Assembly: GCA_030753015.1 (NCBI GenBank)
Contig: JASMDC010000009.1
Span: 1 to 64,000 of the forward strand
DNA length: 64,000 nucleotides
Reading direction: 5' to 3'
Source of the DNA: Candidatus Undinarchaeales archaeon
Lineage (GTDB): Archaea > SpSt-1190 > JASMDC01
Positions 1 through 64,000 of the stretch are shown here, piece after piece. The notes beneath the pieces are model-generated. The model was given only the letters and a program-made list of their open reading frames with translations. It was not told the DNA's origin and searched no databases. The position numbers and the translations under genes were made by a program. Each line of letters begins with the position of its first letter. Within the stretch, counting starts at the first letter, position 1.

Positions 1-72
1 GGACCACCCGATGCGCCCGTGGAGCTGGAAACAGCGTCGAAGCGGGAAGCACCTCTACTTGGAGAGGGGTAG
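1..72 (+). CDS. tnpB: C-terminal end of an IS605-type TnpB (partial, runs off left edge)
   Basis: Read from base 1, this frame encodes PPDAPVELETASKREAPLL and stops with TAG at 70-72. This is nearly identical to the C-terminus of the full tnpB on the opposite strand at 26270-27412, which ends PPDAPVELETASKREASLL. It is therefore the last 23 codons of a second TnpB copy whose body lies to the left of the window. The DNA identity continues through the stop codon to GTTCAC at 77, which probably marks the right end of the element. Completeness and activity of this copy cannot be judged. Confidence 0.85.
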   Translation, partial: GPPDAPVELETASKREAPLLGEG

Positions 73-111
73 TTCACCGGTATCGAGTGCGCAAGTGCCG
101 TCCGACGAAAC

Positions 112-119
112 CTTTATGT
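112..119 (+). promoter_or_regulatory. TATA-like box for the DUF2341 protein gene
   Basis: CTTTATGT lies 23 nt before the ATG at 143, the spacing expected for a leaderless archaeal transcript. It supports 143 as the start rather than the upstream ATG at 11, which is inside the tnpB remnant. Confidence 0.45.
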
Positions 120-142
120 GTCCTCAGTGTACAGTTATTACT

Positions 143-2569
143 ATGGGACTGCGCCGTCCAGTGGTGCTTGTCGCCCTCCTTCTCCTATTCGCCTCCGCGG
201 GCATCTATACGCCCATCACCATCCCGAAGTACACCAAGCCCCATACGGCCCCGATCCACCTGTGCGGCACCTCGTGCGGCACTACTGACTGGTTTGCGAG
301 CACTCCCTTCTATCGCGGCGCGGTCCCGTTCGTCATCGGCAAGGATAGTGACGGGTACGATATCGTGGCCGCTGGACATGATGCTGCAGATAAGGTGCGT
401 ATCCCGGGGGACGGTCAGACAATCCTAAAGAAAGCGCGGCGCATCCACTTCCTCCTTACGGGCGCTCATAGTGATTGCGAACAGAAGATGACGTTGAGGC
501 TACAGTACGAGGGAGGGACCAGCGCGGATGTCGAGCTCGAGGTCCCCGATAAGGGATTCGGGTGCGAGAACATCGCTATCTACTTCGGCCAGGCATTGGA
601 CTGGTTCATCTACGCCCGCTCCGTGCAGAATCCCGAGCCTGACAAGAATATCGTGGCGCTCGAGTTACTGAACGAGCTAGAGGGATTCGGTCCACAGATA
701 ATCCTCATCGCCATCACCTTCGAGTATGGAGAGGCGGACGATGATAAGGATAGCTGCGATGCCATGGTAGGTAAGGACCACTGGGCCGTGGGCGCTGGCG
801 AACGACAAGCGGCGTATATCTATCTCTACTATGGGAACTCGGGAGCAGAGAGTATTAGCAACCTCACCAAGGTTAGCGAGGGTGTCCTCGTCAATCCTGG
901 GTTCGAGACCACTGACGCGTGCCTGGAGGATGATCCCGAAGGCTGGATCCAGTATGCGGCGGGCGCATCTAACGACTGTTGGGAAGTGGAGACGTCCCGC
1001 GTTAAGAGTGGTTCGAAGGCTTTTGGCAACTCTTTTGGATGCGATGAGGTCTGTAATGACGATGAGGGCGCGGCCGGTGTCTGGCCCAATATCTATGTCC
1101 GTCAGGACATAGCCCTCCCCGCCAAGGGGCAGTACCGGGTGAAAGCGGGATACTGGTTCACAGGTGACACGTTCGATGGCTCGGCGTGTGCCAATTATGC
1201 CCTTGGGGAGGACGATTCCCGTCCCCATCTGTTCGCCCTGGACAGTGGTGGAGGCCAGCTCGACGAGCACAAGGGACCTTCCTTCTCGGACCTTGGGAAG
1301 GTGCTCACTATGGGCACCTGGGCCTACCAGGATATCGAGTGGACCACCCCGAAGAACACCAAGTCCGTGCGGCTCCAAGTGGACGCTCTCGACGGCAATG
1401 ATGCCTGCCAGTCCAGCGACACGTATAACGGGGGGAACGCAGGGGGTTACGTAGATGATGCCCTTGTTTTCGTACGAAAACTACCGGGTGAAGAACCTCT
1501 TGTCGTCCTCGGTGGTGCGGACGCCGCCGCATGGTGGCATGCTGACTGGGAACAGCGTCTCGCAATAGGGATAGTCTCTGACGAAGCCCTTGAGGATTCT
1601 CAGGTGAAGGTCATCCTCGATACCGCTGCCATTATCAAAGCTGATCTGATGAACGAGGACTGCTCCGATATCCGGTTCACAACGGATGACGGTACCTTGC
1701 TCCCCCATTGGATCGAGAAGGGGTGTAACTCCGTAAAGACCTTGGTGTGGGTGAGGGTCCCAACGGTCCCCGAGGCAGACTATATCGACGCCACCTGTTG
1801 CGGTGACGATGGCGGGGAGCACCGAGTGGCCCGACAATGTCAGTCGGGATGCGTGTCCGATCCCGATGAGATTGCCTGTTGCGACGATCCAAACGATTGC
1901 GTGTTCGACGAATGCGTACTCTACACTTCAGAAGGAAAGTGCAAGGCGGACGACTGCACCTGGAATTCGGGTCGCACACCTCCCTGCTACGGAAAATCCC
2001 GGTGCTACGGCATCGCTGACGAGCGGGACCTCATGGGTGATGGCACACGGGAATATTGCGAGTGGGGTGTCTGGAAGGAACGATTCGAGGTCATGTACGA
2101 AGCTGGTGTTATCAACGAGCCGCGTCACGTAGTCCAACACATCACTCGTGGGGGGGGGTCCATCTACCTCAAGGTGCGCAACCAGCTTGGATCTGGTAAG
2201 AAGATCACAAACATGAACTTCTCAGTGACGGGGATGCTCCAGGATATGAATCCCACGTTCTTCACAAGCGAAGGGGACCGCGTATGGAACGAGAGGACCA
2301 ACACCCTTCGTAAGTTCCCTGATCTAGCATCGATCACCGTCACCTTGCGATATGACATCCCGTCCTTCAATGATCTGCTCGTCAACCAGTTCAAAGGAGG
2401 GCTTGTCATCGTTGCAGACGACCTCCCGCCCGTGTACCTTCCCGTGACCATATACGTGAACTATACCAACGTGAGGATCGACGACCTCAATCGGAAGGAC
2501 ATCCATGCTCTCATGAGCTTCTCGATGGGTTCGATAAAGGTCTCCGGTGGCTACCGGACGGATGAATAA
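143..2569 (+). CDS. Secreted surface protein with DUF2341 and a Cys-rich CCGDD module
   Basis: An 808-residue protein starting MGLRRPVVLVALLLLFASAG, a signal peptide. About residues 210-240 carry YYGNSGAESISN, the typical end of a DUF2341 domain. A section beginning NPGFETTDAC resembles a carbohydrate-binding jelly roll. A second DUF2341 follows at about residues 460-550 (WWHADWEQRL, DIRFTTDDG, WVRVPTV). Where DUF2341 usually ends in YYGN this copy has CCGDD, leading into a Cys-rich module (CC, DCV, then D-G-T-REYC, then G-W). The same module repeats in the giant protein at 57433-64000. The C-terminal 150 residues look beta-rich and no membrane anchor is visible. DUF2341 is a family of extracellular domains of unclear role. 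An outer-surface or adhesion role is inferred. Start 143 is chosen from the signal peptide and TATA box. Confidence 0.75.
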   Translation: MGLRRPVVLVALLLLFASAGIYTPITIPKYTKPHTAPIHLCGTSCGTTDWFASTPFYRGAVPFVIGKDSDGYDIVAAGHDAADKVRIPGDGQTILKKARRIHFLLTGAHSDCEQKMTLRLQYEGGTSADVELEVPDKGFGCENIAIYFGQALDWFIYARSVQNPEPDKNIVALELLNELEGFGPQIILIAITFEYGEADDDKDSCDAMVGKDHWAVGAGERQAAYIYLYYGNSGAESISNLTKVSEGVLVNPGFETTDACLEDDPEGWIQYAAGASNDCWEVETSRVKSGSKAFGNSFGCDEVCNDDEGAAGVWPNIYVRQDIALPAKGQYRVKAGYWFTGDTFDGSACANYALGEDDSRPHLFALDSGGGQLDEHKGPSFSDLGKVLTMGTWAYQDIEWTTPKNTKSVRLQVDALDGNDACQSSDTYNGGNAGGYVDDALVFVRKLPGEEPLVVLGGADAAAWWHADWEQRLAIGIVSDEALEDSQVKVILDTAAIIKADLMNEDCSDIRFTTDDGTLLPHWIEKGCNSVKTLVWVRVPTVPEADYIDATCCGDDGGEHRVARQCQSGCVSDPDEIACCDDPNDCVFDECVLYTSEGKCKADDCTWNSGRTPPCYGKSRCYGIADERDLMGDGTREYCEWGVWKERFEVMYEAGVINEPRHVVQHITRGGGSIYLKVRNQLGSGKKITNMNFSVTGMLQDMNPTFFTSEGDRVWNERTNTLRKFPDLASITVTLRYDIPSFNDLLVNQFKGGLVIVADDLPPVYLPVTIYVNYTNVRIDDLNRKDIHALMSFSMGSIKVSGGYRTDE

Positions 2570-2680
2570 TAATCCTGCACACGCCGTTTGAGCGCGATAA
2601 CACTCTCACTATCCATAGGATGTATTCAGACTAAGGGAAGGGACGCCCGGAAGTCCCGGGCGTCCTGCTCTATCGACTCT

Positions 2681-3136
2681 CTACTTTTTGCCCTTCTTGG
2701 CGGGCTTCTTCTTGGGAGCTGCTTTCTTCTTAGGAGCTGCTTTCTTCTTAGGCTTCTCCTCTTCCTTTTCTTCTTCCTCTTCGGTCTCCTCTTCTTCCTC
2801 GGCCTCTTCCTTTTCTTCTTCTTCCTCTTCAGTCTCCTCTTCTTCCTCGGCCTCTTCCTTTTCTTCTTCTTCCTCTTCAGTCTCCTCTTCTTCCTCAGCC
2901 TCTTCCTTTTCTTCTTCTTCCTCTTCAGTCTTCTCTTCTTCCTCGGCCTCTTCCTCAAGCTCCTCTTCCTCGCGGAACAGCCTGATCACAACGTAGAACA
3001 GGAGGATGTAGCCGATGACGATCACTGGCTTATTGAGCTTGCTGATGCCGAACAGCACCGTAATAACGCCGAGTATGAACACGAGATAGACGAACGTCAT
3101 GCTCTGGACGAACCCCTGGTTATCATCATCTTCCAT
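2681..3136 (-). CDS. Small two-TM protein with a Glu-rich repeat tail and Lys/Ala-rich end
   Basis: A 151-residue protein. Residues about 11-50 form two membrane segments. After FREEEELEE, residues about 58-125 are almost only Glu with spaced K, A and T, made of 16-residue repeats. The last 25 residues switch to a basic KPKKKAAPKKK-type tail. The predicted layout is a membrane hairpin with an acidic, then basic, probably cytoplasmic arm. No catalytic motif is seen and the function is unknown. The tail could bind cations, DNA or ribosomes, but that is speculation. It is divergent from mevalonate kinase, with a TATA-like ATTTTTAAAA on the minus strand at 3171-3180. The plus-strand Phe/Leu/Ser-rich reading frame here is a mirror of the repeat. 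Confidence 0.7.
   Translation of the reverse strand: MEDDDNQGFVQSMTFVYLVFILGVITVLFGISKLNKPVIVIGYILLFYVVIRLFREEEELEEEAEEEEKTEEEEEEKEEAEEEEETEEEEEEKEEAEEEEETEEEEEEKEEAEEEEETEEEEEKEEEKPKKKAAPKKKAAPKKKPAKKGKK
2752..2955. repeat. 48-bp in-frame tandem repeats (Glu-rich tail)
   Basis: Copies of a 48-bp unit start at 2800, 2848, 2896 and 2944 (partial), with a diverged one before 2800. Each encodes 16 residues of the Glu-rich tail. Copies differ by only a few bases, so the number could vary by slippage or recombination. It is coding, not a CRISPR: there are no unique spacers. Confidence 0.85.
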
Positions 3137-3226
3137 TCGTAAGCACCGTAGCAGACTGTAGCCGGTATGGTTTTAAAAATTGTTCCCACAGCGCCGCTGC
3201 TCGGATCCCCGCAACCGCCCGACAGA

Positions 3227-3233
3227 TTTAAAA
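3227..3233 (+). promoter_or_regulatory. TATA-like box of mevalonate kinase
   Basis: TTTAAAA sits 23 nt before the ATG at 3257. This argues that translation starts there and that the in-frame start at 3167 is not used. Confidence 0.5.
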
Positions 3234-3256
3234 CGTCTATTAAGGTACCCGCGCCC

Positions 3257-4279
3257 ATGGTCACCGTCTCAGTCCCGGGAAAGGTATACCTCATCGGCGA
3301 GCATGCCGTCGTGTACGGCAAGCCAGCAATAATCGCCGCCGTTGGCCGACGTGTCACCGTCAACGCCGAGCCCGCTGACCGTGTGCAGATCATCGACAAC
3401 CAGATGGGTTCTGAGATGGACTGGTCCGTGGACGAGTGCCTTATCGCAGGCCGTCGAGCGAACGAACTGTGGAAGGCAGGCAATGCTGCAGGTGACTTCA
3501 CCGAGCTCTTCCAGTTCACCAAGGGTGACGCCTTCAAGCGCGCGGCCATCGGTACCTTCATGAACGAGTTCGGAGTGAGTTCGGGCTGTGCGCTAACCAT
3601 CGAGTCTTCCATCCCCCTGGGCTCCGGGCTCGGGTCCTCGTCAGCGCTCTCCGTAGCCCTCGCAGCAGTCGTCGCCGAGCTCAACGGACTGTCCGTACCC
3701 CGCGAAGAGGTCAACCGGCTCGCCTACCTGGCGGAGCGGTACAAGCATGGCCGCCCCTCGGGGGGGGACAACACGGCCTGTTGCTACGGTGGCCTGGTGT
3801 GGTTCCGGAAGGACACACCCGAGAACGTAATCCGCTCGCTCAAGGAGGAGGTGCCCTACAGTCTGGAGGATTTCGTGCTCGTGTACATCAAGGAGCCCGA
3901 ACGGACCACTGGGGAGCTGGTATCACACGTGCGCAGCCTGGACCCGGCCGTGCGCGATCCTTTAGTGGACGACATAAGCGAGGCCACCCACATGATGCGC
4001 ACAGCCCTCAAAGGGCGTGACGTTGGCTCCGTTGCGGGACTCATCGACCGTGCATGGGACGACCTGGCCGGACTGGGACTAAGTGTGCCCGAGGCAGACG
4101 AGCTCGTTGCCCGCATCCGTGCTGCTGGCGGGGCCGCCAAGCTCTGTGGCGCCTGTGGCGGTGGTATCATGCTGGTCCACTCGACCGACCGGGCGCGGCT
4201 CGACCAGGTCATCAAGGACGCAGGATACGAGCCCTGGGAGACCGAGCTGGGTGTCGAGGGGCTCAGGGTCGAGCACTGA
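3257..4279 (+). CDS. mvk: Mevalonate kinase
   Basis: Phosphorylates mevalonate to mevalonate 5-phosphate with ATP; a GHMP kinase of 340 residues, normal for archaea. All three family motifs are present: the N-terminal PGKVYLIGEHAVVYGKPA (residues about 6-23), the ATP loop PLGSGLGSSSA (about 121-131), and the C-terminal KLCGACGGG (about 295-303). The substrate-site PSGGDNT near residue 172 is also there. The upstream extension to 3167 is rejected because the protein aligns from MVTVSVPGK and a TATA box lies just before it. It is the first gene of a cluster that holds the remaining steps of the archaeal route to isopentenyl phosphate. The next gene is 108 nt downstream with an IS605 end fragment in between, so ubiX may have its own promoter. 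Confidence 0.95.
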   Translation: MVTVSVPGKVYLIGEHAVVYGKPAIIAAVGRRVTVNAEPADRVQIIDNQMGSEMDWSVDECLIAGRRANELWKAGNAAGDFTELFQFTKGDAFKRAAIGTFMNEFGVSSGCALTIESSIPLGSGLGSSSALSVALAAVVAELNGLSVPREEVNRLAYLAERYKHGRPSGGDNTACCYGGLVWFRKDTPENVIRSLKEEVPYSLEDFVLVYIKEPERTTGELVSHVRSLDPAVRDPLVDDISEATHMMRTALKGRDVGSVAGLIDRAWDDLAGLGLSVPEADELVARIRAAGGAAKLCGACGGGIMLVHSTDRARLDQVIKDAGYEPWETELGVEGLRVEH

Positions 4280-4305
4280 GGATCGGGACTGCGGACCACA
4301 ACCCT

Positions 4306-4339
4306 GTGAACTACCCCTCTCGGAAGGGGACTTCCCGCC
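4306..4339. repeat. Solitary IS605-type right-end fragment in the mevalonate cluster
   Basis: GTGAACTACCCCTCT...CTTCCCGC matches, in order, the DNA at 26265-26302 and the reverse complement of the window start (44-77). Those two sites are the stop-codon end of tnpB plus the element terminus. Here there is no tnpB, so it is a scar or a minimal non-autonomous piece. In TnpB systems this end is also where the guide (omega) RNA is made; whether this fragment is transcribed is unknown. Confidence 0.65.
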
Positions 4340-4387
4340 GAAATAATAAAGAGTTAAAGAACTCACCGTCGTACGGAGCGTGTAGCC

Positions 4388-4939
4388 ATGAGGATCGTCG
4401 TGTGCATCACCGGGGCCTCCGGGGCCGTTCTGGGCGTCCGACTCCTTGAGGAACTGCGCGCTCGTGGCGTTGAGACACATGCGGTCGTTTCCGCTGCCGG
4501 GAACAGCATCCTTGCCCACGAGCTGCCTGACGTTACTGTAGAGGCCGACCACGTCCATGATCCCAACGACCTGGCGGCCCCTATCGCGTCTAGCACGTAT
4601 CCCATCGATGCCGTCGTGGTTGCACCATGCTCTGCAAAGACGCTGTCGGCTGTGGCCAACGACTACGAGCACAACCTGGTGGTCCGAGCTGTGTCCTGCT
4701 GCCTCAAGCAGGAGCGGCCTGTCATTCTCTTGCCCCGGGAGACGCCGTACACCCTGGCCTATATCGAGAACCTGCGCAATGCCAAGCTCAACGGGTGCAC
4801 GATCCTGCCCCCGAACGTTGCCTACTACACACGACCAGGGACGGTGGACGATGTCACAGACTTCTTCATCGGCCGGGTTCTAGACCTCCTCGGGCTCGAG
4901 CACACGCTCTACAAACCATGGGAAGGGATGACATCATGA
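4388..4939 (+). CDS. ubiX: UbiX-type flavin prenyltransferase
   Basis: Makes prenylated FMN (prFMN) from reduced FMN and dimethylallyl (pyro)phosphate, the cofactor of UbiD-family decarboxylases. The 183-residue protein has the N-terminal flavin motif ITGASGAVLGVRLLEEL, the central PCSAKTLSAVANDY segment and the late REtPy segment (LLPRETPYTLAYIENL), all standard for UbiX. It overlaps the following UbiD-type gene by ATGA, which points to translational coupling and to that enzyme as the client. AAATAATAAAG at 4341-4351 is a candidate TATA box. Confidence 0.93.
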   Translation: MRIVVCITGASGAVLGVRLLEELRARGVETHAVVSAAGNSILAHELPDVTVEADHVHDPNDLAAPIASSTYPIDAVVVAPCSAKTLSAVANDYEHNLVVRAVSCCLKQERPVILLPRETPYTLAYIENLRNAKLNGCTILPPNVAYYTRPGTVDDVTDFFIGRVLDLLGLEHTLYKPWEGMTS

Positions 4940-6243
4940 GGCTGCGAAGGTTCCTGGACAAGCTCGAGGAAGAAGGCAAGCTCACACGCATCTCGCGTGA
5001 GGTGTCCCATGAGTACGAGGTCGCCAACGTGCTTCACGCCAATGGCGAACGACCGACGCTCTTTGAACGTGTTAGCGGATTCGATATGCCCGTGTTCGGC
5101 GGTATCGTATCCTCGCGCGAGCTCGTGGCGGAGGGCCTGGGCACGACCCGGGAGGACATCCTGCCCCGGCTCGTGTCGGCGTTGCGCGATCCGCGCCCCC
5201 CGTCAACCGTGAATGACGCTCCCTGCCAGGAGGTGGTCGTCAAGGAGCCGGACCTCGATACGTTACCCATCCTCCTTCACCTGCCAGGAGACGGTGGACG
5301 GTACACGACCACCTCTATCTGCATCATCAAGGATCCCGATACCGGGAGGAACGCTAGCTATCATCGACTCATGCAGCGGGACCGGGACCGCTTCACCGCC
5401 CGCCTCATCCCCCAGCGCCAGACGCGCACAACCTGGGAGAAGGCAACGGATGACATCGAGGTCGCCGTGTGCCTTGGCAGTTCCACGGCGATGCTCGTCG
5501 CCGCATCCCTGGGACCGCCCTCGGGAGTTGATGAGCTCTCGGTGGCCAACGCCCTGGAGGAGACGCCGGTCGTGAAGTGCGTTACCAAGGACCTGGATGT
5601 GCCCGCGCACACGGAGATAGTGCTGGAGGGGCGCATCACGCATGACAGGGACGATGAGGGCCCTTTCGTAGACCTCACCGAGACCCGGGACATCCAGCGA
5701 CAGGAACCGGTGCTTGTGGTGGACTGCATCACCCATCGAAGGGATCCCCTCTACCAGTGCCTCCTTCCCGGCAGACTTGAGCACAAAACCCTCATGGGCA
5801 TGCCCAAGGAGCCGACCATCTACGAGTCCGTGTCAAAGGTGACCGACTGCAGGAACGTCTTCGTCACTCCTGGTGGCGGTTCATGGCTCCACGGCGTAGT
5901 GCAGGTCAGCAAGAGGCGCCCGGACGACGGAGTTAAGGCCATCCACGCAGCCTTCGAGGGCCACCGCTCCATGAAGCACGTGCTCGTGGTGGACGCTGAC
6001 GTGGACATCTACGATCCAGATGCCCTTGAGTGGGCCCTGGCCACGCGGTTCCAGGCCCACCGTGATGCGGTCATCCTTCCTGACCAGCCCTCGAGCTCCC
6101 TGGACCCCAGCGCCGAGCACCAGCCTGGGGAGAAGGCGAGGACGACCAAGGTCGGGCTGGACGCCACGATCCCCGAGGGCGTGGACCCGGCCCACTACGA
6201 GCGGGTGCGGTACAAAGACATAGACCTGGCGGACTACCGATGA
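4936..6243 (+). CDS. UbiD-family decarboxylase, probable anhydromevalonate phosphate decarboxylase
   Basis: A 435-residue UbiD-family enzyme starting MRLRRFLDKLEEEGKL. In the archaeal modified mevalonate pathway a UbiD homologue (AMPD) decarboxylates trans-anhydromevalonate 5-phosphate to isopentenyl phosphate using prFMN. Family landmarks include FGGIVSSRELVAEGLG, the DRDRFTARLIPQRQT segment, DLTET, and PGGGSWLHGVVQVSKR near residues 312-327. The AMPD assignment rests on context: UbiX and an LpdD-like gene flank it and the dehydratase subunits that make its substrate follow with ATGA overlaps. By sequence alone it could be an aromatic-acid decarboxylase. The long upstream in-frame extension to 4627 is inside ubiX and is rejected. 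Confidence 0.87.
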   Translation: MRLRRFLDKLEEEGKLTRISREVSHEYEVANVLHANGERPTLFERVSGFDMPVFGGIVSSRELVAEGLGTTREDILPRLVSALRDPRPPSTVNDAPCQEVVVKEPDLDTLPILLHLPGDGGRYTTTSICIIKDPDTGRNASYHRLMQRDRDRFTARLIPQRQTRTTWEKATDDIEVAVCLGSSTAMLVAASLGPPSGVDELSVANALEETPVVKCVTKDLDVPAHTEIVLEGRITHDRDDEGPFVDLTETRDIQRQEPVLVVDCITHRRDPLYQCLLPGRLEHKTLMGMPKEPTIYESVSKVTDCRNVFVTPGGGSWLHGVVQVSKRRPDDGVKAIHAAFEGHRSMKHVLVVDADVDIYDPDALEWALATRFQAHRDAVILPDQPSSSLDPSAEHQPGEKARTTKVGLDATIPEGVDPAHYERVRYKDIDLADYR

Positions 6244-6533
6244 CCCTCACCTGGATCGAGAAGCGAGAGATGGGCGACGACCTTCTGCTCCTGCTCGGGG
6301 GCGGTGCGACCCACATAGGGTGCGTGGCCGTGTGCGAGCCGGGCGAGGAGCCACGGACCATCTCTCTCGTGGGCCATAAGGAGGATGTGGTCGCCGCGCC
6401 TCTGGCACAGGCCGTCGCGTCGCGCACGGGACGCCGGGTGGCGGTCGTGGCGGGCATCCACTACGACGAGATAACCACTGAGCAGATCCAGCAGGTCATC
6501 GACGAGTGCAAAGAGTACGAGGTGGGCGCATGA
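6240..6533 (+). CDS. LpdD-like small protein (possible prFMN chaperone)
   Basis: A 97-residue protein whose central LLLLGGGATHIGCVAV resembles the GG-ATHIG core of LpdD, the small partner of some UbiD-type (gallate) decarboxylases that is annotated as a prenylated-flavin chaperone-like domain. It overlaps the UbiD-type gene before it and the dehydratase large subunit after it by 4 nt each, so the three are co-translated. Inference: it may help deliver or mature prFMN for the decarboxylase. It has no membrane segment or signal. The family match is from memory of the motif. Confidence 0.65.
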   Translation: MTLTWIEKREMGDDLLLLLGGGATHIGCVAVCEPGEEPRTISLVGHKEDVVAAPLAQAVASRTGRRVAVVAGIHYDEITTEQIQQVIDECKEYEVGA

Positions 6534-7735
6534 AGCTGACAGACGAGGAGCAGGAGATGCTCGACGGCGAGCAGGGCCCCGGAGTACAGAAGGCAATAGA
6601 GATCGTTGTGGCCCTTGGGACCATCTACGGAGCGGAGCAGCTGGTTCCTGTGTCCAGCGTCCAAGTGTCCGGGGTCTCTTACAAGAACCTCGGCGAGGCG
6701 GGGATCGAGTTCCTCACGGAGTGGGCGGATGCCGGTGCTCGTGTACGGGTGCCCACCACGCTAAACCCCGCGGGCATGGACCTTTTGCGATGGGAGGAGA
6801 TCGGCTTCCCTGAGGACTTCGCACGACGCCAGCAAGAGGTCATCGCGGCCTTCGTCCGCATGGCCATCGAGCCCACCTGTACGTGCACTCCCTACTTGAC
6901 CGGAAATCTCCCCGCGTTCGGTGACCACATAGCCTGGGGGGAGAGCTCGGCCGTGTCTTACGCCAACTCGGTCATCGGTGCCCGGACGAACCGCGAGGGT
7001 GGTCCCTCGGCACTGGCCGCTGCCATATCCGGTAGGACGGCCGTCTTCGGGCTCCACCTGGACAGGAACAGGATGGCCACGCACCGCATCGACGTAGCCT
7101 GTCCCGTTGAGAGCGTGGCCGACTTCGGGGCGCTGGGGTGCATGGTGGGCCGCATTGTCAAGAACCGTGTGCCGTACTTCGTGGGGATTCAATCCAAGGG
7201 AATGGAGGTGCTCAAGGCACTGGGGGCCGCCATGGCAGCCACCGGTGCAGTGGGGCTCTACCACATCGAGGACGTCACTCCAGAGGCCCGCCTCGGCGAC
7301 ATGCAGGGTGACAAAATCGAAGCAGTGACAATCGAGTCACTTGACGAGGGCTATGAAGGCCTGAACGGCGATGACAATACCGTGGACTTCGTGAGCGTCG
7401 GCTGCCCTCATGCTTCGCTTGCAGAAGTGCAAAAGGTGGTCGACCTCATCGGCGAACGCGAGCTCACAGCGACCTTATGGGTAACTACATCGCGCCAGGT
7501 ACGTGCCGAGGCCGAGCGCTTGGGGCTCGTTGCTCGCATCGAGGCCACCGGAGGTCATGTGGTCAGCGACACCTGCCTTGTGGTCGCTCCGGTCGAGCAC
7601 TTCGGCTTCAAGACCCTGGCCACGAACTCTGGGAAGGGGGCCACCTATGCGCCGGGCCACTGTGGGCTCAACGTCCGCTATGGTTCTCTAGAACAGTGCA
7701 TCGAGGCAGCGGTCAACGGGAGGTGGGACGCGTGA
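6530..7735 (+). CDS. Aconitase X-type phosphomevalonate dehydratase, large subunit
   Basis: A 401-residue AcnX large (catalytic) subunit. In archaea it pairs with a small subunit to dehydrate mevalonate 5-phosphate to trans-anhydromevalonate 5-phosphate via an iron-sulfur cluster. Recognised by the AcnX layout: N-terminal LTDEEQEMLDGEQGPGVQKA, a Cys-containing TCTCTPYLTGN segment near residue 120, the AWGESSAVSYANSVIGARTNREGGPSAL block and a C-terminal KTLATNSGKGATYAPGHCGL. Cys residues in the CTCT and GHCG segments are candidate cluster ligands. The start at 6530 (MKLTDEEQ) overlaps the previous stop as ATGA and the stop overlaps the GTG start of the small subunit. Confidence 0.9.
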   Translation: MKLTDEEQEMLDGEQGPGVQKAIEIVVALGTIYGAEQLVPVSSVQVSGVSYKNLGEAGIEFLTEWADAGARVRVPTTLNPAGMDLLRWEEIGFPEDFARRQQEVIAAFVRMAIEPTCTCTPYLTGNLPAFGDHIAWGESSAVSYANSVIGARTNREGGPSALAAAISGRTAVFGLHLDRNRMATHRIDVACPVESVADFGALGCMVGRIVKNRVPYFVGIQSKGMEVLKALGAAMAATGAVGLYHIEDVTPEARLGDMQGDKIEAVTIESLDEGYEGLNGDDNTVDFVSVGCPHASLAEVQKVVDLIGERELTATLWVTTSRQVRAEAERLGLVARIEATGGHVVSDTCLVVAPVEHFGFKTLATNSGKGATYAPGHCGLNVRYGSLEQCIEAAVNGRWDA

Positions 7736-8127
7736 AAGCACGGATCATCAAGGATGGGCGTGCGGAAGGCAAGGCGCTCGTCTCAAGTGAGCCCATCGGG
7801 TTCTTCGGTAACGTGGACCCGGATACGGGCGTGGTCGTGGAGAAGGGACACGAGCTCGAGGGCCAGTGCATCACGGACACAGTGCTCGTGTTCTCCACGG
7901 GCAAGGGGAGCACCGTCGGTTCCTACACCATCTACCGCCTCAAGAAGAACGGTAAAGCGCCAGCGGCCATCATCTGTGCCGAGAGCGAGCCTATCGTGGC
8001 CGTGGGTGCCATCATCGCCGATATCCCCATGGTGGACCGCGTGGACATCTCCGACATCCGCACCGGCGACTACGTCACCGTCGACGGCGACGAGGTGACC
8101 ATCGGGGCCGTGGGATTAAGCCGTTAA
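7732..8127 (+). CDS. Aconitase X-type phosphomevalonate dehydratase, small subunit
   Basis: A 131-residue swivelling-domain partner of the large subunit. It begins at GTG 7732 (VKARIIKDGRAEGKAL), which overlaps the large-subunit stop (GTGA). Typical small-subunit features are EGKALVSSEPIGFFGNVDPDTG, STGKGSTVGSYTIYRL and VDGDEVTIG. In the folded enzyme the Ser-rich GKGSTVGSY loop lies at the substrate site. It is the last gene of the cluster; the next gene has its own TATA-like box. Confidence 0.9.
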   Translation: MKARIIKDGRAEGKALVSSEPIGFFGNVDPDTGVVVEKGHELEGQCITDTVLVFSTGKGSTVGSYTIYRLKKNGKAPAAIICAESEPIVAVGAIIADIPMVDRVDISDIRTGDYVTVDGDEVTIGAVGLSR

Positions 8128-8134
8128 CATGAAC

Positions 8135-8143
8135 GATTAATAA
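8135..8143 (+). promoter_or_regulatory. TATA-like box of the HPPD-like gene
   Basis: GATTAATAA lies 23 nt before the ATG at 8167, separating this gene transcriptionally from the mevalonate cluster just upstream. Confidence 0.4.
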
Positions 8144-8166
8144 CCTGTGGCCGTTCCCGGCCGGCT

Positions 8167-9330
8167 ATGCCCTCTGCTATCTGTCCAGTCTGTCGTGAGG
8201 TCCATGACATCGGTCCTGAAGGTGTTTGTCCCCACTGTGGGGGCGAGCTAGAATCCTTTGCCAACAGTGATGCCTATCTCAAGGAGATGGCGCCAAAGAT
8301 CGTTGAGGAACGCAAGGTCGCAGGGATTGAGGGGCTCGTGGGCGGACTTGAGGCCGTCATAATCAACACGGAGCAGGACCACCAACGCGCCGCCGTAAAA
8401 GGTCTCCTGCGGACAACGGGACACAGTTTCGCCGGAGCCTTCCTGGACCATAGTCTCCGGACCGTCGTACTCTCCCACAAAAGCTCGGCGGATATCCTGG
8501 TAAGGTCACGGCAGGGAGGGGGCGGCCCATTCACAGCCTACAACGGCGCACTAAAGACACGTCATCTACCCTCGACGAGACTGGAGACATTCGTGTTCCG
8601 GTGCCGCGACCTCGAGCGGTACGTCGGGATACAGCGGGAACGTGGTGTACAGTTCGTTCAAGAGGACTTAGTACACACCGGGACACACTCATTCATCCAG
8701 ACCGTACCGTCCACCTTTACAGGCAACTCCATCGGTTTCGTGGAGTGGCACAGCCCGGCGCGTGAATGGCGACCGGACGGTAGCGATGAGCTCGACTGGG
8801 CCCACGAGAAACCGGACGCACCCCATCTGGCGAACATCGGCATGCTCGACCACACAGCCACGCGGGTGCGGGCACGAGACCGGGACGCAGCGATCATCGA
8901 GTTCATGCATCTTACCGACTACACCTTCCAGTTCGCTGTCTACGTAAAACACCTCAACTCCATCACCAACGTGGCCCGGCTCTTGCCTGATGACTTTGCG
9001 ATGGTGTTCACCTCGGGCATCTCACCCTTCTCGGATGACCATCCGTCCGGACCCACGGAGGGATTCATCAAGAACTATGGGACCCGGGTGCATCACATGG
9101 CCTTTGCGACCGAGCGGATCGAGAACACCTTCGACGCGTTGAAGGCCGACGGCATGGGCTTCCTCCTCGAGCTCGTCGGCTCGCCGGACGAGGGATTGAA
9201 GCAGACGTTCTCCGAGGCATCGCCCGACACCTTGCTGGTCAACGAGTACATCCACCGCTATGGTGACTTCGACGGGTTCTTTTCAAAGAGCAACGTGGGA
9301 CTGCTCACCGCGGCGACGGCCAAACAGTAA
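8167..9330 (+). CDS. 4-hydroxyphenylpyruvate dioxygenase-like VOC protein with N-terminal zinc ribbon
   Basis: A 387-residue protein. Residues 1-30 carry two Cys pairs (CPVC, CPHC), a zinc ribbon not normal for HPPD. Two VOC/glyoxalase-like halves follow. The C-terminal half keeps the probable Fe(II) triad of the HPPD family: His229 in LDHTA, His309 or His310 in VHHMAF, and Glu360 in LVNEYIHRYGDFDGFF. HPPD turns 4-hydroxyphenylpyruvate into homogentisate; hydroxymandelate synthase is a close relative, so the product is not certain. The conserved C-terminal part (DDFAMVFTSG, GVRHxAF-like) fits the family. It sits between the two halves of the isoprenoid gene set and is convergent with the IDI-2 gene with no spacer. 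Confidence 0.75.
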   Translation: MPSAICPVCREVHDIGPEGVCPHCGGELESFANSDAYLKEMAPKIVEERKVAGIEGLVGGLEAVIINTEQDHQRAAVKGLLRTTGHSFAGAFLDHSLRTVVLSHKSSADILVRSRQGGGGPFTAYNGALKTRHLPSTRLETFVFRCRDLERYVGIQRERGVQFVQEDLVHTGTHSFIQTVPSTFTGNSIGFVEWHSPAREWRPDGSDELDWAHEKPDAPHLANIGMLDHTATRVRARDRDAAIIEFMHLTDYTFQFAVYVKHLNSITNVARLLPDDFAMVFTSGISPFSDDHPSGPTEGFIKNYGTRVHHMAFATERIENTFDALKADGMGFLLELVGSPDEGLKQTFSEASPDTLLVNEYIHRYGDFDGFFSKSNVGLLTAATAKQ

Positions 9331-10380
9331 CTACGTCCGCTGCTCGAGCCACTCCCGGGTCCGTCCCGTGAGAACCAGCGGTCGGTCCATCAGCTCCACC
9401 CGGGAGGACGCCCCGCACAGGAGCATGGCCGCTCGTGTCTCGGCGATGAGCGTTGTCAGGTAACTGCGAGCGCCGTCCACGCCACCGTCCATGTACGCGC
9501 GGAGCACGGGCAGCGCTACGCCGACAGCCGTTGCACCCAAGCGCAGCGACTTAATCACATCGATGCCTGTGCGGACGCCTCCGGTGGCGATGACCGGTAG
9601 GTCGCAGGCCGAGCGCACCTCGGCGACGCTGATGGGCGTGGGTAGGCCCCAACGCCAGAACGTCTCGGCCAGGCGGTTGCCCGTGTCGCGATAGTGCTCG
9701 ACGGCCACCCACGAGGTGCCGCCGACCCCGCCAACGTCGATACCGGCCACACCGGCCTCGGCGAGCCTTGCGGCGGTCTCGCGGGATATCCCGCACCCGG
9801 TCTCTTTAGCGACCACGGGGACTTCAAGATCGGTGCACAACCGTGCCAGCGCGGCCTCGCCGCCCTTGAACGCACGGTCCCCTTCGGGCTGTGTCATCTC
9901 GTGGGCAGGGTTGAGGTGAACGCAAAGCGCGTCGGCGCCTATCCCCTCGACGGCCTTCAGGGCCTCTTTGGCGCCCCAGCCAGCCACGAACTGCACGAGT
10001 CCCAGGTTCCCCAGGAGGAGGATGTCCGGAGCGACGTCCCTGACCTCGAAGGTCCGGGTGGTGTCCGGCTGCTCCACCATGATGCGCTGGCTCCCGAGCC
10101 CCATACCGAGTCCCAGCTCCTGGGCGAGTGCTGCCAGATCACGGTTGATCCGTCGTGCCTCATCGGTCCCGCCGGTCATGGCGGCGATGATGATGGGGGT
10201 GGACAACCGCCGCCCATAGAGCTCCACGGAGCAGTCCACGTTATCGGCGTCCACGTCCGTGAGCGCATCGTGGACTAGGGATATGTCGGCCCATGGATCG
10301 TACCCAGCCTCCACGTCCTCCTTCCAGCACACGCGGATATGGTCCGCCTTCCTCTGCTCGATGATAGTGGGTTCGCTCAT
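9331..10380 (-). CDS. fni: Isopentenyl-diphosphate delta-isomerase, type 2
   Basis: Interconverts IPP and DMAPP using reduced FMN. The 349-residue TIM-barrel protein has the N-terminal QRKADHIR, AAMTGGTDEARRIN, GLGMGLGSQR, and the FMN/phosphate segments GVAGIDVGGVGGTSW and IATGGVRTGIDV. The substrate motif reads HLNPAHEMTQPEGD at about residues 152-165. Most type 2 isomerases have a Gln at the second-shell position (HLNPxQE), here replaced by His. It overlaps the upstream IPK gene as ATGA, so it is the last gene of a minus-strand operon. Confidence 0.93.
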   Translation of the reverse strand: MSEPTIIEQRKADHIRVCWKEDVEAGYDPWADISLVHDALTDVDADNVDCSVELYGRRLSTPIIIAAMTGGTDEARRINRDLAALAQELGLGMGLGSQRIMVEQPDTTRTFEVRDVAPDILLLGNLGLVQFVAGWGAKEALKAVEGIGADALCVHLNPAHEMTQPEGDRAFKGGEAALARLCTDLEVPVVAKETGCGISRETAARLAEAGVAGIDVGGVGGTSWVAVEHYRDTGNRLAETFWRWGLPTPISVAEVRSACDLPVIATGGVRTGIDVIKSLRLGATAVGVALPVLRAYMDGGVDGARSYLTTLIAETRAAMLLCGASSRVELMDRPLVLTGRTREWLEQRT

Positions 10381-11162
10381 GTGATCACCGGTATGAATGT
10401 TCCTTCGTCGGTGGACCCGCCGAGGGCCCGTTCCAGCGCGCCGGGGGTGTTCGCGTCGATGACCAGCGACTCTACCCCGACCCGTGCCAGTGGGAGCAGC
10501 TCGTCCAGCTTGCCACGCATGCCACCCGTGACGTCGGACGCTGCCGAGCCACCAGCCTCCACAAGGGCCAATGTCTCAGGGGTGAGGATGTCGATGCGAC
10601 GGGCACCCGGGTCCGTGCGTGGGTCAGTGGTGTACACGCCGTCCACGTCGGAGCATAGCACCGCTCGCCCGATGCCGAGGTTGGGTGCGAGGTACGCCAG
10701 CAGCTGGTCACCTGACACGATGGCGAAGCCCTGTGCACGGTCCTGGACGACGTCACCGAAGAGCACAGGTGTCATCCCTCCCTCGACCAGGAAGCGAACG
10801 GGTTCCTCATCGAAAGCTACTATTCGCCCGTTCTCGAGTGTGCACACAGCAGCCGGGGGGACCGCAACGGCAGGGATGCCTGCGTTCAGGAGCCCATCCA
10901 TTACAGCTGCGTTCAGACGTTCCATAGCACGGTGTATGTTGGAGAACGCCTCGCGGGCCTTCGGCCCGTCCAGTGCTCCACTGATCATGCCGTGTTCGGT
11001 CGCAGCAGCGTGCCCGAAGGAGCCGCCACCATGGACCACGAGGCACTGCTCTCCGGACCTGGCGAGTTCCTGGGCGAGCCGGGCGATGACGTCCTCACGA
11101 GCGATGTAAGCTATGTCCTTAGGGGCGATGGCCGAGCCACCCAACTTGACGGCGTACTTCAC
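10377..11162 (-). CDS. ipk: Isopentenyl phosphate kinase
   Basis: Phosphorylates isopentenyl phosphate, the product of the UbiD-type decarboxylase encoded at 4936, to IPP. The 261-residue amino-acid-kinase-fold protein has KLGGSAI at residues 6-12 and HGGGSFGH at 44-51, whose last His is the diagnostic residue of the family. SDVDGVYTTDPR near residue 162 is the nucleotide-side motif. It overlaps both neighbours by 4 nt (ATGA). Together with fni it completes the route to DMAPP. Confidence 0.94.
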   Translation of the reverse strand: MKYAVKLGGSAIAPKDIAYIAREDVIARLAQELARSGEQCLVVHGGGSFGHAAATEHGMISGALDGPKAREAFSNIHRAMERLNAAVMDGLLNAGIPAVAVPPAAVCTLENGRIVAFDEEPVRFLVEGGMTPVLFGDVVQDRAQGFAIVSGDQLLAYLAPNLGIGRAVLCSDVDGVYTTDPRTDPGARRIDILTPETLALVEAGGSAASDVTGGMRGKLDELLPLARVGVESLVIDANTPGALERALGGSTDEGTFIPVIT

Positions 11163-11734
11163 GCTCGAACCCCCAGGAAGCTCTTGATGTCGCTGAGCGT
11201 CTGCTGGGCGAGCTGGAGCCTGAAGGTCTTTCGCTCCCCCCAGTCGCGGGCCTCGATGACAGCGATATCGGTGTGGATGTTGCGGGTCAGGGCGGTCAGC
11301 CGCTCCAATTGCTCACGCAGAGCGCCCTGTCCTGGATCGTGGACAATCTCCAGGTCCGAGAGCCTCGTTCGTGATGTGCGCAACGAACGGCGGAGCTCGT
11401 CCAGATGCTCCCGGTCTTTGCTGAGCTGGATAAGGATGGACGTCTCCTTGTCAGGCATTTCCTCTGTACCGGTCTCACGCAGTGAGCGGAGCACCTCGTT
11501 CGTCTGTTCCATGCGTTCGCGGCTCTTCCGCTCCTGGCCGGACCGGACATCGATCTCCCGGCGGAGATGCTTCATCTCCCTTTCGAGTGAGCGGAGCCGG
11601 TTCCGCAAATGCTCTGCTTCCTTGATGACGATGTGACATTCGTCGCACGACGACGAGAGGGCGTCCCAGGCTACCTGGGCGGGATCCCCTGGATGGTCGC
11701 GGTCCTCGGTGGACGGGCCGTCCGATACGGCCAT
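11159..11734 (-). CDS. Coiled-coil protein of unknown function
   Basis: A 191-residue soluble protein. Residues about 30-175 are rich in Glu, Arg and Leu with heptad spacing (EHLRNRLRSLEREMKHLRRE and onwards), so long helices or coiled coils are expected. SSSCDECH near residue 28 offers a Cys pair. There is no signal or membrane segment. It is translated in an operon with two membrane proteins upstream and IPK/IDI-2 downstream (ATGA with ipk). It may scaffold its membrane neighbours, which is inference only. Confidence 0.7.
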   Translation of the reverse strand: MAVSDGPSTEDRDHPGDPAQVAWDALSSSCDECHIVIKEAEHLRNRLRSLEREMKHLRREIDVRSGQERKSRERMEQTNEVLRSLRETGTEEMPDKETSILIQLSKDREHLDELRRSLRTSRTRLSDLEIVHDPGQGALREQLERLTALTRNIHTDIAVIEARDWGERKTFRLQLAQQTLSDIKSFLGVRA

Positions 11735-11735
11735 C

Positions 11736-11990
11736 TCACTGTCCCCCTTCGCGCCCGATGTTGAGCTCGACCTTCTTCAGCTCCCCGAGCATGCCGAACA
11801 CGATGACCACGATAAGGATCGTGAAGGGCTCCACGGCCATCGACAGGCCCTTGCCTCCGGCTATATCCTGTATAGCTAGTTCGCGGATGATGAACACGGC
11901 AAAGATCAAGGTCACCGCGATGAGGAAGAGGAACATGATGGACCGGCCGCCGTGCTTGACGACTGCGCCGTTAGCCTTTCCTGACGTCAT
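11736..11990 (-). CDS. Small membrane protein, two TM segments
   Basis: An 84-residue protein with hydrophobic stretches at about 18-36 (IMFLFLIAVTLIFAVFII) and 52-68 (FTILIVVIVFGMLG). It overlaps the end of the upstream membrane-protein gene by 20 nt and ends 1 nt before the coiled-coil gene, so it is part of the same operon. No family is recognised. Confidence 0.65.
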   Translation of the reverse strand: MTSGKANGAVVKHGGRSIMFLFLIAVTLIFAVFIIRELAIQDIAGGKGLSMAVEPFTILIVVIVFGMLGELKKVELNIGREGGQ

Positions 11991-13227
11991 CTAGGATCAC
12001 CCCCATGTCGGCGCGGAAGTTCTCGATGGCATCACCCAGCTCATCGGCCTCGGCAGCTTCCCGGGCGAGCCTTAGTAGGAGGAGCCGGGAGAGCGGTCGC
12101 GCACCGTCCGCAACCGTCACCTTGCCCTCGGATAGCTCGGAGAAGAGGTCGTCGCGGAACCAGTGGAGGGCACCGGTCTCATCGACGAGCCGCTCCCTGA
12201 ACCGTGAGAAGAACTGGTAGTAATTACGTCCCGTGGCAGCGTTGAGCAGCCTGGACATATCATTGAGCCCCGTCTCGAGGCCGGCCAGCGCCAGCACGAT
12301 GCAGGGCACCCGGCTGGGTACCGAGAGCGCCTCGGCCATCAGCTGACCGGAGAGCCGGACCTCTTGTCGAGCAACCTTCTGTGATCCGAACCGGGTGCGC
12401 ATGTAGGCCAGCCGCCGCTCGTCCCGGGCGCGGGCCAGCTCCCGGACTGCCTCGGTGATCTCCTCTCTAGATGGAGCACGACCGGTATCTAGCTGGACCA
12501 AACGTGAAGCTATATCCGAGGTGGGACCCCGCAACCGGCTGCGCTGCCAAGCAACGTCCTCCACGGCGGTGATGGACTCGATACCCTCTGAAGTGGCGCC
12601 CGCGGCCGTCCCCAGTCGCACGAGGACGGCGAGCTCGATGGCCACGTACAAGGCCAATGCTAGGAACCATACGATCATCACGAAGAGGCCAAGGTCCCCG
12701 ATCTGCACAACGGCCAGCTTCCACGCGGTCTCGGTCATGGGCCCTATCTCCATGATCGGTGTAAGGACGCACGCAAGCGTGGCGACAACATGTGGCAGGG
12801 TGACCCCGAGGTACATATCGTCGCGCTCGTCCTCCTCCAGACGGAGGGCGATGTCCAGATTATCGACATAGCGGATGGTGGACAGGGCGGCGTGAGCTGC
12901 CAGCAGGAAGCAGAGGAAGAACCCGAAGAATGACCGGTCGGCGAAGAGCCCGACGAAGGAGAGCAGGCCCACGATAACGTAGAATAGCAGGCTATTGTGC
13001 CCCTCCTCGACCAGGAAGCGGCCCTTGTCCTCGAAGAGGGCGGTGAGGAACCAGGGAACGATGAGCAGGCCCAGTATGCCCCCGCGGAGGGCCGCCAGCA
13101 GGCCCGTGAGCGCCATGGTCCCCTCGGCGAAATCGTGGAGATGGTGCAGGTTGAGAAGGAGGAACGCGGCCGCGCATTGGAGCGTGAGGATCCATAGGGA
13201 GCGCCGCCTAAGGATAAGACCCCTCAT
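11971..13227 (-). CDS. Polytopic membrane protein of unknown function
   Basis: A 418-residue protein. About six hydrophobic segments lie in residues 10-215, beginning RRRSLWILTLQCAAAFLLLN. Residues about 230-418 are a soluble helical domain with many Arg and Glu residues (REEITEAVRELARARDERR). No transporter or enzyme motif is recognised. It is the first gene of the operon that ends with IPK and IDI-2 and is divergent from the small YG-rich membrane gene at 13282. Its pairing with a small TM protein and a coiled-coil protein suggests a membrane complex. Confidence 0.7.
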   Translation of the reverse strand: MRGLILRRRSLWILTLQCAAAFLLLNLHHLHDFAEGTMALTGLLAALRGGILGLLIVPWFLTALFEDKGRFLVEEGHNSLLFYVIVGLLSFVGLFADRSFFGFFLCFLLAAHAALSTIRYVDNLDIALRLEEDERDDMYLGVTLPHVVATLACVLTPIMEIGPMTETAWKLAVVQIGDLGLFVMIVWFLALALYVAIELAVLVRLGTAAGATSEGIESITAVEDVAWQRSRLRGPTSDIASRLVQLDTGRAPSREEITEAVRELARARDERRLAYMRTRFGSQKVARQEVRLSGQLMAEALSVPSRVPCIVLALAGLETGLNDMSRLLNAATGRNYYQFFSRFRERLVDETGALHWFRDDLFSELSEGKVTVADGARPLSRLLLLRLAREAAEADELGDAIENFRADMGVILDDVRKG

Positions 13228-13281
13228 AACAAGGGCAGCACTAGCAACTAATTTAATGATGACGTGCCCGTTCTTCCTATC

Positions 13282-13533
13282 ATGACCGTAGATGTGGGCG
13301 CCGCTCTCATCATCGAACGCGGTCTCATCGTCCTTGCTTTCCCTGCGGCCCTCCTCCTCCTTCTGGTGTTGCTCGTGCTAACGATGCCCCCGGCCAATCC
13401 ATCGGGTTCAGGCTGGTCCCAGCAGCAATCCGTCCAGCCCACCCCTGCTCCGCAGGCACAGTCCTATTCCTATCCGCAGCAGGGCTACGGTTATTACTCC
13501 GGAGGTGGTCAGAACGGTGGATACCAGCGATAA
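13282..13533 (+). CDS. Small membrane protein with a Gln/Tyr/Gly-rich tail
   Basis: An 83-residue protein starting MTVDVGAALIIERG. One hydrophobic segment (about residues 15-35) is followed by a low-complexity tail of Pro, Gln, Ser, Tyr and Gly (SYSYPQQGYGYYSGGGQ). Such tails resemble disordered, self-associating sequences, but no role is known. It overlaps the presenilin-like gene downstream. The sister gene at 14589 also starts with a Pro/Gln-rich segment. The in-frame start at 13264 is less likely. Confidence 0.6.
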   Translation: MTVDVGAALIIERGLIVLAFPAALLLLLVLLVLTMPPANPSGSGWSQQQSVQPTPAPQAQSYSYPQQGYGYYSGGGQNGGYQR

Positions 13534-14533
13534 GGATGAACCCGTCACCAAGAAGGATGACGCTCGGGCACGGCCTGAAGAAAAGAAGACGACCGCGGAC
13601 CAGGAAGATGCTCGTACACGAGACATCCCACCCGCTCCTCGCCAACGCGACATACCGATGACCTGGGAAGAGCGCCAGAACCGGGCACAGATGTTGCTCA
13701 TCATACTCTTCCTCATCGTCCAGATATGCGGTGTGGCCATAGCCTACGCAGTGACCCAGAGCCCATCGATCCAATTGCACCTCGAGCAGACCCGCCCCGC
13801 TTTCATCAGTCCCGACAAGGGCCAGGAGAACACCGTGAACATCGTGGCCATCGGTATCATCGGGACGGTGTTCCTCATCCTCCTCAAGAAGTACCTGCGG
13901 TTCAAGGTCCGGTACGTGGTCATCGTTGCGGTCTTCGGCTCATGCACCTATCTGGCCGACATCCTGGGCTTCAGTGCTCTGGTCTCCACTTTGTTCGGTA
14001 TCGTGGTCACTGTTCTTCGGGAACGCATGGAAAACCTACATATCCTCAACGCATCGGTGTTCGTATCAGTGCTCGGTTTCGGTGCCATCTTCGGCCATTG
14101 GGTGGTTCCCGAGCATGCCGTGCTCCTCCTCATCGTGCTCTCCATCTACGACATCATCGGAGTGCTCATCACCCAGCACATCACCTATCTGTGGTTCGGT
14201 GCCTACAAGTTCGAGAAGATGTGGCGTGATGTCCTGGCCTTCGTCGTGCACGTAGACGAGTCCGAGGTCATACTCGTGGGCGCGGGCGACTTCGGATTTC
14301 CCATGCTCTTCACCTTCTCCGTGACAGAGTTCCTCGTCCAGACCCAGAGCAAGGCGTTCGGGCTGGTCGGTGGGACCATGGTGGCCATCAGCGCCACGCT
14401 GGGCTTCGCCGCCCTGCAGATCTACGCCATGCGCTCCGAACGGAGCAAGGACACCGGCCTCCCGGGGCTCCCGTTCGTAACCGGCGGTGCTATCGCTGGA
14501 TGGCTGCTGGCCCGGCTCGTGCTCGGCGTATAG
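13517..14533 (+). CDS. Presenilin/signal-peptide-peptidase-like intramembrane aspartyl protease
   Basis: A GxGD-type protease that cleaves membrane-spanning helices. After a charged, probably disordered N-terminus (about 45 residues), nine hydrophobic segments are visible. The two catalytic Asp motifs are present: YD in LSIYDIIGV (about residue 212) and GxGD in GAGDFGFPMLF (about residue 258). A PxLP-like motif (LPGLP) follows near residue 315. This is the layout of archaeal presenilin homologues. GTG 13517 is preferred because GGAGGTGG lies about 9 nt upstream. GTG 13505 and ATG 13658 are alternatives. The gene overlaps the small YG-rich membrane gene. Confidence 0.85.
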   Translation: MDTSDKDEPVTKKDDARARPEEKKTTADQEDARTRDIPPAPRQRDIPMTWEERQNRAQMLLIILFLIVQICGVAIAYAVTQSPSIQLHLEQTRPAFISPDKGQENTVNIVAIGIIGTVFLILLKKYLRFKVRYVVIVAVFGSCTYLADILGFSALVSTLFGIVVTVLRERMENLHILNASVFVSVLGFGAIFGHWVVPEHAVLLLIVLSIYDIIGVLITQHITYLWFGAYKFEKMWRDVLAFVVHVDESEVILVGAGDFGFPMLFTFSVTEFLVQTQSKAFGLVGGTMVAISATLGFAALQIYAMRSERSKDTGLPGLPFVTGGAIAGWLLARLVLGV

Positions 14534-14558
14534 GGCCGTACCGGCCGAGGCGTTTCTC

Positions 14559-14567
14559 ATTTAAAGT
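14559..14567 (+). promoter_or_regulatory. TATA-like box
   Basis: ATTTAAAGT, 21 nt before the ATG at 14589. Confidence 0.4.
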
Positions 14568-14588
14568 ATCACGGTCGGATTGGGTCCG

Positions 14589-15740
14589 ATGGACCAAGGA
14601 GCCTATCCGCAACCTCAGCCCCAAGCTCAATATATCCCGCCGGTCTCGTCGCATCCACCCGAGGTGTCCGCAGCGCCTCCAAAGGAGCACGAGCGGAAGG
14701 ATGGGTTCATCGACAAGCATCTCCCCAAGATCATCGCCGTCCTGCTCTCCATCGCCACCATCTTCTCCGGCGTCGTATCCAACCGGTCGGACCTTCTGGA
14801 GGAGCAGGCCAACGAGATGAAGATCGCGATAGACACGCTCGAGCGCACCGCCAAGGCCGAGGAGACGGCTGCCCGGCAGTACGCATCGTCAATCGACAGC
14901 TATGAGAACCAGGTCGTGCTCCTCGGTATCGAGAACGGGAATATCGAGACGCTCAAGAAAGGATACGAGACGGACATCGGGGGTATCACGACCCGGTACA
15001 ACGAGGAGCTCGAGCAGGTGAACCAGAGCTATGTCACCAAGCTCGCGAACGAGACCGAGACGCTAGCGAAGATCGAGAAGATGGCCGAGACCGCCAAGAA
15101 GCAGGTCAGCACACAGACCCAGAAGGTCAAAAAGACCGTGGAGGACCTTCTTGGCGTCGGAGCGGGCGGCGGGCGAGGGGCTGTCAAGGAGACCCTGGGC
15201 GAGCCGGTCACCATGGAGGCCTTCCTCAAGGTCACTCGCGAGGAGAACGTACTCGACGAGTACAAGGACAAGCAGATCGACCTCCGCCAGGAGACAATCC
15301 GCAAGCGGGAGGAGATCAGGGAGCTCGAGGACGAGCAGCGGTACTCGCTCCGCGAGGTGGAGCGAGAGCGCGATGCCGAGATCATGGAGAAGCGCATCCA
15401 GCAGAAGCGGCTGGATGACGACATAACCATGAACAACGCCCAGATCGCGGAGATCAACAAGCTCATCAACAAGTACCAGGGGATGGACGTCGAATCCACT
15501 CAGAAATCAGAGGCATCCTACACGCAGACCAATGAGAAGGTCCAGGAGGTCGAGGGATTGCGGGAGAAGGCCGACCGTCTGATGCGAGTGCCCATCATCC
15601 TCAACCTCGCACTGTTCCTGTTCGGTTTCGCGGGCAACTCGGACAAGAAGTTCTTCAAGATCGTGTTCACCATAATCGGTATACTGGCCCTGGGTTTCTC
15701 AGGGTTCTACTTCCTGCGCATCATGAGGGTGCCGGTCTGA
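14589..15740 (+). CDS. Membrane-anchored coiled-coil protein
   Basis: A 383-residue protein starting MDQGAYPQPQ. It has a Pro/Gln-rich N-terminus (about 1-30), one TM at about 45-65, a long Glu/Lys-rich coiled-coil region of about 240 residues, and two TM segments at the C-terminus (IILNLALFLFGFAG, IVFTIIGILALGFSGFYF). The coil would be held between two membrane points. It has its own TATA-like box. No family is recognised; a structural or membrane-organising role is a guess. Confidence 0.7.
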   Translation: MDQGAYPQPQPQAQYIPPVSSHPPEVSAAPPKEHERKDGFIDKHLPKIIAVLLSIATIFSGVVSNRSDLLEEQANEMKIAIDTLERTAKAEETAARQYASSIDSYENQVVLLGIENGNIETLKKGYETDIGGITTRYNEELEQVNQSYVTKLANETETLAKIEKMAETAKKQVSTQTQKVKKTVEDLLGVGAGGGRGAVKETLGEPVTMEAFLKVTREENVLDEYKDKQIDLRQETIRKREEIRELEDEQRYSLREVERERDAEIMEKRIQQKRLDDDITMNNAQIAEINKLINKYQGMDVESTQKSEASYTQTNEKVQEVEGLREKADRLMRVPIILNLALFLFGFAGNSDKKFFKIVFTIIGILALGFSGFYFLRIMRVPV

Positions 15741-15816
15741 TCACGGCGGGAACGACCGGGGCGGGCCGCAGCACCCCACCCCTACATTTATCTCTCTTTA
15801 GGGCCCGTACAGAACC

Positions 15817-16461
15817 GTGGACCTCGCAGCCCTCCCGGCCGCTTTGTACACGATAGTGCTCGCCCTTGCTGCCGGTCAGGACCTGCGCACCGGTGAGATC
15901 GAAGAGCGTTTGCTCCGCGGGCTCGTGCTCGCGGGGGTCGCGGGCGCACTTGTCCACTCCTGGGACAGGACCGCGGTCCAGGTCCCCCTGCTGGTGGGCG
16001 TCGTTGCGCTCCTCCTCAACCGCGGTGGCTGGATGGGTGGGGCCGACCTTACGGCCCTGGTCGCCCTCGCTGTCGCGGCACCGGCCCATCCCATCCCCGG
16101 ATACAGCACTCCTCTGCCGTTCCCCGTGAGCGTGTTCCTGCTGGCACTGCTGCTGGCCACGGGATGGCTGGCCGTGCGGGGGACGACGGGCGTGCTCCGG
16201 TCGGGGCGATGGCAGCGGGCGGTCGCCATCACCGTGGGCGTGGCCGTGGTGCTGTGGTCCTCCTACGGCTCATGGGACCTGCTACTGCTGCTGGACCTGC
16301 TGCTGCTGGCGCTGCTCGTCCAGTACCTGGGGCGACTGGCGGAGCATGGCGGCGCACCGGACCCCTGGTCCGAGGTCAGGTTTTTACCGGTGGTACTAGT
16401 ATCGCTCCTGCTCCACCTGGCCAGCGGTGATCCTCTCGGCTGGTTTTTCGGTGTGATATGA
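15817..16461 (+). CDS. Type IV prepilin peptidase-like GxGD protease
   Basis: A 214-residue membrane protein with about seven hydrophobic segments. The first catalytic Asp is in GQDLRTGEIEERL (about residue 22), matching the D-x-R-x-x-x-I pattern of A24 peptidases. The second is in GWMGGADLTAL (about residue 72), matching GxGD in a GGAD form. Such enzymes cut class III signal peptides of archaeal pilins and archaellins. The protein at 31614 has a possible class III signal (RRRRGQAMML) and could be a substrate. Translation starts at GTG 15817. It has no pilin genes beside it. Confidence 0.8.
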   Translation: MDLAALPAALYTIVLALAAGQDLRTGEIEERLLRGLVLAGVAGALVHSWDRTAVQVPLLVGVVALLLNRGGWMGGADLTALVALAVAAPAHPIPGYSTPLPFPVSVFLLALLLATGWLAVRGTTGVLRSGRWQRAVAITVGVAVVLWSSYGSWDLLLLLDLLLLALLVQYLGRLAEHGGAPDPWSEVRFLPVVLVSLLLHLASGDPLGWFFGVI

Positions 16462-16477
16462 GCCGGTAGCGGACCCG

Positions 16478-17017
16478 TTACTCCTCTCGCAGTACCTTCT
16501 TCGGAGGTCGAGCGTACGTTGCCGCGAACGCGATGACCATGATGATAATGAGCGGAAGATATGCTACCTTTGAACCGGACGCGGGTGGGACCTCCGTCAC
16601 GGTCACAATGGGACCTTCACTCACCCGGGTCTGTGGGTGGTCCAGCACGGCGCCCAGATAGTACCATTCCCACAGGCGGACACCGCTAAAGCAGGCAGAG
16701 CGTTCCGACGGTGGTAGGTGGGGACAGAGCGCGAGGGTATAGGTATAGTTGAACTCGGAGAGCCTCTTGAAGCAGTACCCCTTCTGAGTGATGGTGAAGT
16801 ACGCCGGACCTTTCACAGGGTCGATGTCAAAGGGACCGTCCTCGGTGAGGGTGATGTTCGAGGGGATCTTGACGGACAGCGGGCTGTCGGGAGGGAATTC
16901 CCGACACGTCCGCAACGTATCATTGTACTGCGAATCGTAATAACCCACTGCTAGGCAGAGGGAGGACAAGATGAGTACCAACGAGATGAGGGTCGCATAC
17001 CACATCACTTGTTTCAT
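16478..17017 (-). CDS. Secreted or membrane-anchored protein, unknown
   Basis: A 179-residue protein with an N-terminal hydrophobic signal or anchor (WYATLISLVLILSSLCLAVG), an outer domain with six Cys, and a C-terminal TM (VAYLPLIIIMVIAFAATYA) ended by basic residues. A TATA-like TATTAATA at 17045-17052 (minus strand) lies 27 nt before the ATG. No family is recognised. Confidence 0.6.
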   Translation of the reverse strand: MKQVMWYATLISLVLILSSLCLAVGYYDSQYNDTLRTCREFPPDSPLSVKIPSNITLTEDGPFDIDPVKGPAYFTITQKGYCFKRLSEFNYTYTLALCPHLPPSERSACFSGVRLWEWYYLGAVLDHPQTRVSEGPIVTVTEVPPASGSKVAYLPLIIIMVIAFAATYARPPKKVLREE

Positions 17018-17087
17018 GGTGCAGGATTGGTATCGCGGATTTCCTATTAATACTTGACACCCGTCCTACTCCTGGGGGGGGCCCATA

Positions 17088-19850
17088 TCACGAGCCGGAC
17101 CGGAGCACGCGTATTCGCGCGGCGGGGATGTCACCGGAGCGCATGACGAGTGCCGTACCTTCGTCCAGGAGCGAGTCGAGTGAAATCCGCAGGGCGCTCC
17201 TGCCCTCGAGCGAGACATCGATGTGCCGGACGGACGCGGTCGCCTTGAGCACAACATCCGTCCGGGCTGCGGACGCTGACGCTTCAACCGTGATCGGCGG
17301 GATGACCTCGGGCAGGACGGAAGAACGGGGTTCTGGACGGATGTCCACGAAGATCGTGTCCCTATCGATGTGCAAGGAGGTCCGTATGGCGCCACCTTTG
17401 ATCTTGTTGATGACATCGGATATCAACGAGAAACCGCTTTCCACATCGCTGTCATCCGTGAGCGCATTAAGGAACCAGAAGTCCCTGCCCTTGAACGCCC
17501 GCCGTACGAGAAGTGGCTCACCGTCCTCGTACCGCCAGACGACGGTAGCATCATCATGGAGAACAGGCTGTGACCTCCCGACGATCTTCGGACGTTCCGG
17601 GAGCACTCCTGCCTCGGGCTGGGTGACGACTGCCTCCACGGATCCAGTTGGCAACCGGACTGGGCTCGCCTCCCCGAGCACGCCCGCGGCCATCTCGGGG
17701 CTCGCCGAAACGTCCCCTAGGGTGAAGATGACGGCGACGCGCAGGTCCGTCGCAGGAAGGACCTCCTCGAGCTTCTGGTTCATAACGACCGCTTCCCGCG
17801 AAACGTTCGCCGTGAAGGTATTGGCCATATGGAACAGCGGGGGCATCACGCTCTCGAGAAGGATGAGGTTCGGCGGGATGTTCGAGCTGTCGAACGGAGG
17901 GCTGCCTGGGGAATGCTGTGAGATGCTCAGGTGACCCGTGCCCGGCCAGATCCGGTCCGTGTTCAGGATGAAAGACCATGCGAGACCTTCTGTGGATCCG
18001 TCGAGGGGGAGCGTCAACGAGTGTGGCGCGCTCTGCGAGAGGGAGCCTGACGTGAACATGTTGCAGGGCAGGAGCACCGAGCGGTCGTCGTTGTAGGACC
18101 GGGCGTCCGCAAGGGAGACGTGACGTGGGAACGTGATCGTGTCCCGTCTGGGGCCAACAAGGGCCTCGAAGGGACGGGGCGGGGATGGGAACAGGGGTAT
18201 GGACGTCCACATAGCCCTATCCTCGGGGGGTATGCTGCCAAGGTTGCTCTGCTCGATCGCGTCCGTGTCCCATCGCGCCAGTGTCCCGAGCCCGAGGATG
18301 ACCAGCATACATGTGATTGCGACGATGACAGAAGCTGTGCGCCGGCCTCGCTCCCTGACGACAGCATCCGATCCGATCGCGATGCATGCGGTGGGCACGG
18401 CCAGTACCAGGAACGGATAGGTCACGATCTCCATGTTCCCCCCCCAGGAGGCGAGGAGGCACATGATGATGAGCGGGGGACCCGCCCAGAGCGCAAGGGG
18501 GAGAAGTGTCCTAGGACGTTCCGACGCGAGGGTGATGAGCCCGAGGACGCCTGCCGACACGAGGAGGATACCAAACATCCGTGCCAGTGTCAGCAGCATG
18601 ATGACGCCGCCGGGGAAGGGCAGGTTCATGGGACGGACGATGTCCTCGCGGAAGGGCCAGTTAAGTGGCATGTGAGTCGTGATCTCGGTACCGAGGAGAG
18701 GGAGCCGGTGAACCAGGGGGTCCGAGGCGTACTTAAGCTCGTTGGTGAGGATGTCACCGAATAGGTACTGATGCCCGAAGAGGTAGGGGAAGAGCGCCAT
18801 GACGATGGCCGCGATGAGCGCCATGGACGACAGGGTCCGGGACGCCTTTCCCGGCTGGAAGGCCAGGAACGCAGGCAGTGCAAGAGCCGAGGCCGCCATG
18901 ATGTGGCGCACGCCGACGAGGGCGCCGAATACGAGGCCAGCGGCCATCGAGCGCCGCACAGCCCCCGGGCGCCGGTCGAGCAGGAGCGTGATGACGAGGG
19001 CCGAGAGGAGCAGACCGTACAGGTTCTCGTTGGGGGCCGTCACCGTCATGACGACGGGATTGACCATTGCTACCGTTGCCGTGATGACCGCTGGCCAGTG
19101 GCCCACCGATAACCGTCGTGAGAGGACGTACAGAGCGAGGGCGCAGAGGGCGCGTGTCAGGATAACGAAGAAGTGGACGCCCATGAAGCGCAGCGTCCCG
19201 AGGAAGGGTGTGAGGAGCACCGGGTAGCCCAGCTGAGCGTTGCGGAAGTAGGGTACCCGCATGACCATACCTCCATCGTTGATATTCTCGCGAAGTGTCC
19301 CCGGCAGGTCGACACGGAACCTGCACTGGTGGTCGTCGGGACAGGTCATCGCCATGTCCTGGGGTAGGGAACGGGGGGGTATGAGCTCCGCGATGGTATC
19401 CGCATTGAGGCGACACCGCTCGGGGAGACCGAGGAGGTATCGCACGGCATGGAAGGAACATCGGCTGTACAGCGAGTGGTACGAGGGATCGTACGCGTTC
19501 CAGTGGACGACCGAGACGAGGATGAGCATGGCAACGAGGGAGAGCACGTGGATCCTGCAGGGCATCTCGATCTGCGAGGGCCTCGCCCATCCGAACACGC
19601 GACCGAGGCCAACCGAAGAGATCGTGATGGCAAGGGCTGCCACGAGTAGGGTCCCGGTCCCGACATACCCACCAAGGATGAAGGCGAGCGTCGTCGAGAG
19701 CGTGCCAGTGGAGACGGTCCCAAGAACGAGGGTGAATAGCACGAGCTCCTCCAGACGCCGGGAACCGATCAGGAGGCGCTCGAGGGCCAGACCGGGGGCA
19801 CAAACGACGGCCGTGAGCAGAACGAGCTCGAGGCCAAGGAGGATGAGCAT
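17088..19850 (-). CDS. Large polytopic membrane protein, GT-C glycosyltransferase-like
   Basis: A 920-residue protein. Residues about 1-480 hold around twelve TM segments; residues about 500-920 are a large, mainly outer-face domain with no further TM. The first large loop contains HWNAYDPSYHSLYSR, an acidic loop of the kind seen in GT-C enzymes such as oligosaccharyltransferases and mannosyltransferases. I see no certain family signature, so glycosylation of surface proteins is an inference. It begins 2 nt after the stop of the secreted-protein gene, so the two form an operon, and the region is full of exported proteins that would be substrates. Confidence 0.65.
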   Translation of the reverse strand: MLILLGLELVLLTAVVCAPGLALERLLIGSRRLEELVLFTLVLGTVSTGTLSTTLAFILGGYVGTGTLLVAALAITISSVGLGRVFGWARPSQIEMPCRIHVLSLVAMLILVSVVHWNAYDPSYHSLYSRCSFHAVRYLLGLPERCRLNADTIAELIPPRSLPQDMAMTCPDDHQCRFRVDLPGTLRENINDGGMVMRVPYFRNAQLGYPVLLTPFLGTLRFMGVHFFVILTRALCALALYVLSRRLSVGHWPAVITATVAMVNPVVMTVTAPNENLYGLLLSALVITLLLDRRPGAVRRSMAAGLVFGALVGVRHIMAASALALPAFLAFQPGKASRTLSSMALIAAIVMALFPYLFGHQYLFGDILTNELKYASDPLVHRLPLLGTEITTHMPLNWPFREDIVRPMNLPFPGGVIMLLTLARMFGILLVSAGVLGLITLASERPRTLLPLALWAGPPLIIMCLLASWGGNMEIVTYPFLVLAVPTACIAIGSDAVVRERGRRTASVIVAITCMLVILGLGTLARWDTDAIEQSNLGSIPPEDRAMWTSIPLFPSPPRPFEALVGPRRDTITFPRHVSLADARSYNDDRSVLLPCNMFTSGSLSQSAPHSLTLPLDGSTEGLAWSFILNTDRIWPGTGHLSISQHSPGSPPFDSSNIPPNLILLESVMPPLFHMANTFTANVSREAVVMNQKLEEVLPATDLRVAVIFTLGDVSASPEMAAGVLGEASPVRLPTGSVEAVVTQPEAGVLPERPKIVGRSQPVLHDDATVVWRYEDGEPLLVRRAFKGRDFWFLNALTDDSDVESGFSLISDVINKIKGGAIRTSLHIDRDTIFVDIRPEPRSSVLPEVIPPITVEASASAARTDVVLKATASVRHIDVSLEGRSALRISLDSLLDEGTALVMRSGDIPAARIRVLRSGS

Positions 19851-19852
19851 CT

Positions 19853-21181
19853 CTATTTAGGTCGGCCCCCTTTCTCATCGGGGATCAGGAGGACGTAACC
19901 GAGGGCCACCACGGTGAGGACGCCTATGAGGGCCGCGGTGGTGTCCGTCCCTGATGTCGACGTGGGGGGTAACGGTGTCGGGACGCACTGGCCGTCCACA
20001 CACATGTCCCCCGGAGAGCAGATACCGTCCCCGCAGGACGCTCCGACAGCCCCCGCTACAGGTGAAGCATTGGTAGGCAGTGTGCGCGGGGGCACGGGGA
20101 AGTCGCCGACGACCTCGTCGTAGTTCTCGGCCAGGACGAGCGGCACCCGTCGCTCGACGTGGAAACCCGTCTCAAGACCTCCGCTTATCGTCCCTTCGCC
20201 CAGCGAATGGATTGTGCACTGGAGGCTGTACCGTCCGGCATACCAGACAATGTGGTCGGACGTCAGCACGATGGCCACCTCGACGGCGTCCTCGCCCGTT
20301 GCGGGCTGAGGGTTGCATATATCCGGGACAAGGGTGCCCGTTCCGCAGAGGTCCAGGTTGATAGCGTTGTCCTCGTTCTGCCCAACGATACGGCACTTAG
20401 CGTACCACTCCATGAAGAACGTCGTGACCTCTATGGTCGCGGTGACGCGCTCGATCTCGTCCTCCCACATGGACGGAAGACCGGTGAAAGGTGTCCCCAG
20501 CCGGATCGCCGTCATGATGCTGTTGACCTTGTTGATCTCGCCAGTCACTGGATCAGTCCAGTACACGACCTTCTCGAACGAGATGCACGTCGAGCATGCA
20601 TCGTCCCAGGACGGGCAGGGTGTGTCGTTGACGCAGACAGTGAAGTAATGTTTGCCAGGTCCGAAGAATTGAAGTGGAGCGTCGATCGATGCGCTCGTCC
20701 GCGTTGCGTCCACGGTGGCGGTTCCAAGCACAGGTGCCGTCTCGGGCGTTGAATCAACAGTGTGTCTGAATACGAACATGGTCGCGGGTGCAGTGACCTG
20801 GATGCCGTCGACGCGCAGCGTCACGGGCTCCGTGTTAAACGTAGGATTTACATGCTCCCCCGAGTTCATACCCTCGGGGATCCCCGGTTCCACACTCTCG
20901 GGGGCACAGTACTCCGAGGGGTATCCCTCAGGGCTGACCCCGCGCGGATCATCGAACCATATACAGCCGGGCAGAGACTGGCATTCCTCGGGCGATTTGA
21001 GTTGGTCGCACTGCGCCCTTTCGTTAGGATCGCGGGTAGCGGGGAGGCTCCAGACCGTGGAGATGTCCGGATCGAAGGTGATGCCGCCGGTGATCGAGAT
21101 ATTCTCCACACCCAGCGCAGGGACGGTGATGCTCATGACCATGAACAGGACGACTGCCACGGTAGAGTACGTTCGTGCCAT
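19853..21181 (-). CDS. Secreted, C-terminally anchored surface protein
   Basis: A 442-residue protein starting MARTYSTVAVVLFMVMSITVPALG (signal peptide). It contains a CQSLPGCIWFD segment, two Cys-containing beta-rich domains (CVNDTPCPSWDDACSTC), and near the end CGDGICSPGDMCVDGQCV, a short Cys knot common in surface proteins. A final TM (ALIGVLTVVALGYVLLI) is followed by a basic tail. A minus-strand TATA-like CTTTATTA at 21206-21213 is 25 nt from the ATG. Function unknown. Confidence 0.7.
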   Translation of the reverse strand: MARTYSTVAVVLFMVMSITVPALGVENISITGGITFDPDISTVWSLPATRDPNERAQCDQLKSPEECQSLPGCIWFDDPRGVSPEGYPSEYCAPESVEPGIPEGMNSGEHVNPTFNTEPVTLRVDGIQVTAPATMFVFRHTVDSTPETAPVLGTATVDATRTSASIDAPLQFFGPGKHYFTVCVNDTPCPSWDDACSTCISFEKVVYWTDPVTGEINKVNSIMTAIRLGTPFTGLPSMWEDEIERVTATIEVTTFFMEWYAKCRIVGQNEDNAINLDLCGTGTLVPDICNPQPATGEDAVEVAIVLTSDHIVWYAGRYSLQCTIHSLGEGTISGGLETGFHVERRVPLVLAENYDEVVGDFPVPPRTLPTNASPVAGAVGASCGDGICSPGDMCVDGQCVPTPLPPTSTSGTDTTAALIGVLTVVALGYVLLIPDEKGGRPK

Positions 21182-21258
21182 GATAAAGGGAATACACTTC
21201 TGAAGTAATAAAGCTCTTCTTTCCAAGGTCCCACTTCGGCGCCACCTTTCACAAACAC

Positions 21259-21267
21259 GTTTAAGGT
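21259..21267 (+). promoter_or_regulatory. TATA-like box of the tubulin/FtsZ-like gene
   Basis: GTTTAAGGT, 21 nt before ATG 21289. Confidence 0.4.
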
Positions 21268-21288
21268 TATTTGACCCTCTTCATCCCG

Positions 21289-22419
21289 ATGGGCAAGTTC
21301 ATGAACTGTCTGACCATCGGTATCGGGCAGGCAGGGAACCTTGCCGTCAACAACCTCTACTCTTCGGGTGCATCCTCGGACGTGGAGGCGACGGTGAAGA
21401 AGGTCACCGGCGAGCGCTGGGACTACTTCCGCCCCATCCTCGTCAACACCGATGAGACAGACCTGGCCCAGGCCAAGAACATCAGCAAGAACAACAAGAT
21501 ACACGTCTCCGCTCACGGTGCTGGTGGTAAGTTCGAGTGGGGTGTGCGCATCGCTCGGGCCCACGAGGACATACTCTTCCAGCGCATCAGGGCGCTCACC
21601 GTCGAGCAGGGATTCAAGCCCAACTTCGTGTTCCTCATACACTCCCTGGGCGGTGGGACCGGTAGCGGGTTCACACCGATCATCGCCGAGATCGCCGAGC
21701 GCATCCGGTACGAGGCAGGGATGGGGGAGAACGAGTTCTCCATCGTGGACGTGCCCTTCCTCCCATTCCGCTACCAGAAGGGCGATATCGAGGACAACAT
21801 CATCCATTGCCTCAACGAGATGCTCCGCAAGGTCGATGGTGTGCTCATGGTCGACCTGGAGCACTTCTACGATCGTATCCCGCCCCAGTTCAAGCACGAT
21901 CCCAACAATCCGCTCACCGTGGACAAGCTTCTCGAGGCCGTGGACATGGACGCCATGATGGCCATCCGTCTGCTCACCGTGTTCGGCTCGGGGACATCCA
22001 GCGTAATCGAGGGACAGGTGGCGGACGTGGCCGACATCAAGGCCACCATCTCCTCGGGCGCATTCTCCGTCATCGGCGTGAACAGGACCCCTGTGGACGA
22101 CAAGGGCAACCCCTCGGTGGGCATCCCTCACCTGGTGCGCGCCACCATGGTGGAGAAGATGAGCGCCGCCTCGGACTTCAAGAAGGCAAACGGTGCCCTC
22201 CTTCTCATCAAGGGACCCAAGGCGCCCTCCATCAAGGATATGCGTACCGCCATAGACATCATCCACCAGGAGATCGGTGAGAAGACCGTCCGCGAAGCCT
22301 ATGCCATCATCCCTAACGCGGACAAGTACGAAGTGGTGCTGATCCTGGCCGGTGTGACGCTCACCCGTCTTGAGAAGATCCTCGACGATGTCGAGGAGCG
22401 TAAACAGGGGGGTAGTTGA
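21289..22419 (+). CDS. Tubulin/FtsZ/CetZ-superfamily GTPase
   Basis: A 376-residue cytoskeletal GTPase. The N-terminal LTIGIGQAGNLAVNNL has GQAGN, closer to tubulin and CetZ than to typical FtsZ. The signature loop GGGTGSG lies at residues about 121-127 (HSLGGGTGSGFTPII). NTDETDL near residue 50 is a nucleotide-side segment. I could not place a standard T7 catalytic loop with confidence. The length is near that of CetZ. The stop codon overlaps the GTG start of the TadC-like gene (TGAGTG), so the two are translationally coupled, which suggests that this polymer acts on or with a membrane platform. A start at 21301 is possible. Confidence 0.85.
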   Translation: MGKFMNCLTIGIGQAGNLAVNNLYSSGASSDVEATVKKVTGERWDYFRPILVNTDETDLAQAKNISKNNKIHVSAHGAGGKFEWGVRIARAHEDILFQRIRALTVEQGFKPNFVFLIHSLGGGTGSGFTPIIAEIAERIRYEAGMGENEFSIVDVPFLPFRYQKGDIEDNIIHCLNEMLRKVDGVLMVDLEHFYDRIPPQFKHDPNNPLTVDKLLEAVDMDAMMAIRLLTVFGSGTSSVIEGQVADVADIKATISSGAFSVIGVNRTPVDDKGNPSVGIPHLVRATMVEKMSAASDFKKANGALLLIKGPKAPSIKDMRTAIDIIHQEIGEKTVREAYAIIPNADKYEVVLILAGVTLTRLEKILDDVEERKQGGS

Positions 22420-23697
22420 GTGTTCGACGTGAACCTGGGCGGGATCGATCCCCTGCTGCTCATCCCCGTCGTCACCCTCTCCCTCGCGCTCATCGGTTAC
22501 GTGCTCGTCAAGCTGTTCGGTGGGAAGAAGCCCGCGGTGGGCTCGCAGAGCGCTCCGTCAGGTATCCAGGCATCGGAGCTAATCGACTCCTGGGGCACTA
22601 CAACAGCACCGGACAACGTATACCAAGCGACCGCTCCTGATGAGATCACGGGGAAGAAGGCGGACTTCGGTGACAAGACCCGCCTCAAGCGCGCGCTTCT
22701 CGGACCGCTGGCCGTGATGCTGTACGACCTGCTCTCCAAGGACTTCCTGCGCAGCTACCATAACAAGGTCGAGGTCGGGTACACCAAGGTCTACCCTGGC
22801 GAGAAGGAGATCGAGGTCGTCCCGCCCCGCTTCATCGGCGAGGACTTCCTGATCTTCGCGGTGGTGGGCGGCATTATCGTGTGCGCATTGGCGCTGGGCA
22901 TGGGCTATATGTTCCAGGGCGGGATGCTGGCCATGGGCTTCGCTGCTCTGGTCGGTTTCGGTTTCGGTTTCACCATGGTGTTCCTCATGCCCATCTTCAC
23001 CTTCGAGAGGCGCAAGGACGAGATCGAGGCCCACCTCCCTGACGTGCTCGAGCAGCTGTCGACCATGTCCGGGATGAAGAACATGGACGAGATCATACGG
23101 TACCTCGCCGAGACCCGACTGGGGGCCGTGTCCGAGGAGTTCGCCATCGGAAACCATATCCTCCGCCGCAACCTCAACCTCAACCTCGCTCTCGACCGCA
23201 TACGTGAGCGCTCCGAGTCCAAGACCGTGGGGCGTGTGCTCAACCTCCTCAACGAGGGGGCCAGACGCGGAGTGGACGTCTCCGACGCGGCCAAGAAGAT
23301 GGCCGAGAGCATGCGCAACAAGCATATGATCCTCCGTGAGCGCTCAGCATCACTCTCACTACAGCGCTATACACTGCTGACGGCAGCGGCCATCCTTGTG
23401 CCCCTTATCCTCGGCATCGTGTGGGGCATCTCCCAGTCCCTCTCGGGATTCGGCAGTGGCGATGCCCTGGCGGGCTCGGGTATCAAGTTCGATCCGAAGA
23501 AGGCAGAGCTGGTGCTCATGACCGTGCGTCAGGTGTTCGGTATCTATGTGGTGATCCATGCTGTCGAGGCGTCGTTCTCGGTAGCACGACAGGAGGGCGA
23601 TGTGAAGCGGGCGGTAATCTATCTGGCGCCCCTGGCCGCGATCTCGTACCTCGTGTTCGACAATGTATGCGATCTGGCCGCGACCATGTTCGTGTGA
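22420..23697 (+). CDS. TadC/FlaJ/GspF-type (T2SF) membrane platform protein
   Basis: A 425-residue protein with an N-terminal TM (about 10-35), a linker, two TMs at about 145-195, a cytoplasmic T2SF-like helical domain (PDVLEQLSTMSGMKNMDEIIRYLAE...LGAVSEEF) and further TMs at about 310-330, 365-385 and 405-425. T2SF proteins form the inner-membrane platform of type IV pili, archaella and secretion machines, where they pair with a secretion ATPase. No ATPase or pilin is adjacent here. Instead the gene is fused in translation to a tubulin-like GTPase. It starts at GTG 22420. Confidence 0.8.
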   Translation: MFDVNLGGIDPLLLIPVVTLSLALIGYVLVKLFGGKKPAVGSQSAPSGIQASELIDSWGTTTAPDNVYQATAPDEITGKKADFGDKTRLKRALLGPLAVMLYDLLSKDFLRSYHNKVEVGYTKVYPGEKEIEVVPPRFIGEDFLIFAVVGGIIVCALALGMGYMFQGGMLAMGFAALVGFGFGFTMVFLMPIFTFERRKDEIEAHLPDVLEQLSTMSGMKNMDEIIRYLAETRLGAVSEEFAIGNHILRRNLNLNLALDRIRERSESKTVGRVLNLLNEGARRGVDVSDAAKKMAESMRNKHMILRERSASLSLQRYTLLTAAAILVPLILGIVWGISQSLSGFGSGDALAGSGIKFDPKKAELVLMTVRQVFGIYVVIHAVEASFSVARQEGDVKRAVIYLAPLAAISYLVFDNVCDLAATMFV

Positions 23698-23715
23698 ACC
23701 GGGGCCCGACCCACG

Positions 23716-23724
23716 GTTTTATAT
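23716..23724 (+). promoter_or_regulatory. TATA-like box of the PrsW gene
   Basis: GTTTTATAT, 25 nt before ATG 23750. Confidence 0.5.
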
Positions 23725-23749
23725 GCTCTAGCCGCTATATCAATCCTTG

Positions 23750-24916
23750 ATGGCGATGGAGCTCTCCACGCCAGCCCTGCTCGTGCTGGCCGTCACGCCT
23801 GGCCTCTATCTCCTCTGGTACTTTTACAAGAAGGACGAGTATGAGCCCGAGCCCATGAGCCTGGTCATGAAGACCTTCGTGGCAGGTGCCGTGATGGTGT
23901 TCCCCGCCGCCCTGCTCGAATCATGGCTCATGGTGGGACCATTCCTGATCACCGAGGAGGCCGGATGGTGGTTCGTGTTCATCGCCTCATTCTTCATAAT
24001 CGGGCCCGTGGAGGAGTACTTCAAGCTCCGGGCCGTGATGAAGAACGCTTTCGACTCGCCGGAGTTCAACGAGCCAATGGACGGCATCGTGTACTGCTCC
24101 GCGGCCTCTCTGGGTTTCGCCAGCTTGGAGAACATCTTCTACGTCGTGGGCACAGGGGATGCTCTTGTGGGCATTGCCCGGGCCGTGCTCTCGGTCCCGG
24201 GTCACGCCTTCATGGGAGTGCTCATGGGGTACTGGGTCGGCAAGGCAAAGATGGAGCCCGAGAACAAGGACAAGTACATCACGATCGGTTTCCTGCTCGC
24301 GACCGTGCTCCACGGCCTCTATGACTTCCTCATCCTTTCTGGGCCCAATCCCCTGTTACTCATGTTCTTCCTCTACCTCTTCATGGGCACCCTGATCAAG
24401 CAGGGCAAGCAGGCCATCCAGGAGCACAGTGGCAACTCGCCCTTCCGGGCAGAGCTCGGCATCGGTGAGGAGGAGAATGTGCCGAGGGTGACCGACCGAC
24501 AGGCTAGCTACGAGTCCTGGCAGGAGTCGGTGAAGCCTCGCCCTGCCCGTAGGTCGGTCCCGCGCCCCGCAGCGGTCCGTGCCACCGGCCCGGCCCTCGA
24601 TGAGTGGGGTGATCCCCGGTTCTGCACCACCTGCGGACAGAACATCGAAGGCGAACGCGAGTATGTGGTGTGTGACGAGTGCGGGACCGCAGTGTGCGAG
24701 CAATGCGCAATTCTCGCTGATGACAGGGACCTGTGCCAGGCCTGCGCCAACGAGCCCGCGAACTGCGGTCAGTGCCGACGCGATATCCGGAACGACCGCG
24801 AGTACGCGGTCTGCGACTGGTGTTCAAAGTCCTTATGCACTAAATGCGCCGTCTCGGACGGCCACACTGAGCTGTGCCGTGACTGTGCTGGCTCCCTCGG
24901 GTTCGCAGCGGGATAG
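23750..24916 (+). CDS. PrsW-family intramembrane protease fused to tandem zinc fingers
   Basis: A 388-residue protein. Residues 1-220 are a PrsW domain with about seven TMs and the family motifs EEYFK (about residue 88), DGIVYCSAASLGFASLENIFY (about 112-132), HAFMGVLMGY (about 151-160) and LHGLYDF (about 187-193). PrsW-type proteases cleave anti-sigma factors in bacteria. Residues about 292-385 hold two or three CxxC/CxxC fingers of B-box-like spacing (CTTCGQ...CDECGTAVCEQC...CQAC; then CGQCRR...CDWCSKSLCTKC...CRDC), probably cytoplasmic. The same finger is the core of the next gene. The zinc fingers may bind the substrate or a partner. Alternative starts are TTG 23747 and ATG 23756. Confidence 0.85.
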   Translation: MAMELSTPALLVLAVTPGLYLLWYFYKKDEYEPEPMSLVMKTFVAGAVMVFPAALLESWLMVGPFLITEEAGWWFVFIASFFIIGPVEEYFKLRAVMKNAFDSPEFNEPMDGIVYCSAASLGFASLENIFYVVGTGDALVGIARAVLSVPGHAFMGVLMGYWVGKAKMEPENKDKYITIGFLLATVLHGLYDFLILSGPNPLLLMFFLYLFMGTLIKQGKQAIQEHSGNSPFRAELGIGEEENVPRVTDRQASYESWQESVKPRPARRSVPRPAAVRATGPALDEWGDPRFCTTCGQNIEGEREYVVCDECGTAVCEQCAILADDRDLCQACANEPANCGQCRRDIRNDREYAVCDWCSKSLCTKCAVSDGHTELCRDCAGSLGFAAG

Positions 24917-25033
24917 ATTTCGATTTCTTAGGGTCGCTTCCCAACCAACTCGTTCCTCTTTAAGAGGCTCCGACGACAGAACAATAGTATCGTCCGGGGA
25001 TGATCCCCCGGAGGACACGTAGGAAAGGTGACC

Positions 25034-25414
25034 ATGATGGAGACACAAGGGAACAACGTACCGGAGCTGGCGACCATGTTCCCCGCTGAAGCCGGTGAAC
25101 TTGCGGCTGCCACGTTGCCGAACCTCGAAACCAAGCGAGACCACTACCACCTCCTGCCTGAGCATAACTGCACTGTATGCGGGCGCCCATTGGAAGAACA
25201 ATGGGAATACCTCCCGTGTGACGCCTGCGGTGCCACCGTGTGCAGCGAGTGCATCGCCAAGGCCGACGGCCATCGTGTGTGCCCGGTGTGCACAAGCGAG
25301 CTCGAACCGTGGACGGGGCTCGATTCAGGCATCACCGGTGTCGAGACCGACGCCACCTGGGAGGACGACCTATCTGAATGGGGCGTGGAGGAAATCCCCG
25401 CCGCCTTCACATAA
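25034..25414 (+). CDS. Small zinc-finger protein related to the PrsW C-terminal fingers
   Basis: A 126-residue soluble protein. Residues about 46-90 read CTVCGRPLEEQWEYLPCDACGATVCSEC...CPVC, in register with the first finger of the upstream PrsW protein. Both ends are probably disordered, and the C-terminus is acidic. AGGAAAGGTGA just before ATG 25034 is a Shine-Dalgarno-like site. CCTCTTTAAGAGG (about 24955-24967) is a short palindrome over the likely TATA region. An adaptor or competitor of the protease is possible but not shown. Confidence 0.7.
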   Translation: MMETQGNNVPELATMFPAEAGELAAATLPNLETKRDHYHLLPEHNCTVCGRPLEEQWEYLPCDACGATVCSECIAKADGHRVCPVCTSELEPWTGLDSGITGVETDATWEDDLSEWGVEEIPAAFT

Positions 25415-25483
25415 CATTTCTCCGAACAACGCCCCATGGGAAGGTTTATGAGGCCCTCCTCGACCCAGCTGATCCAGGATCCC

Positions 25484-26236
25484 ATGGAACGTCTCGTCCT
25501 CGTCGGCAGTGACCATACGACAAACGTCTATAATTCAGTCATGGAGCTGCTGGAACGGGAACGACCCGAAGCTATCACTCTTGAGTACGATGTGGACTCT
25601 GAGTGCCTGGACTCGGTCCTTGACATGACCGATGAGGAGCTCGATATCCTCGACCATATGCAGCAGCTGGACTTCCGCACCCAGACACGCGAAATGGGCG
25701 AGCTATCCCTCCAGCTCCCTTTCGACAACTACGACTCCGGGAGCGAACTGTACGCGGGCATCGTGTACGCACTGCGTACTGGTACGCCCATCTTTCTCAT
25801 CGACTACGGGCCGCGCTGGGAGCTGTCGCATGAGCTCGACCTCACCACTCCTGAGGGCCGGGCCGAGGTGCTCGATCCTACGTTGGAACCACGGCCACCA
25901 CCCATGTACCGCGGTCCGAACAAGGATACGGTGGACGAGGGGCGCTACTACCACGTGTTCGGGATGTACCGAAGCGGTACCCTGGACGACGCTGAGGTGT
26001 TCGCGGATGTCCCTGGCGAGCGCAAGGACGTCTCGGTCCGCAACCACTACATGGCCCGGGCCCTGGAACGCGTGTATGACCGTACCGAAGCGTCAACTAT
26101 CGTCCATATCGGCGGGAGCGGCCACTATGAGCCGACGGTATGCCTGCCCCTCCAGGACATGGTGGCTCCCGAGGAGATGGAGATCAGGACGCTGGCCGCA
26201 GGTGACCTAGTCGTGAACGAGCCCTATTCCGGGTAG
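25484..26236 (+). CDS. TraB/PrgY/GumN-like protein
   Basis: A 250-residue protein starting MERLVLVGSDHTTNVYNSV, the position of the GTAHVS-type motif of TraB-family proteins. The second hallmark is near the end: SVRNHYMARALERV...IVHIGGSGHYEP, matching the RNxxMAxxI...VGxGH block. Family members are linked to peptide-pheromone shutdown in bacteria and to a possible metal-dependent hydrolase fold. No TM is seen here, unlike many archaeal TraB proteins. ATG 25436 in the same frame is an alternative start; GGTTTATG near 25443 looks like its promoter element. Confidence 0.65.
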   Translation: MERLVLVGSDHTTNVYNSVMELLERERPEAITLEYDVDSECLDSVLDMTDEELDILDHMQQLDFRTQTREMGELSLQLPFDNYDSGSELYAGIVYALRTGTPIFLIDYGPRWELSHELDLTTPEGRAEVLDPTLEPRPPPMYRGPNKDTVDEGRYYHVFGMYRSGTLDDAEVFADVPGERKDVSVRNHYMARALERVYDRTEASTIVHIGGSGHYEPTVCLPLQDMVAPEEMEIRTLAAGDLVVNEPYSG

Positions 26237-26264
26237 GGGTCGGTACAACCCATACGAAAGGTAC

Positions 26265-26304
26265 GTGAACTACCCCCCTACAAGCAGAGAGGCTTCCCGC
26301 TTCG
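26265..26304. repeat. Right-end sequence of the resident IS605-type element
   Basis: GTGAACTACCCCCCT...GGCTTCCCGCTTCG overlaps the tnpB stop and matches positions 44-77 (inverted) and 4306-4339. It marks the element end and the region where TnpB omega RNA is produced in characterised systems. Confidence 0.6.
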
Positions 26305-27412
26305 ACGCTGTCTCCAGCTCCACGGGCGCGTCGGGTGGTTCCCACCCTGAACGATCCTGAATGTTGATGGCAGCGTTCAGGTCACGGTCAATGGTAAGAC
26401 CACAGTTCCAGCACTCATGCACTCGTACCGACAGGGTCTTCTTCACCAGCACACCACAACGGCTGCACATTTGAGAGGTGTTCTTTGGGTCAACCAGTTC
26501 CACGCGCCCACCGGCCCCTTCCGCCTTGTAGGTCGTGAACTGGATGAGTTGGTTCCAGGAAGCATCAATGATCGACTTGGCAAGATGATGGTTCTTCACC
26601 ATGTTCATGATGTTGAGTTTCTCGAAGGTGATGGTGGAATAGCTATCGGCGAGCTTGCGGGAGAGCTTGTGGGCGAAGTCCCTGCGCTGGTTGCGAACCC
26701 TGCGATGGGTCTTCGCAAGGACTCTCTTAGCCTTCTTCCTGCGATTCGAGCCCTTCCTCCTCCGCGACACACGGCGCTGTGCCCTCTTGATCTTCCGCTC
26801 CGACTCCCGGAGGACGCGGGGGTTATCGATGACCGTGCCGTCCGACAGGGTGGCGAACTTCTTGAGGCCGACATCGATACCGACCGAGGGATTGGCATTC
26901 ATCCTCGGTCCCGCCTCGACCTCGCAAGAGAATACCGCATACCATTGGTCAACATCGCGCGTGATGGTAAGGGTCTTGATCGCCCCCTCGACGGGCCTGT
27001 GGAGCTTGATTCTGACGGAGCCTATCTTTGAGAGTGTGACGTGTTCACCGTCCTCGGAGAGGGAGAAACCGCTCTGTGGGTAGGTGAACGAGTCGTATCT
27101 TCCTTTGCCCTTGAAACGGGGGTGTCCGGGCACCTCACCGTTCTTCACCCTGCGGAAGAAGGCGTCGAAAGCCTTCTTGAGTCTACGGAGCACATCCTGA
27201 AGGACCTGGGAGTGGACTTGGAGTTCGTCCTTGCCCGCTGCAAGGGCGTTGGCCTGGTGTGTGTAAGTGACGCTACGCTGTTTCTCCTTCCACGCATCCC
27301 TGCGTTCCGCAAGTGCGTTGTTGTAGAGCCGGCGGCATGTTTCCAGGGTGGCAAGAAGCGTGCGCACCTGGGTCCTGTTCGGATAGATGCGAGATCGGTA
27401 TGATCTCCTCAT
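26270..27412 (-). CDS. tnpB: TnpB (IS605/IS1341-type RNA-guided nuclease), intact
   Basis: A 380-residue TnpB. The N-terminal helix-turn-helix part begins MRRSYRSRIYPNRTQ. The RuvC-like residues are present: Asp in GIDVGLKKFATLSDG (about 176), Glu in TFEKLNIMNMV (about 263) and Asp in TIDRDLNAAINI (about 342). The zinc finger CSRC...CWNC lies at about 314-335. All key residues are present, so the protein may be active. No TnpA transposase is nearby, as in IS1341-type elements. ATG 27451 in frame is a possible longer start, but family proteins begin near MRRSYR. Confidence 0.92.
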   Translation of the reverse strand: MRRSYRSRIYPNRTQVRTLLATLETCRRLYNNALAERRDAWKEKQRSVTYTHQANALAAGKDELQVHSQVLQDVLRRLKKAFDAFFRRVKNGEVPGHPRFKGKGRYDSFTYPQSGFSLSEDGEHVTLSKIGSVRIKLHRPVEGAIKTLTITRDVDQWYAVFSCEVEAGPRMNANPSVGIDVGLKKFATLSDGTVIDNPRVLRESERKIKRAQRRVSRRRKGSNRRKKAKRVLAKTHRRVRNQRRDFAHKLSRKLADSYSTITFEKLNIMNMVKNHHLAKSIIDASWNQLIQFTTYKAEGAGGRVELVDPKNTSQMCSRCGVLVKKTLSVRVHECWNCGLTIDRDLNAAINIQDRSGWEPPDAPVELETASKREASLLVGG

Positions 27413-27609
27413 CCCTTCAACCTCGAGATCATGACCTTCTCCCCAGTCCATTTCTTCGGGACGGACACCACCCTACGATAGTATTTACTTAGGTTCGCAT
27501 CTTAAATATAGTCTTGGGGGGTATGATGCCGGTATTCCGGAAGCGAGAAGCGTGAATGATATGGGCGATCCATCCCCACAACGAGTTTGGGGCTCTTCTA
27601 GCCGATAAC

Positions 27610-27619
27610 TTCATAAATC
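27610..27619 (+). promoter_or_regulatory. TATA-like box of the aspartokinase leader
   Basis: TTCATAAATC, 29 nt before the leader-peptide ATG at 27649. It would place transcription start close to that ATG. Confidence 0.45.
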
Positions 27620-27648
27620 AACACGACTCAGTTATTAGTAGAGTGCCT

Positions 27649-27726
27649 ATGGAGAATGCATCGCTGCGAACGGTCGTGGCTACGCTCACCTCCAGCTTTG
27701 GCACTACGACTTGGTTCGGCTTCTGA
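27649..27726 (+). CDS. Candidate Thr-rich leader peptide upstream of aspartokinase
   Basis: A 25-codon frame, MENASLRTVVATLTSSFGTTTWFGF, with six Thr residues, three of them consecutive, and two Ser. It is placed just after a TATA-like box and ends 1 nt before a strong hairpin, 88 nt ahead of aspartokinase. Bacterial thr-operon leader peptides have the same logic: ribosomes stall at Thr codons when Thr is scarce. Aspartokinase is commonly controlled by threonine. Whether this peptide is translated is not known, and it could be chance. The 402-nt gap between tnpB and the kinase gene otherwise holds only promoter and hairpin elements. Confidence 0.4.
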   Translation: MENASLRTVVATLTSSFGTTTWFGF

Positions 27727-27727
27727 G

Positions 27728-27757
27728 GGATCCACTCCCGCTCCCGGGTAGTGGTCC
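27728..27757 (+). promoter_or_regulatory. Candidate attenuator hairpin before aspartokinase
   Basis: GGA-t-CCACTCCCG, loop CTCC, CGGG-t-AGTGG-TCC: twelve base pairs with single-base interruptions. It starts right after the leader-peptide stop. ACGGTCG inside the leader (27670-27676) can pair with CGACCGT (27759-27765), which flanks the hairpin, so an alternative fold is possible. No U-run follows, so if it terminates, it does so by another route. Confidence 0.4.
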
Positions 27758-27814
27758 CCGACCGTTTACTCAGGAGCGTGACATCCCTGCCGAACGAAGA
27801 CAGAGGTGGAACGC

Positions 27815-29161
27815 ATGGAAGAAGAAAGGACCCAGGACGAGATCGCACAACACGTAGATGTACGAATCCCCGATAGTTGGGACGGGTCCTTTACCACTAC
27901 GGTCGTTCTCAAGATCGGCGGCTCCTGCCTCGCTGACGGACCGTCCATCAGGATGGTCGTCGACCGGATCGCCGAGATCAAGGCCCGGGGTATCACCCCC
28001 GTTATCGTCGTCAGTGCCCTCAAGGGAATGACGGACGCGCTCCTTGACGTGGCCACGAACGCCAACGGTGGGCATGATCCGCGGCTCGTGGACAGGATCG
28101 TGGCCGAGGGTGAGCAGCTGAGCGCTCGCATCCTGCAGACCGCGTGCGAGAGCGCTGGCGTGCAGGCACGTGCCGTGCTCCTGGCGGATCCCGTGTTCCC
28201 CGTGGTCACCGACGACCGACACGGACATGCGAAACCCTTGCTCGATAAGACCATGCAGCGCTCGCAGGCGGTGCTGGAGCCTCTCCTGGCCGACGGCATC
28301 GTGCCAATCGTCCCCGGTTTCGTGGGCATGACCCTGGCGGGCGAGATCACGACCCTGGGGAGGGGCGGCTCGGATACGACCGCGGTGCTCTTGGGTAGGG
28401 CGCTGCACGCTCGCGAGATAGTCCTGGTCAAGGACGTACCCGGTGTCTGCTCCGCTGACGCTCGGACCGTCGATGACGTGAGGACGCTACCGGAGATGAG
28501 CGTCGAGGAGGCCGCAGAGCTCGCTGCATACGGTGGAGAAGTGATCTGTCCCGGCTCTCTGGCCTACAAACCGGCCGATGTACCGGTACGGGTCGTGGGT
28601 CTGGACGCACCCGATCTGTTGGCGGGTGGCACGCTCATCACAGGCGAGCTTCGGAGCGAGGTACGCGTGGAGGTCGTAGGCAAGGAACTGGCCGCTGTGA
28701 CCGTTGTCGGAAAGGGTGTCGGGAACGAGCGTGGACTGCTCGGTCGGTGCACCGGAGCATTGGCGGACATTGGTATCGATGTGGTCGCCGTGTCCACATC
28801 AGGACTGTCGCTGTGCCTCTATCTGGACCTTGACAGCGTGAATGCGGCCACACAGGCCCTGCACCATGTGGTGCTCGACGGTCATCGATTGTCCTCAGTG
28901 ACCGCACGGTCCGGTCTCATGTCACTGTCGGTGACTGGACTGGAGGTCGGCCGGGGTGCGATCAGCGCCATCGATACCGCGCTCGCACGTGAAGGTATCG
29001 AGGTCGTCGATATAGCCACCCGCCCCTCACACGCAACAGTGGTCGTGGATGCCAGGGACGCGGAGCGGGCCCGGGAGTCGCTGGCTGGAGCGTTCGCGGC
29101 CGACGGGCCGCGGACATCTCTGCTCGTGCCCCGTCCCGCGGCAGGACCTATCCCCTCGTGA
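27815..29161 (+). CDS. Aspartokinase
   Basis: Phosphorylates aspartate, the first step toward Lys, Thr and Met. The 448-residue protein has an amino-acid-kinase domain with VLKIGGSCL (the family usually has KFGGTS), VIVVSALKGMTD, GRGGSDTTAVLLG and KDVPGVCSADAR. Two ACT-like regulatory regions follow (about 290-430: VTVVGKGVGNERGLLGRCTGALADIGIDV and LSVTGLEVGRGAISAIDTAL). ATG 27815 is chosen because GAGGTG (27803-27808) is a good Shine-Dalgarno site; GTG 27806 is also in frame. It is the only biosynthetic gene in this part of the window and lies behind a leader-hairpin. Confidence 0.9.
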   Translation: MEEERTQDEIAQHVDVRIPDSWDGSFTTTVVLKIGGSCLADGPSIRMVVDRIAEIKARGITPVIVVSALKGMTDALLDVATNANGGHDPRLVDRIVAEGEQLSARILQTACESAGVQARAVLLADPVFPVVTDDRHGHAKPLLDKTMQRSQAVLEPLLADGIVPIVPGFVGMTLAGEITTLGRGGSDTTAVLLGRALHAREIVLVKDVPGVCSADARTVDDVRTLPEMSVEEAAELAAYGGEVICPGSLAYKPADVPVRVVGLDAPDLLAGGTLITGELRSEVRVEVVGKELAAVTVVGKGVGNERGLLGRCTGALADIGIDVVAVSTSGLSLCLYLDLDSVNAATQALHHVVLDGHRLSSVTARSGLMSLSVTGLEVGRGAISAIDTALAREGIEVVDIATRPSHATVVVDARDAERARESLAGAFAADGPRTSLLVPRPAAGPIPS

Positions 29162-29167
29162 GGGGAT
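29150..29167. terminator. Palindrome at the aspartokinase 3' end
   Basis: ATCCCCTC-GT-GAGGGGAT is a perfect 8-bp inverted repeat over the kinase stop codon, between two convergent genes. It may act as a bidirectional terminator or an RNA-end stabiliser. Confidence 0.4.
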
Positions 29168-29170
29168 TGT

Positions 29171-29644
29171 CTAGCACAGGGGGAGGAGGTGCTCTACCTC
29201 TTCCCCCCTTTCCGCGGCCTCGAGAAGGAGCCTTGCGAGCTTGCGTTTCTCACTGAAGTACACCTTAAGGGCAGCGCTCTCACCGTAGAGTCTGTGCAAC
29301 ATCGTATCCCTCCCTGCGGGGCACCCTCTTCTACGCATACAGCAGTAAGAGAGCGATCCGAAGCAGACCTCGTCGCAGTCCCACCCCCGCTCACGTGAGA
29401 ACGCGTCCTTGATGCGGACGAACTCATGCTGCGACAGACCGATGCGAGAGAGGACGGCGTCGCGTCGGCACTTACTGGCAAACACCAGCGGCATGCCTGG
29501 CTTGCAGCAGAAGGTGAGCGCGCGGGCGTCCCCGCCCATGCACACGGGCACGGGCGCTCTCTCCCAGCCGGGCACGTCCCGGAGCTTCGAGGGATCGAGC
29601 TCACCCTTGTCTGCCTCTGTGATAGGATCAATCTTCACAGCCAT
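29171..29644 (-). CDS. Cys-rich protein resembling methanogenesis marker 9 domain
   Basis: A 157-residue soluble protein. Cys motifs occur in order: TFCCKPGMPLVF, ASKCRRD, DCDEVCFGSLSYCC, and RRRGCPAGRD. The CCKPG...PL and C-G-S-CC-GCPxR pattern resembles the putative methanogenesis marker 9 domain, a domain of unknown function first noted in methanogens. Seven or more Cys could hold an iron-sulfur cluster or zinc. It is convergent with aspartokinase. ATG 29647 is one codon upstream of the ATG chosen. The family name is tentative. Confidence 0.5.
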   Translation of the reverse strand: MAVKIDPITEADKGELDPSKLRDVPGWERAPVPVCMGGDARALTFCCKPGMPLVFASKCRRDAVLSRIGLSQHEFVRIKDAFSRERGWDCDEVCFGSLSYCCMRRRGCPAGRDTMLHRLYGESAALKVYFSEKRKLARLLLEAAERGEEVEHLLPLC

Positions 29645-29731
29645 CATCCCGACATCGTCCGATGGACACCCGAAATGGAGGACCTAAACGCTTTTATTAC
29701 GAACCTGGAAGGCCCGTATAACGAAAGGGAA

Positions 29732-29740
29732 GGTATAAAC
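29732..29740 (+). promoter_or_regulatory. TATA box of the HAD phosphatase gene
   Basis: GGTATAAAC, 24 nt before ATG 29765; one of the clearest TATA boxes in the window. It supports a leaderless transcript starting near 29765. Confidence 0.55.
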
Positions 29741-29764
29741 CCTCATCCCTTGGCATCGAGCGAC

Positions 29765-30657
29765 ATGATGGTCGCGTACGATGTCGCTGCGAACCATGCA
29801 CTGGCCGACGACTATGGCTGCATCGCCTTCGACATCGACGGGACACTAGCAGCCCGGGACGCCACCGGGAGCTACGCACCACTGGAAGGCGTTGTGGACA
29901 CCCTCGAAGCGCTTCGAGAGAAGGGCACGAAGATCGTGTTCATGTCAAATAATCCCATTAGTGACGGCGACTACGCTCAGCGGTTGGAGGCTATCGGGCT
30001 CTACACCGAAAGGGAGGAGATCATCACACCCATCGACGTGCTGGAGCATTTCGTCGGAGGACGGACGCCCGGGTGTACGCAGTGGGTATGGACGACAGGA
30101 CAAAGGAATACGTCACCGGATTCAGCGATGTCGTGAATGACGGTGCTGAGTACGTGGTAGTTGGTTGGCATCCGGCGTTCTTCGATAGTGGGAACGGAGC
30201 CGAGAGAGATGTCCAGTACGCCTCTGCGGCCACGCAGCTCGCTCAGGGCGCACGGCTCGTGATAACGAGCGACGAAGCGGACGTACCCATCGAAGGTGGT
30301 TCCATCCCCGGCACCCACAGCATGGTATCGGCTATCCTGGACAACGTTGAACGACAGTACGGCACCGACGCGAGAGAACGTTCCGAGCGAGGGATCGTTA
30401 ACGTCGGTAAACCTGGTGATATCAGCTATCAGGTGTTAGAGAGCCTCGCTGACGGCGAGAACGTCCTGATGGTGGGCGACTCGCTCAACACGGACATCCT
30501 CGGCGCAGCACGAAACGGGATGGACGCCGCTCTCACCCTAACCGGGAACGCAGCTAGGTATCGGGACGATGCCGACGCGCTGGATGCGGACCTTTCCTCC
30601 TATGGTATCGATCAACGCCCCCACCTACTACGCACCATCGACGAGCTCGTTCGGTAG
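29765..30657 (+). pseudogene. HAD-superfamily phosphatase (NagD/HAD-IIA-like), frameshifted
   Basis: The first frame (29765 to about 30065) holds the nucleophile motif AFDIDGTLA and motif II MSNNP. The second frame (about 30073-30657) continues with VYAVGMDDRTKEYV, YVVVGWHPAF, KPGD and motif III VLMVGDSLNTDILGA. Together they make one intact HAD-IIA protein of about 297 residues (NagD, p-nitrophenylphosphatase or phosphoglycolate phosphatase-like). The frames join at about 30055-30078, consistent with loss of one base. The break is either a real recent mutation, a programmed shift or an assembly error. All catalytic motifs survive on either side. Confidence 0.75.
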
Positions 30658-30672
30658 GATCGTGCGGCCAGC

Positions 30673-31551
30673 TCAACCGACCACAAGCACTATCCCCGCC
30701 ACGGTAACGATCACACCGGCGAACAGCCGTGCAGTAACGCGCTCACCAAAAATAAGTGTGATGAGGGCGGTGAGAATGGGACTGGCAGCGGTGATGGAGG
30801 AGATGATGGTCCCCCGTTCCAGGGCAAGTCCCTTGTACATGAGCAGCGTGCCCAGGGCCGTGCCGAAGAACCCACCCGCGCTCATGTAGAACACGCTGCT
30901 GCGGTCCAGCCGGGATCCCAGCCCGCGCAACCGACCGGCGGCCGCGTTCATGACCGTAAGGCACAGGAACGCACCGATGAGCTGGCCGAGGTTCAGTAGC
31001 TCGGGAGATACGGACACGACCAACGTCTTGAAGATGGCGATACCGATCCCCCATCCGGCAGCGGTACCGAGGGGGATGAACACGCCACGGCCGTACCACG
31101 GGCCGACCTCGACCTCCGTGATTTCACTGCTTCTGGCGGTCGACACGAGGTACACACCCGCGGTGACCAGAGCGATCCCGGCGATGATGTGCGCAGAGAC
31201 AGGCTCACGCAGGAAGAGCAGGACGAAGATCGGATACACTGAACTGATGGTGGCAGCACGAGCGGGACCGATGACCTGTATTCCCTTGATGAGCAGTGTA
31301 TCGGCCGCGCCGAAATGGAGCCCGCCGACACCGAGCATGATGGCCACCAGCGGGAACGTGAGGGTGCTCAGTCCGTCGGATGCAGGAGAGTACATGACAT
31401 ATCCGGTGAACACCAAGAGCGTAGCCGCCAGCCGTACGAGGTTGGCCAATGAAGGGGGCAGGTCACGAGAGCCACGCTCGTAGAACACCGGGGCCAGCGC
31501 GAAGCACACACAGGCGGCGAATCCGTACATGATACCCTCTGTACCGACCAT
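30673..31551 (-). CDS. EamA/DMT-family transporter
   Basis: A 292-residue protein with ten TM segments in two EamA repeats, the drug/metabolite transporter layout. It begins MVGTEGIMYGFAACVCFALAPVFYERGSRDL and ends GVIVTVAGIVLVVG. The substrate is unknown; family members export amino acids, sugars or drugs. It is closely related to the interrupted gene at 41992-44562, with shared motifs FYERG, LVRLAA, ISSVYPIFV and SSITAASPILTALI. ATG 31551 is preferred to 31620 because family proteins begin just before this first helix. Confidence 0.88.
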   Translation of the reverse strand: MVGTEGIMYGFAACVCFALAPVFYERGSRDLPPSLANLVRLAATLLVFTGYVMYSPASDGLSTLTFPLVAIMLGVGGLHFGAADTLLIKGIQVIGPARAATISSVYPIFVLLFLREPVSAHIIAGIALVTAGVYLVSTARSSEITEVEVGPWYGRGVFIPLGTAAGWGIGIAIFKTLVVSVSPELLNLGQLIGAFLCLTVMNAAAGRLRGLGSRLDRSSVFYMSAGGFFGTALGTLLMYKGLALERGTIISSITAASPILTALITLIFGERVTARLFAGVIVTVAGIVLVVG

Positions 31552-31613
31552 TGGGTATGCCTCGACCACTGTAAACTGAGCCCGTTCTCTTAAGAACCTA
31601 AGGGGCTGAGGTT

Positions 31614-33404
31614 CTAGCACTTATCGTCATGCACGGCCACGGGGACGTAGATCTCGCCAATCCGTTCCATGAGAAGGGGTTGTACGATGATGTCGCGGTC
31701 GGGATTCTCCCCAGAACCTATCTCTACCAAAGAGGCGGCCACCTGGACCATGTGCGTGGGAGCGCCTGCTTCGTCCCGCGATGGCCGGGCGATGCGCAGA
31801 TAACGGCCCGGTTCCGCCCTTTTAATAGAGTACCGACCCTCCTCGTCGGCTATGGCGCGTAGCAGTGGCCCCGGTCCCAGGGGCGCGAACAGCACTTCCA
31901 TGTAGCGGTCCGGCGTGCCCTCGACGTATCCGAGGGGCTCACGGTCACGCTCCTCCACCCGCCGATCCGTTGTGCACAGGACGGTGTGGTTGAGGTACAC
32001 GCGCCCGGCCATGCTCCCGAATGACTGCATGGCCACCGTCTCGCTCAGGGTCTCGTGGATGTTACGCTCAAGAGTTGTCCGTGCCAGCCCCGTCGGCTCC
32101 GTCGAGCCGATGGTAATGGTATGCACTCCGCAGGGCACCCCATCCTTAACTAGATGCCCGTCGGTGTAGGGGAAGGAGCAGGCGTCCACGTTCACGCTAC
32201 CCGCCTGCGAGTCCTGGATCGTGATATCGAGGGCACAGGGGCCTGCACAGGGATCGTCGATCTCGGTAGGGAGGCCATGGTCCTCCTTTATCGTGATGTT
32301 CTCTCCAACAAGGAGTGGTCGCATGTAGAGCATGAGCTCGAGAGGTTGTGAGAGGTCCGTGCCCGAGGCACCCACCACTTGCGAAGCCTTGTTCAGGTCC
32401 CTGAGCACAAGGCGCACTGGGAAATCGACATTATATGAGACCGTGTAACGGCCCATGCACTGGTCACTGGCCACGTCTGTCAGGGGCATGGCGGTGGGGA
32501 CGAGAATGATCTCTTTGGTGCTCTCGTAGTCCTCCAGCCCGGCGTTAGCGAACATGGTGAAGTTCACGGCCAGTTCCGTGAGCGAGTGGTCCCACTCCAG
32601 CGACGCGTCGGGGAGCCCGTCGTTGGCCAGTGCCATGGCGCGGGCCACGGCCAGGCGTACGTTGTCGCGCACGGGCCCGATCAGCTGGTCGCGCTCGCGG
32701 AGCACGGTGCGGGAACTGCAGGCCACGGTGCCGGACACCATCCCGGGCGGTGACGGTACACGCTCGTCGTTGATGAGCCCGGTGAGCAGAGTACCCTCCA
32801 TGGTTCTGTTCTGGTCATAGGCGTGGAGGAACGCGCGTGCGGTCTTGATGAGCAGCCCGAGTCTAAGGGAGTAGGCGTGTGACACTGACGCCGTCTCACG
32901 CGCCACCGCCTCCTTCCCGACGACGGTGTAGGGCATGTCCAGGTCGACCTCGAGCTCCTCCGGAGCGATGCGTGCCGTTACCGTGGGCGCCCCCACTTCA
33001 ACACCTGTACCAAGGTCCATCGTGGTCAGGGCGTCGCCTACCAGTGCTTCCACGCGTCGCGCGAGCATGGCCTCGACGGCTTCCACGGTCGGGAGGTTGA
33101 CCACGGCTCCACGGTAGAAGAGATAGGGCACGCCGTTCACGCTCTGTCGCGGCGCCATCCCCGTGGGGAACCCACCATGGGCTGCTATCTCGAGCGCCGA
33201 CTCGGCGACCGCCTCGTCGAGCACACTGGCGACCATGGCCTGGACATCTATGAGGGTGTCACGGGTCACTGCGGTTTCCTGGCGCTCGATCCTTGTGTCC
33301 CGGTCAACTTCCGTCCCCTGTGACATCATGTACATGGTCATGATGATGGCCAGTGCCACCGCCATCAGGCCCAGCATCATGGCCTGGCCCCTTCGACGCC
33401 TCAA
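31614..33404 (-). CDS. Surface protein with possible class III (pilin-like) signal
   Basis: A 596-residue protein that begins MRRRRGQAMMLGLMAVALAIIMTMYMM: basic residues, RGQ, then a hydrophobic helix, like archaeal class III signal peptides cut by prepilin-type peptidases. The usual Glu at +5 is not seen, so a plain anchor is also possible. The body is a large outer domain. Near residues 485-560 a Carboxypeptidase-regulatory-like segment (SMAGRVYLNHTV...DEEGRYSIKRAEPGRYLR) is visible. It is the last of three genes in a surface-protein operon and overlaps the previous gene by ATGA. The prepilin peptidase encoded at 15817 could process it. Confidence 0.65.
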   Translation of the reverse strand: MRRRRGQAMMLGLMAVALAIIMTMYMMSQGTEVDRDTRIERQETAVTRDTLIDVQAMVASVLDEAVAESALEIAAHGGFPTGMAPRQSVNGVPYLFYRGAVVNLPTVEAVEAMLARRVEALVGDALTTMDLGTGVEVGAPTVTARIAPEELEVDLDMPYTVVGKEAVARETASVSHAYSLRLGLLIKTARAFLHAYDQNRTMEGTLLTGLINDERVPSPPGMVSGTVACSSRTVLRERDQLIGPVRDNVRLAVARAMALANDGLPDASLEWDHSLTELAVNFTMFANAGLEDYESTKEIILVPTAMPLTDVASDQCMGRYTVSYNVDFPVRLVLRDLNKASQVVGASGTDLSQPLELMLYMRPLLVGENITIKEDHGLPTEIDDPCAGPCALDITIQDSQAGSVNVDACSFPYTDGHLVKDGVPCGVHTITIGSTEPTGLARTTLERNIHETLSETVAMQSFGSMAGRVYLNHTVLCTTDRRVEERDREPLGYVEGTPDRYMEVLFAPLGPGPLLRAIADEEGRYSIKRAEPGRYLRIARPSRDEAGAPTHMVQVAASLVEIGSGENPDRDIIVQPLLMERIGEIYVPVAVHDDKC

Positions 33405-36142
33405 GGGCCTCCCCCCTGCTCGTTGCTCCAGTTGCCTGGATTCCCTTCCGTCATCACGGGTACGCTGTCTGAGAGGGCGCCCCCTGGACCGTCCATGGTC
33501 ACAACGAGCTCGATGGAGCTTCCTTCTGTCGCCGGACCGGGGGGCAGCCGGGCCCGTGAGAGGTGGAGCTTCACTCCCTCATCGGTGCTGACGATGTGGG
33601 AGAGTGCAGCGGTGATATCGGTACCTCCCATGGTCACGGTGAAGTCGTCCTGGGTGACCATCGCCTGTGAGGTTATTGAGAGGTGGATGTCCATGGAGAA
33701 CCCGACGGACATCAGGAGATGGAACAGTGGTCGGTCGGCGCTCCCCGGACTGATATGGGAGATGTGCATGGCCGCAGGTGCCTCGTCCACCACGTCGAGG
33801 AGTATGCGAGCGGATCCCCTGCGCCCCAGCGAGATGATCTCGAGCAGCAGGTAGTTCGAGCGTGGGAGCGAGGTGCTCTGGAAGGTGGGGACCACGCTCC
33901 ATGTGCCCGCGTCCGGATCGTAGGTGGCCGCCACGGTGTCCGGCCGCAGATCCTCCAGGGAGAGGATGAGGTCCTCGGGTTTTAGGTCACCCACGGGCTC
34001 TCCTGCGCTGTTGCGGATCGCGAGCTCCAGGCGGAGGGACACACCCAAATTTAGGTCGGCGGCATCGATGCGTCCGGGCGAGGCACGCATCACCTCGATG
34101 GTGAGCTCCCGTGAGTCCGATGGGTAGAGCACGGACACGGACCGTCGCACGGCCGCCAGATGCTCTCGATGGTAGACCTCCATCACTGCATCGTACGTGC
34201 CTGGTGGCAGTCGACCTTCCACAGGGAGCGATAGCTGCCAGGTGGTACCTGAAACGTCCACCGATGCGTTCTGTGATGCTAGGAAGCCCACACGTCCCCG
34301 TGCGCCGATTTCGGCAGCGGCAGTGGCGTCCAAGGGATCACCTTCACGACGCAGGATACCGCTCCACACGAGGGGGGTCCCTTCCAGCACAGCGGATGCG
34401 TCCATCTCACGGGGATTCAACTCCCGGACATCGAACTCCAGCACGGTAGCGATACATCCATCAGGAGTACATGTCTGCCCGGGATCGCAGGGGGAGACCG
34501 GTCCTTTATCGTCCAGGCACACGCAGTAGCCGTCGCACACCTCGCCTGGGCCGATGCAGCCGAACACCTCGCTCCCCCGTCGCGCCGTACACGAACCGGG
34601 GACCTGCACGATGATGTACGGTGAGCGGGTGGGCTCGGGCCGGCACCCGTCGGGCGTACACCTGTCCGTGGGCTGGCAGGCGTCCACAGGCTCGCCCCCT
34701 TCGTCGAAGCACAGGCACACAGGGATGGACATCGACGAGGGAGAGCACTGCTGGCCGTTCCCGATGCATGGTATGGGCTCGCCGTCAACAGAGAATGAGC
34801 CGCGGGGACACAAGGACTCCATGGGCGAACGGATGATGGGTTGCCATTCCCGGACCTCGATGGCCCGTGACGCCATACCGGTCAACCTCCCGTGGGCGTA
34901 CACCCGCGTCTGGACCACGTAGGTGCCCGGCTCGATGGTATCGTCCAGCTTGAGCTCCCGTTCCCCGCACCCGTCCTCACGGAGCACCTCGGCCAGCTCG
35001 TCATCCAGTACGACGGTCTCACAGGCCTCGCCGCTGCTCTGGATGTGGACCACGAGCTCCTCGCCCGGCCGGTAGTCCTCCCGGTCGGTCACGATGTCAG
35101 CAGGCTCGGCGGCAAGTCCCTCGAACGTGACGGGCAACGACACCGCAGCGCTCCCCTCTGAGGTCTTCGCGGTGACCTGTAGGAGGTACCGTCCCGGATT
35201 CCATGCCGTGGAGGTCCCCAGGGCGATGCGCGTGCAGTCCTCGAACGCGGCATGTGCCATCTCGCCAGTCCCCGGCAGCACCAGGGACGCGGCGCATGTC
35301 TCCAGCTCGTCCTCGGATGAGACCACGGGCATCACCGGTTCGCCCAGGCGCACGACCGGAGCGTCAAGGGTGACGTTGAAGGGGAACTGAGGCTCGCCGA
35401 CTCTGATGTTCGTCCGTGCAACGCCCGCGTCGCCGCTCCCGAGCACCACCATGGCGACCGTATAGGTGCCGGGTCGGAGCGTGGGTGGGACGCCCAGGAA
35501 GAACGGCTCGCACCCCGGGGCGTCGGCGATGACCAGCGGATCATCACCACGTAGGAGGGCGCCGATGCAAAGCGTGCCCGCCGCTGATGGGAGGGCGACG
35601 GCGTCACCTGCGACAAAGGGACCGTCGGGGATGTCTACGTTCACGGGAATGGTGTCCTTTCGCAATTTGAAACTGCTCGAGACCGGTGCGTCCCGAAGGT
35701 CGGTAACGACCGTCTCATGCGTGGGATAGCGGAGGAGCAGTTCTCTACGGACGGCCGTGATGGCGGGCGATAGTACGAACTGGACGGGTTTGTGCTCGAG
35801 ACCAAAGGACACTGAGACCTTGTCGCGACCGAGCTCGAGGTCATCGATGGAGAGCCCGCTCGCGGACACGACCGTGAACACGACCTGGCGCCGTGGCTCG
35901 TCGATAGCAGCCGTGCACGTGAGGGCCGAGGAAAGGACGCTGCATCGCCTCTCGAGCACGTCCTGCCGGGGGAGGGGTCCCTCATCAGAGAACGAGTACG
36001 TGAGCGTGACGGTCGTGAGGGCCAGCGATGCGACGTCAACCTCCTCCACGAGGGACGGTATGGTGGCGCTTATGGCCGGTAACAGGAGGAGCCCGATGCA
36101 GAGCGCGAGCACGTGCATCGTCAGGGTCGGTTCAGTGTCCAT
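33401..36142 (-). CDS. Secreted multi-domain surface protein with duplicated Cys module
   Basis: A 913-residue protein with an N-terminal signal (MHVLALCIGLLLLPAISA; ATG 36142 or 36118). Several beta-sandwich-like domains follow, of the MG2/Ig type (PGTYVVQTRVYAHGRLTG, PGTYDAVMEVYHREHL). The middle holds a duplicated Cys module: CPRGSFS...CIGNGQQC...CTPDGC and CTARRGSEVFGCIGPGEVC...CTPDGC. No C-terminal TM is seen, so it is secreted or held by partners. It overlaps the next gene by 4 nt and follows the giant gene by 15 nt. Confidence 0.7.
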   Translation of the reverse strand: MDTEPTLTMHVLALCIGLLLLPAISATIPSLVEEVDVASLALTTVTLTYSFSDEGPLPRQDVLERRCSVLSSALTCTAAIDEPRRQVVFTVVSASGLSIDDLELGRDKVSVSFGLEHKPVQFVLSPAITAVRRELLLRYPTHETVVTDLRDAPVSSSFKLRKDTIPVNVDIPDGPFVAGDAVALPSAAGTLCIGALLRGDDPLVIADAPGCEPFFLGVPPTLRPGTYTVAMVVLGSGDAGVARTNIRVGEPQFPFNVTLDAPVVRLGEPVMPVVSSEDELETCAASLVLPGTGEMAHAAFEDCTRIALGTSTAWNPGRYLLQVTAKTSEGSAAVSLPVTFEGLAAEPADIVTDREDYRPGEELVVHIQSSGEACETVVLDDELAEVLREDGCGERELKLDDTIEPGTYVVQTRVYAHGRLTGMASRAIEVREWQPIIRSPMESLCPRGSFSVDGEPIPCIGNGQQCSPSSMSIPVCLCFDEGGEPVDACQPTDRCTPDGCRPEPTRSPYIIVQVPGSCTARRGSEVFGCIGPGEVCDGYCVCLDDKGPVSPCDPGQTCTPDGCIATVLEFDVRELNPREMDASAVLEGTPLVWSGILRREGDPLDATAAAEIGARGRVGFLASQNASVDVSGTTWQLSLPVEGRLPPGTYDAVMEVYHREHLAAVRRSVSVLYPSDSRELTIEVMRASPGRIDAADLNLGVSLRLELAIRNSAGEPVGDLKPEDLILSLEDLRPDTVAATYDPDAGTWSVVPTFQSTSLPRSNYLLLEIISLGRRGSARILLDVVDEAPAAMHISHISPGSADRPLFHLLMSVGFSMDIHLSITSQAMVTQDDFTVTMGGTDITAALSHIVSTDEGVKLHLSRARLPPGPATEGSSIELVVTMDGPGGALSDSVPVMTEGNPGNWSNEQGGGP

Positions 36143-36157
36143 CAGCTCTCCCTCCTT

Positions 36158-39100
36158 TTATGTAATCGCGCACCCGCACGCGCAGTTCTCCGGGACCAGT
36201 TCGCAGGTGCGTGGGTTGAGCCGGAACCTGCAGGTGGAAAGGCACTCCTCGCAAATGACCTCACGGGTGCAGTTACCGGTGGTGATTACCGTGGCGATGT
36301 GCCCCTCCTCTCCATCAAGGCTGATCAGGCCCACCTCGAGCTCGGCGAATGGATGCGCAGCAGGATTGACCAGCTCGTCGAGCCAGGGACCGGCGCCGGG
36401 TGGTGTGGCCGATACCAGGAGCCTGTAGTGCTCACCGGCTACCGGTGTGAACGGAGGTGTCTCGAAGAGACTGACCGCTTTAGGATCGAGGGTCATGTCC
36501 GGTTCCTGGACCTGCTCGTCGAGGAAGGACCCGCTGGCGTCCACGGGACGGAGGAGCAGCTCACCTGTAAAGGCCACGGGCTCGGGATTGCCCACTTCCA
36601 CGTGGCCTTTTACCGGTTCGGGACGGTAGAGCCGGCTGGTGCGCACACCCCGGGCGTCGGTGAAGTAGGCGTCCCGGAGGAGCAACGATGGCCGGGCGAC
36701 CTCCAAGTAAGCGTGAGGGTACACGGTGGCCAGGTGCGCCAGGTCCTCCCGGCACCAGGATGTGAGGGAGCGGCCAGCGCATTCGTTGAGCACCTCGCCC
36801 TGTGACTGGAAGGTTGTGATGAGCACGAAACCGTTCACGTCATGGAGCTCGGCACGCAGACCGAGCACGTGTCCCGCCATGTCGTTCGTGATATTGATGA
36901 CGGGGGTCCGGAGGGTGTGGGCACCGGGCTGGTCGATGGTCACCTCGGCCAGCGAACCGTTCACCGGACCGTCGCTGCGCATCACCGTGAGATTGCCCGC
37001 GAGCGGGAACACGGTGGTCACGAGCGTCACCTCACCAAGAGCGGTGGTCCCCGGGTAGGTGCGCGTGGTCCGCTCTCCCTGCGGCGTGACGAAGTGGACA
37101 TTGACGACCGTGAGGTTGTCCATGAGGAACACGGCGTGGATGTCCCCCCTATCGTACCCGAGCAGGGTCCCGTTGTACCGGACCTCGGCGAAAGGGGCGA
37201 GGGTGAGGTTCGTGAAGCGTGCGTCCACGCGGAACGGTAGTATGGGGATCAACCTCTCGGCGTCAGGGAGCAGGGAGCCCAGCCTGAGACCGGCGACCAC
37301 CGGATGTCTGTACTCGTCGCAGGAGCAGGCGCACGTCTCCCCTCGGACGCACGGCGGGCAGGTGCAGTTGACCTGGACCTGGAACGAGAGCGAAACGTTC
37401 CCGGACACGGTCAGGAGCCCTCGGTTGCGCACGCGGACGCTCGCTCGCAGCATCTCTCCCACGTACAGGGCGCGGACCGGCTCCTCGCTGCGGAGGAGGG
37501 CCACCTCCACCTCGAGGTCGGGAGCTAGGGCGTGGCACATACGCTGGCACACCTCAGTGGAGTTCACTGCAAGGCACAGCTCCATGCAGTCCTTGATCGG
37601 CTCCTCCAGCTCCTCTTCTTCGGGATCCTTCTCTTCCTCGTCTTCAGGATCCTCCTCTTCCTCGTCGTCGATGAGAGCGTTCCGACACCTGTCCACGCAC
37701 CGCTCCTGGAGGGTGGCGTTGGTGGGGAACTCCTCGGAGCATGCGATCTCACAGGTAGGACCCTGATCGATGCATTCTGTCGTGACCGGGAGCTCGTCGA
37801 ACCCGTCGAAGCAGCACCAGCCCGTGTCCGAGGAGGCCGTCTGACACCGATCGAAGTACGGTGCAGCGAGGCCTCCGGCGGCAGGGACGCACTCATCGGT
37901 CCCGTTGGCCGACACCCTTGAGGAGTCCAGTGCCATGGTGACGTTGAACATCCGGGCGCAGCAGGCCCGGACGCGGCGTCCCTGCTCGGGATCCTCGGCC
38001 TCGCAGGGAACGTTGGTGGTGTGCCACGTCAGGCCCTCCTCGCATACGCACACGCCGGCCTGGGCTTGGCAGTGGGATGCGGACGCGCCATGGCACCGTC
38101 GGCATACAGAGGCGCAGTCCATCCCCGGGGTCGTGTAGGTGAGGCAGGCACCGTCCTGGATGAACAGGCGTGCCGGGTCCACGGTCGCAAGGACGTCCAC
38201 GACCTTCTTCGCCGCGTTCTGGTAGGCGTCGAGGTTGGCGATCTCGATGTTCAGGGGCAGGGCCGTGGCGCGACACGTACCGCACTTACTTGGCGGGCAT
38301 GCATCGGGATATTCCTCCGGTGTCACCACGATGGGTTCGGTAGGCCCGCCCCCGCCGCATGAGCACGGGCTGTCGGCCACCACGGCAGTCCACCCCTCGT
38401 CGTAGCCGTCCACGTTGCGCTTGCAGTACACCTTGCCCACCATGTACTGTGTCCCCAAGGGCTGTCCGAGGTCGAATCCCTGGCCGGAGTTCCATGCTAT
38501 CGGCTTGTCCTCCGAGATCACCACGCAGGTGCTGGTGTCCTTGGACGCGATGTTGTTCCGCCACGGGCACGGTTCCTTGGACAAGCAGAGCCTGACGACA
38601 CCCTTCCTGCAGTATATCTCCAAGCTGTCGTCGCTACCCCGCGGTCCGCTGTCATGGATGAGGTGTTGGTCGATGAGCCCTACGTAGCCGTCGTCCCGGC
38701 CTGTACAGTTGAGCTCGACAGCGGGTTTGTCGCACGAGCATGGCTGGTCGGTGCCGTTCCCGGCGCCCCTTACTGCCGCGAGGAGCACATGCTTCCCTTC
38801 AGCGGGATCGATGTGGTTGTTCGCGACCGTAAAGACCTTGCCGTCCCAGGCGTAGAACATCACCGTGGTCTTCTTCTTGACACGCCAGACGAACACCACG
38901 ATGTCCCCTTCACCATTGCCGTCGAAGTCACCGACGAGCATATTGAGCGGTGGTCGCTTATCGCACTGTTTCTCGATAGTACCACAATCGGCGTCAAGGT
39001 CATTGGCCATACGGGCAGCTACCTGGCCGATGGCGTTGAGCCGGTCGAACTCGTCAAGGGTGAGATCGGCGTTAAGGTTGTCGGCGTTACGGCGCTCCAC

Positions 39101-41764
39101 GGTGCCGCTCCAACTGTAGAAGACGGCCTCGCCCTTTGCAGAGTGCACGGCCAGCTCTGTCCGCCCGTCACCATTGAAGTCGCCCGCCGCCATCTTTGGG
39201 AAGGTCTTCGGGATGTAGAGAGGGATGAGTCGGCCAAATTCCGCGAATTCTGGTTCATATATTATGGTGTCCCCGGGGCTGGACGGACCCAACGTGCAGG
39301 GGGAGAAGGGCCAAGAGCGTGGGGGGCACGAGCGCGTGGAATAACGTGCGTCCCACACGAGATAGCTGCGTTTGTGCTCCTCCAGCTCCCATCGCTTCCC
39401 GTCGCCGCCCTTGGGTGTGATGATCCCGTTCCACCGATAGAACCGTATGTGGTCCCTCTTTACGACCACGGCCAGTTCGTCTCGGCCGTCCCCATCGAAG
39501 TCCCCAGCAGTCGTACCATGATAGATATCATCCCCTTCGATTTGGAGACGTGGTCCGTCGCGGGCCTTGACCTCACCCTTCCACCGGTAGAAGAACACAT
39601 GGTCGTCGGTGTTGTAGTTGATGGCCAGCTCGTCAGTGCCGTCGCCGTCGAAGTCACCCGCGGCCGTCCATATGATATGGGGGTCGCCCCAGCCCATGCC
39701 GTCCAGATGCTCCCCTGAGCGCTCGTGGAAGGTGCCGTCCCAGCGGTAGAACCAGATGTTGTCATCTGTCTCGAAGTTGATGGCGAGCTCGTCGCGGCCG
39801 TCACCGTCCACGTCGATGGCGGTCATACCGGTGATCCGCGGCGTACCCCAGGTCATCGGATCGAGGTGACCTCCTCTCTTCTCGTGGACAGCCCCTGTGA
39901 ACTTGTAGAACTTGACGTTGTCCGTTTCAAGAGGGATGAGTGCCATGGTGTCGCTCTTGTTATCGCTCTTCTTAGGCTGCTGGAGGTACGCCCGCCTAGG
40001 TCTCAGGAGCGATTGATCGAGGGTATCGAGCCAGGATGGTTCGGTCATCCCGCTCATCTGTAACTGCTTTGGTTTGGGGTCCTTGAACACGGGCTTCCCG
40101 TTCACCTTCCATGTCTCGCAACAGAACTTACAGTCATAGGCAACGCCCGTTTCGCCCCGACCGGCGCAGGCCGTATCCCGACAGCCGAACCCACCATCGT
40201 TGTACCCCTTCGCCACCACGAGCCATGTACCGCAAGAGGGCATACACTTGCCGTTGTCCCAGCTACAGTGGGGCTTACGGCCGTTACACACCTCGGCGGT
40301 CTCGTGCTTGCACACGCCTTTGGTCTTATTACCATCGCCTGGACCGGGTGGCTCTTTCCCCTTACGACCAAAGCACTTCCCCACGGCGAATCCCTCGCAG
40401 TACTCCTTCCATGGGCCGTCACCGGAGAGGAGCACGCCTTCGGCCTTCACACGGAGACCCGCCTTCCCGACGTCCTTGGGGACGGCGGGATCGGCCAGGA
40501 TACCGATCAGCTTCTTCAGGCGGGTCTGGAACTCGGTGATGTTGAGGTCGGCCGACTTGAACGTGGCATTGATCAGGGCCTGGAGTTCCTCAATATCCTC
40601 TTTCAAAGGTTCGGTGGCCGTGCCGTTGGTCGTGCCATTACGCACCTTGCTCACCATCTCGTCCATTGCCTTGACGAGCCCGGGGAGGAGGGTGAGGAGG
40701 TTATCCTCGAGATACGCGCGGAGCGAACCTACTTCCTTGGCGAGCTCGCACACGTTCGCTTTGGAGCCAAGAGTGCAGGCGTCGTTCACTGCACCCACCA
40801 GCCGGGTGCACTCATACACACGAACGGGTAGAGGGAGGCTTGCCCGCTGCAAGGTGCACGACCCGCCGCTCCGGCAAGGGATGCCATCGCAGAGGGGGCA
40901 GGCGCCGAGGGAGCTGTTCTTTACACCGCTCCCGCACTTACCGGGGCATGCGGTCTTGGCCGCCTTCGCGCAGGCCGACGGGTCCAACGTTCCAGGACCC
41001 TTCCCGGGACCCTTTTCAGGACCTTTTCCCGTTCCATTTCCCTTTCCGGTGTCGTTGACCGGATTCGCCAGAGCACCGCCGCACTGGGCGTATCCCTTGG
41101 CATCGAAGGCACCTTTGGTGCGCTCGCACACCTTGCAGTGCGCGTTCAGGGTGTCCTGGATGATCGCAAGATTGGTGACAAGAGCCATGTAGAACTCGTT
41201 GAACTGACCATAGACGTCCCGACTGGCCTCCAGGTATTCGACGATGTTGTCGAAATGCCGTGACTCACACTTGAGCTTAGACATGTCCAGTGGTTCCACC
41301 TTGCCCTCGACGTTCACGCTGCCGGTAAAGGTGAACGGTGGGATGAGCCCGCACATGTCCGGCGAGATACACTTATCGCCGCCCCCCTTTCTCTTCTTGC
41401 AGTTGCAATGGTGCGTGGGCAGCGTCTGGCGCCAATCGTCGTAGTCGCCGTACCGGCACTGTCCCGGCGACACCTGTTTGCCGCAGCACCACCGCTTGCC
41501 ATCGCGAAGTCTGCATCCCCCCTCGAGGTGGTCACCGAACTCTTGCAGCCCTGAACCGTTCTCCACGTTGCACACGTTGCACCGGGGCCCGTCGTATTGT
41601 AATACGGGGCCATTGTACCCGTTGTTCGTGCTGCACACTTGGTTGCAGTCCTCACCGTTGGTGGCGACCCACTCGGTGCCCCCCGCCGCTACGCTCAAGG
41701 ACGTGGAGAGCGCTAGCGCAATAACTATCGCTAGCAGGGCGTGGAGACCTTTCATCGCTGACAC
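36158..41764 (-). CDS. Giant secreted Cys-rich protein with FG-GAP repeats
   Basis: An 1868-residue protein. Signal peptide KGLHALLAIVIALALSTSLSVA; Cys-rich N-terminal third; a GKGPEKGPGKGPG linker near residue 245. At about residues 645-950 several FG-GAP/VCBS repeats occur with the Ca-binding loop DxDGDGxDE (DVDGDGRDELAI, DFDGDGTDELAI, DFDGDGRDELAV), a likely beta-propeller. A Glu/Asp-rich stretch is at about 1364-1386. The C-terminus has beta-rich domains and ends CGCAIT with no membrane anchor. FG-GAP propellers in surface proteins mediate binding and adhesion. GTG 41764 is preferred: GGAGGG lies about 11 nt upstream. ATG 41755 is an alternative. TATATAA near 41820 is a candidate TATA box. 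It is the first gene of a three-gene operon. Confidence 0.75.
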   Translation of the reverse strand: MSAMKGLHALLAIVIALALSTSLSVAAGGTEWVATNGEDCNQVCSTNNGYNGPVLQYDGPRCNVCNVENGSGLQEFGDHLEGGCRLRDGKRWCCGKQVSPGQCRYGDYDDWRQTLPTHHCNCKKRKGGGDKCISPDMCGLIPPFTFTGSVNVEGKVEPLDMSKLKCESRHFDNIVEYLEASRDVYGQFNEFYMALVTNLAIIQDTLNAHCKVCERTKGAFDAKGYAQCGGALANPVNDTGKGNGTGKGPEKGPGKGPGTLDPSACAKAAKTACPGKCGSGVKNSSLGACPLCDGIPCRSGGSCTLQRASLPLPVRVYECTRLVGAVNDACTLGSKANVCELAKEVGSLRAYLEDNLLTLLPGLVKAMDEMVSKVRNGTTNGTATEPLKEDIEELQALINATFKSADLNITEFQTRLKKLIGILADPAVPKDVGKAGLRVKAEGVLLSGDGPWKEYCEGFAVGKCFGRKGKEPPGPGDGNKTKGVCKHETAEVCNGRKPHCSWDNGKCMPSCGTWLVVAKGYNDGGFGCRDTACAGRGETGVAYDCKFCCETWKVNGKPVFKDPKPKQLQMSGMTEPSWLDTLDQSLLRPRRAYLQQPKKSDNKSDTMALIPLETDNVKFYKFTGAVHEKRGGHLDPMTWGTPRITGMTAIDVDGDGRDELAINFETDDNIWFYRWDGTFHERSGEHLDGMGWGDPHIIWTAAGDFDGDGTDELAINYNTDDHVFFYRWKGEVKARDGPRLQIEGDDIYHGTTAGDFDGDGRDELAVVVKRDHIRFYRWNGIITPKGGDGKRWELEEHKRSYLVWDARYSTRSCPPRSWPFSPCTLGPSSPGDTIIYEPEFAEFGRLIPLYIPKTFPKMAAGDFNGDGRTELAVHSAKGEAVFYSWSGTVERRNADNLNADLTLDEFDRLNAIGQVAARMANDLDADCGTIEKQCDKRPPLNMLVGDFDGNGEGDIVVFVWRVKKKTTVMFYAWDGKVFTVANNHIDPAEGKHVLLAAVRGAGNGTDQPCSCDKPAVELNCTGRDDGYVGLIDQHLIHDSGPRGSDDSLEIYCRKGVVRLCLSKEPCPWRNNIASKDTSTCVVISEDKPIAWNSGQGFDLGQPLGTQYMVGKVYCKRNVDGYDEGWTAVVADSPCSCGGGGPTEPIVVTPEEYPDACPPSKCGTCRATALPLNIEIANLDAYQNAAKKVVDVLATVDPARLFIQDGACLTYTTPGMDCASVCRRCHGASASHCQAQAGVCVCEEGLTWHTTNVPCEAEDPEQGRRVRACCARMFNVTMALDSSRVSANGTDECVPAAGGLAAPYFDRCQTASSDTGWCCFDGFDELPVTTECIDQGPTCEIACSEEFPTNATLQERCVDRCRNALIDDEEEEDPEDEEEKDPEEEELEEPIKDCMELCLAVNSTEVCQRMCHALAPDLEVEVALLRSEEPVRALYVGEMLRASVRVRNRGLLTVSGNVSLSFQVQVNCTCPPCVRGETCACSCDEYRHPVVAGLRLGSLLPDAERLIPILPFRVDARFTNLTLAPFAEVRYNGTLLGYDRGDIHAVFLMDNLTVVNVHFVTPQGERTTRTYPGTTALGEVTLVTTVFPLAGNLTVMRSDGPVNGSLAEVTIDQPGAHTLRTPVINITNDMAGHVLGLRAELHDVNGFVLITTFQSQGEVLNECAGRSLTSWCREDLAHLATVYPHAYLEVARPSLLLRDAYFTDARGVRTSRLYRPEPVKGHVEVGNPEPVAFTGELLLRPVDASGSFLDEQVQEPDMTLDPKAVSLFETPPFTPVAGEHYRLLVSATPPGAGPWLDELVNPAAHPFAELEVGLISLDGEEGHIATVITTGNCTREVICEECLSTCRFRLNPRTCELVPENCACGCAIT

Positions 41765-42154
41765 TGGTGATACGACCCTCCTATGAGTGGTCCCATTTTG
41801 GTTCTGTATCGTCCCAGTTTTATATAATGTTCTTGGAACGCCTGTGGGACGCGTGAAACGCCCGTTGTTCTTTCGAGGCTAGGGAATGGGGGCGCTCCGC
41901 CCTTACTGGTCAGATTGGGCGGTTCTATCGGCAGGATGAACGCTCGGGAGCAGATAACATGGTGTAGTTTTTACAGGAGCAGGGGGTGCGCTCAGCCTAC
42001 GACCAGCACGATACCAATGACCGTGGTCACGACACCGCCGAGCATCCTCAGGCTCGCTGCCTCGCCCAGGGCGATCGATATCAATGCCGTGAGGATGGGG
42101 CTGGATGCTGTGATGGAGGAGATCACGCCACCATCGGCGAGCTCGAGGCCCTTG

Positions 42155-42162
42155 TACGTGAG
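42155..42162. repeat. IS66 target-site duplication, copy 1
   Basis: TACGTGAG, an exact 8-bp copy of 43736-43743. Eight bp is the duplication length typical of IS66. Confidence 0.9.
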
Positions 42163-43735
42163 GTACTTGTTAAGCTGCCCGCATGCATAGCTCCCTGCTG
42201 AGCAGCTCTTTCAGTTCCCCGTACACGTTCTTTCCCTGGAATCTCCACGTAGCGACCAAGGACGCGATGTACTGGTAGTTCTCGGCGCCTTCATCAGAGC
42301 GGAAGCATCCTATGATCTTGCGCCACAGCACACATTCGCGGATGGCCTGCTCGCCGAGATTGTTCGTCGGCTCCATGCCCGGATGGGCGACGCATGTGTA
42401 CCAGCTCCCCAATCCGTTACGGATGTACGTCACCGGGACATGAAGCTCCTTGTACTTTTCGAACTTGCACACGAGCTCCTCCATCTCCTGCTCCCAGACC
42501 GCCTTCTGGCGGAGCCGCTCCTCCATCGGAGGATCCTTGTCCAGGAACCGTCTCAACTTCTTGAACTTCTGATGGATCCGCTTGCTTAGCAACTTTCCCT
42601 GCTTGGATACGCCCTTCACATCATCCACCTTCCGAAGGAGGTGGGCCCAGCATCTCTGTAGTTGGAGGAAGATGTTGTATGACTTCCACCCGTCCGTCAC
42701 GCCGATGCCGTTAGGTATCTTGCCAAGGATCTCCGCAACCACTTTCGCGCCCCGCGAGTCCCTGAGAGCGAAGAGCACATGGCCGTCGGGGTCGCGGAAT
42801 ATCCAGAGCCACCACCTCTTCCCGAGGACCGAGAAGCTGGTCTCGTCGACGTACTTGTACGGCGCTTGGGCGATCAGTTGCCTGGTTCTCTCGTACTCTC
42901 CCTTGCACGCCTCGCCCACCCGGCGCAGGACGTTGTGGACGGTGGTCGCAGTGATCGGGAAGCCGTGGACGGACTGGATGTGCTCTGCCGCCTTGCGCAG
43001 AACCCCGCGCAGTGCGTATGTGAGCATGACGATGTTGAGGATGACGTTCAGGCCAAGCTGCCCCTTCTGCGGGCACTCGGGATGGGCGGCCGTGAACTCG
43101 TGCCCGCAGTCACTGCACTTGTACTTGTTGCACTCGTACGCGGTGACGATGGGCTCCGAGGGCGTCTCGATGTCCTCGCGGACCTTCACCTCACTCTCGC
43201 CTTCAAGTTCTTCGATGTTCCCTGAACCGCAGTGAGTGCAGTGATCCGACTCCACAGGTACGTGCCGGTTCGGCACGGGCGTGGGCCGTGTGGCCCCAGG
43301 ATGGCCCTTGGGTGCCCCCCTCTTCTTGGGACCTTTGGAGCGGTCCACCTCCTTCTTGGGCTTGATCCTCTGCTGGGATGGGGGCGTGTTGGGGTTCTTG
43401 TAGAAACAGAGTTCTCTCTTGAGCTCGGTGATCTGCTTCCTGAGCGCCGGGATCTCAGCGTTCTCTGCCAGAAGGCTCTCAACGGTGAATTCAAGTTCCT
43501 CGATCCGGCTGTCCTTCTTGGCGTCAGACGCTTGAAGGGATTCAACTGTAGACTGAAGCGACTCCACAAGATGGGTCAGCAGTTCAACCTTCGATTCAAG
43601 GTTGGCGGATCCAGTGGCAAGGGGGAGAATGTCCTGTGTGTTGCATGCGCCTGGGGGTGGCACGAAGAAGTGAGAGGACAATCATCGTTTTTCTCAGTTT
43701 GCTACGCGGGAAGTGCCGCCAAGCTTAACAAATAC
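42163..43735 (-). mobile_element. IS66-family insertion sequence, complete (1573 bp)
   Basis: Bounded by imperfect terminal inverted repeats GTACTTGTTAAGCTGCCCGCA (42163 end) and GTATTTGTTAAGCTTGGCGGCA (43735 end, reverse strand), both starting GTA as in IS66. It carries one transposase gene only, like the short ISBst12 subgroup lacking the two accessory genes. It is flanked by an exact 8-bp TACGTGAG duplication. Intact ends, intact gene and exact duplication point to a recent insertion. Confidence 0.93.
42170..43681 (-). CDS. IS66-family transposase
   Basis: A 503-residue transposase. Residues about 25-110 are a coiled coil with leucine-zipper spacing, then KPKKEVDRSKGPKKRGAPKGHPGATR, a zinc-finger region (CTHCGSGNIEEL; YKCSDCGHEF), and the catalytic DDE region (YVDETSFSVLGKRWWLWIF; GVTDGWKSYNIF; a late Glu in NNLGEQAIRECVLWRKIIGC). 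It starts at TTG 43681 with an in-frame stop just upstream; an ATG at 43685 is out of frame. The stop TAA lies inside the terminal inverted repeat. Confidence 0.93.
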   Translation of the reverse strand: MSSHFFVPPPGACNTQDILPLATGSANLESKVELLTHLVESLQSTVESLQASDAKKDSRIEELEFTVESLLAENAEIPALRKQITELKRELCFYKNPNTPPSQQRIKPKKEVDRSKGPKKRGAPKGHPGATRPTPVPNRHVPVESDHCTHCGSGNIEELEGESEVKVREDIETPSEPIVTAYECNKYKCSDCGHEFTAAHPECPQKGQLGLNVILNIVMLTYALRGVLRKAAEHIQSVHGFPITATTVHNVLRRVGEACKGEYERTRQLIAQAPYKYVDETSFSVLGKRWWLWIFRDPDGHVLFALRDSRGAKVVAEILGKIPNGIGVTDGWKSYNIFLQLQRCWAHLLRKVDDVKGVSKQGKLLSKRIHQKFKKLRRFLDKDPPMEERLRQKAVWEQEMEELVCKFEKYKELHVPVTYIRNGLGSWYTCVAHPGMEPTNNLGEQAIRECVLWRKIIGCFRSDEGAENYQYIASLVATWRFQGKNVYGELKELLSRELCMRAA

Positions 43736-43743
43736 TACGTGAG
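43736..43743. repeat. IS66 target-site duplication, copy 2
   Basis: TACGTGAG, identical to 42155-42162, at the other side of the element. Confidence 0.9.
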
Positions 43744-44632
43744 TATCGAACCGAAGACGGAGCCCACGACACCGCCGATGCTGAGCAGGGCAACACGGCG
43801 ACCGCTCAGGAGAGACATGTTCGATCGCATGTTCCTCGTCATGGCATTGATGACCATCATGAAGACGAATCCTCCTGTCAAGCGGTAGAGATTGAGGATC
43901 TCAGGGCGTACCGCGTCAACAACCGTTTTGAAAATGGAGATGCCGACCGCCCAGCATAATGCGGCACCCAGGGAGAGGGCGATGCCCATGCCATAATTTG
44001 AATGCATAAAAGCGTCTTTCGTCAGGACAGAGGTCGTGGCACGCAGGCGTTTGAGCGTGTAGGCTGGACGCAGGGCACGCCCGAGACCGAATCCGTATCG
44101 CTGGTGATCTTCCGAAGGCTTGTAGATGGCCCCCTCCTCGCTGCGGGACGTGGACACCAGGTAGATACCCATCATCACAAGGGTGATCCCAATGAGGGTC
44201 CGCACAACGATGGACTCTCCCAGGATGAGCATGACGAAGAGCGGGTACACTGAGCTGATGCTCACCGCTCTGGACACACCGATGGCGCTGATCGCTCGAA
44301 TGAGGAGGGTGTCGGCGATGGCGAGGTTCACCACACCACCAGCGAGGATGAGGGCTACATGTGTGTCGCTGACGGCCAGCACCTCACTGGCGAACGGTGC
44401 CATTGCAACGATAAGTGTGAGCACAGTGAGGGGGGCAGCCAAACGCACAAGGCTGGCGAAGGGTGATGGTAGGTCCTTTGCACCCCGCTCGAAGAATACA
44501 GGGCACATAGCGAAGCACAGAGCTGCCCCGAACGCGTAGAAGATTCCCTCGTTCAGTGACATTGTCCTGCCTCGCGGGGGATGGCACACATTCCACGCTT
44601 CTTAAGGATTGAGTTGGGGTATAAGGACGGGA

Positions 44633-46288
44633 TTATGCTCCCGAGTAGAGCACATCGCCAGCTTGCTCGCCGAGCTCGTCCCGGCCGTCATGGTTGTCGT
44701 AGGCGACCTTACCGTTGACGAGCACGTAGTCGATGCCCTCGGGATGCTGACACGGATCCTCGAAAGTGGCATTGTCCTTGAGGTCCTGGTAATCGAAGAC
44801 CGTGATGTCGGCGCGTTTGCCCACCTCGATCGAACCGCGCTCGTCGTCGATGCCTAGCGCCTGTGCCGGCCGGTAGGTCATCATCTGGACCGCCTCGGGC
44901 AGGGTGAGAACGCCCTCGTCCCGGGCGTACTTCGCAAGCACCCGGGGGAAGCTACCATAGAGACGCGGGTGGGGCTTGCCCATGACAAGCCCGTCCGTGG
45001 ACACGGTCTGGTAGGGGAGCTGCAGGAATCTCGACTTGTTCTCCTCGCTCATGGAGTGGGCGATCATGGAGACCCCCATCTCCTCGTTCTGGAGGAGGTC
45101 GAACACGTGGTGGAACGCTTTGCGGGACGTGGGATCGATGCCCTTCTCACGGCAGATCTCGGCGATCGACTTGCCCACGTCGCCCTGGTACGGGCTGCCG
45201 TCGCTCACCGAGGAGACGTAGATGCCCTCCCAGCCCCCGTTGGAGAACTTGTAGAAGTTATCCCAGTCGCACGGTCCCTGGGCCAACATGTCATCGATCA
45301 TTTGCTCCCGCTCCAGGGGATTGGCGAGCCGGACCAGGGTGGCATCGGTCCCGCCGTCGTGGACCCATGGTGGCAGGACCGCGCCGAGCATTGTGGAGCC
45401 GGCGGTGTAGGGATACATGTCGCTTGTGACGTTCATCCCTTCATCACGGTAGGAATCGATGAGCTTGATCATCTCGTCGGCCTTGGCCCAGTTGTCGCTG
45501 CCTGCAGCCTTGAGATGGGAGATGTGTACGTGGACGCCGGTCTTCTTACCGACCTCCAGCACTTCCTTGAGCGATTCCACAACGTAATCGCTCTCGTTGC
45601 GGATGTGGACCATGAAGATGCCGTCGTGCTCGGCCACGGTGGAGCACAGTGCCTCCACCTCGGGGGAGTCTGCATAGCACGCAGGCGGATAGATGAGACC
45701 CGAGGATAGCCCATAGGCCCCCTCCTCCATGGACGATTCGAGCACATCCTTCATTCGGACGAGCTCGGCGTCGGTGGGGGCATGGTCTCCTGCGCCCATC
45801 ACGTGCTCACGCAGGGTGGAGTGACCCACCAGGGAGGCCACGTTGGTAGCGGTGTGGGCGTCGACCCTGTCGAGGTACTCCCCCATGGTATTCCAGTCCC
45901 AATCTGCGGGATCGAGGGCGCCGTCCACTCCGCCGAGCTTGCGGGCGAGTTCCTCCTTGTCTGCATCTCGTACGGGTACTACGGAGAGGCCGTCCTGGCC
46001 GGTTACCTGGGTCGTGACGCCCTGCTTGATCTTGGGTACATCGCCGCGGTTCAGCCCTTCGGGAGTAGGCTCGAACACCGCGAGGTCCGCGTGTGCGTGC
46101 ATGTCGATGAACCCGGGGGCGACGTATTCCCCGTCGAGCTGGATCACCCGGTCCGCGGACTGGCCGTCCAGGTCGCCGATGGCGGTGATGACGCCGTCCT
46201 TGACAGCGATGTCAGCACTATAAGGATCGCCGCCGCGCCCGTCAACGACGGTACCGTCGCGAATGATCAGGTCGTAATCAGGATCCAT
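44633..46288 (-). CDS. N-acyl-D-amino-acid deacylase-like amidohydrolase
   Basis: A 551-residue amidohydrolase that should remove acyl groups from N-acyl-D-amino acids. It starts MDPDYDLIIRDGTVVDGRGG. The metal HxH is in GFIDMHAHADL; later ligands are in HISHLKAAG and AHSMSEENKS, and the catalytic Asp in STDGLVMGKPHPRLYGSFPRVL. In D-aminoacylases the loop after GVTT usually carries a metal-binding Cys (GNCG), but here it reads TGQDGLS with Asp. Long family length and the C-terminal TYRPAQALGIDDERGSIEVGKRADI are normal. ATG 46288 is preferred over 46348 because a TATA-like box on the minus strand (GGTTTATATACC) lies about 30 nt upstream. Confidence 0.87.
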   Translation of the reverse strand: MDPDYDLIIRDGTVVDGRGGDPYSADIAVKDGVITAIGDLDGQSADRVIQLDGEYVAPGFIDMHAHADLAVFEPTPEGLNRGDVPKIKQGVTTQVTGQDGLSVVPVRDADKEELARKLGGVDGALDPADWDWNTMGEYLDRVDAHTATNVASLVGHSTLREHVMGAGDHAPTDAELVRMKDVLESSMEEGAYGLSSGLIYPPACYADSPEVEALCSTVAEHDGIFMVHIRNESDYVVESLKEVLEVGKKTGVHVHISHLKAAGSDNWAKADEMIKLIDSYRDEGMNVTSDMYPYTAGSTMLGAVLPPWVHDGGTDATLVRLANPLEREQMIDDMLAQGPCDWDNFYKFSNGGWEGIYVSSVSDGSPYQGDVGKSIAEICREKGIDPTSRKAFHHVFDLLQNEEMGVSMIAHSMSEENKSRFLQLPYQTVSTDGLVMGKPHPRLYGSFPRVLAKYARDEGVLTLPEAVQMMTYRPAQALGIDDERGSIEVGKRADITVFDYQDLKDNATFEDPCQHPEGIDYVLVNGKVAYDNHDGRDELGEQAGDVLYSGA

Positions 46289-46317
46289 CCTATTGTCCTG
46301 GGATATTATGGGGGGAG

Positions 46318-46329
46318 CGGTATATAAAC
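46318..46329. promoter_or_regulatory. TATA-like element of the deacylase gene
   Basis: GGTATATAAACC, close to palindromic. On the minus strand it lies about 30 nt before ATG 46288 and fits a leaderless start. It might also drive the divergent gene at 46395. Confidence 0.5.
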
Positions 46330-46340
46330 CTTCCCTTTTT

Positions 46341-46362
46341 GTTACCACTCTGGAGGAGTAAC
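46341..46362. promoter_or_regulatory. 22-bp palindromic operator, copy 1
   Basis: GTTACCACT-CTGG-AGGAGTAAC-type dyad, 46341-46362, with consensus GTTACCNCT...AGNGGTAAC shared with 47419-47440. An AT-rich TATA-like run (ATATATATAT) follows directly. Thirty-two nt separate the dyad from TTG 46395, exactly the distance found for copy 2 and its ATG. A transcription factor binding here would block TBP or TFB. Confidence 0.6.
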
Positions 46363-46394
46363 ATATATATATGAGTTCTGACTACTATACTCCG

Positions 46395-47216
46395 TTGGTC
46401 TATACCGATGCCGTACAGTACGTAAAACCCAGTGAGGTATACGGCTGGGAGCACGGTGATACCTACGACGCTCTTGTCGATGTCGCTAAAGAGGGCAAGT
46501 GGGAGGAGTACAACATCCCTCCCGCCGAGGTGGTGCACTTCCCCAACGGTGTCACTAAGGACCTGCCCAACGTACATTACGTCATCGTCAACGGCCATCA
46601 CCGCCATAACGCCGCCCACCAGGCCGGAGAGAAGTTCCCGGTGCTGCCCGTGGACGTGGGGAAGAAGGGGCGAGATGGCTATGCTGAGAGCGCCATGCGC
46701 TATCATGGTGGTGGAACGTACGATTCTAAGTTCAATCCATACAAATCCATGAAGGACAAGAGCCCGGAATGGAACGCGGACGGAGTTCCTACCAAGCACA
46801 TCCTAAAGGAGTCGACCACGATCAGCGACTACTGGGATGACATGTTCAAGGTGGAGGCCCTGCGCGATCCGGGGATCCTGGAGAGCTCAATCTACGATCT
46901 CCTGCACGACAAGGCATACAAGCTTGGGCGAAAGAAGGTGGACAAAATCGACCTCCAGATAGGTAGCTCAGTGTACGACCATGCCGCCAGCGGTAAGTCG
47001 ACATCCTTCGACTACGTGACGATCTCGTACTCGGGCGACAAGGAGCACCCCGACAACATCGATGATCTACTCGAGCATGGCCGAGTGAAGGTGGGCAGCC
47101 GCTCTTTCAAAGCGAAGGACGTGGCGAACAAGCCCATCTACGATCTTCTGCCAAAGAAGGCTAGACGCGAGACACCGCATGAGATAGAGCTGGGGATCAA
47201 CGTGGATCTCTATTGA
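46395..47216 (+). CDS. ParB/sulfiredoxin-fold-like protein, copy 1
   Basis: A 273-residue protein. The N-terminal half has VKPSEVYGWEHGDTYDALVDVAKE and the core VHYVIVNGHHRHNAAHQAGEKFPVLPVD, like the DGHHR motif of ParB/Srx-type domains. The C-terminal half (QIGSSVYDHAASGKSTSFDYVTI) is specific to this pair. It is about 50 percent alike by eye to the gene at 47887. TTG 46395 (reading MVYTDAV) is chosen: it aligns with MTYTDAV of the paralogue, gives similar length (273 versus 274), and keeps the same 32-nt distance to the palindrome. ATG 46371 overlaps the TATA-like run. Function unknown; ParB/Srx folds occur in nucleases, CTPases and modification-linked proteins. Confidence 0.7.
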   Translation: MVYTDAVQYVKPSEVYGWEHGDTYDALVDVAKEGKWEEYNIPPAEVVHFPNGVTKDLPNVHYVIVNGHHRHNAAHQAGEKFPVLPVDVGKKGRDGYAESAMRYHGGGTYDSKFNPYKSMKDKSPEWNADGVPTKHILKESTTISDYWDDMFKVEALRDPGILESSIYDLLHDKAYKLGRKKVDKIDLQIGSSVYDHAASGKSTSFDYVTISYSGDKEHPDNIDDLLEHGRVKVGSRSFKAKDVANKPIYDLLPKKARRETPHEIELGINVDLY

Positions 47217-47371
47217 GGCCAACTTCTTCATGAATAATCGTACTAGCGGATATGCCCTACTCTCGATACCTTGAGATGGGGAAATTAGTTAATCTCGGAA
47301 CACTCATACCTGATCACGTTCTATTGATGGTTCAATGGGCCTTCGTATGCTGATTACAGGGATGAATAACC

Positions 47372-47395
47372 ATGGTTTCAGTGAGGTGAAACCAT
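47372..47395. promoter_or_regulatory. Perfect 9-bp inverted repeat in intergenic region
   Basis: ATGGTTTCA-GTGAGG-TGAAACCAT. It lies 23 bp upstream of operator copy 2 in a 256-bp gap (47217-47472). It could be a second protein-binding site or the terminator of the upstream gene. No coding potential was seen in the gap. Confidence 0.4.
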
Positions 47396-47418
47396 CCGGA
47401 ACAGTGGATGTGCTACTC

Positions 47419-47440
47419 GTTACCACTCAACAGAGGTAAC
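47419..47440. promoter_or_regulatory. 22-bp palindromic operator, copy 2
   Basis: GTTACCACT-CAAC-AGAGGTAAC, 47419-47440, same dyad as 46341-46362, followed directly by a TATA-like run (ATTTATATATA at 47441-47451). Thirty-two nt separate it from ATG 47473. Confidence 0.65.
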
Positions 47441-47451
47441 ATTTATATATA
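47441..47451 (+). promoter_or_regulatory. TATA box of the 47473 operon
   Basis: ATTTATATATA abuts the palindrome and lies 21 nt before ATG 47473, as expected for a leaderless transcript. Confidence 0.55.
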
Positions 47452-47472
47452 GGACGAACTATCGTCGCTTGT

Positions 47473-47877
47473 ATGATCTACGCGGAAGCCATTGAACATG
47501 GTGATCCACTCCTCCTCGAGAATAACATCGCGGACCTCAAGGTCACCGCACAAGAGTCCTATTCCATCGGTGGTAGGACCTATGTGCAAGCGGGTGCCGA
47601 GTTCTCTTATGCGTCATTGCAGCGATTCTGCCACATGCAGGGTATTGACATACTGGACTTCGACGATATGCACGCCGTGGACAAGGCAGGCAATGACCTC
47701 TACACTGTCAAGGACCGTGTGTTCGACAAGAACTACGAACTGTGCTCACAGCCCCTTCACGTAAAGGACGGGCATGCCTACGGGACTGCCGTCACCAAGG
47801 ACATGATCGAGGCCAATCTCGACCAGGTAGGTGGATGGGAAAACGTAGAGCGTGTCGAGAACTATTTCATGTACTAG
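47473..47877 (+). CDS. Unknown 134-residue protein, first gene of the palindrome-controlled operon
   Basis: A soluble acidic protein starting MIYAEAIEHGDPLLLENN. It has no recognised motif, signal or TM. The middle (IGGRTYVQAGAEFSYASLQRFCHMQGI) and end (EANLDQVGGWENVERVENYFMY) look folded. It is 9 nt upstream of the ParB/Srx-like gene copy 2, so they are co-transcribed. Nothing similar lies beside copy 1. Confidence 0.65.
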   Translation: MIYAEAIEHGDPLLLENNIADLKVTAQESYSIGGRTYVQAGAEFSYASLQRFCHMQGIDILDFDDMHAVDKAGNDLYTVKDRVFDKNYELCSQPLHVKDGHAYGTAVTKDMIEANLDQVGGWENVERVENYFMY

Positions 47878-47886
47878 GCTGTAACC

Positions 47887-48711
47887 ATGACCTACACCGA
47901 CGCTGTTGTATACGCGAATCCCCGGGAGGTACTGGGGTGGGAGCATGATAACACCTACGATGCCCTGGTCGACGTGGCCAAGGAGGAGCGATGGGAGGAG
48001 CTGAACATCCCCCCTGCCGAGGTCGTGTACTTCCCCAATGGCGTATCCGAGCGTCTCTCTGACGTGCACTATGTCATAGTCAACGGCCACCACCGCCATA
48101 ATGCTGCAAAGGAGGCGGGCAAGCCCTTCCCCGTGCTCCCTATCGATGTAGGGGAGGACGGGATGGAACGGTACGCATCCCTCGCCCGCGTTGGCGGTTA
48201 TGATCCTGAACGCAATACCTACACCCTCATGGACCCGAAGGTCCCTGATTGGAACGCCGACGGCATCCCCACAACCCACTACCTCAAGGAGACCACGGAA
48301 GTAAATACGCCCACGGACTGGACGCCATGGTTCAAGATCAAGGCCATGCGCGGGGCCCGGGTGCTGGATGGCACTGTGGACGAACTGCTGCGCGATCCCG
48401 CCTACACACTGGACACCCATCAGGTAGACGCCCTCAAGTTCCAGCTCGGGCGCACGACCTACGACCATGCCAAGAGCTCGGAGTCCACCGGCTATGACTA
48501 CTTCACCGTCGCCTACGCGGGTGATAAAGAGCACCCGGGCTCGTACGAGGAACTCCTGGCCGACGGAGAGATACGATTCAGCGGTTCCGACGAGGAGCGC
48601 ACCTACAAGCTCAGTGAGGTTCGCGACACGCCCGTGCGTGAGCTCCTGAAGGCCAGCCGGCACGATACGGTCCATGAGGTGACCCTGGCAATCGACGTGG
48701 ACACCTACTGA
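47887..48711 (+). CDS. ParB/sulfiredoxin-fold-like protein, copy 2
   Basis: A 274-residue paralogue of the protein at 46395. Shared blocks: MTYTDAVVYANPREVLGWEH, TYDALVDVAKEERWEELNIPPAEVV, the core VHYVIVNGHHRHNAAKEAGKPFPVLPIDVG, PDWNADGIPTTHYLKE, and AGDKEHPGSYEELLADG. The His-rich HHRH core is the probable active or binding site. The cluster also has a small unknown protein upstream and shares an operator with copy 1. Function unknown. Confidence 0.7.
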   Translation: MTYTDAVVYANPREVLGWEHDNTYDALVDVAKEERWEELNIPPAEVVYFPNGVSERLSDVHYVIVNGHHRHNAAKEAGKPFPVLPIDVGEDGMERYASLARVGGYDPERNTYTLMDPKVPDWNADGIPTTHYLKETTEVNTPTDWTPWFKIKAMRGARVLDGTVDELLRDPAYTLDTHQVDALKFQLGRTTYDHAKSSESTGYDYFTVAYAGDKEHPGSYEELLADGEIRFSGSDEERTYKLSEVRDTPVRELLKASRHDTVHEVTLAIDVDTY

Positions 48712-48726
48712 AGGCCCCAAAGACTA

Positions 48727-48736
48727 GATATAAAAA
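48727..48736 (+). promoter_or_regulatory. TATA box of the 48760 gene
   Basis: GATATAAAAA, 23 nt before ATG 48760. No palindrome like those at 46341 and 47419 was seen here. Confidence 0.55.
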
Positions 48737-48759
48737 CCGACTCTCGGGCGGGCCGCTCC

Positions 48760-49668
48760 ATGACAGAGATTGCGGTCGACGAGCTCTATTCACAGTTCAA
48801 CGCCGGCTACGAGAAGCTGGCTCACGAAATCGAGGTGAAGGGACATCCCGTTCCCGATCATACAGAGCGCCAGTTCCGGTTGTGCCTGTACAACGGGGAC
48901 GTCGCCATAGCAGCGACATTGGGCGCCGACGGCCCTCATCACATCGACATCATGACCCGTGCCGAGAACATGGCCCGGACGGGCATCCAGCGGCTCTTCC
49001 AGGTCTACGCCAATCACAACGCCTTCGAGAAGAGCGATTATGTCCGTGAGCCCTCCCTGGCGCTCTTCGCCAAGAACCGGGATGCTGGAGACGAACGGTT
49101 CTACATCGGGCAGGAATCCCCTCAGCTCAAGCACCACCTCGAGCAGGTCCACATGGCCTGGCAGGGCCATGAGGGGGACGTACCCTATGGCATGATCCCG
49201 AGCACGGCCGCGGCCTTCGATGCAGCGCTCAAGGCCGTCGATGTCGATCCTGCGCGCCTCGAGAACGAGGAGCGGGACGAGCGGTGGGGTGCTCGGTACA
49301 ACCTCCAGCGTGGGGATTTCATTCACATCAACAACTTCCTCGACGCACAGGAGAGCGTCGTTTCCACCGCTCCCGACCTGTACACGCAGCTTATGGGAGA
49401 GGACGTGCGTGGTACGTCATCCGTGAAGCTCGTCCAGAGCGACGGCCTGCGGGGAGTTCACATCGAGCTCTACCGGCCCCGGGATGACGAGGACCAGGTC
49501 GTCGGCCGCGAGGCCTTCGAACGGACCGTTGCTGAGCTGGAACGGCTCGACATAGACCTCTCGGGTGACTGGGAGGTCACTGTCAGCCCTGACCATTTCG
49601 CCTTCAACCAGGAGATCAACCGGTACTTCGAGGGTGCGGATATCCTCAAGGACAGGGGGGCGGCCTGA
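48760..49668 (+). CDS. Unknown 302-residue soluble protein
   Basis: Starts MTEIAVDELYSQFNAGYEKL. It has no signal, TM or familiar motif. The sequence is mostly alpha/beta in character, with a segment KHHLEQVHMAWQGHEGDVP and a later LVQSDGLRGVHIELYRPRDDEDQV. The stop is 1 nt before the start of the next gene, so the two are an operon. Confidence 0.6.
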   Translation: MTEIAVDELYSQFNAGYEKLAHEIEVKGHPVPDHTERQFRLCLYNGDVAIAATLGADGPHHIDIMTRAENMARTGIQRLFQVYANHNAFEKSDYVREPSLALFAKNRDAGDERFYIGQESPQLKHHLEQVHMAWQGHEGDVPYGMIPSTAAAFDAALKAVDVDPARLENEERDERWGARYNLQRGDFIHINNFLDAQESVVSTAPDLYTQLMGEDVRGTSSVKLVQSDGLRGVHIELYRPRDDEDQVVGREAFERTVAELERLDIDLSGDWEVTVSPDHFAFNQEINRYFEGADILKDRGAA

Positions 49669-49669
49669 G

Positions 49670-50173
49670 ATGGTGCTCGAACTCTCAATGTCGGATTATA
49701 CCGATCTCACGAACGAGAACGTCTACACTGCGATCGAGGCGTCCTACCGCCTGGCTGGAGACGAGCGTGTGATGGTGAAGCTCCCCTACGAGCTCAAGGA
49801 CGTCGAAGGCGAGCAGGATGTGCTCGATGCTGTGCACGAGCACTTCAGCGAGCGGTACGACACCTGGTCGACATTCCTCGAGGAGGAGACGAAGGGTGAG
49901 CGGTTCAAGCGCTACGTCACCCACGATATGTGGGTGAAAGAGGACGGTGACTACACAAAGGGCCTCAGCGCGGGCATGCTCGGGCTCATCACCGTAGCCA
50001 CCGCCGCGACCCTGCCCTTCAGTCTCGAACTGCTGCCCGCGACGTTGTTCGCCGGATTGTTCACCGGCACGGGCGTCTTCAGCTGTTACCAGGGCGCCGC
50101 TCAACGGGACCAGAACAAGATGGACTCTTATCATGAGCTTGCTGAGCTGAATATCGAATTCGTCTACGGTTAG
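49670..50173 (+). CDS. Unknown membrane protein
   Basis: A 167-residue protein starting MVLELSMSDYTDL (or at the second ATG, 49688). A soluble N-terminal part of about 95 residues is followed by two hydrophobic segments (AGMLGLITVATAATLPFSLELL, ATLFAGLFTGTGVF) and a short tail. It is coupled to the gene before it. No family is recognised. Confidence 0.6.
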   Translation: MVLELSMSDYTDLTNENVYTAIEASYRLAGDERVMVKLPYELKDVEGEQDVLDAVHEHFSERYDTWSTFLEEETKGERFKRYVTHDMWVKEDGDYTKGLSAGMLGLITVATAATLPFSLELLPATLFAGLFTGTGVFSCYQGAAQRDQNKMDSYHELAELNIEFVYG

Positions 50174-50176
50174 GTA

Positions 50177-51928
50177 CTAGTGCCCCCGGGGGAACCATAC
50201 GTCACCGATGACATGATGACCCAGGTATCGTCGGACGATGTTGTCAGGACCGAACCGACGGACGATGCAGCGTATGAGGTCGCGGGTCGTACGTGTGGCC
50301 CTGGCATGCTCCATTACCAGGAACGAGCATCGGTTACCGGGTGAGATCGAGACATCGCGGCCGAGCACCTTACCGCCGCTCACGGTGGCCATGTGTAGCG
50401 CTTCCCTGTCGGTGAGCCTGCAGCCCCTGGCAAGGAGCTCCATCTCGCGGAACAGGTTGGGAGAGGACACGAAGCTGTTGTCGGTCCCAAGCCCGACCTG
50501 GAGCCCGGCGTCGAGGAGGTCCCTCACGGGTGGGAGCCTATCGGTGAGGGTGAGGTTGGAGCGTGGGCACACGATGACGGACATCACTGCGTTGGCCGCG
50601 CACGTAGCGTGCTTCGGCAGCGCGTGCGTCATATGAACAGCGATGTCGACCCCGAGCTCAAGGGCATTATCCAGCTGCTCGGGTCGGGGGGCCTCGAGCA
50701 CGTGGGCGGCCACGGGTTTGTGAGCGCGGTGAGCGGCCGACACCATGTCTGCGTCCAAGCTGCTCGGGCTCGCGGCTCCCAGACCGTCCGCCTCCATGAC
50801 GACCGATGCGAGCTCCTCCGGATTGTCGGCACGCCCCAGAAGGATCATATCAAGCGGTGCATAGGCAATCGCTTCTCGGGCGAGACGGACACCTACCAGC
50901 CCGCCCTCGCGGAAGTCCGATGCGACACCGATACCCATCCGGACCATCTCCCATGTGGTCTGGCGCATGGCGCTTGCAAGCATCCCTGGCGGGGTTTGTG
51001 CGAGCAGGCGGTGCTTGAGCCCATTCGGCGGCGCCACGAGCTCCTGGAGCGGGACGCTCTGGCCGATGTCTAGGAAGGCGCTGTCCCCCAGATGGACGTG
51101 GGCGTTGACCATGGACGGGATGATGATGCGGTTCCGCCGGTCACCGGCCACGGGACCCTCCTCGATCGATTTGATGACACCATCGCGAACCACAACGGCA
51201 CCCTCCACGGGCTCAAGCTCGGGCCCTACGAGGGCGACACCCTCCTCGATAAGGTCCTGGGCAGGGACCTGTGCACAGAGGCCCTCGACCATGGATGAGA
51301 ACCATGCCTCACCCTTGGCAAAAGTGGCATGACGTGGATCCCCCATGACGCCTGTGTTGGACCGGGCGAGGTTCAGACCCCCGTGCGGGCGAGGGCCCGT
51401 GGTAAATGTGTCCCACTGGGGCGGTGCTGGTTCCACGACCACGGTGCTCGGGTCCGAGCCGAAAAGGAAGGCGGCCAGTGATCCCTCGAACTCACCGGCG
51501 TGGCAGCACCCGCCCGGCGAGGAGTCCCGCATCGAGTTCACCAGGTCGCGGTCCACTAGGTGCCATGTGTGGAGGACCGTCACCCCTTGAAGCCCCTCCA
51601 CTGCCTGTTTGTTCCCCCCGTGTCCGTTGATGACGAATATCTGGCCTTCCAGTGAGCCCACAAGGTCCTGAATATAGGTGTGAAGCGACTCCGCCGATAC
51701 TGAGACAGTCCCCGGCCTGGCACTATGCTCGTGGCTGTCGCCCACTCCCACCAATGGAAGGACCAGCGCTCCTGTGCGGTCGGCTACAGCCGCCACTAGG
51801 CGCTGGGCCACCATCGCGTCCGTGCCCAAGGGGAGATCGGGGCCATGGCCCTCCAGCGAACCCACAGGGACCAGGATAGGGCGGACCACGTATCCAGCGC
51901 GGGGTGATGCCTCCTCCGAGGCGTACAT
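50177..51928 (-). CDS. Creatininase-family and amidohydrolase fusion protein
   Basis: A 583-residue protein with two enzyme domains. Residues about 15-225 are creatininase-like: VPVGSLEGHGPDLPLGTDAMVA, HEHSARPGTVSVS, FVINGHGGN and HAGEFEGS. The metal-site His usual after the GHGP motif (PHLPL) is Asp here (PDLPL). Residues about 230-583 are an amidohydrolase of the cytosine/guanine-deaminase type: NAHVHLGD (HxH), PVAAHVLE, VHMTHALPKHA and GLGTDNSFVSS. Archaeal creatininase homologues include the formamide hydrolase ArfB of riboflavin/F420 biosynthesis, and amidohydrolases deaminate purine-like rings; a pathway link is possible but unproven. The minus-strand TTTATAAT (about 51955-51962) is its likely TATA box. 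Confidence 0.82.
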   Translation of the reverse strand: MYASEEASPRAGYVVRPILVPVGSLEGHGPDLPLGTDAMVAQRLVAAVADRTGALVLPLVGVGDSHEHSARPGTVSVSAESLHTYIQDLVGSLEGQIFVINGHGGNKQAVEGLQGVTVLHTWHLVDRDLVNSMRDSSPGGCCHAGEFEGSLAAFLFGSDPSTVVVEPAPPQWDTFTTGPRPHGGLNLARSNTGVMGDPRHATFAKGEAWFSSMVEGLCAQVPAQDLIEEGVALVGPELEPVEGAVVVRDGVIKSIEEGPVAGDRRNRIIIPSMVNAHVHLGDSAFLDIGQSVPLQELVAPPNGLKHRLLAQTPPGMLASAMRQTTWEMVRMGIGVASDFREGGLVGVRLAREAIAYAPLDMILLGRADNPEELASVVMEADGLGAASPSSLDADMVSAAHRAHKPVAAHVLEAPRPEQLDNALELGVDIAVHMTHALPKHATCAANAVMSVIVCPRSNLTLTDRLPPVRDLLDAGLQVGLGTDNSFVSSPNLFREMELLARGCRLTDREALHMATVSGGKVLGRDVSISPGNRCSFLVMEHARATRTTRDLIRCIVRRFGPDNIVRRYLGHHVIGDVWFPRGH

Positions 51929-51956
51929 GACTAGTGTATACCCGTCTTTGTTCCAT

Positions 51957-51972
51957 TATAAAGCTTGCATGG
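51957..51972. repeat. 16-bp direct repeat in divergent promoter region, copy 1
   Basis: TATAAAGCTTGCATGG, repeated exactly at 52005-52020, 48 bp apart, between two divergent genes. Each copy includes a TATA box and a HindIII-like AAGCTT core. Confidence 0.6.
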
Positions 51973-52004
51973 CCGGGACCGCGTTCGACGGGGGCACATC
52001 TCTA

Positions 52005-52020
52005 TATAAAGCTTGCATGG
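52005..52020. repeat. 16-bp direct repeat in divergent promoter region, copy 2
   Basis: TATAAAGCTTGCATGG, with TATAAA at 52005-52010, about 30 nt before ATG 52040. Together with copy 1 it may be a duplicated promoter or a regulator site. Confidence 0.6.
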
Positions 52021-52039
52021 AAGGCCAACGCGGGGCTTT

Positions 52040-54310
52040 ATGGACTCAGTTAAGGCGCGGGCGATGGGGATATTCCTCTATTCTTTCGGCGCCCTTGTGT
52101 ACGAGATCGCTCTGATCATGCTCCTACCCCTCTTTACTGGATTCCTGTTCTTCGACCGGTCCGCCTCGCTCATGGCGGTGGCCTGCTTCTTCATCGGCTC
52201 CGGTATCGGGGCCGTCATGGCCGCGCGACTGGGCGACCGTTACCTCGATACTGCCGTCTATGCACAGATCTCCTGCGTGCTCCTCCTTCCACTCCTGGTC
52301 CCTTTCTTTATTTCGAGCGTCCCTGGTCCCTCCTGCCTCCTTTCAAGCGAATGCATTGGTTTGTGGGTAACGCACGTGAGCGGGGACGCGCGGATATCCA
52401 ACGCCATTTGGGGCGAGGCTCCTCCGAGCACATCGGGCCCGTTCACGAATGTTATATTTGGGATGGATTGGGTGCTGGTCCTGGTCGCGCTCCCCTTCAT
52501 CAGTGTCGGCTATGTGATATCCCGCGTATTGGGGAGAGCGTTGGGCGACGGGGAACTTACGAGCGTGTACGCCTGGGACCTGGCAGGTGCCTGTTTCGGG
52601 GCCGCCCTGTGCGGCTACCTGATGATCCCCAAGCTCGGGATGGAGCTCACCCTCCTGGTGAGCCTTGCTGCGACCCTGGCCGGCGCCGCTCTCCTGGGGA
52701 TCGTACGACCTCGCCCCCTACCCGCCCTGATATGCCTCCTGCTGACCGCTAACCTCATTAACATCGGCATCGAGCCAGGTATTGCTCGAGGATGCCTCGA
52801 TGAGGGGGACGAGCTCCTCTTCCGTGGCTGGTCCCCCCTCCAGCGGATATCCCTCATCCGTTCGCAGAACACGCACTGGTTCTGCTTCAATGGCGTCCGC
52901 TACAGCCTTGTGGCACGCGCGGGGCCCGATAATTCCACGCTCACCGAGCTCGGGCGGCTCGTCTTCAAGGATCTGCGTCCGCGCACCGTACTGGTGGTAG
53001 GTCCCGGCGGGGGGTACAAGGACGTATACCAGGCCACGCTCGCGCATGCAGCGGACCCTGACGTGGCCGCTGCAGTGACCGCGGTCGAGGTGGAGCCGCT
53101 CATGGTATCAACCCTCACGGGCGCGTTCTCCCATGTCAATGATGGACTCTATCTCTCCCCTGGTGTCACCGCGATCAATGATGACGGTCGTTCTTTCCTG
53201 GAACGACCGGGGGACACCTATGACCTTGTCCTGTTCTCCAAGGTCACGGACCTGGCCACGTTCCGTTCCTATGTGCTCTCCGAGAACCGCATGTTCTCTT
53301 TCGAAGGCATCCGCAGTACACTGGGCAGGCTCGCTCCTGACGGGTCCGTCGTGGTAGTTCTCACCTCTCGGCACGAAGCCCAGGCAAGGCGGCTCGTCGC
53401 CACGGGCAGGGAACTGACAAGCGAGCTTTTCCCCGGCGGGCGCTGGCAGGACCACGTCAGGCTCCTGCGGCTCCCGAGCGGGGACACACTAGGTGATGAC
53501 CTTATTATCGTCATATCCATGAGCCCCACCGCTCTGGGCGTCCTGGACGAAGTTGCAGTGCCCGAGACGGAGATGGTCGCATGGACCGCCGACACCCTGC
53601 CCCTGTCCATGGACCGGCCATTCGCCTACAACGATCCCGTGGACAACATCCCATCGGGGCTCCAGAAGCTTTCGGCCGGCGCAGTTGCTGTGATCCTGCT
53701 CTTCTTGGTAGCAGCGGGACATCTACTGGCCCCGCGGACTAGACGACGGGGCCGTGCGTTACGAGCGCTTTTGGTATTCCTCCTGATGGGATGCTGGTCC
53801 ATGACCTTCCAGGGCCTCTATCTCGCGAAAGCGGGAGAGGTCGTCGGTGTATCGCTGGCAGCAAAGACCACCGTCATCACTGCGTTCCTCCTCTTCGGAG
53901 GCATTGGGAGCCTGCTGGTATCTCGTACCCTCCCGTACCTGCACCTCCTTATCGCCCTTATGCCCATCGTGAACGTCCTTGTACAGTCCCTACTCCCGTA
54001 TGCAATCACTCCGCTCATGGGACTTCCGTCCCAACTGGCCACATTGGCACTGTTCATCCTTCCACTTGCCCTGGTCAACGGGATGGTGTTCCCCGGAGCT
54101 CTCCTGCTCGCGCGTCGGCTCGAGCCCGAGGTGGATGCTCCGTGGGGGTACGCTGCGGATGTCGCCGGTGCCGTCCTGGGTGTGTTCATGGCCGTCGTGC
54201 TGCCCATAACCTACGGCTACGGCGCCACCCTGCGCTGGTTCCCATTCGTGGCCCTGGTCCCCGCAGCGCTCCTCTACGGACTGGATGTCGGGAAAACAGG
54301 GAGAGAATAA
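52040..54310 (+). CDS. Membrane-embedded spermidine-synthase-like protein
   Basis: A 756-residue protein. Residues about 10-245 contain around seven TMs; residues about 280-500 are a soluble Rossmann domain like spermidine synthase (VLVVGPGGGYKD, AVTAVEVEPLM, NDDGRSFLE, DLVLFSK); residues about 540-755 have six or more further TMs. The glycine-rich SAM-site motif is present, but the aminopropyl-acceptor residues are not obvious, so the substrate is unknown. Such fused proteins are known in bacteria and archaea without a defined role. TATAAA at 52005-52010 supports ATG 52040; TTG 52013 is less likely. Confidence 0.72.
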   Translation: MDSVKARAMGIFLYSFGALVYEIALIMLLPLFTGFLFFDRSASLMAVACFFIGSGIGAVMAARLGDRYLDTAVYAQISCVLLLPLLVPFFISSVPGPSCLLSSECIGLWVTHVSGDARISNAIWGEAPPSTSGPFTNVIFGMDWVLVLVALPFISVGYVISRVLGRALGDGELTSVYAWDLAGACFGAALCGYLMIPKLGMELTLLVSLAATLAGAALLGIVRPRPLPALICLLLTANLINIGIEPGIARGCLDEGDELLFRGWSPLQRISLIRSQNTHWFCFNGVRYSLVARAGPDNSTLTELGRLVFKDLRPRTVLVVGPGGGYKDVYQATLAHAADPDVAAAVTAVEVEPLMVSTLTGAFSHVNDGLYLSPGVTAINDDGRSFLERPGDTYDLVLFSKVTDLATFRSYVLSENRMFSFEGIRSTLGRLAPDGSVVVVLTSRHEAQARRLVATGRELTSELFPGGRWQDHVRLLRLPSGDTLGDDLIIVISMSPTALGVLDEVAVPETEMVAWTADTLPLSMDRPFAYNDPVDNIPSGLQKLSAGAVAVILLFLVAAGHLLAPRTRRRGRALRALLVFLLMGCWSMTFQGLYLAKAGEVVGVSLAAKTTVITAFLLFGGIGSLLVSRTLPYLHLLIALMPIVNVLVQSLLPYAITPLMGLPSQLATLALFILPLALVNGMVFPGALLLARRLEPEVDAPWGYAADVAGAVLGVFMAVVLPITYGYGATLRWFPFVALVPAALLYGLDVGKTGRE

Positions 54311-54314
54311 TTAC

Positions 54315-57300
54315 CTACCACACGGTTATCTCGACGCTGACGAGCTCCTCCTCGTCCTCGTTGACCTCCATGATGGCGAAACGCTTGACCAGCTCCACGT
54401 CCCGCCCCAGGGCCGGCAGGCGCACGTAGTAGTCGAGGATCTCGAGCAGCTGGATGCGGCGGATGATCACCGGGATCTCCAGTGCCTTGACCTTGCCCCC
54501 GATCGTGCACCGGTCATCGTTCTGGTCCCGCACGTAGATCTCCAGCTTGGACGTATGGGTGCTCTGGAGCCCCGGTGGGTTGAGGATGATGTTGAAGGTG
54601 ACCTCCTGGAGCGCATCGAGCGTGGGTGGTGGGACGGGGTAGAGCTGTGCCCAGTGTCGAAGGGACGGGCCGGTCTTGATCGTCAGGCTCGTGAGCCCGC
54701 CGAGGTTCTTGATGCGGAGGTCGACAGAGCAGGGCGTGGCATCGATGGATACGCACTCCAGCACCGATGGATGGTACTCGAGCTTCGACTTGCCCTTCAT
54801 GCGCACGAGCACCGTATTGTTAGCATGCTTCACACCGGACGCGACCGAGGCGCGCAGGGACCATGCCTTCCGCGAGTCCTCACAGCGGTCGGTGTCAGTG
54901 CCCTTGTTGTACAGCGGCTTGCAGTTCTTGTCCTTGGTGAGGTTGAAGTGACCCGTGGCGTTGGTGTTCACCTTGCAGTTGTTGGAGGACTGTACGATGT
55001 TCCCGAACTCGTCGAGCACCGAGATCTTGACCTCACTGAGCGGGAAGTTGCTCTCGCCCCAGATCTCCATGGCGGCCTGCCCGTCAATGACCTCGCCGTT
55101 CTTATGCGAAGTGATGAGGACGCGGGGCGTCTCCCCCACCGTGAAGGTGTGGAGCGCGAGGTAGGACTGGCCGTTGGGCATGACCTTGCCCTCGTTGGGA
55201 TCACCTTCGGGGAACACGTCCTCGGCCCAAAGCTCGACGTGGTAGTCTCCGTAGGCCAGGGTAGTATTGATACCGAAGGAGCGCTTGAACGTACGTCCGA
55301 CCTTGACGATGTTGTCCCTGTCGTACACGACAACGGGATCGTTGCCCTTGGCCTTGAGTCCGATGGAGCCCTTGCCCGGGACGACCATGGTGACGTCGGC
55401 GCCCGACCGGGTGAAGGTTATCCCCGTCCCGGAGCTATTGGCCACCGTGAGCTTGGAATCATCACCGTTCTTGACGAACGTTACGATGTCGAGGACCTTC
55501 TCGTCGTCGTTCACCTCGAGCTTCCAGTCGTTTACGACTGTCGTGGCACCGAGGGAGATGTCCATGAGGATATCGTCCCCGCTGCGCGTGAGGGTGGCCT
55601 TGTTCCCTGCGTGGGTTAGAGTGACGACGTTCCCGTTGACCGTGATGGGCCCCACGCCCACCCAGTCCCTTTGCTCATGCCAGTACCGCAGATACTCACG
55701 CAGCCCCCACTGGTCGTCGCTGTTGATCTCGCCCAGCTTGCCCCAACCGAAGAGAACCCGCCGCTGGATCCATTCGACCCCGCGAAAGATGACGAGGTAC
55801 CTGCGAAGGTCGAGCTCGTCCTCACCGGGCACCTCCGACCACCTGAACAGCTCAGAACCCACGTTCAGGGAGTAGCGGATGGTATCGTTGTCCAAGTTGT
55901 CGCACCTCCAAGTGAGGTCAGGGTTGAGCTCGGTGGTGACGTTGGGAGCGATGTTATAGGGTGTGCCGGGCGCATCGTTGGCGCACTTGAAGATGGCGTC
56001 GGTGACCGTCGAGATGCCGCCGTGCGGGTCCTCGCTGTAGAGCCGGACGAAGTAGTCCGTGTCGAAGGTGAGGGTGGACGTGATGTCATAGGATGTGCCG
56101 GTGGTCTTCTTGTCGTTGACGACGTCCGATCCGTATAGAGCGGATCCGACGAAGACGTGGTACGTGAGGGCGTCACCGTCATAGTCGAAACCCTTGGTCC
56201 ATTCGATGGTGGTCGAGGTGTCATGGGTGAGCTCCGGCTTCAGGTTCGTGGGAGCGTGAGGATTGGCGTTCACGCACCCATCGATCATCACGGCATCGAT
56301 GCTGCTCCAAGCCTGGTCGGCCTCGTCGCTCACGGCCTTCAGATCGATGCGGACCTTATCGACCTTGGACTGCGTGCGCGATATGCTGGGGCTCCAGTAC
56401 GGGCGCTGCTTGGTGTTGTCCTTGCAGTAATCGACGTGGTCCTTGTCCGAGAACCGTTCCCACTTGTCGTCCCCCCAGGCAGCGTCCCACACCTTGTTGG
56501 CGCTGTCGGCATACCACTTGGGATCGGTGCTATCTATGGGATGGACGGTGATGTTCGAGATGCGACCCGGCTCGTAGTCGAGCACGAGCACGATGCGGTC
56601 CAGGTACACGGGGATGGTGTAGGTGAGCTCGAGCCAATCATGGTCCTTGCGGGTCGAGGGGCGCCACTCCATGTTCGCCTTGGGATCGCAGTTTGACGGA
56701 TCTGGTGGGGAGGAATCCCATTCAAGTGGTTCCCCTGAGGCCGCCGACGCCTTGTGGCTGGCCTTGTTGGTGGACGACGTGGCGCTCGCTGCCCACTGAT
56801 CCGTGGTCGCCGAGCACCAAGGGACACCCTCGTACATGCAGGTGTGATCGAAGGTAAGGCCTTTTGCGTTGCGATTCGCACCGGCGTTCTTACAGTCACC
56901 CGTCTCGACCTGGTATCGTAACCGCTGGGTCTTCTCAGGCAGGTCCCACGTCTCCTTGAGGAACACCTGACCGGTCCCCGAGAGGCTCGCCCACTCGCCC
57001 GTGTGCTTGCCAAGTGTGCTCCCTCCACCGTCGTACGCGAACAGTACGAGGCGAGCATCGTCATCAGCGCAGTCCTTGTCCGCGGGCTTTACGGTGATAC
57101 CGTTGACCCACAGCTGGGCGATGGCCTGGTAGCCCTCGATGGTGGAGGGTACAGCCACGTCCTGATGGAAGAGGTCCGCGTATATCCCGTCGGCCTTCTG
57201 CTGGACGCACTTGGAGCCATCATAGCACACAGAACCGCTCGCGGTCTGGACGACGGTGCCAGCGGCGCTCCAGTTGTCAGTTCCCTTCTCGAAGTCGGCG

Positions 57301-57386
57301 TTCTTGACGTCGTTGTTGTCGTCGCACTCGTCACCGGCCGACATAGTCAGCAGGAGCATGAGGACGAGGACCGCGGCCCGGACCAT
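54315..57386 (-). CDS. Secreted protein with FN3-like domains
   Basis: A 1023-residue protein. Signal peptide MVRAAVLVLMLLLTMSAG (ATG 57386), then CDDNNDVKNADFEKGTDNW, a carbohydrate-binding-like domain. At about 375-560 two fibronectin type III-like repeats occur (APTNLKPELTHDTSTTIEWTKGFDYDGDAL; GTPYNIAPNVTTELNPDLTWRCD). More beta-rich sequence follows, with no C-terminal TM. The in-frame start at 57614 is inside the upstream gene and is rejected. It lies 46 nt after the stop of the giant repeat protein, so the two may be co-transcribed. Confidence 0.7.
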   Translation of the reverse strand: MVRAAVLVLMLLLTMSAGDECDDNNDVKNADFEKGTDNWSAAGTVVQTASGSVCYDGSKCVQQKADGIYADLFHQDVAVPSTIEGYQAIAQLWVNGITVKPADKDCADDDARLVLFAYDGGGSTLGKHTGEWASLSGTGQVFLKETWDLPEKTQRLRYQVETGDCKNAGANRNAKGLTFDHTCMYEGVPWCSATTDQWAASATSSTNKASHKASAASGEPLEWDSSPPDPSNCDPKANMEWRPSTRKDHDWLELTYTIPVYLDRIVLVLDYEPGRISNITVHPIDSTDPKWYADSANKVWDAAWGDDKWERFSDKDHVDYCKDNTKQRPYWSPSISRTQSKVDKVRIDLKAVSDEADQAWSSIDAVMIDGCVNANPHAPTNLKPELTHDTSTTIEWTKGFDYDGDALTYHVFVGSALYGSDVVNDKKTTGTSYDITSTLTFDTDYFVRLYSEDPHGGISTVTDAIFKCANDAPGTPYNIAPNVTTELNPDLTWRCDNLDNDTIRYSLNVGSELFRWSEVPGEDELDLRRYLVIFRGVEWIQRRVLFGWGKLGEINSDDQWGLREYLRYWHEQRDWVGVGPITVNGNVVTLTHAGNKATLTRSGDDILMDISLGATTVVNDWKLEVNDDEKVLDIVTFVKNGDDSKLTVANSSGTGITFTRSGADVTMVVPGKGSIGLKAKGNDPVVVYDRDNIVKVGRTFKRSFGINTTLAYGDYHVELWAEDVFPEGDPNEGKVMPNGQSYLALHTFTVGETPRVLITSHKNGEVIDGQAAMEIWGESNFPLSEVKISVLDEFGNIVQSSNNCKVNTNATGHFNLTKDKNCKPLYNKGTDTDRCEDSRKAWSLRASVASGVKHANNTVLVRMKGKSKLEYHPSVLECVSIDATPCSVDLRIKNLGGLTSLTIKTGPSLRHWAQLYPVPPPTLDALQEVTFNIILNPPGLQSTHTSKLEIYVRDQNDDRCTIGGKVKALEIPVIIRRIQLLEILDYYVRLPALGRDVELVKRFAIMEVNEDEEELVSVEITVW

Positions 57387-57432
57387 CTCCTTGGCGTGTC
57401 GCCCGTTCCTATTTCCTCGTCGTCCCACGGGC

Positions 57433-60400
57433 TCAACCCTCACGTCCGTTCGCGGTGACGGTGCGCCGGCGCGTCCTCCGTGCCAGGAACAGACCTGCCA
57501 GGGCGAGCAGGAGCGCGACATCCACCGCGCCCACGCCGGGAGCTGTTGCCATGAAGGCACTACCGCTGGCGTACACGACACGCACGTAGAACTTCTTCTC
57601 GTTGAGTCGCTCAAGCGAGTCCGCGTCCACGACGTAGATCTCGATGAGACCTGCAGAGGTGAGCTTGTAGGGATTGATCTCCACCGGTATGGTCTTCGAC
57701 TCGCCGGGGAAGAGGGTGAACGCCTCTTCCTTGAAGGTGGACCACATCTCCTCCTTGTGGAGCTTGAGCACGAGGTTCATAGGCTGGGTCCAGTAGTTCG
57801 TGACGTGGGCTCCGAGGAGGAACGTCTCACCTACGAAGGTCGACATGGTGTTCTCGACGACATCGGCCTTCCCGGACATCTTACGCACCTCCAGCTTGAC
57901 GAACTTCTCGAAGGAGAACACCGTCTGGTAGTGGGCGTCGGTGTAGAGCATGCAGATGCCCGTCTCAGGTGCTGGCGTGCCCTCATACTCGCACTGGTCC
58001 GGCGCTGCCTCCTGGGTGCAGAAGTGGCACATGGGCAGGGTGGCGGTGATTGTCATCACCGGTCGCGGTTCGTTGGTGACCAGACCGGAGACGTCGCACA
58101 GGAACACGCCGGAGCCCTGATGAGTACAGGTCTTCTCGATGTTCTTGTAGGAGAGGGTTGCCTGGCACATATTGCACCGCTCCGGCGCGCCGCCGTGTTG
58201 CTGGAGGTAGGATGACACGACCACGTGGAAGGCGATCTTGACGTCCTTCTTACCGCCGGGCAGCGTCTGCTTGCGCACCTTGATGTCCTTGACCGAGATG
58301 GCGGGGATGGGGCCGTCCCTGGGGTGGCACAGCTCGCGCTCGTAGCCGAGAGTTGAGGATAGCACCTGACACCCGGTCTTGGAACAGGTGTAGTATCCAC
58401 CGTCGATGTAGTCGATCTGACCCTCGGTCTCGTTGAAGAGGGCTTTCTCGTGGTAGTAGCAGTTGAGGGTCGTGACATTCACGGTACCGGGGTACGGGCA
58501 GTTGCCTTTGAACACGTCATCGGACCAGTCGAATCCGTCGTAGGCGTCATCCCCGTCGTCCTTGCAGATGTCCCCGTACTTCTTCTCGTCCTTGTCGAAG
58601 GCGTGGTAGCATGTGTGGGTGGCGTTGTCCAGGCACCAGCCCTCGGTGGCGACGTCGATGCTGATTGGCTTCTTGTTCTTCAGCTCCTGGTTGAGGCGGA
58701 AGCGCGAGTTGTCTGCGGCGTTCGCCTTGTCGAGCTCGAGCCAGGTGCACCGCTGGCGGTGGCTGGCGTCCTGCGGTTCCACGGGCGCCTGGTGGCAGCC
58801 CTGGGAGTCGCAGTCGGTGGCCTTGGACCAGTCAGATCCGGTCTCCGAGTCCTTATCGTCCCAGAAGTAGCAGGTGAGCTGGTAGTTCTGCTTGTTGCTG
58901 ACGAGGTTGTAGATATGGCCGACGATCTCCACGTCACCCGCGCCGTCGCAGTCCCTGGTCTCCTGGCTGTCCACACCGAAGAAGTCGTTGTAGTTCGTCG
59001 AATCGATACCATTGTAGAGCTTGTTGTCCACTTGGCTCGTCTTGTTGACACCCTTCTCGCAGTAGTGGCAGTAGTCACGGCTGTCCGAGTAGTAGTAGAA
59101 GTTATCGTTATCCCCGTCGTCACCACAGCACGGTGCCTCGGCGTTTGTACCCGCTTCGTCGTGGAGGCCGCCGTCGCCGATGTCGGGGTGGTCGTCGGGC
59201 TCGAACCAGGCGTGTTTGTTGTACTTGTCCACATCATAGCTGCGGGCACGCCAGGACAGGCAGTGGCACGCATTGGCGCTGACGTCGCCGCCCTTCTTGC
59301 CGCCGGTCTCTGTCGAGTCGTAGCAGGTACCGTTGGACACGCAGTCCATCTCCCGCGGGCAGCAGGCGAGGTAGTAGTTGTACGTCTTACCGCTGGCGAA
59401 GTTGGGCGCGTCCGAATCCTGCCATGAGCGCACACCTATGTTGTCGGCCGGCACGCGGTGGAGCGAGCCTGTGCCCGTCCCCTCCGAGCGCAGGGACCAC
59501 TCGCTGCTGTCGTCACCGCAACATGCGCCCTTTGAGTCCGAACCGCCGTTGTTGACCGAGGTGCCGTACTTGACGTCCCACCAGAGGCCTTGGTCCTTGT
59601 TCTGGCTGCCGGTCGAGGTGTCGGAGAAGCATCGGGTATCGCAGTACCTCCAGGCGATGGACGCATCATCGGCCTTGCTCTGGCCGGCCACATCCCGGTT
59701 ATTGTTGTTGAGGTTGTCGTAGTCGACGTAATACATCTGAGAGTATGCCTTCTCGTTGGAGTTGGGGAGTCCCGTCGGATCGTCGCTCGTCGGCGTGTCG
59801 TCGAAGTAGCGGTTGCGGTTGCTCTTGCCGGAGTAGCTCGAACCGCCCATGGCACGGTTCTCGCCGTAGTACTGCCACAGCATCTTGTACTGATAGCTCC
59901 CCTCCTGGGTGCACATCTCGAGCGGGTCGGTGGTGCGCTTGATTGGATCGTGGTTGGTGGGTGTCGTCGTGATGGTGTTCACTGATATCTTGTTGTCCGA
60001 GGTGCCATCGTTGAGCACGTAGGTGAAGGTGTAGCTGCACGTCTCCTTGCCGTACTCGCTCGTGCCGATGCGCCAGGTTGTGGGACCTCCACCCTCGTTG
60101 ACGCAGGTCATGGCAATGTCCTTACGGTACTCGATCCCGTCTGGCTTCTTGAACGAGTAGGTGCCGTCCGTGTCGTAGCCGCAGTAGTAGTAGCTCTGGC
60201 ATGTACCGGTGCGGCAGCCTTTGCGGTCGCCGGTCTTCTGGTCGTCGCAGGAGTTGGGGCAGTTGGAGATCTTGCTGGCCCCGATTTCGACGGCGTTGTT
60301 GTCACAGCAGTAGGTGTTCACGGGCGTCTTGCCGGGAATCGAATACTGGAACTTGACATAACCGTAGTACCAGCTGCTGACGGTGCAGGCTGTGAACTCC

Positions 60401-63400
60401 TTCGAACAGTGGGCATAACACCAGTCGGAGTCGGACGTGCCACTGGCGCGGGAGTAGAAGTCACACTCGATCTGTTTCATGTTGTCGTTATACCTGCATG
60501 TCGTCTTCTTGTTCTTGTACGTGGCACCGCACTTCAACTCCCCGCAGTTCAGGGATACCTTGGGGCTGCTGGCGTCGCCGTTGTAGAGCTGCTCGTCCTG
60601 ATCCCAGAGGAAGAGGAAGGGGGCGACGGAGGCTATATCGACCCACTCGCCAGCCCGGCAGAACTCCTTCGGATTGTCGTTGTCCACGTTCGCGAGGTAC
60701 TCGTGGTGGTAGCACTTGTTATTGTACACACAGTCCGTGGCCGTCGGACAGCACGCGATGTCGTCCGCGGACGCGTCGCATGCGTTGTCGGTCTCGGTCT
60801 CGTCGCTGTGACACTTCAGGTAGAACTCGTTGGCATCGTCGCCGCAGCACGTATCAGCGCTCGCTGTCGATCCACCGTCGTTAAGGGCGATCTTGTACCA
60901 CGATCCGTCGTTCTTCTTGGTCTTCGTGCCTCCGCCGAGGTTCCAGCCGACGCCCTGGTCGTTCGCATGCACCGTTGTGTCGTCGAAACAGGTGGCCGAG
61001 CAGTAGCGGTCGGCGTCAACTGTCGCGGAGGCGTAGGTGCCGGGATCGCCCGGTGGTGCCTTGTTGACATTGCCGTGGTTATCGAAGTTGACCTTGTAGA
61101 TGGTCGTCCAGTCGTACTCCTCAACAGTTGTCTTTGAGCTCGCACCGCCACACTCGCCATTGAAGTAGAACTTGGATTTAGCTTCGTACGTGCCCTCGCG
61201 CTCGCAGTGAGCTCGCTCGAGGTCCTTCCACTCCATCTTGCATTTATCGGAAAGAATCTCATTGTTGCCCTGGCAGCTGGACTTGGGGCAGGTCAACACC
61301 TTCCATCCGCCAGAGAGGTCGACCTTCGAGTCCTTGTGGCGTATCTTGTAGTACCCCGGCGAGCACCAGTAAGCGTTGATAGGCCCTTGCCACTCCGGGG
61401 TAACGATAGGTAGGTCGTCGCAGGTCTTCCCATTGAAGATAAACTCCGACTTCACAGTGTACCGTCCCGCGATCTTGCACGAACCATAGCTCCACGTGGG
61501 ACAGTCATTGGTAGTGATCTTCATGACCCTGTTCCCGCTACCGTCCTCCTGGCAGAACTTGTTCGCACCCTTACCGGGGCAGTCGAGGATTCCGGAGTTG
61601 GCCTCCTCGGTGCCGACACCGTTGTAGATGCGGTGGCGGATCTGGACCGGAGGTTTGGACGCCCAACATCTGAAGATCTTGTTGTTCTTGAACGTCTCCG
61701 CCGTGGTGCGGAAGGCCGTCTGTTTGCAGTTCTTGCCGTTGTAGGTGAAGTCGACCTGGGCCCGGTACCAACCGTCCTCGGTGCACGTGTCGGGGAAGGA
61801 GAACGTCTCACACGTCTCTACGCGTGCCTCGCCGCTGCACGAGGTCAGGCAGCTTGCGGTCTTGTCGAACACGACCTTGTTGCTGGGCGAGTAGATACGG
61901 ATGCGGGCATTGTCCCGGCGCAGCTTCCACACGCCGTTCTCGCACAATTCATTATATCCGTCGCCGTCGGCGTCCAGGTCGTACCCGTTGTCGAAGCACT
62001 TCCCGTTGCTGACACAGTCGTAGCGTGACGAACAGCATGCCTTGTTGTCGCTGTGGCGACAGGCCGATGGGGTCGCTGACTTCTCATCATCGCTGGTCTC
62101 GCACGTGCGGTACCACTCGTTGTTGTCATCACCGCAGCATGAAGAGGAAGCGGTCTCCCCACCAAGGTTCCAGGCGATACCGTTGTCGTGGGCGCCCGTG
62201 GTCTTGTCGCCGAAACAGGTGAGCGAACAGAAGATGCCGCTATGGGCGTCCCAGTTCACGTTGTACTTGACTTCGTCGATGTCCTGGTACGTGGCCGCCA
62301 GCGCCCTCCCGTCCCAGTTCTTTCCCGAATAGGACATCCGGCTCACGAAGTGCATGTCCCCCTCGTAGTCGCAGCGTTTGTTCATGCTACTATGGGTGAT
62401 ATAGGGCGAGGGGTCCCAGGTGTACGAGCACGGGATCACGAGCGATTTGTGCGTGGGATCGTGGGAGAACTGGTCGGCTGTGTCGGTACAGGACATGTCC
62501 TTCCAGTTGAGGAGCGTCGTACCACCGACATAGATCTTGATCTTGGCAGTGGTGTCGAGAGCGCACGAGAACACCTTCATCTTGCTGTCCTCGACCCAGC
62601 TGCTCGTGTGGGGGAGGGCTGCTCCGTTGACGCACGAGTTGCCCTTGTGGGTGACCTTGGCGCGGACGGTGTAGTACCCGTTGGTCTGCGAGCAGATCGC
62701 CTTCTCCGGGACGGTGTACGTCTCGCAGTCCGACATGTAGGTCCCCCCGTCGCACGACGTGTCGCACTTCTTCTTGGGGCTGGTGTGAGCGAGATTTCCG
62801 TTGGGATGGTAGACGTAGTAGTAGACCTCGTCATCGATGTCACAGAAGTAGAGGTTCGTCTTGCTCAGTCTCGATTTCACGTTCGATGTGGGGCGGTTCT
62901 GGCATTCGGGCCGGTTATGCAGTATGTCCACCTCGGCCTGGTAGTAGCCTGGGATCTTGCACTCGCTAAAGTCCATCGTGCACTCGTGGTATGTCTGCGC
63001 CTCATTGCCAGTGCCCGAGGGGCAGCTGGTGGCACAAGTGACGTCGTAGGACTTGATCTGGCCAGCGGTGTAATGGAAGATGCGGTACTTGGCCTTCTCG
63101 GGCAGATCCTGCCATACGCCGTTGACGCACTTCTCCTCGGCGTTATCGCCATCGATGTCACCGATGTGGTTGTTGTTGTAGCAGTTACCGAAAGCCACAC
63201 AGTCGTACTGGGCGTTGCAGCATGCACTGTTGTCACCCTTACAGGCGTTCTTTACCAGCTCGTCGGTCTCGCACTTGCGGTACCATTCACTGCCATCGTC
63301 ACCGCAACAGGTGGTCGATGCGGTCTCGCCTCCGATGCTCCAGGCGATGCCGAAGTCGTGGGCACCGGTCGTCTTGTCATTGAAACAAGTGGGCGCAGAG

Positions 63401-64000
63401 CAGTAGGTACCGGAGTGGCCGTCCCAGTTGACGTTGTACGCCGTGATTTGCAGGTCCTGTGAGGCGTCCTCGAGGGCCGTGCCGTCCCAGTTCTTGCCGC
63501 CGTAGTGGACACGGACCTTTATCTTGTGGTCGCCCTCACGGTCGCACTGGTGCTTGTTCCCACTGACGGTGACATAGTGGCCGGCAGTGGGCGACCATCC
63601 GGAGTAGCTGCACGCGACGACTGCGCTGTTGTCAGTGGGATCGTGTGAGAACTGGTTAGCAGGACAGTCGATCCACGCACCGTTGACATAGTAATGGCCG
63701 CCGACCCAGTACCACATCTGCATGGTCGTGTCAAGGCCGCAGGAGAACACCTTCTTCTTGCTGTCATCTACCCAGCTGCTCGTGAATCGGAGGGCGTTAC
63801 CATCGGTCACGCACGAGCTGCCTGAGTGGGTGACCTTGGCACGGACACTGTAGAAACCGTTCTGCGTGCAGAGGCCGGCCTCGTCAATGGTGTAGCTTTC
63901 GCAGTTGGACATGTACGTGCCGCCGTCGCAGGAGATCGTGCAGCTCTTCTCGGCGCTGGTATGGGCGGCGGCCCCGTTGGGGTGGTAGACGTAGTAGGTC
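57433..64000 (-). CDS. Giant Cys-rich repeat surface protein (partial, N-terminus beyond window)
   Basis: At least 2188 codons are visible, open to the right edge, so the start is outside. The sequence is a string of Cys-rich beta modules: MSNCESYT...TYT units, CFxDxTTGAHD, then the CCGDD module (CCGDD-x-EWY, CC, DCV, C, DxDxDxxxExC-G-W), present in at least four full or nearly full copies and one partial. The C-terminus is PGVGAVDVALLLALAGLFLARRTRRR: a TM then Arg residues, like PGF-CTERM sorting tails. It is predicted to be anchored on the outside. The related module occurs in the protein at 143-2569. The role is unknown; adhesion or S-layer-like packing is a guess. Confidence 0.75.
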   Translation of the reverse strand, partial: TYYVYHPNGAAAHTSAEKSCTISCDGGTYMSNCESYTIDEAGLCTQNGFYSVRAKVTHSGSSCVTDGNALRFTSSWVDDSKKKVFSCGLDTTMQMWYWVGGHYYVNGAWIDCPANQFSHDPTDNSAVVACSYSGWSPTAGHYVTVSGNKHQCDREGDHKIKVRVHYGGKNWDGTALEDASQDLQITAYNVNWDGHSGTYCSAPTCFNDKTTGAHDFGIAWSIGGETASTTCCGDDGSEWYRKCETDELVKNACKGDNSACCNAQYDCVAFGNCYNNNHIGDIDGDNAEEKCVNGVWQDLPEKAKYRIFHYTAGQIKSYDVTCATSCPSGTGNEAQTYHECTMDFSECKIPGYYQAEVDILHNRPECQNRPTSNVKSRLSKTNLYFCDIDDEVYYYVYHPNGNLAHTSPKKKCDTSCDGGTYMSDCETYTVPEKAICSQTNGYYTVRAKVTHKGNSCVNGAALPHTSSWVEDSKMKVFSCALDTTAKIKIYVGGTTLLNWKDMSCTDTADQFSHDPTHKSLVIPCSYTWDPSPYITHSSMNKRCDYEGDMHFVSRMSYSGKNWDGRALAATYQDIDEVKYNVNWDAHSGIFCSLTCFGDKTTGAHDNGIAWNLGGETASSSCCGDDNNEWYRTCETSDDEKSATPSACRHSDNKACCSSRYDCVSNGKCFDNGYDLDADGDGYNELCENGVWKLRRDNARIRIYSPSNKVVFDKTASCLTSCSGEARVETCETFSFPDTCTEDGWYRAQVDFTYNGKNCKQTAFRTTAETFKNNKIFRCWASKPPVQIRHRIYNGVGTEEANSGILDCPGKGANKFCQEDGSGNRVMKITTNDCPTWSYGSCKIAGRYTVKSEFIFNGKTCDDLPIVTPEWQGPINAYWCSPGYYKIRHKDSKVDLSGGWKVLTCPKSSCQGNNEILSDKCKMEWKDLERAHCEREGTYEAKSKFYFNGECGGASSKTTVEEYDWTTIYKVNFDNHGNVNKAPPGDPGTYASATVDADRYCSATCFDDTTVHANDQGVGWNLGGGTKTKKNDGSWYKIALNDGGSTASADTCCGDDANEFYLKCHSDETETDNACDASADDIACCPTATDCVYNNKCYHHEYLANVDNDNPKEFCRAGEWVDIASVAPFLFLWDQDEQLYNGDASSPKVSLNCGELKCGATYKNKKTTCRYNDNMKQIECDFYSRASGTSDSDWCYAHCSKEFTACTVSSWYYGYVKFQYSIPGKTPVNTYCCDNNAVEIGASKISNCPNSCDDQKTGDRKGCRTGTCQSYYYCGYDTDGTYSFKKPDGIEYRKDIAMTCVNEGGGPTTWRIGTSEYGKETCSYTFTYVLNDGTSDNKISVNTITTTPTNHDPIKRTTDPLEMCTQEGSYQYKMLWQYYGENRAMGGSSYSGKSNRNRYFDDTPTSDDPTGLPNSNEKAYSQMYYVDYDNLNNNNRDVAGQSKADDASIAWRYCDTRCFSDTSTGSQNKDQGLWWDVKYGTSVNNGGSDSKGACCGDDSSEWSLRSEGTGTGSLHRVPADNIGVRSWQDSDAPNFASGKTYNYYLACCPREMDCVSNGTCYDSTETGGKKGGDVSANACHCLSWRARSYDVDKYNKHAWFEPDDHPDIGDGGLHDEAGTNAEAPCCGDDGDNDNFYYYSDSRDYCHYCEKGVNKTSQVDNKLYNGIDSTNYNDFFGVDSQETRDCDGAGDVEIVGHIYNLVSNKQNYQLTCYFWDDKDSETGSDWSKATDCDSQGCHQAPVEPQDASHRQRCTWLELDKANAADNSRFRLNQELKNKKPISIDVATEGWCLDNATHTCYHAFDKDEKKYGDICKDDGDDAYDGFDWSDDVFKGNCPYPGTVNVTTLNCYYHEKALFNETEGQIDYIDGGYYTCSKTGCQVLSSTLGYERELCHPRDGPIPAISVKDIKVRKQTLPGGKKDVKIAFHVVVSSYLQQHGGAPERCNMCQATLSYKNIEKTCTHQGSGVFLCDVSGLVTNEPRPVMTITATLPMCHFCTQEAAPDQCEYEGTPAPETGICMLYTDAHYQTVFSFEKFVKLEVRKMSGKADVVENTMSTFVGETFLLGAHVTNYWTQPMNLVLKLHKEEMWSTFKEEAFTLFPGESKTIPVEINPYKLTSAGLIEIYVVDADSLERLNEKKFYVRVVYASGSAFMATAPGVGAVDVALLLALAGLFLARRTRRRTVTANGREG

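Follow-up and report, generated by a model that had tools for sequence, protein, structure and literature searches.

Two palindromes before neighbouring genes, at an identical distance from two start codons, raise the question of whether one regulator acts on both promoters and which protein it might be. The window is the whole stretch of 64,000 nucleotides analysed here (C117:1-64000), and the genome searched is the one it belongs to (G000; 3.85 Mb in 117 contigs). The positions of the features are listed in Table 1.

Table 1. Positions of the two operators, their promoters and genes, and the candidate regulator gene
Feature	Position	Strand	Remarks
Operator 1, GTTACCACTCTGGAGGAGTAAC	46341..46362	+	Counted among the 29 sites of the genome with <=2 mismatches to KTTACYAYTN4ARTRGTAAM
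TATA box TATATATA of gene 46395	46364..46371	+	31 nt ahead of TTG 46395
Target gene 1, 273 aa, TTG start	46395..47216	+	ParB/Srx-like stretch VNGHHRHNAA
Operator 2, GTTACCACTCAACAGAGGTAAC	47419..47440	+	Right arm GTAAC in the BRE position
TATA box TTTATATA of gene 47473	47442..47449	+	31 nt ahead of ATG 47473
Target gene 2, 134 aa	47473..47877	+	No family
Paralogue of target gene 1, 274 aa	47887..48711	+	51-54% identical; 9 nt after gene 2
TATA box (TTTATATA read on minus strand) of divergent amidohydrolase gene	46321..46328	-	
Divergent Amidohydro_3 gene	44633..46288	-	D-aminoacylase/amidohydrolase type
P0001, TrmB-family protein gene	G000:C73:10415-11191		Best candidate regulator

Direct reading of the sequence confirmed that both palindromes are followed by one A and then a TATA box, and that each ends exactly 32 nt before its start codon (TTG 46395 or ATG 47473). 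The consensus given by the initial annotation, GTTACCNCT...AGNGGTAAC, is exact at the second site and has one mismatch at the first, where the right arm reads AGGAGTAAC. These two sites are the only matches to that motif in the window at <=3 mismatches, and two matches were found in 0 of 100 shuffled windows (mean 0.10). The proposed start of the first gene at TTG 46395 is also well supported, since its alignment with the downstream paralogue 47887 extends back to that codon and no further. In BLASTP, the alignment of the 281-aa longer reading with the paralogue begins at residue 9, which is TTG 46395 (LVYTDAVQY over MTYTDAVVY), and the alternative upstream start, ATG 46371, overlaps the TATA box itself. 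Judged by its position, the gene would be leaderless; it had no Pfam match. Gene 47473 probably heads a two-gene operon in which 47887 would be co-transcribed. The Rfam search of the window gave no matches.

Elsewhere in the window, an IS66-type transposase gene lies near this region (42170-43681, minus strand). The minus strand also encodes two very long proteins, one of 1868 aa with FG-GAP repeats (36158-41764) and one of 2159 aa without any Pfam match (57433-63912), and a 583-aa protein that appears to be a fusion of creatininase and amidohydrolase domains (50177-51928).

The search of the genome for further copies, which the initial annotation had proposed, returned about 29 sites. The consensus GTTACTACT-N4-AGTAGTAAC was matched at 28 places at <=3 mismatches in the whole genome, against 1 for the reversed-pattern control. 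The GTTACC version of the initial annotation was less specific (24 places against 12 for its reversed control, whole genome), and the exact motif was dropped as a genome consensus for this poorer specificity. A relaxed consensus, KTTACYAYT-N4-ARTRGTAAM, gave 51 places against 15 in the control, with 29 distinct sites at <=2 mismatches. It was the better matches of the GTTACC version that pointed to the more symmetric consensus, and the window sites are weaker representatives of the family found across the genome. At <=1 mismatch the 20-bp core occurs 12 times here and 0 times in the control, while 393 other archaeal genomes were at background, and the motif was not found in the genome's own class at strict settings. 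The sites are spread over about twenty contigs, the flanking sequence differs at almost every site, and the motif is not frequent in coding regions, nearly all good sites lying in promoters. The operator family is genuine, with about 29 copies close to the start signals of many genes, and it supports the earlier proposal of a shared DNA-binding regulator for both window promoters.

Three arrangements relative to the TATA box cover nearly all good sites, the counts being our own reading of a table of site contexts in which all good sites were read. In class A (12 sites, including both window sites), the TATA 8-mer starts 1 nt after the palindrome and the operator arm GTAAC/GTAAA sits at the BRE position, as does the right arm GTAAC of operator 1 (46358-46362) together with A 46363. 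In class B (10 sites), the palindrome starts 2-3 nt after the TATA box, between it and the start codon, and mostly ends shortly ahead of the latter. In class C (5 clear sites), the TATA box starts 11-13 nt after the palindrome, so that the palindrome is shifted upstream by one helical turn. The histogram of TATA positions, in which self-complementary TATA boxes count on both strands, is sharply peaked, and within 150 nt hardly any other position is occupied. The BRE was deduced from the promoters of classes B and C, in which it is not covered by the operator; generic promoters, of which only 7 were usable, were uninformative. It reads mostly GAAAN or GTAAN, and its register matches that of the operator arm GTAAM. 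Three weaker sites with 3 mismatches (L032, L033 and L034) end 2-3 nt before ATG.

This geometry accounts for the 32-nt spacing, which is genuine and is found again at two further sites (L020 and L022) but is no special distance. The spacing is equal because the operator overlaps the BRE and abuts the TATA box, which fixes all three relative to one another, and because the start codon coincides with, or adjoins, the position where transcription is expected to begin. The transcripts from these promoters would accordingly be leaderless.

The predicted targets of class A are the ParB-like gene 46395, the 47473 operon, and genes for an M28 peptidase, a TldD/PmbA peptidase, a HAD hydrolase, an APH-type kinase and several orphans. 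Those of class B encode a HAD hydrolase, a DnaJ-domain protein, a metallophosphatase, a xylose-isomerase-like barrel and orphans. Class C and other sites precede genes for TFE, a DHH protein, a HAD hydrolase, a TrmB-family protein (P0001) and the glucan hydrolase (GH15) divergent from it. An M18 aminopeptidase gene also has a site, and an S-layer protein gene is preceded by a weaker one (3 mismatches). No single pathway covering these targets was found. An operator that fits the relaxed consensus with 0 mismatches lies upstream of the gene for the basal transcription factor TFE (L008, C24:72625), so the regulon may extend to the general machinery of transcription. At L030 and L034 (C73:103338 and C73:21491), two class-I glutamine amidotransferase-like genes that are paralogues of each other (47% identical) each carry a variant site that stops 2 nt short of the start codon. 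In the window, the divergent Amidohydro_3 gene is a possible second target of operator 1, which, read on the minus strand (L002), lies 12 nt upstream of the amidohydrolase TATA box (TATA at +12, ATG at +52). On contig C34, a paralogue of this amidohydrolase that is 45% identical over the first 238 aa also diverges from an operator of class A.

Among the proteins of the genome, P0001 is the most likely to bind the palindromes. It is the best PF01978 match of the genome (3.6e-24) among 20 TrmB-like stretches, the PF01978 DNA-binding domain being present at E 9.9e-24 (83 bits against a 25.6-bit cut-off), and its PDB matches are TrmB (3qph) and TrmBL2. An operator, GTTACTACTCTATAGTAGTTAG, lies in its own promoter (C73:11238), upstream of the gene, and P0001 alone among the 20 TrmB-like loci has a site. 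By our own estimate, the chance that some TrmB gene falls among about 30 site-bearing promoters is roughly 10%, so autoregulation in this genome is weak evidence taken alone. The effector (sugar) binding domain PF11495 had no match in P0001 at E<=0.1. A sugar response is therefore not implied, and the protein is classed with the TrmB family for its DNA-binding part and not as an equivalog of the sugar-sensing TrmB/TrmBL1. Its score against the TrmBL1 equivalog is 52.6, far under the cut-off of 650. TrmB relatives were not found in a collection of genome contigs.

Outside the genome's class, another archaeal genome (G059) has a single good site, upstream of its best TrmB gene. The homologues of this gene within its class formed a test set, and their upstream regions were scored against the G000 consensus. 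Seven of the 11 related TrmB genes carry the motif upstream at shuffle p<=0.03 (four of them at 0.005, the limit of 200 shuffles), and counting L192 at p=0.09 gives 8/11. Because the G059 gene, one of the 11, prompted the choice of group, the independent count is 6/10 at p<=0.03 with G059 set aside. The best matches of L195, L196 and L197 (p 0.015-0.03) are less clearly the same motif. When a longer upstream stretch was read, the palindrome was seen to abut the TATA box in the register of the window at L190, L191, L192, L193, L196 and L201. At p<0.05 both controls were negative, with 0/5 in a second TrmB group and 0/6 among other G000 genes of the TrmB family. In the genome's own class, 1/16 TrmB genes had the motif at p<=0.01 and a few were borderline, most being without it. 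In the tree, P0001 groups weakly with the motif-bearing set, on a long branch (85/78 support). The promoters of a second TrmB subgroup (L202-L206) carry another palindrome, roughly TTGTTGT...ACAACAA, which suggests that autoregulation through subgroup-specific operators is common in these archaea.

The preferred reading, which we consider fairly probable on the sequence data, is an autoregulated TrmB-type regulon of about 25-30 promoters, with P0001 as regulator and mainly repression by blocking TFB or RNA polymerase. The palindrome would be the operator of one dimeric winged-helix regulator, whose dimer would cover it and would also control the P0001 gene. At class A promoters, including those of the window, the arm GTAAC(A) would replace the BRE and the dimer would compete with TFB; since the arm occupies the BRE, binding of the dimer and binding of TFB/TBP should be mutually exclusive. 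At class B promoters, an operator between TATA and start codon would block the loading of RNA polymerase, and at about five class C promoters activation might be possible from sites one helical turn upstream. The predicted sign is repression, presumably lifted when some effector releases the regulator.

Repression at class A and B promoters has published parallels in TrmB at malE, whose site overlaps BRE/TATA (PMC4158304, PMC4706686), and in TrmBL1 acting downstream of TATA (PMC4706686). With P. furiosus TrmB (site TACT-N3-AGTA; PMC4158304), P0001 shares the Pfam winged helix and a Tyr-Asp in the recognition helix (VYD). As at malE, the palindrome with a TACT...AGTA core overlaps or abuts BRE/TATA, where repression by hindering transcription factors is predicted. 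Unlike in P. furiosus, the operator is longer (GTTACTACT-N4-AGTAGTAAC), occurs in about 29 copies before diverse targets, and its candidate regulator has no PF11495 sugar domain. The regulon resembles that of TrmBL1/Tgr in being global, with about 28 promoter sites upstream and downstream of TATA, but the TGM motif of these regulators is TATCAC-N5-GTGATA (PMC4706686), 12 sites here abut the TATA box at exactly 1 nt, and P0001 falls far below the TrmBL1 cut-off. Haloarchaeal TrmB (Halobacterium site TACT-N7-8-GAGTA; PMC4158304) shares the TACT half-site, the family and BRE-overlapping sites at repressed genes, an arrangement tied to repression in Haloarcula (PMC10817205). It differs in spacer length and in having the sugar-sensing domain, and a gluconeogenic theme was not seen among the targets here.

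The same operators and the same type of regulator could also be used in two directions, with activation at the upstream sites, the window genes included, and repression at the downstream ones. A position rule of this kind is documented for P. furiosus TrmBL1 and T. kodakarensis Tgr, sites here lie on both sides of TATA, and some are about 11-14 nt, or one helical turn, further upstream. The BRE-like arm could then reflect recruitment of TFB by the regulator, and the M28 and TldD/PmbA peptidases as upstream targets would fit activation in the absence of sugar. However, the arm overlaps the BRE at the 12 abutting sites, an arrangement tied to repression (PMC10817205, PMC4706686), and P0001 is without the sugar-binding domain, which leaves this dual use unlikely, if still worth weighing. 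That the operator is read by some other regulator of the winged-helix type, such as the HTH_24/ArsR-like protein of contig C73 (L030), is decidedly improbable. A site with 2 mismatches does lie upstream of its gene, but comparative support for it was not found, TrmB genes of another class do carry the motif, and the TACT...AGTA core resembles known TrmB sites.

The neighbouring ParB/Srx-like proteins, which the initial annotation had put forward as binders, did not hold up in this role. Their genes are close by and the second paralogue has a weak parB_part match, yet this match is below threshold (E 0.0014, 18 bits against a 58-bit cut-off), spans 37 residues and concerns the 47887 paralogue only. 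Profile searches found no HTH family in either protein (46395 or 47887), and no ParB-like relatives were found in viral contigs. The genome has two copies, both at this locus, whereas the sites lie on about twenty contigs. As no DNA-binding family was found and both copies are here, the proteins are best seen as targets and not as regulators; binding by them is extremely unlikely, and the TrmB-family gene elsewhere is the better candidate. It is just as far-fetched that the palindromes arose by chance or were brought into promoters as a mobile repeat. The window has two copies only and the transposase gene is nearby, but such an origin is contradicted by the enrichment (28 against 1 in the control) and the geometry, the register to TATA being fixed; the flanks also differ almost everywhere.

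The genome of 3.85 Mb compares with 0.6-1.1 Mb in all nine relatives from its phylum that were compared. Its MCM protein is closest to records of Woesearchaeota, Nanoarchaeota and Nanohaloarchaea, and as these best relatives are only 50-54% identical, the genome can be called 'DPANN-like' at most. Either this is a DPANN-like archaeon of very large genome size, or the bin includes foreign contigs (contamination is listed as 5%). The literature search found no paper joining DPANN and TrmB, and a search for the motif letters found no relevant paper. Systems of this type are known, but no description of the present regulon and its DNA code seems to exist, the operator being apparently new and the target set private. 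With P0001 as its regulator, a TrmB-type protein without a sugar domain may serve as a global autoregulated switch of about 30 promoters in an unusually large genome, and the operator arm may itself be the BRE, read alternately by TFB and the repressor, an idea advanced tentatively. For an archaeon that is uncultured and probably DPANN-like, the results provide an operator code that can be tested, together with a candidate regulator and a list of targets. They assign start codons to orphan genes and support leaderless translation from TTG, and one operator type links a TrmB subfamily across two archaeal classes.
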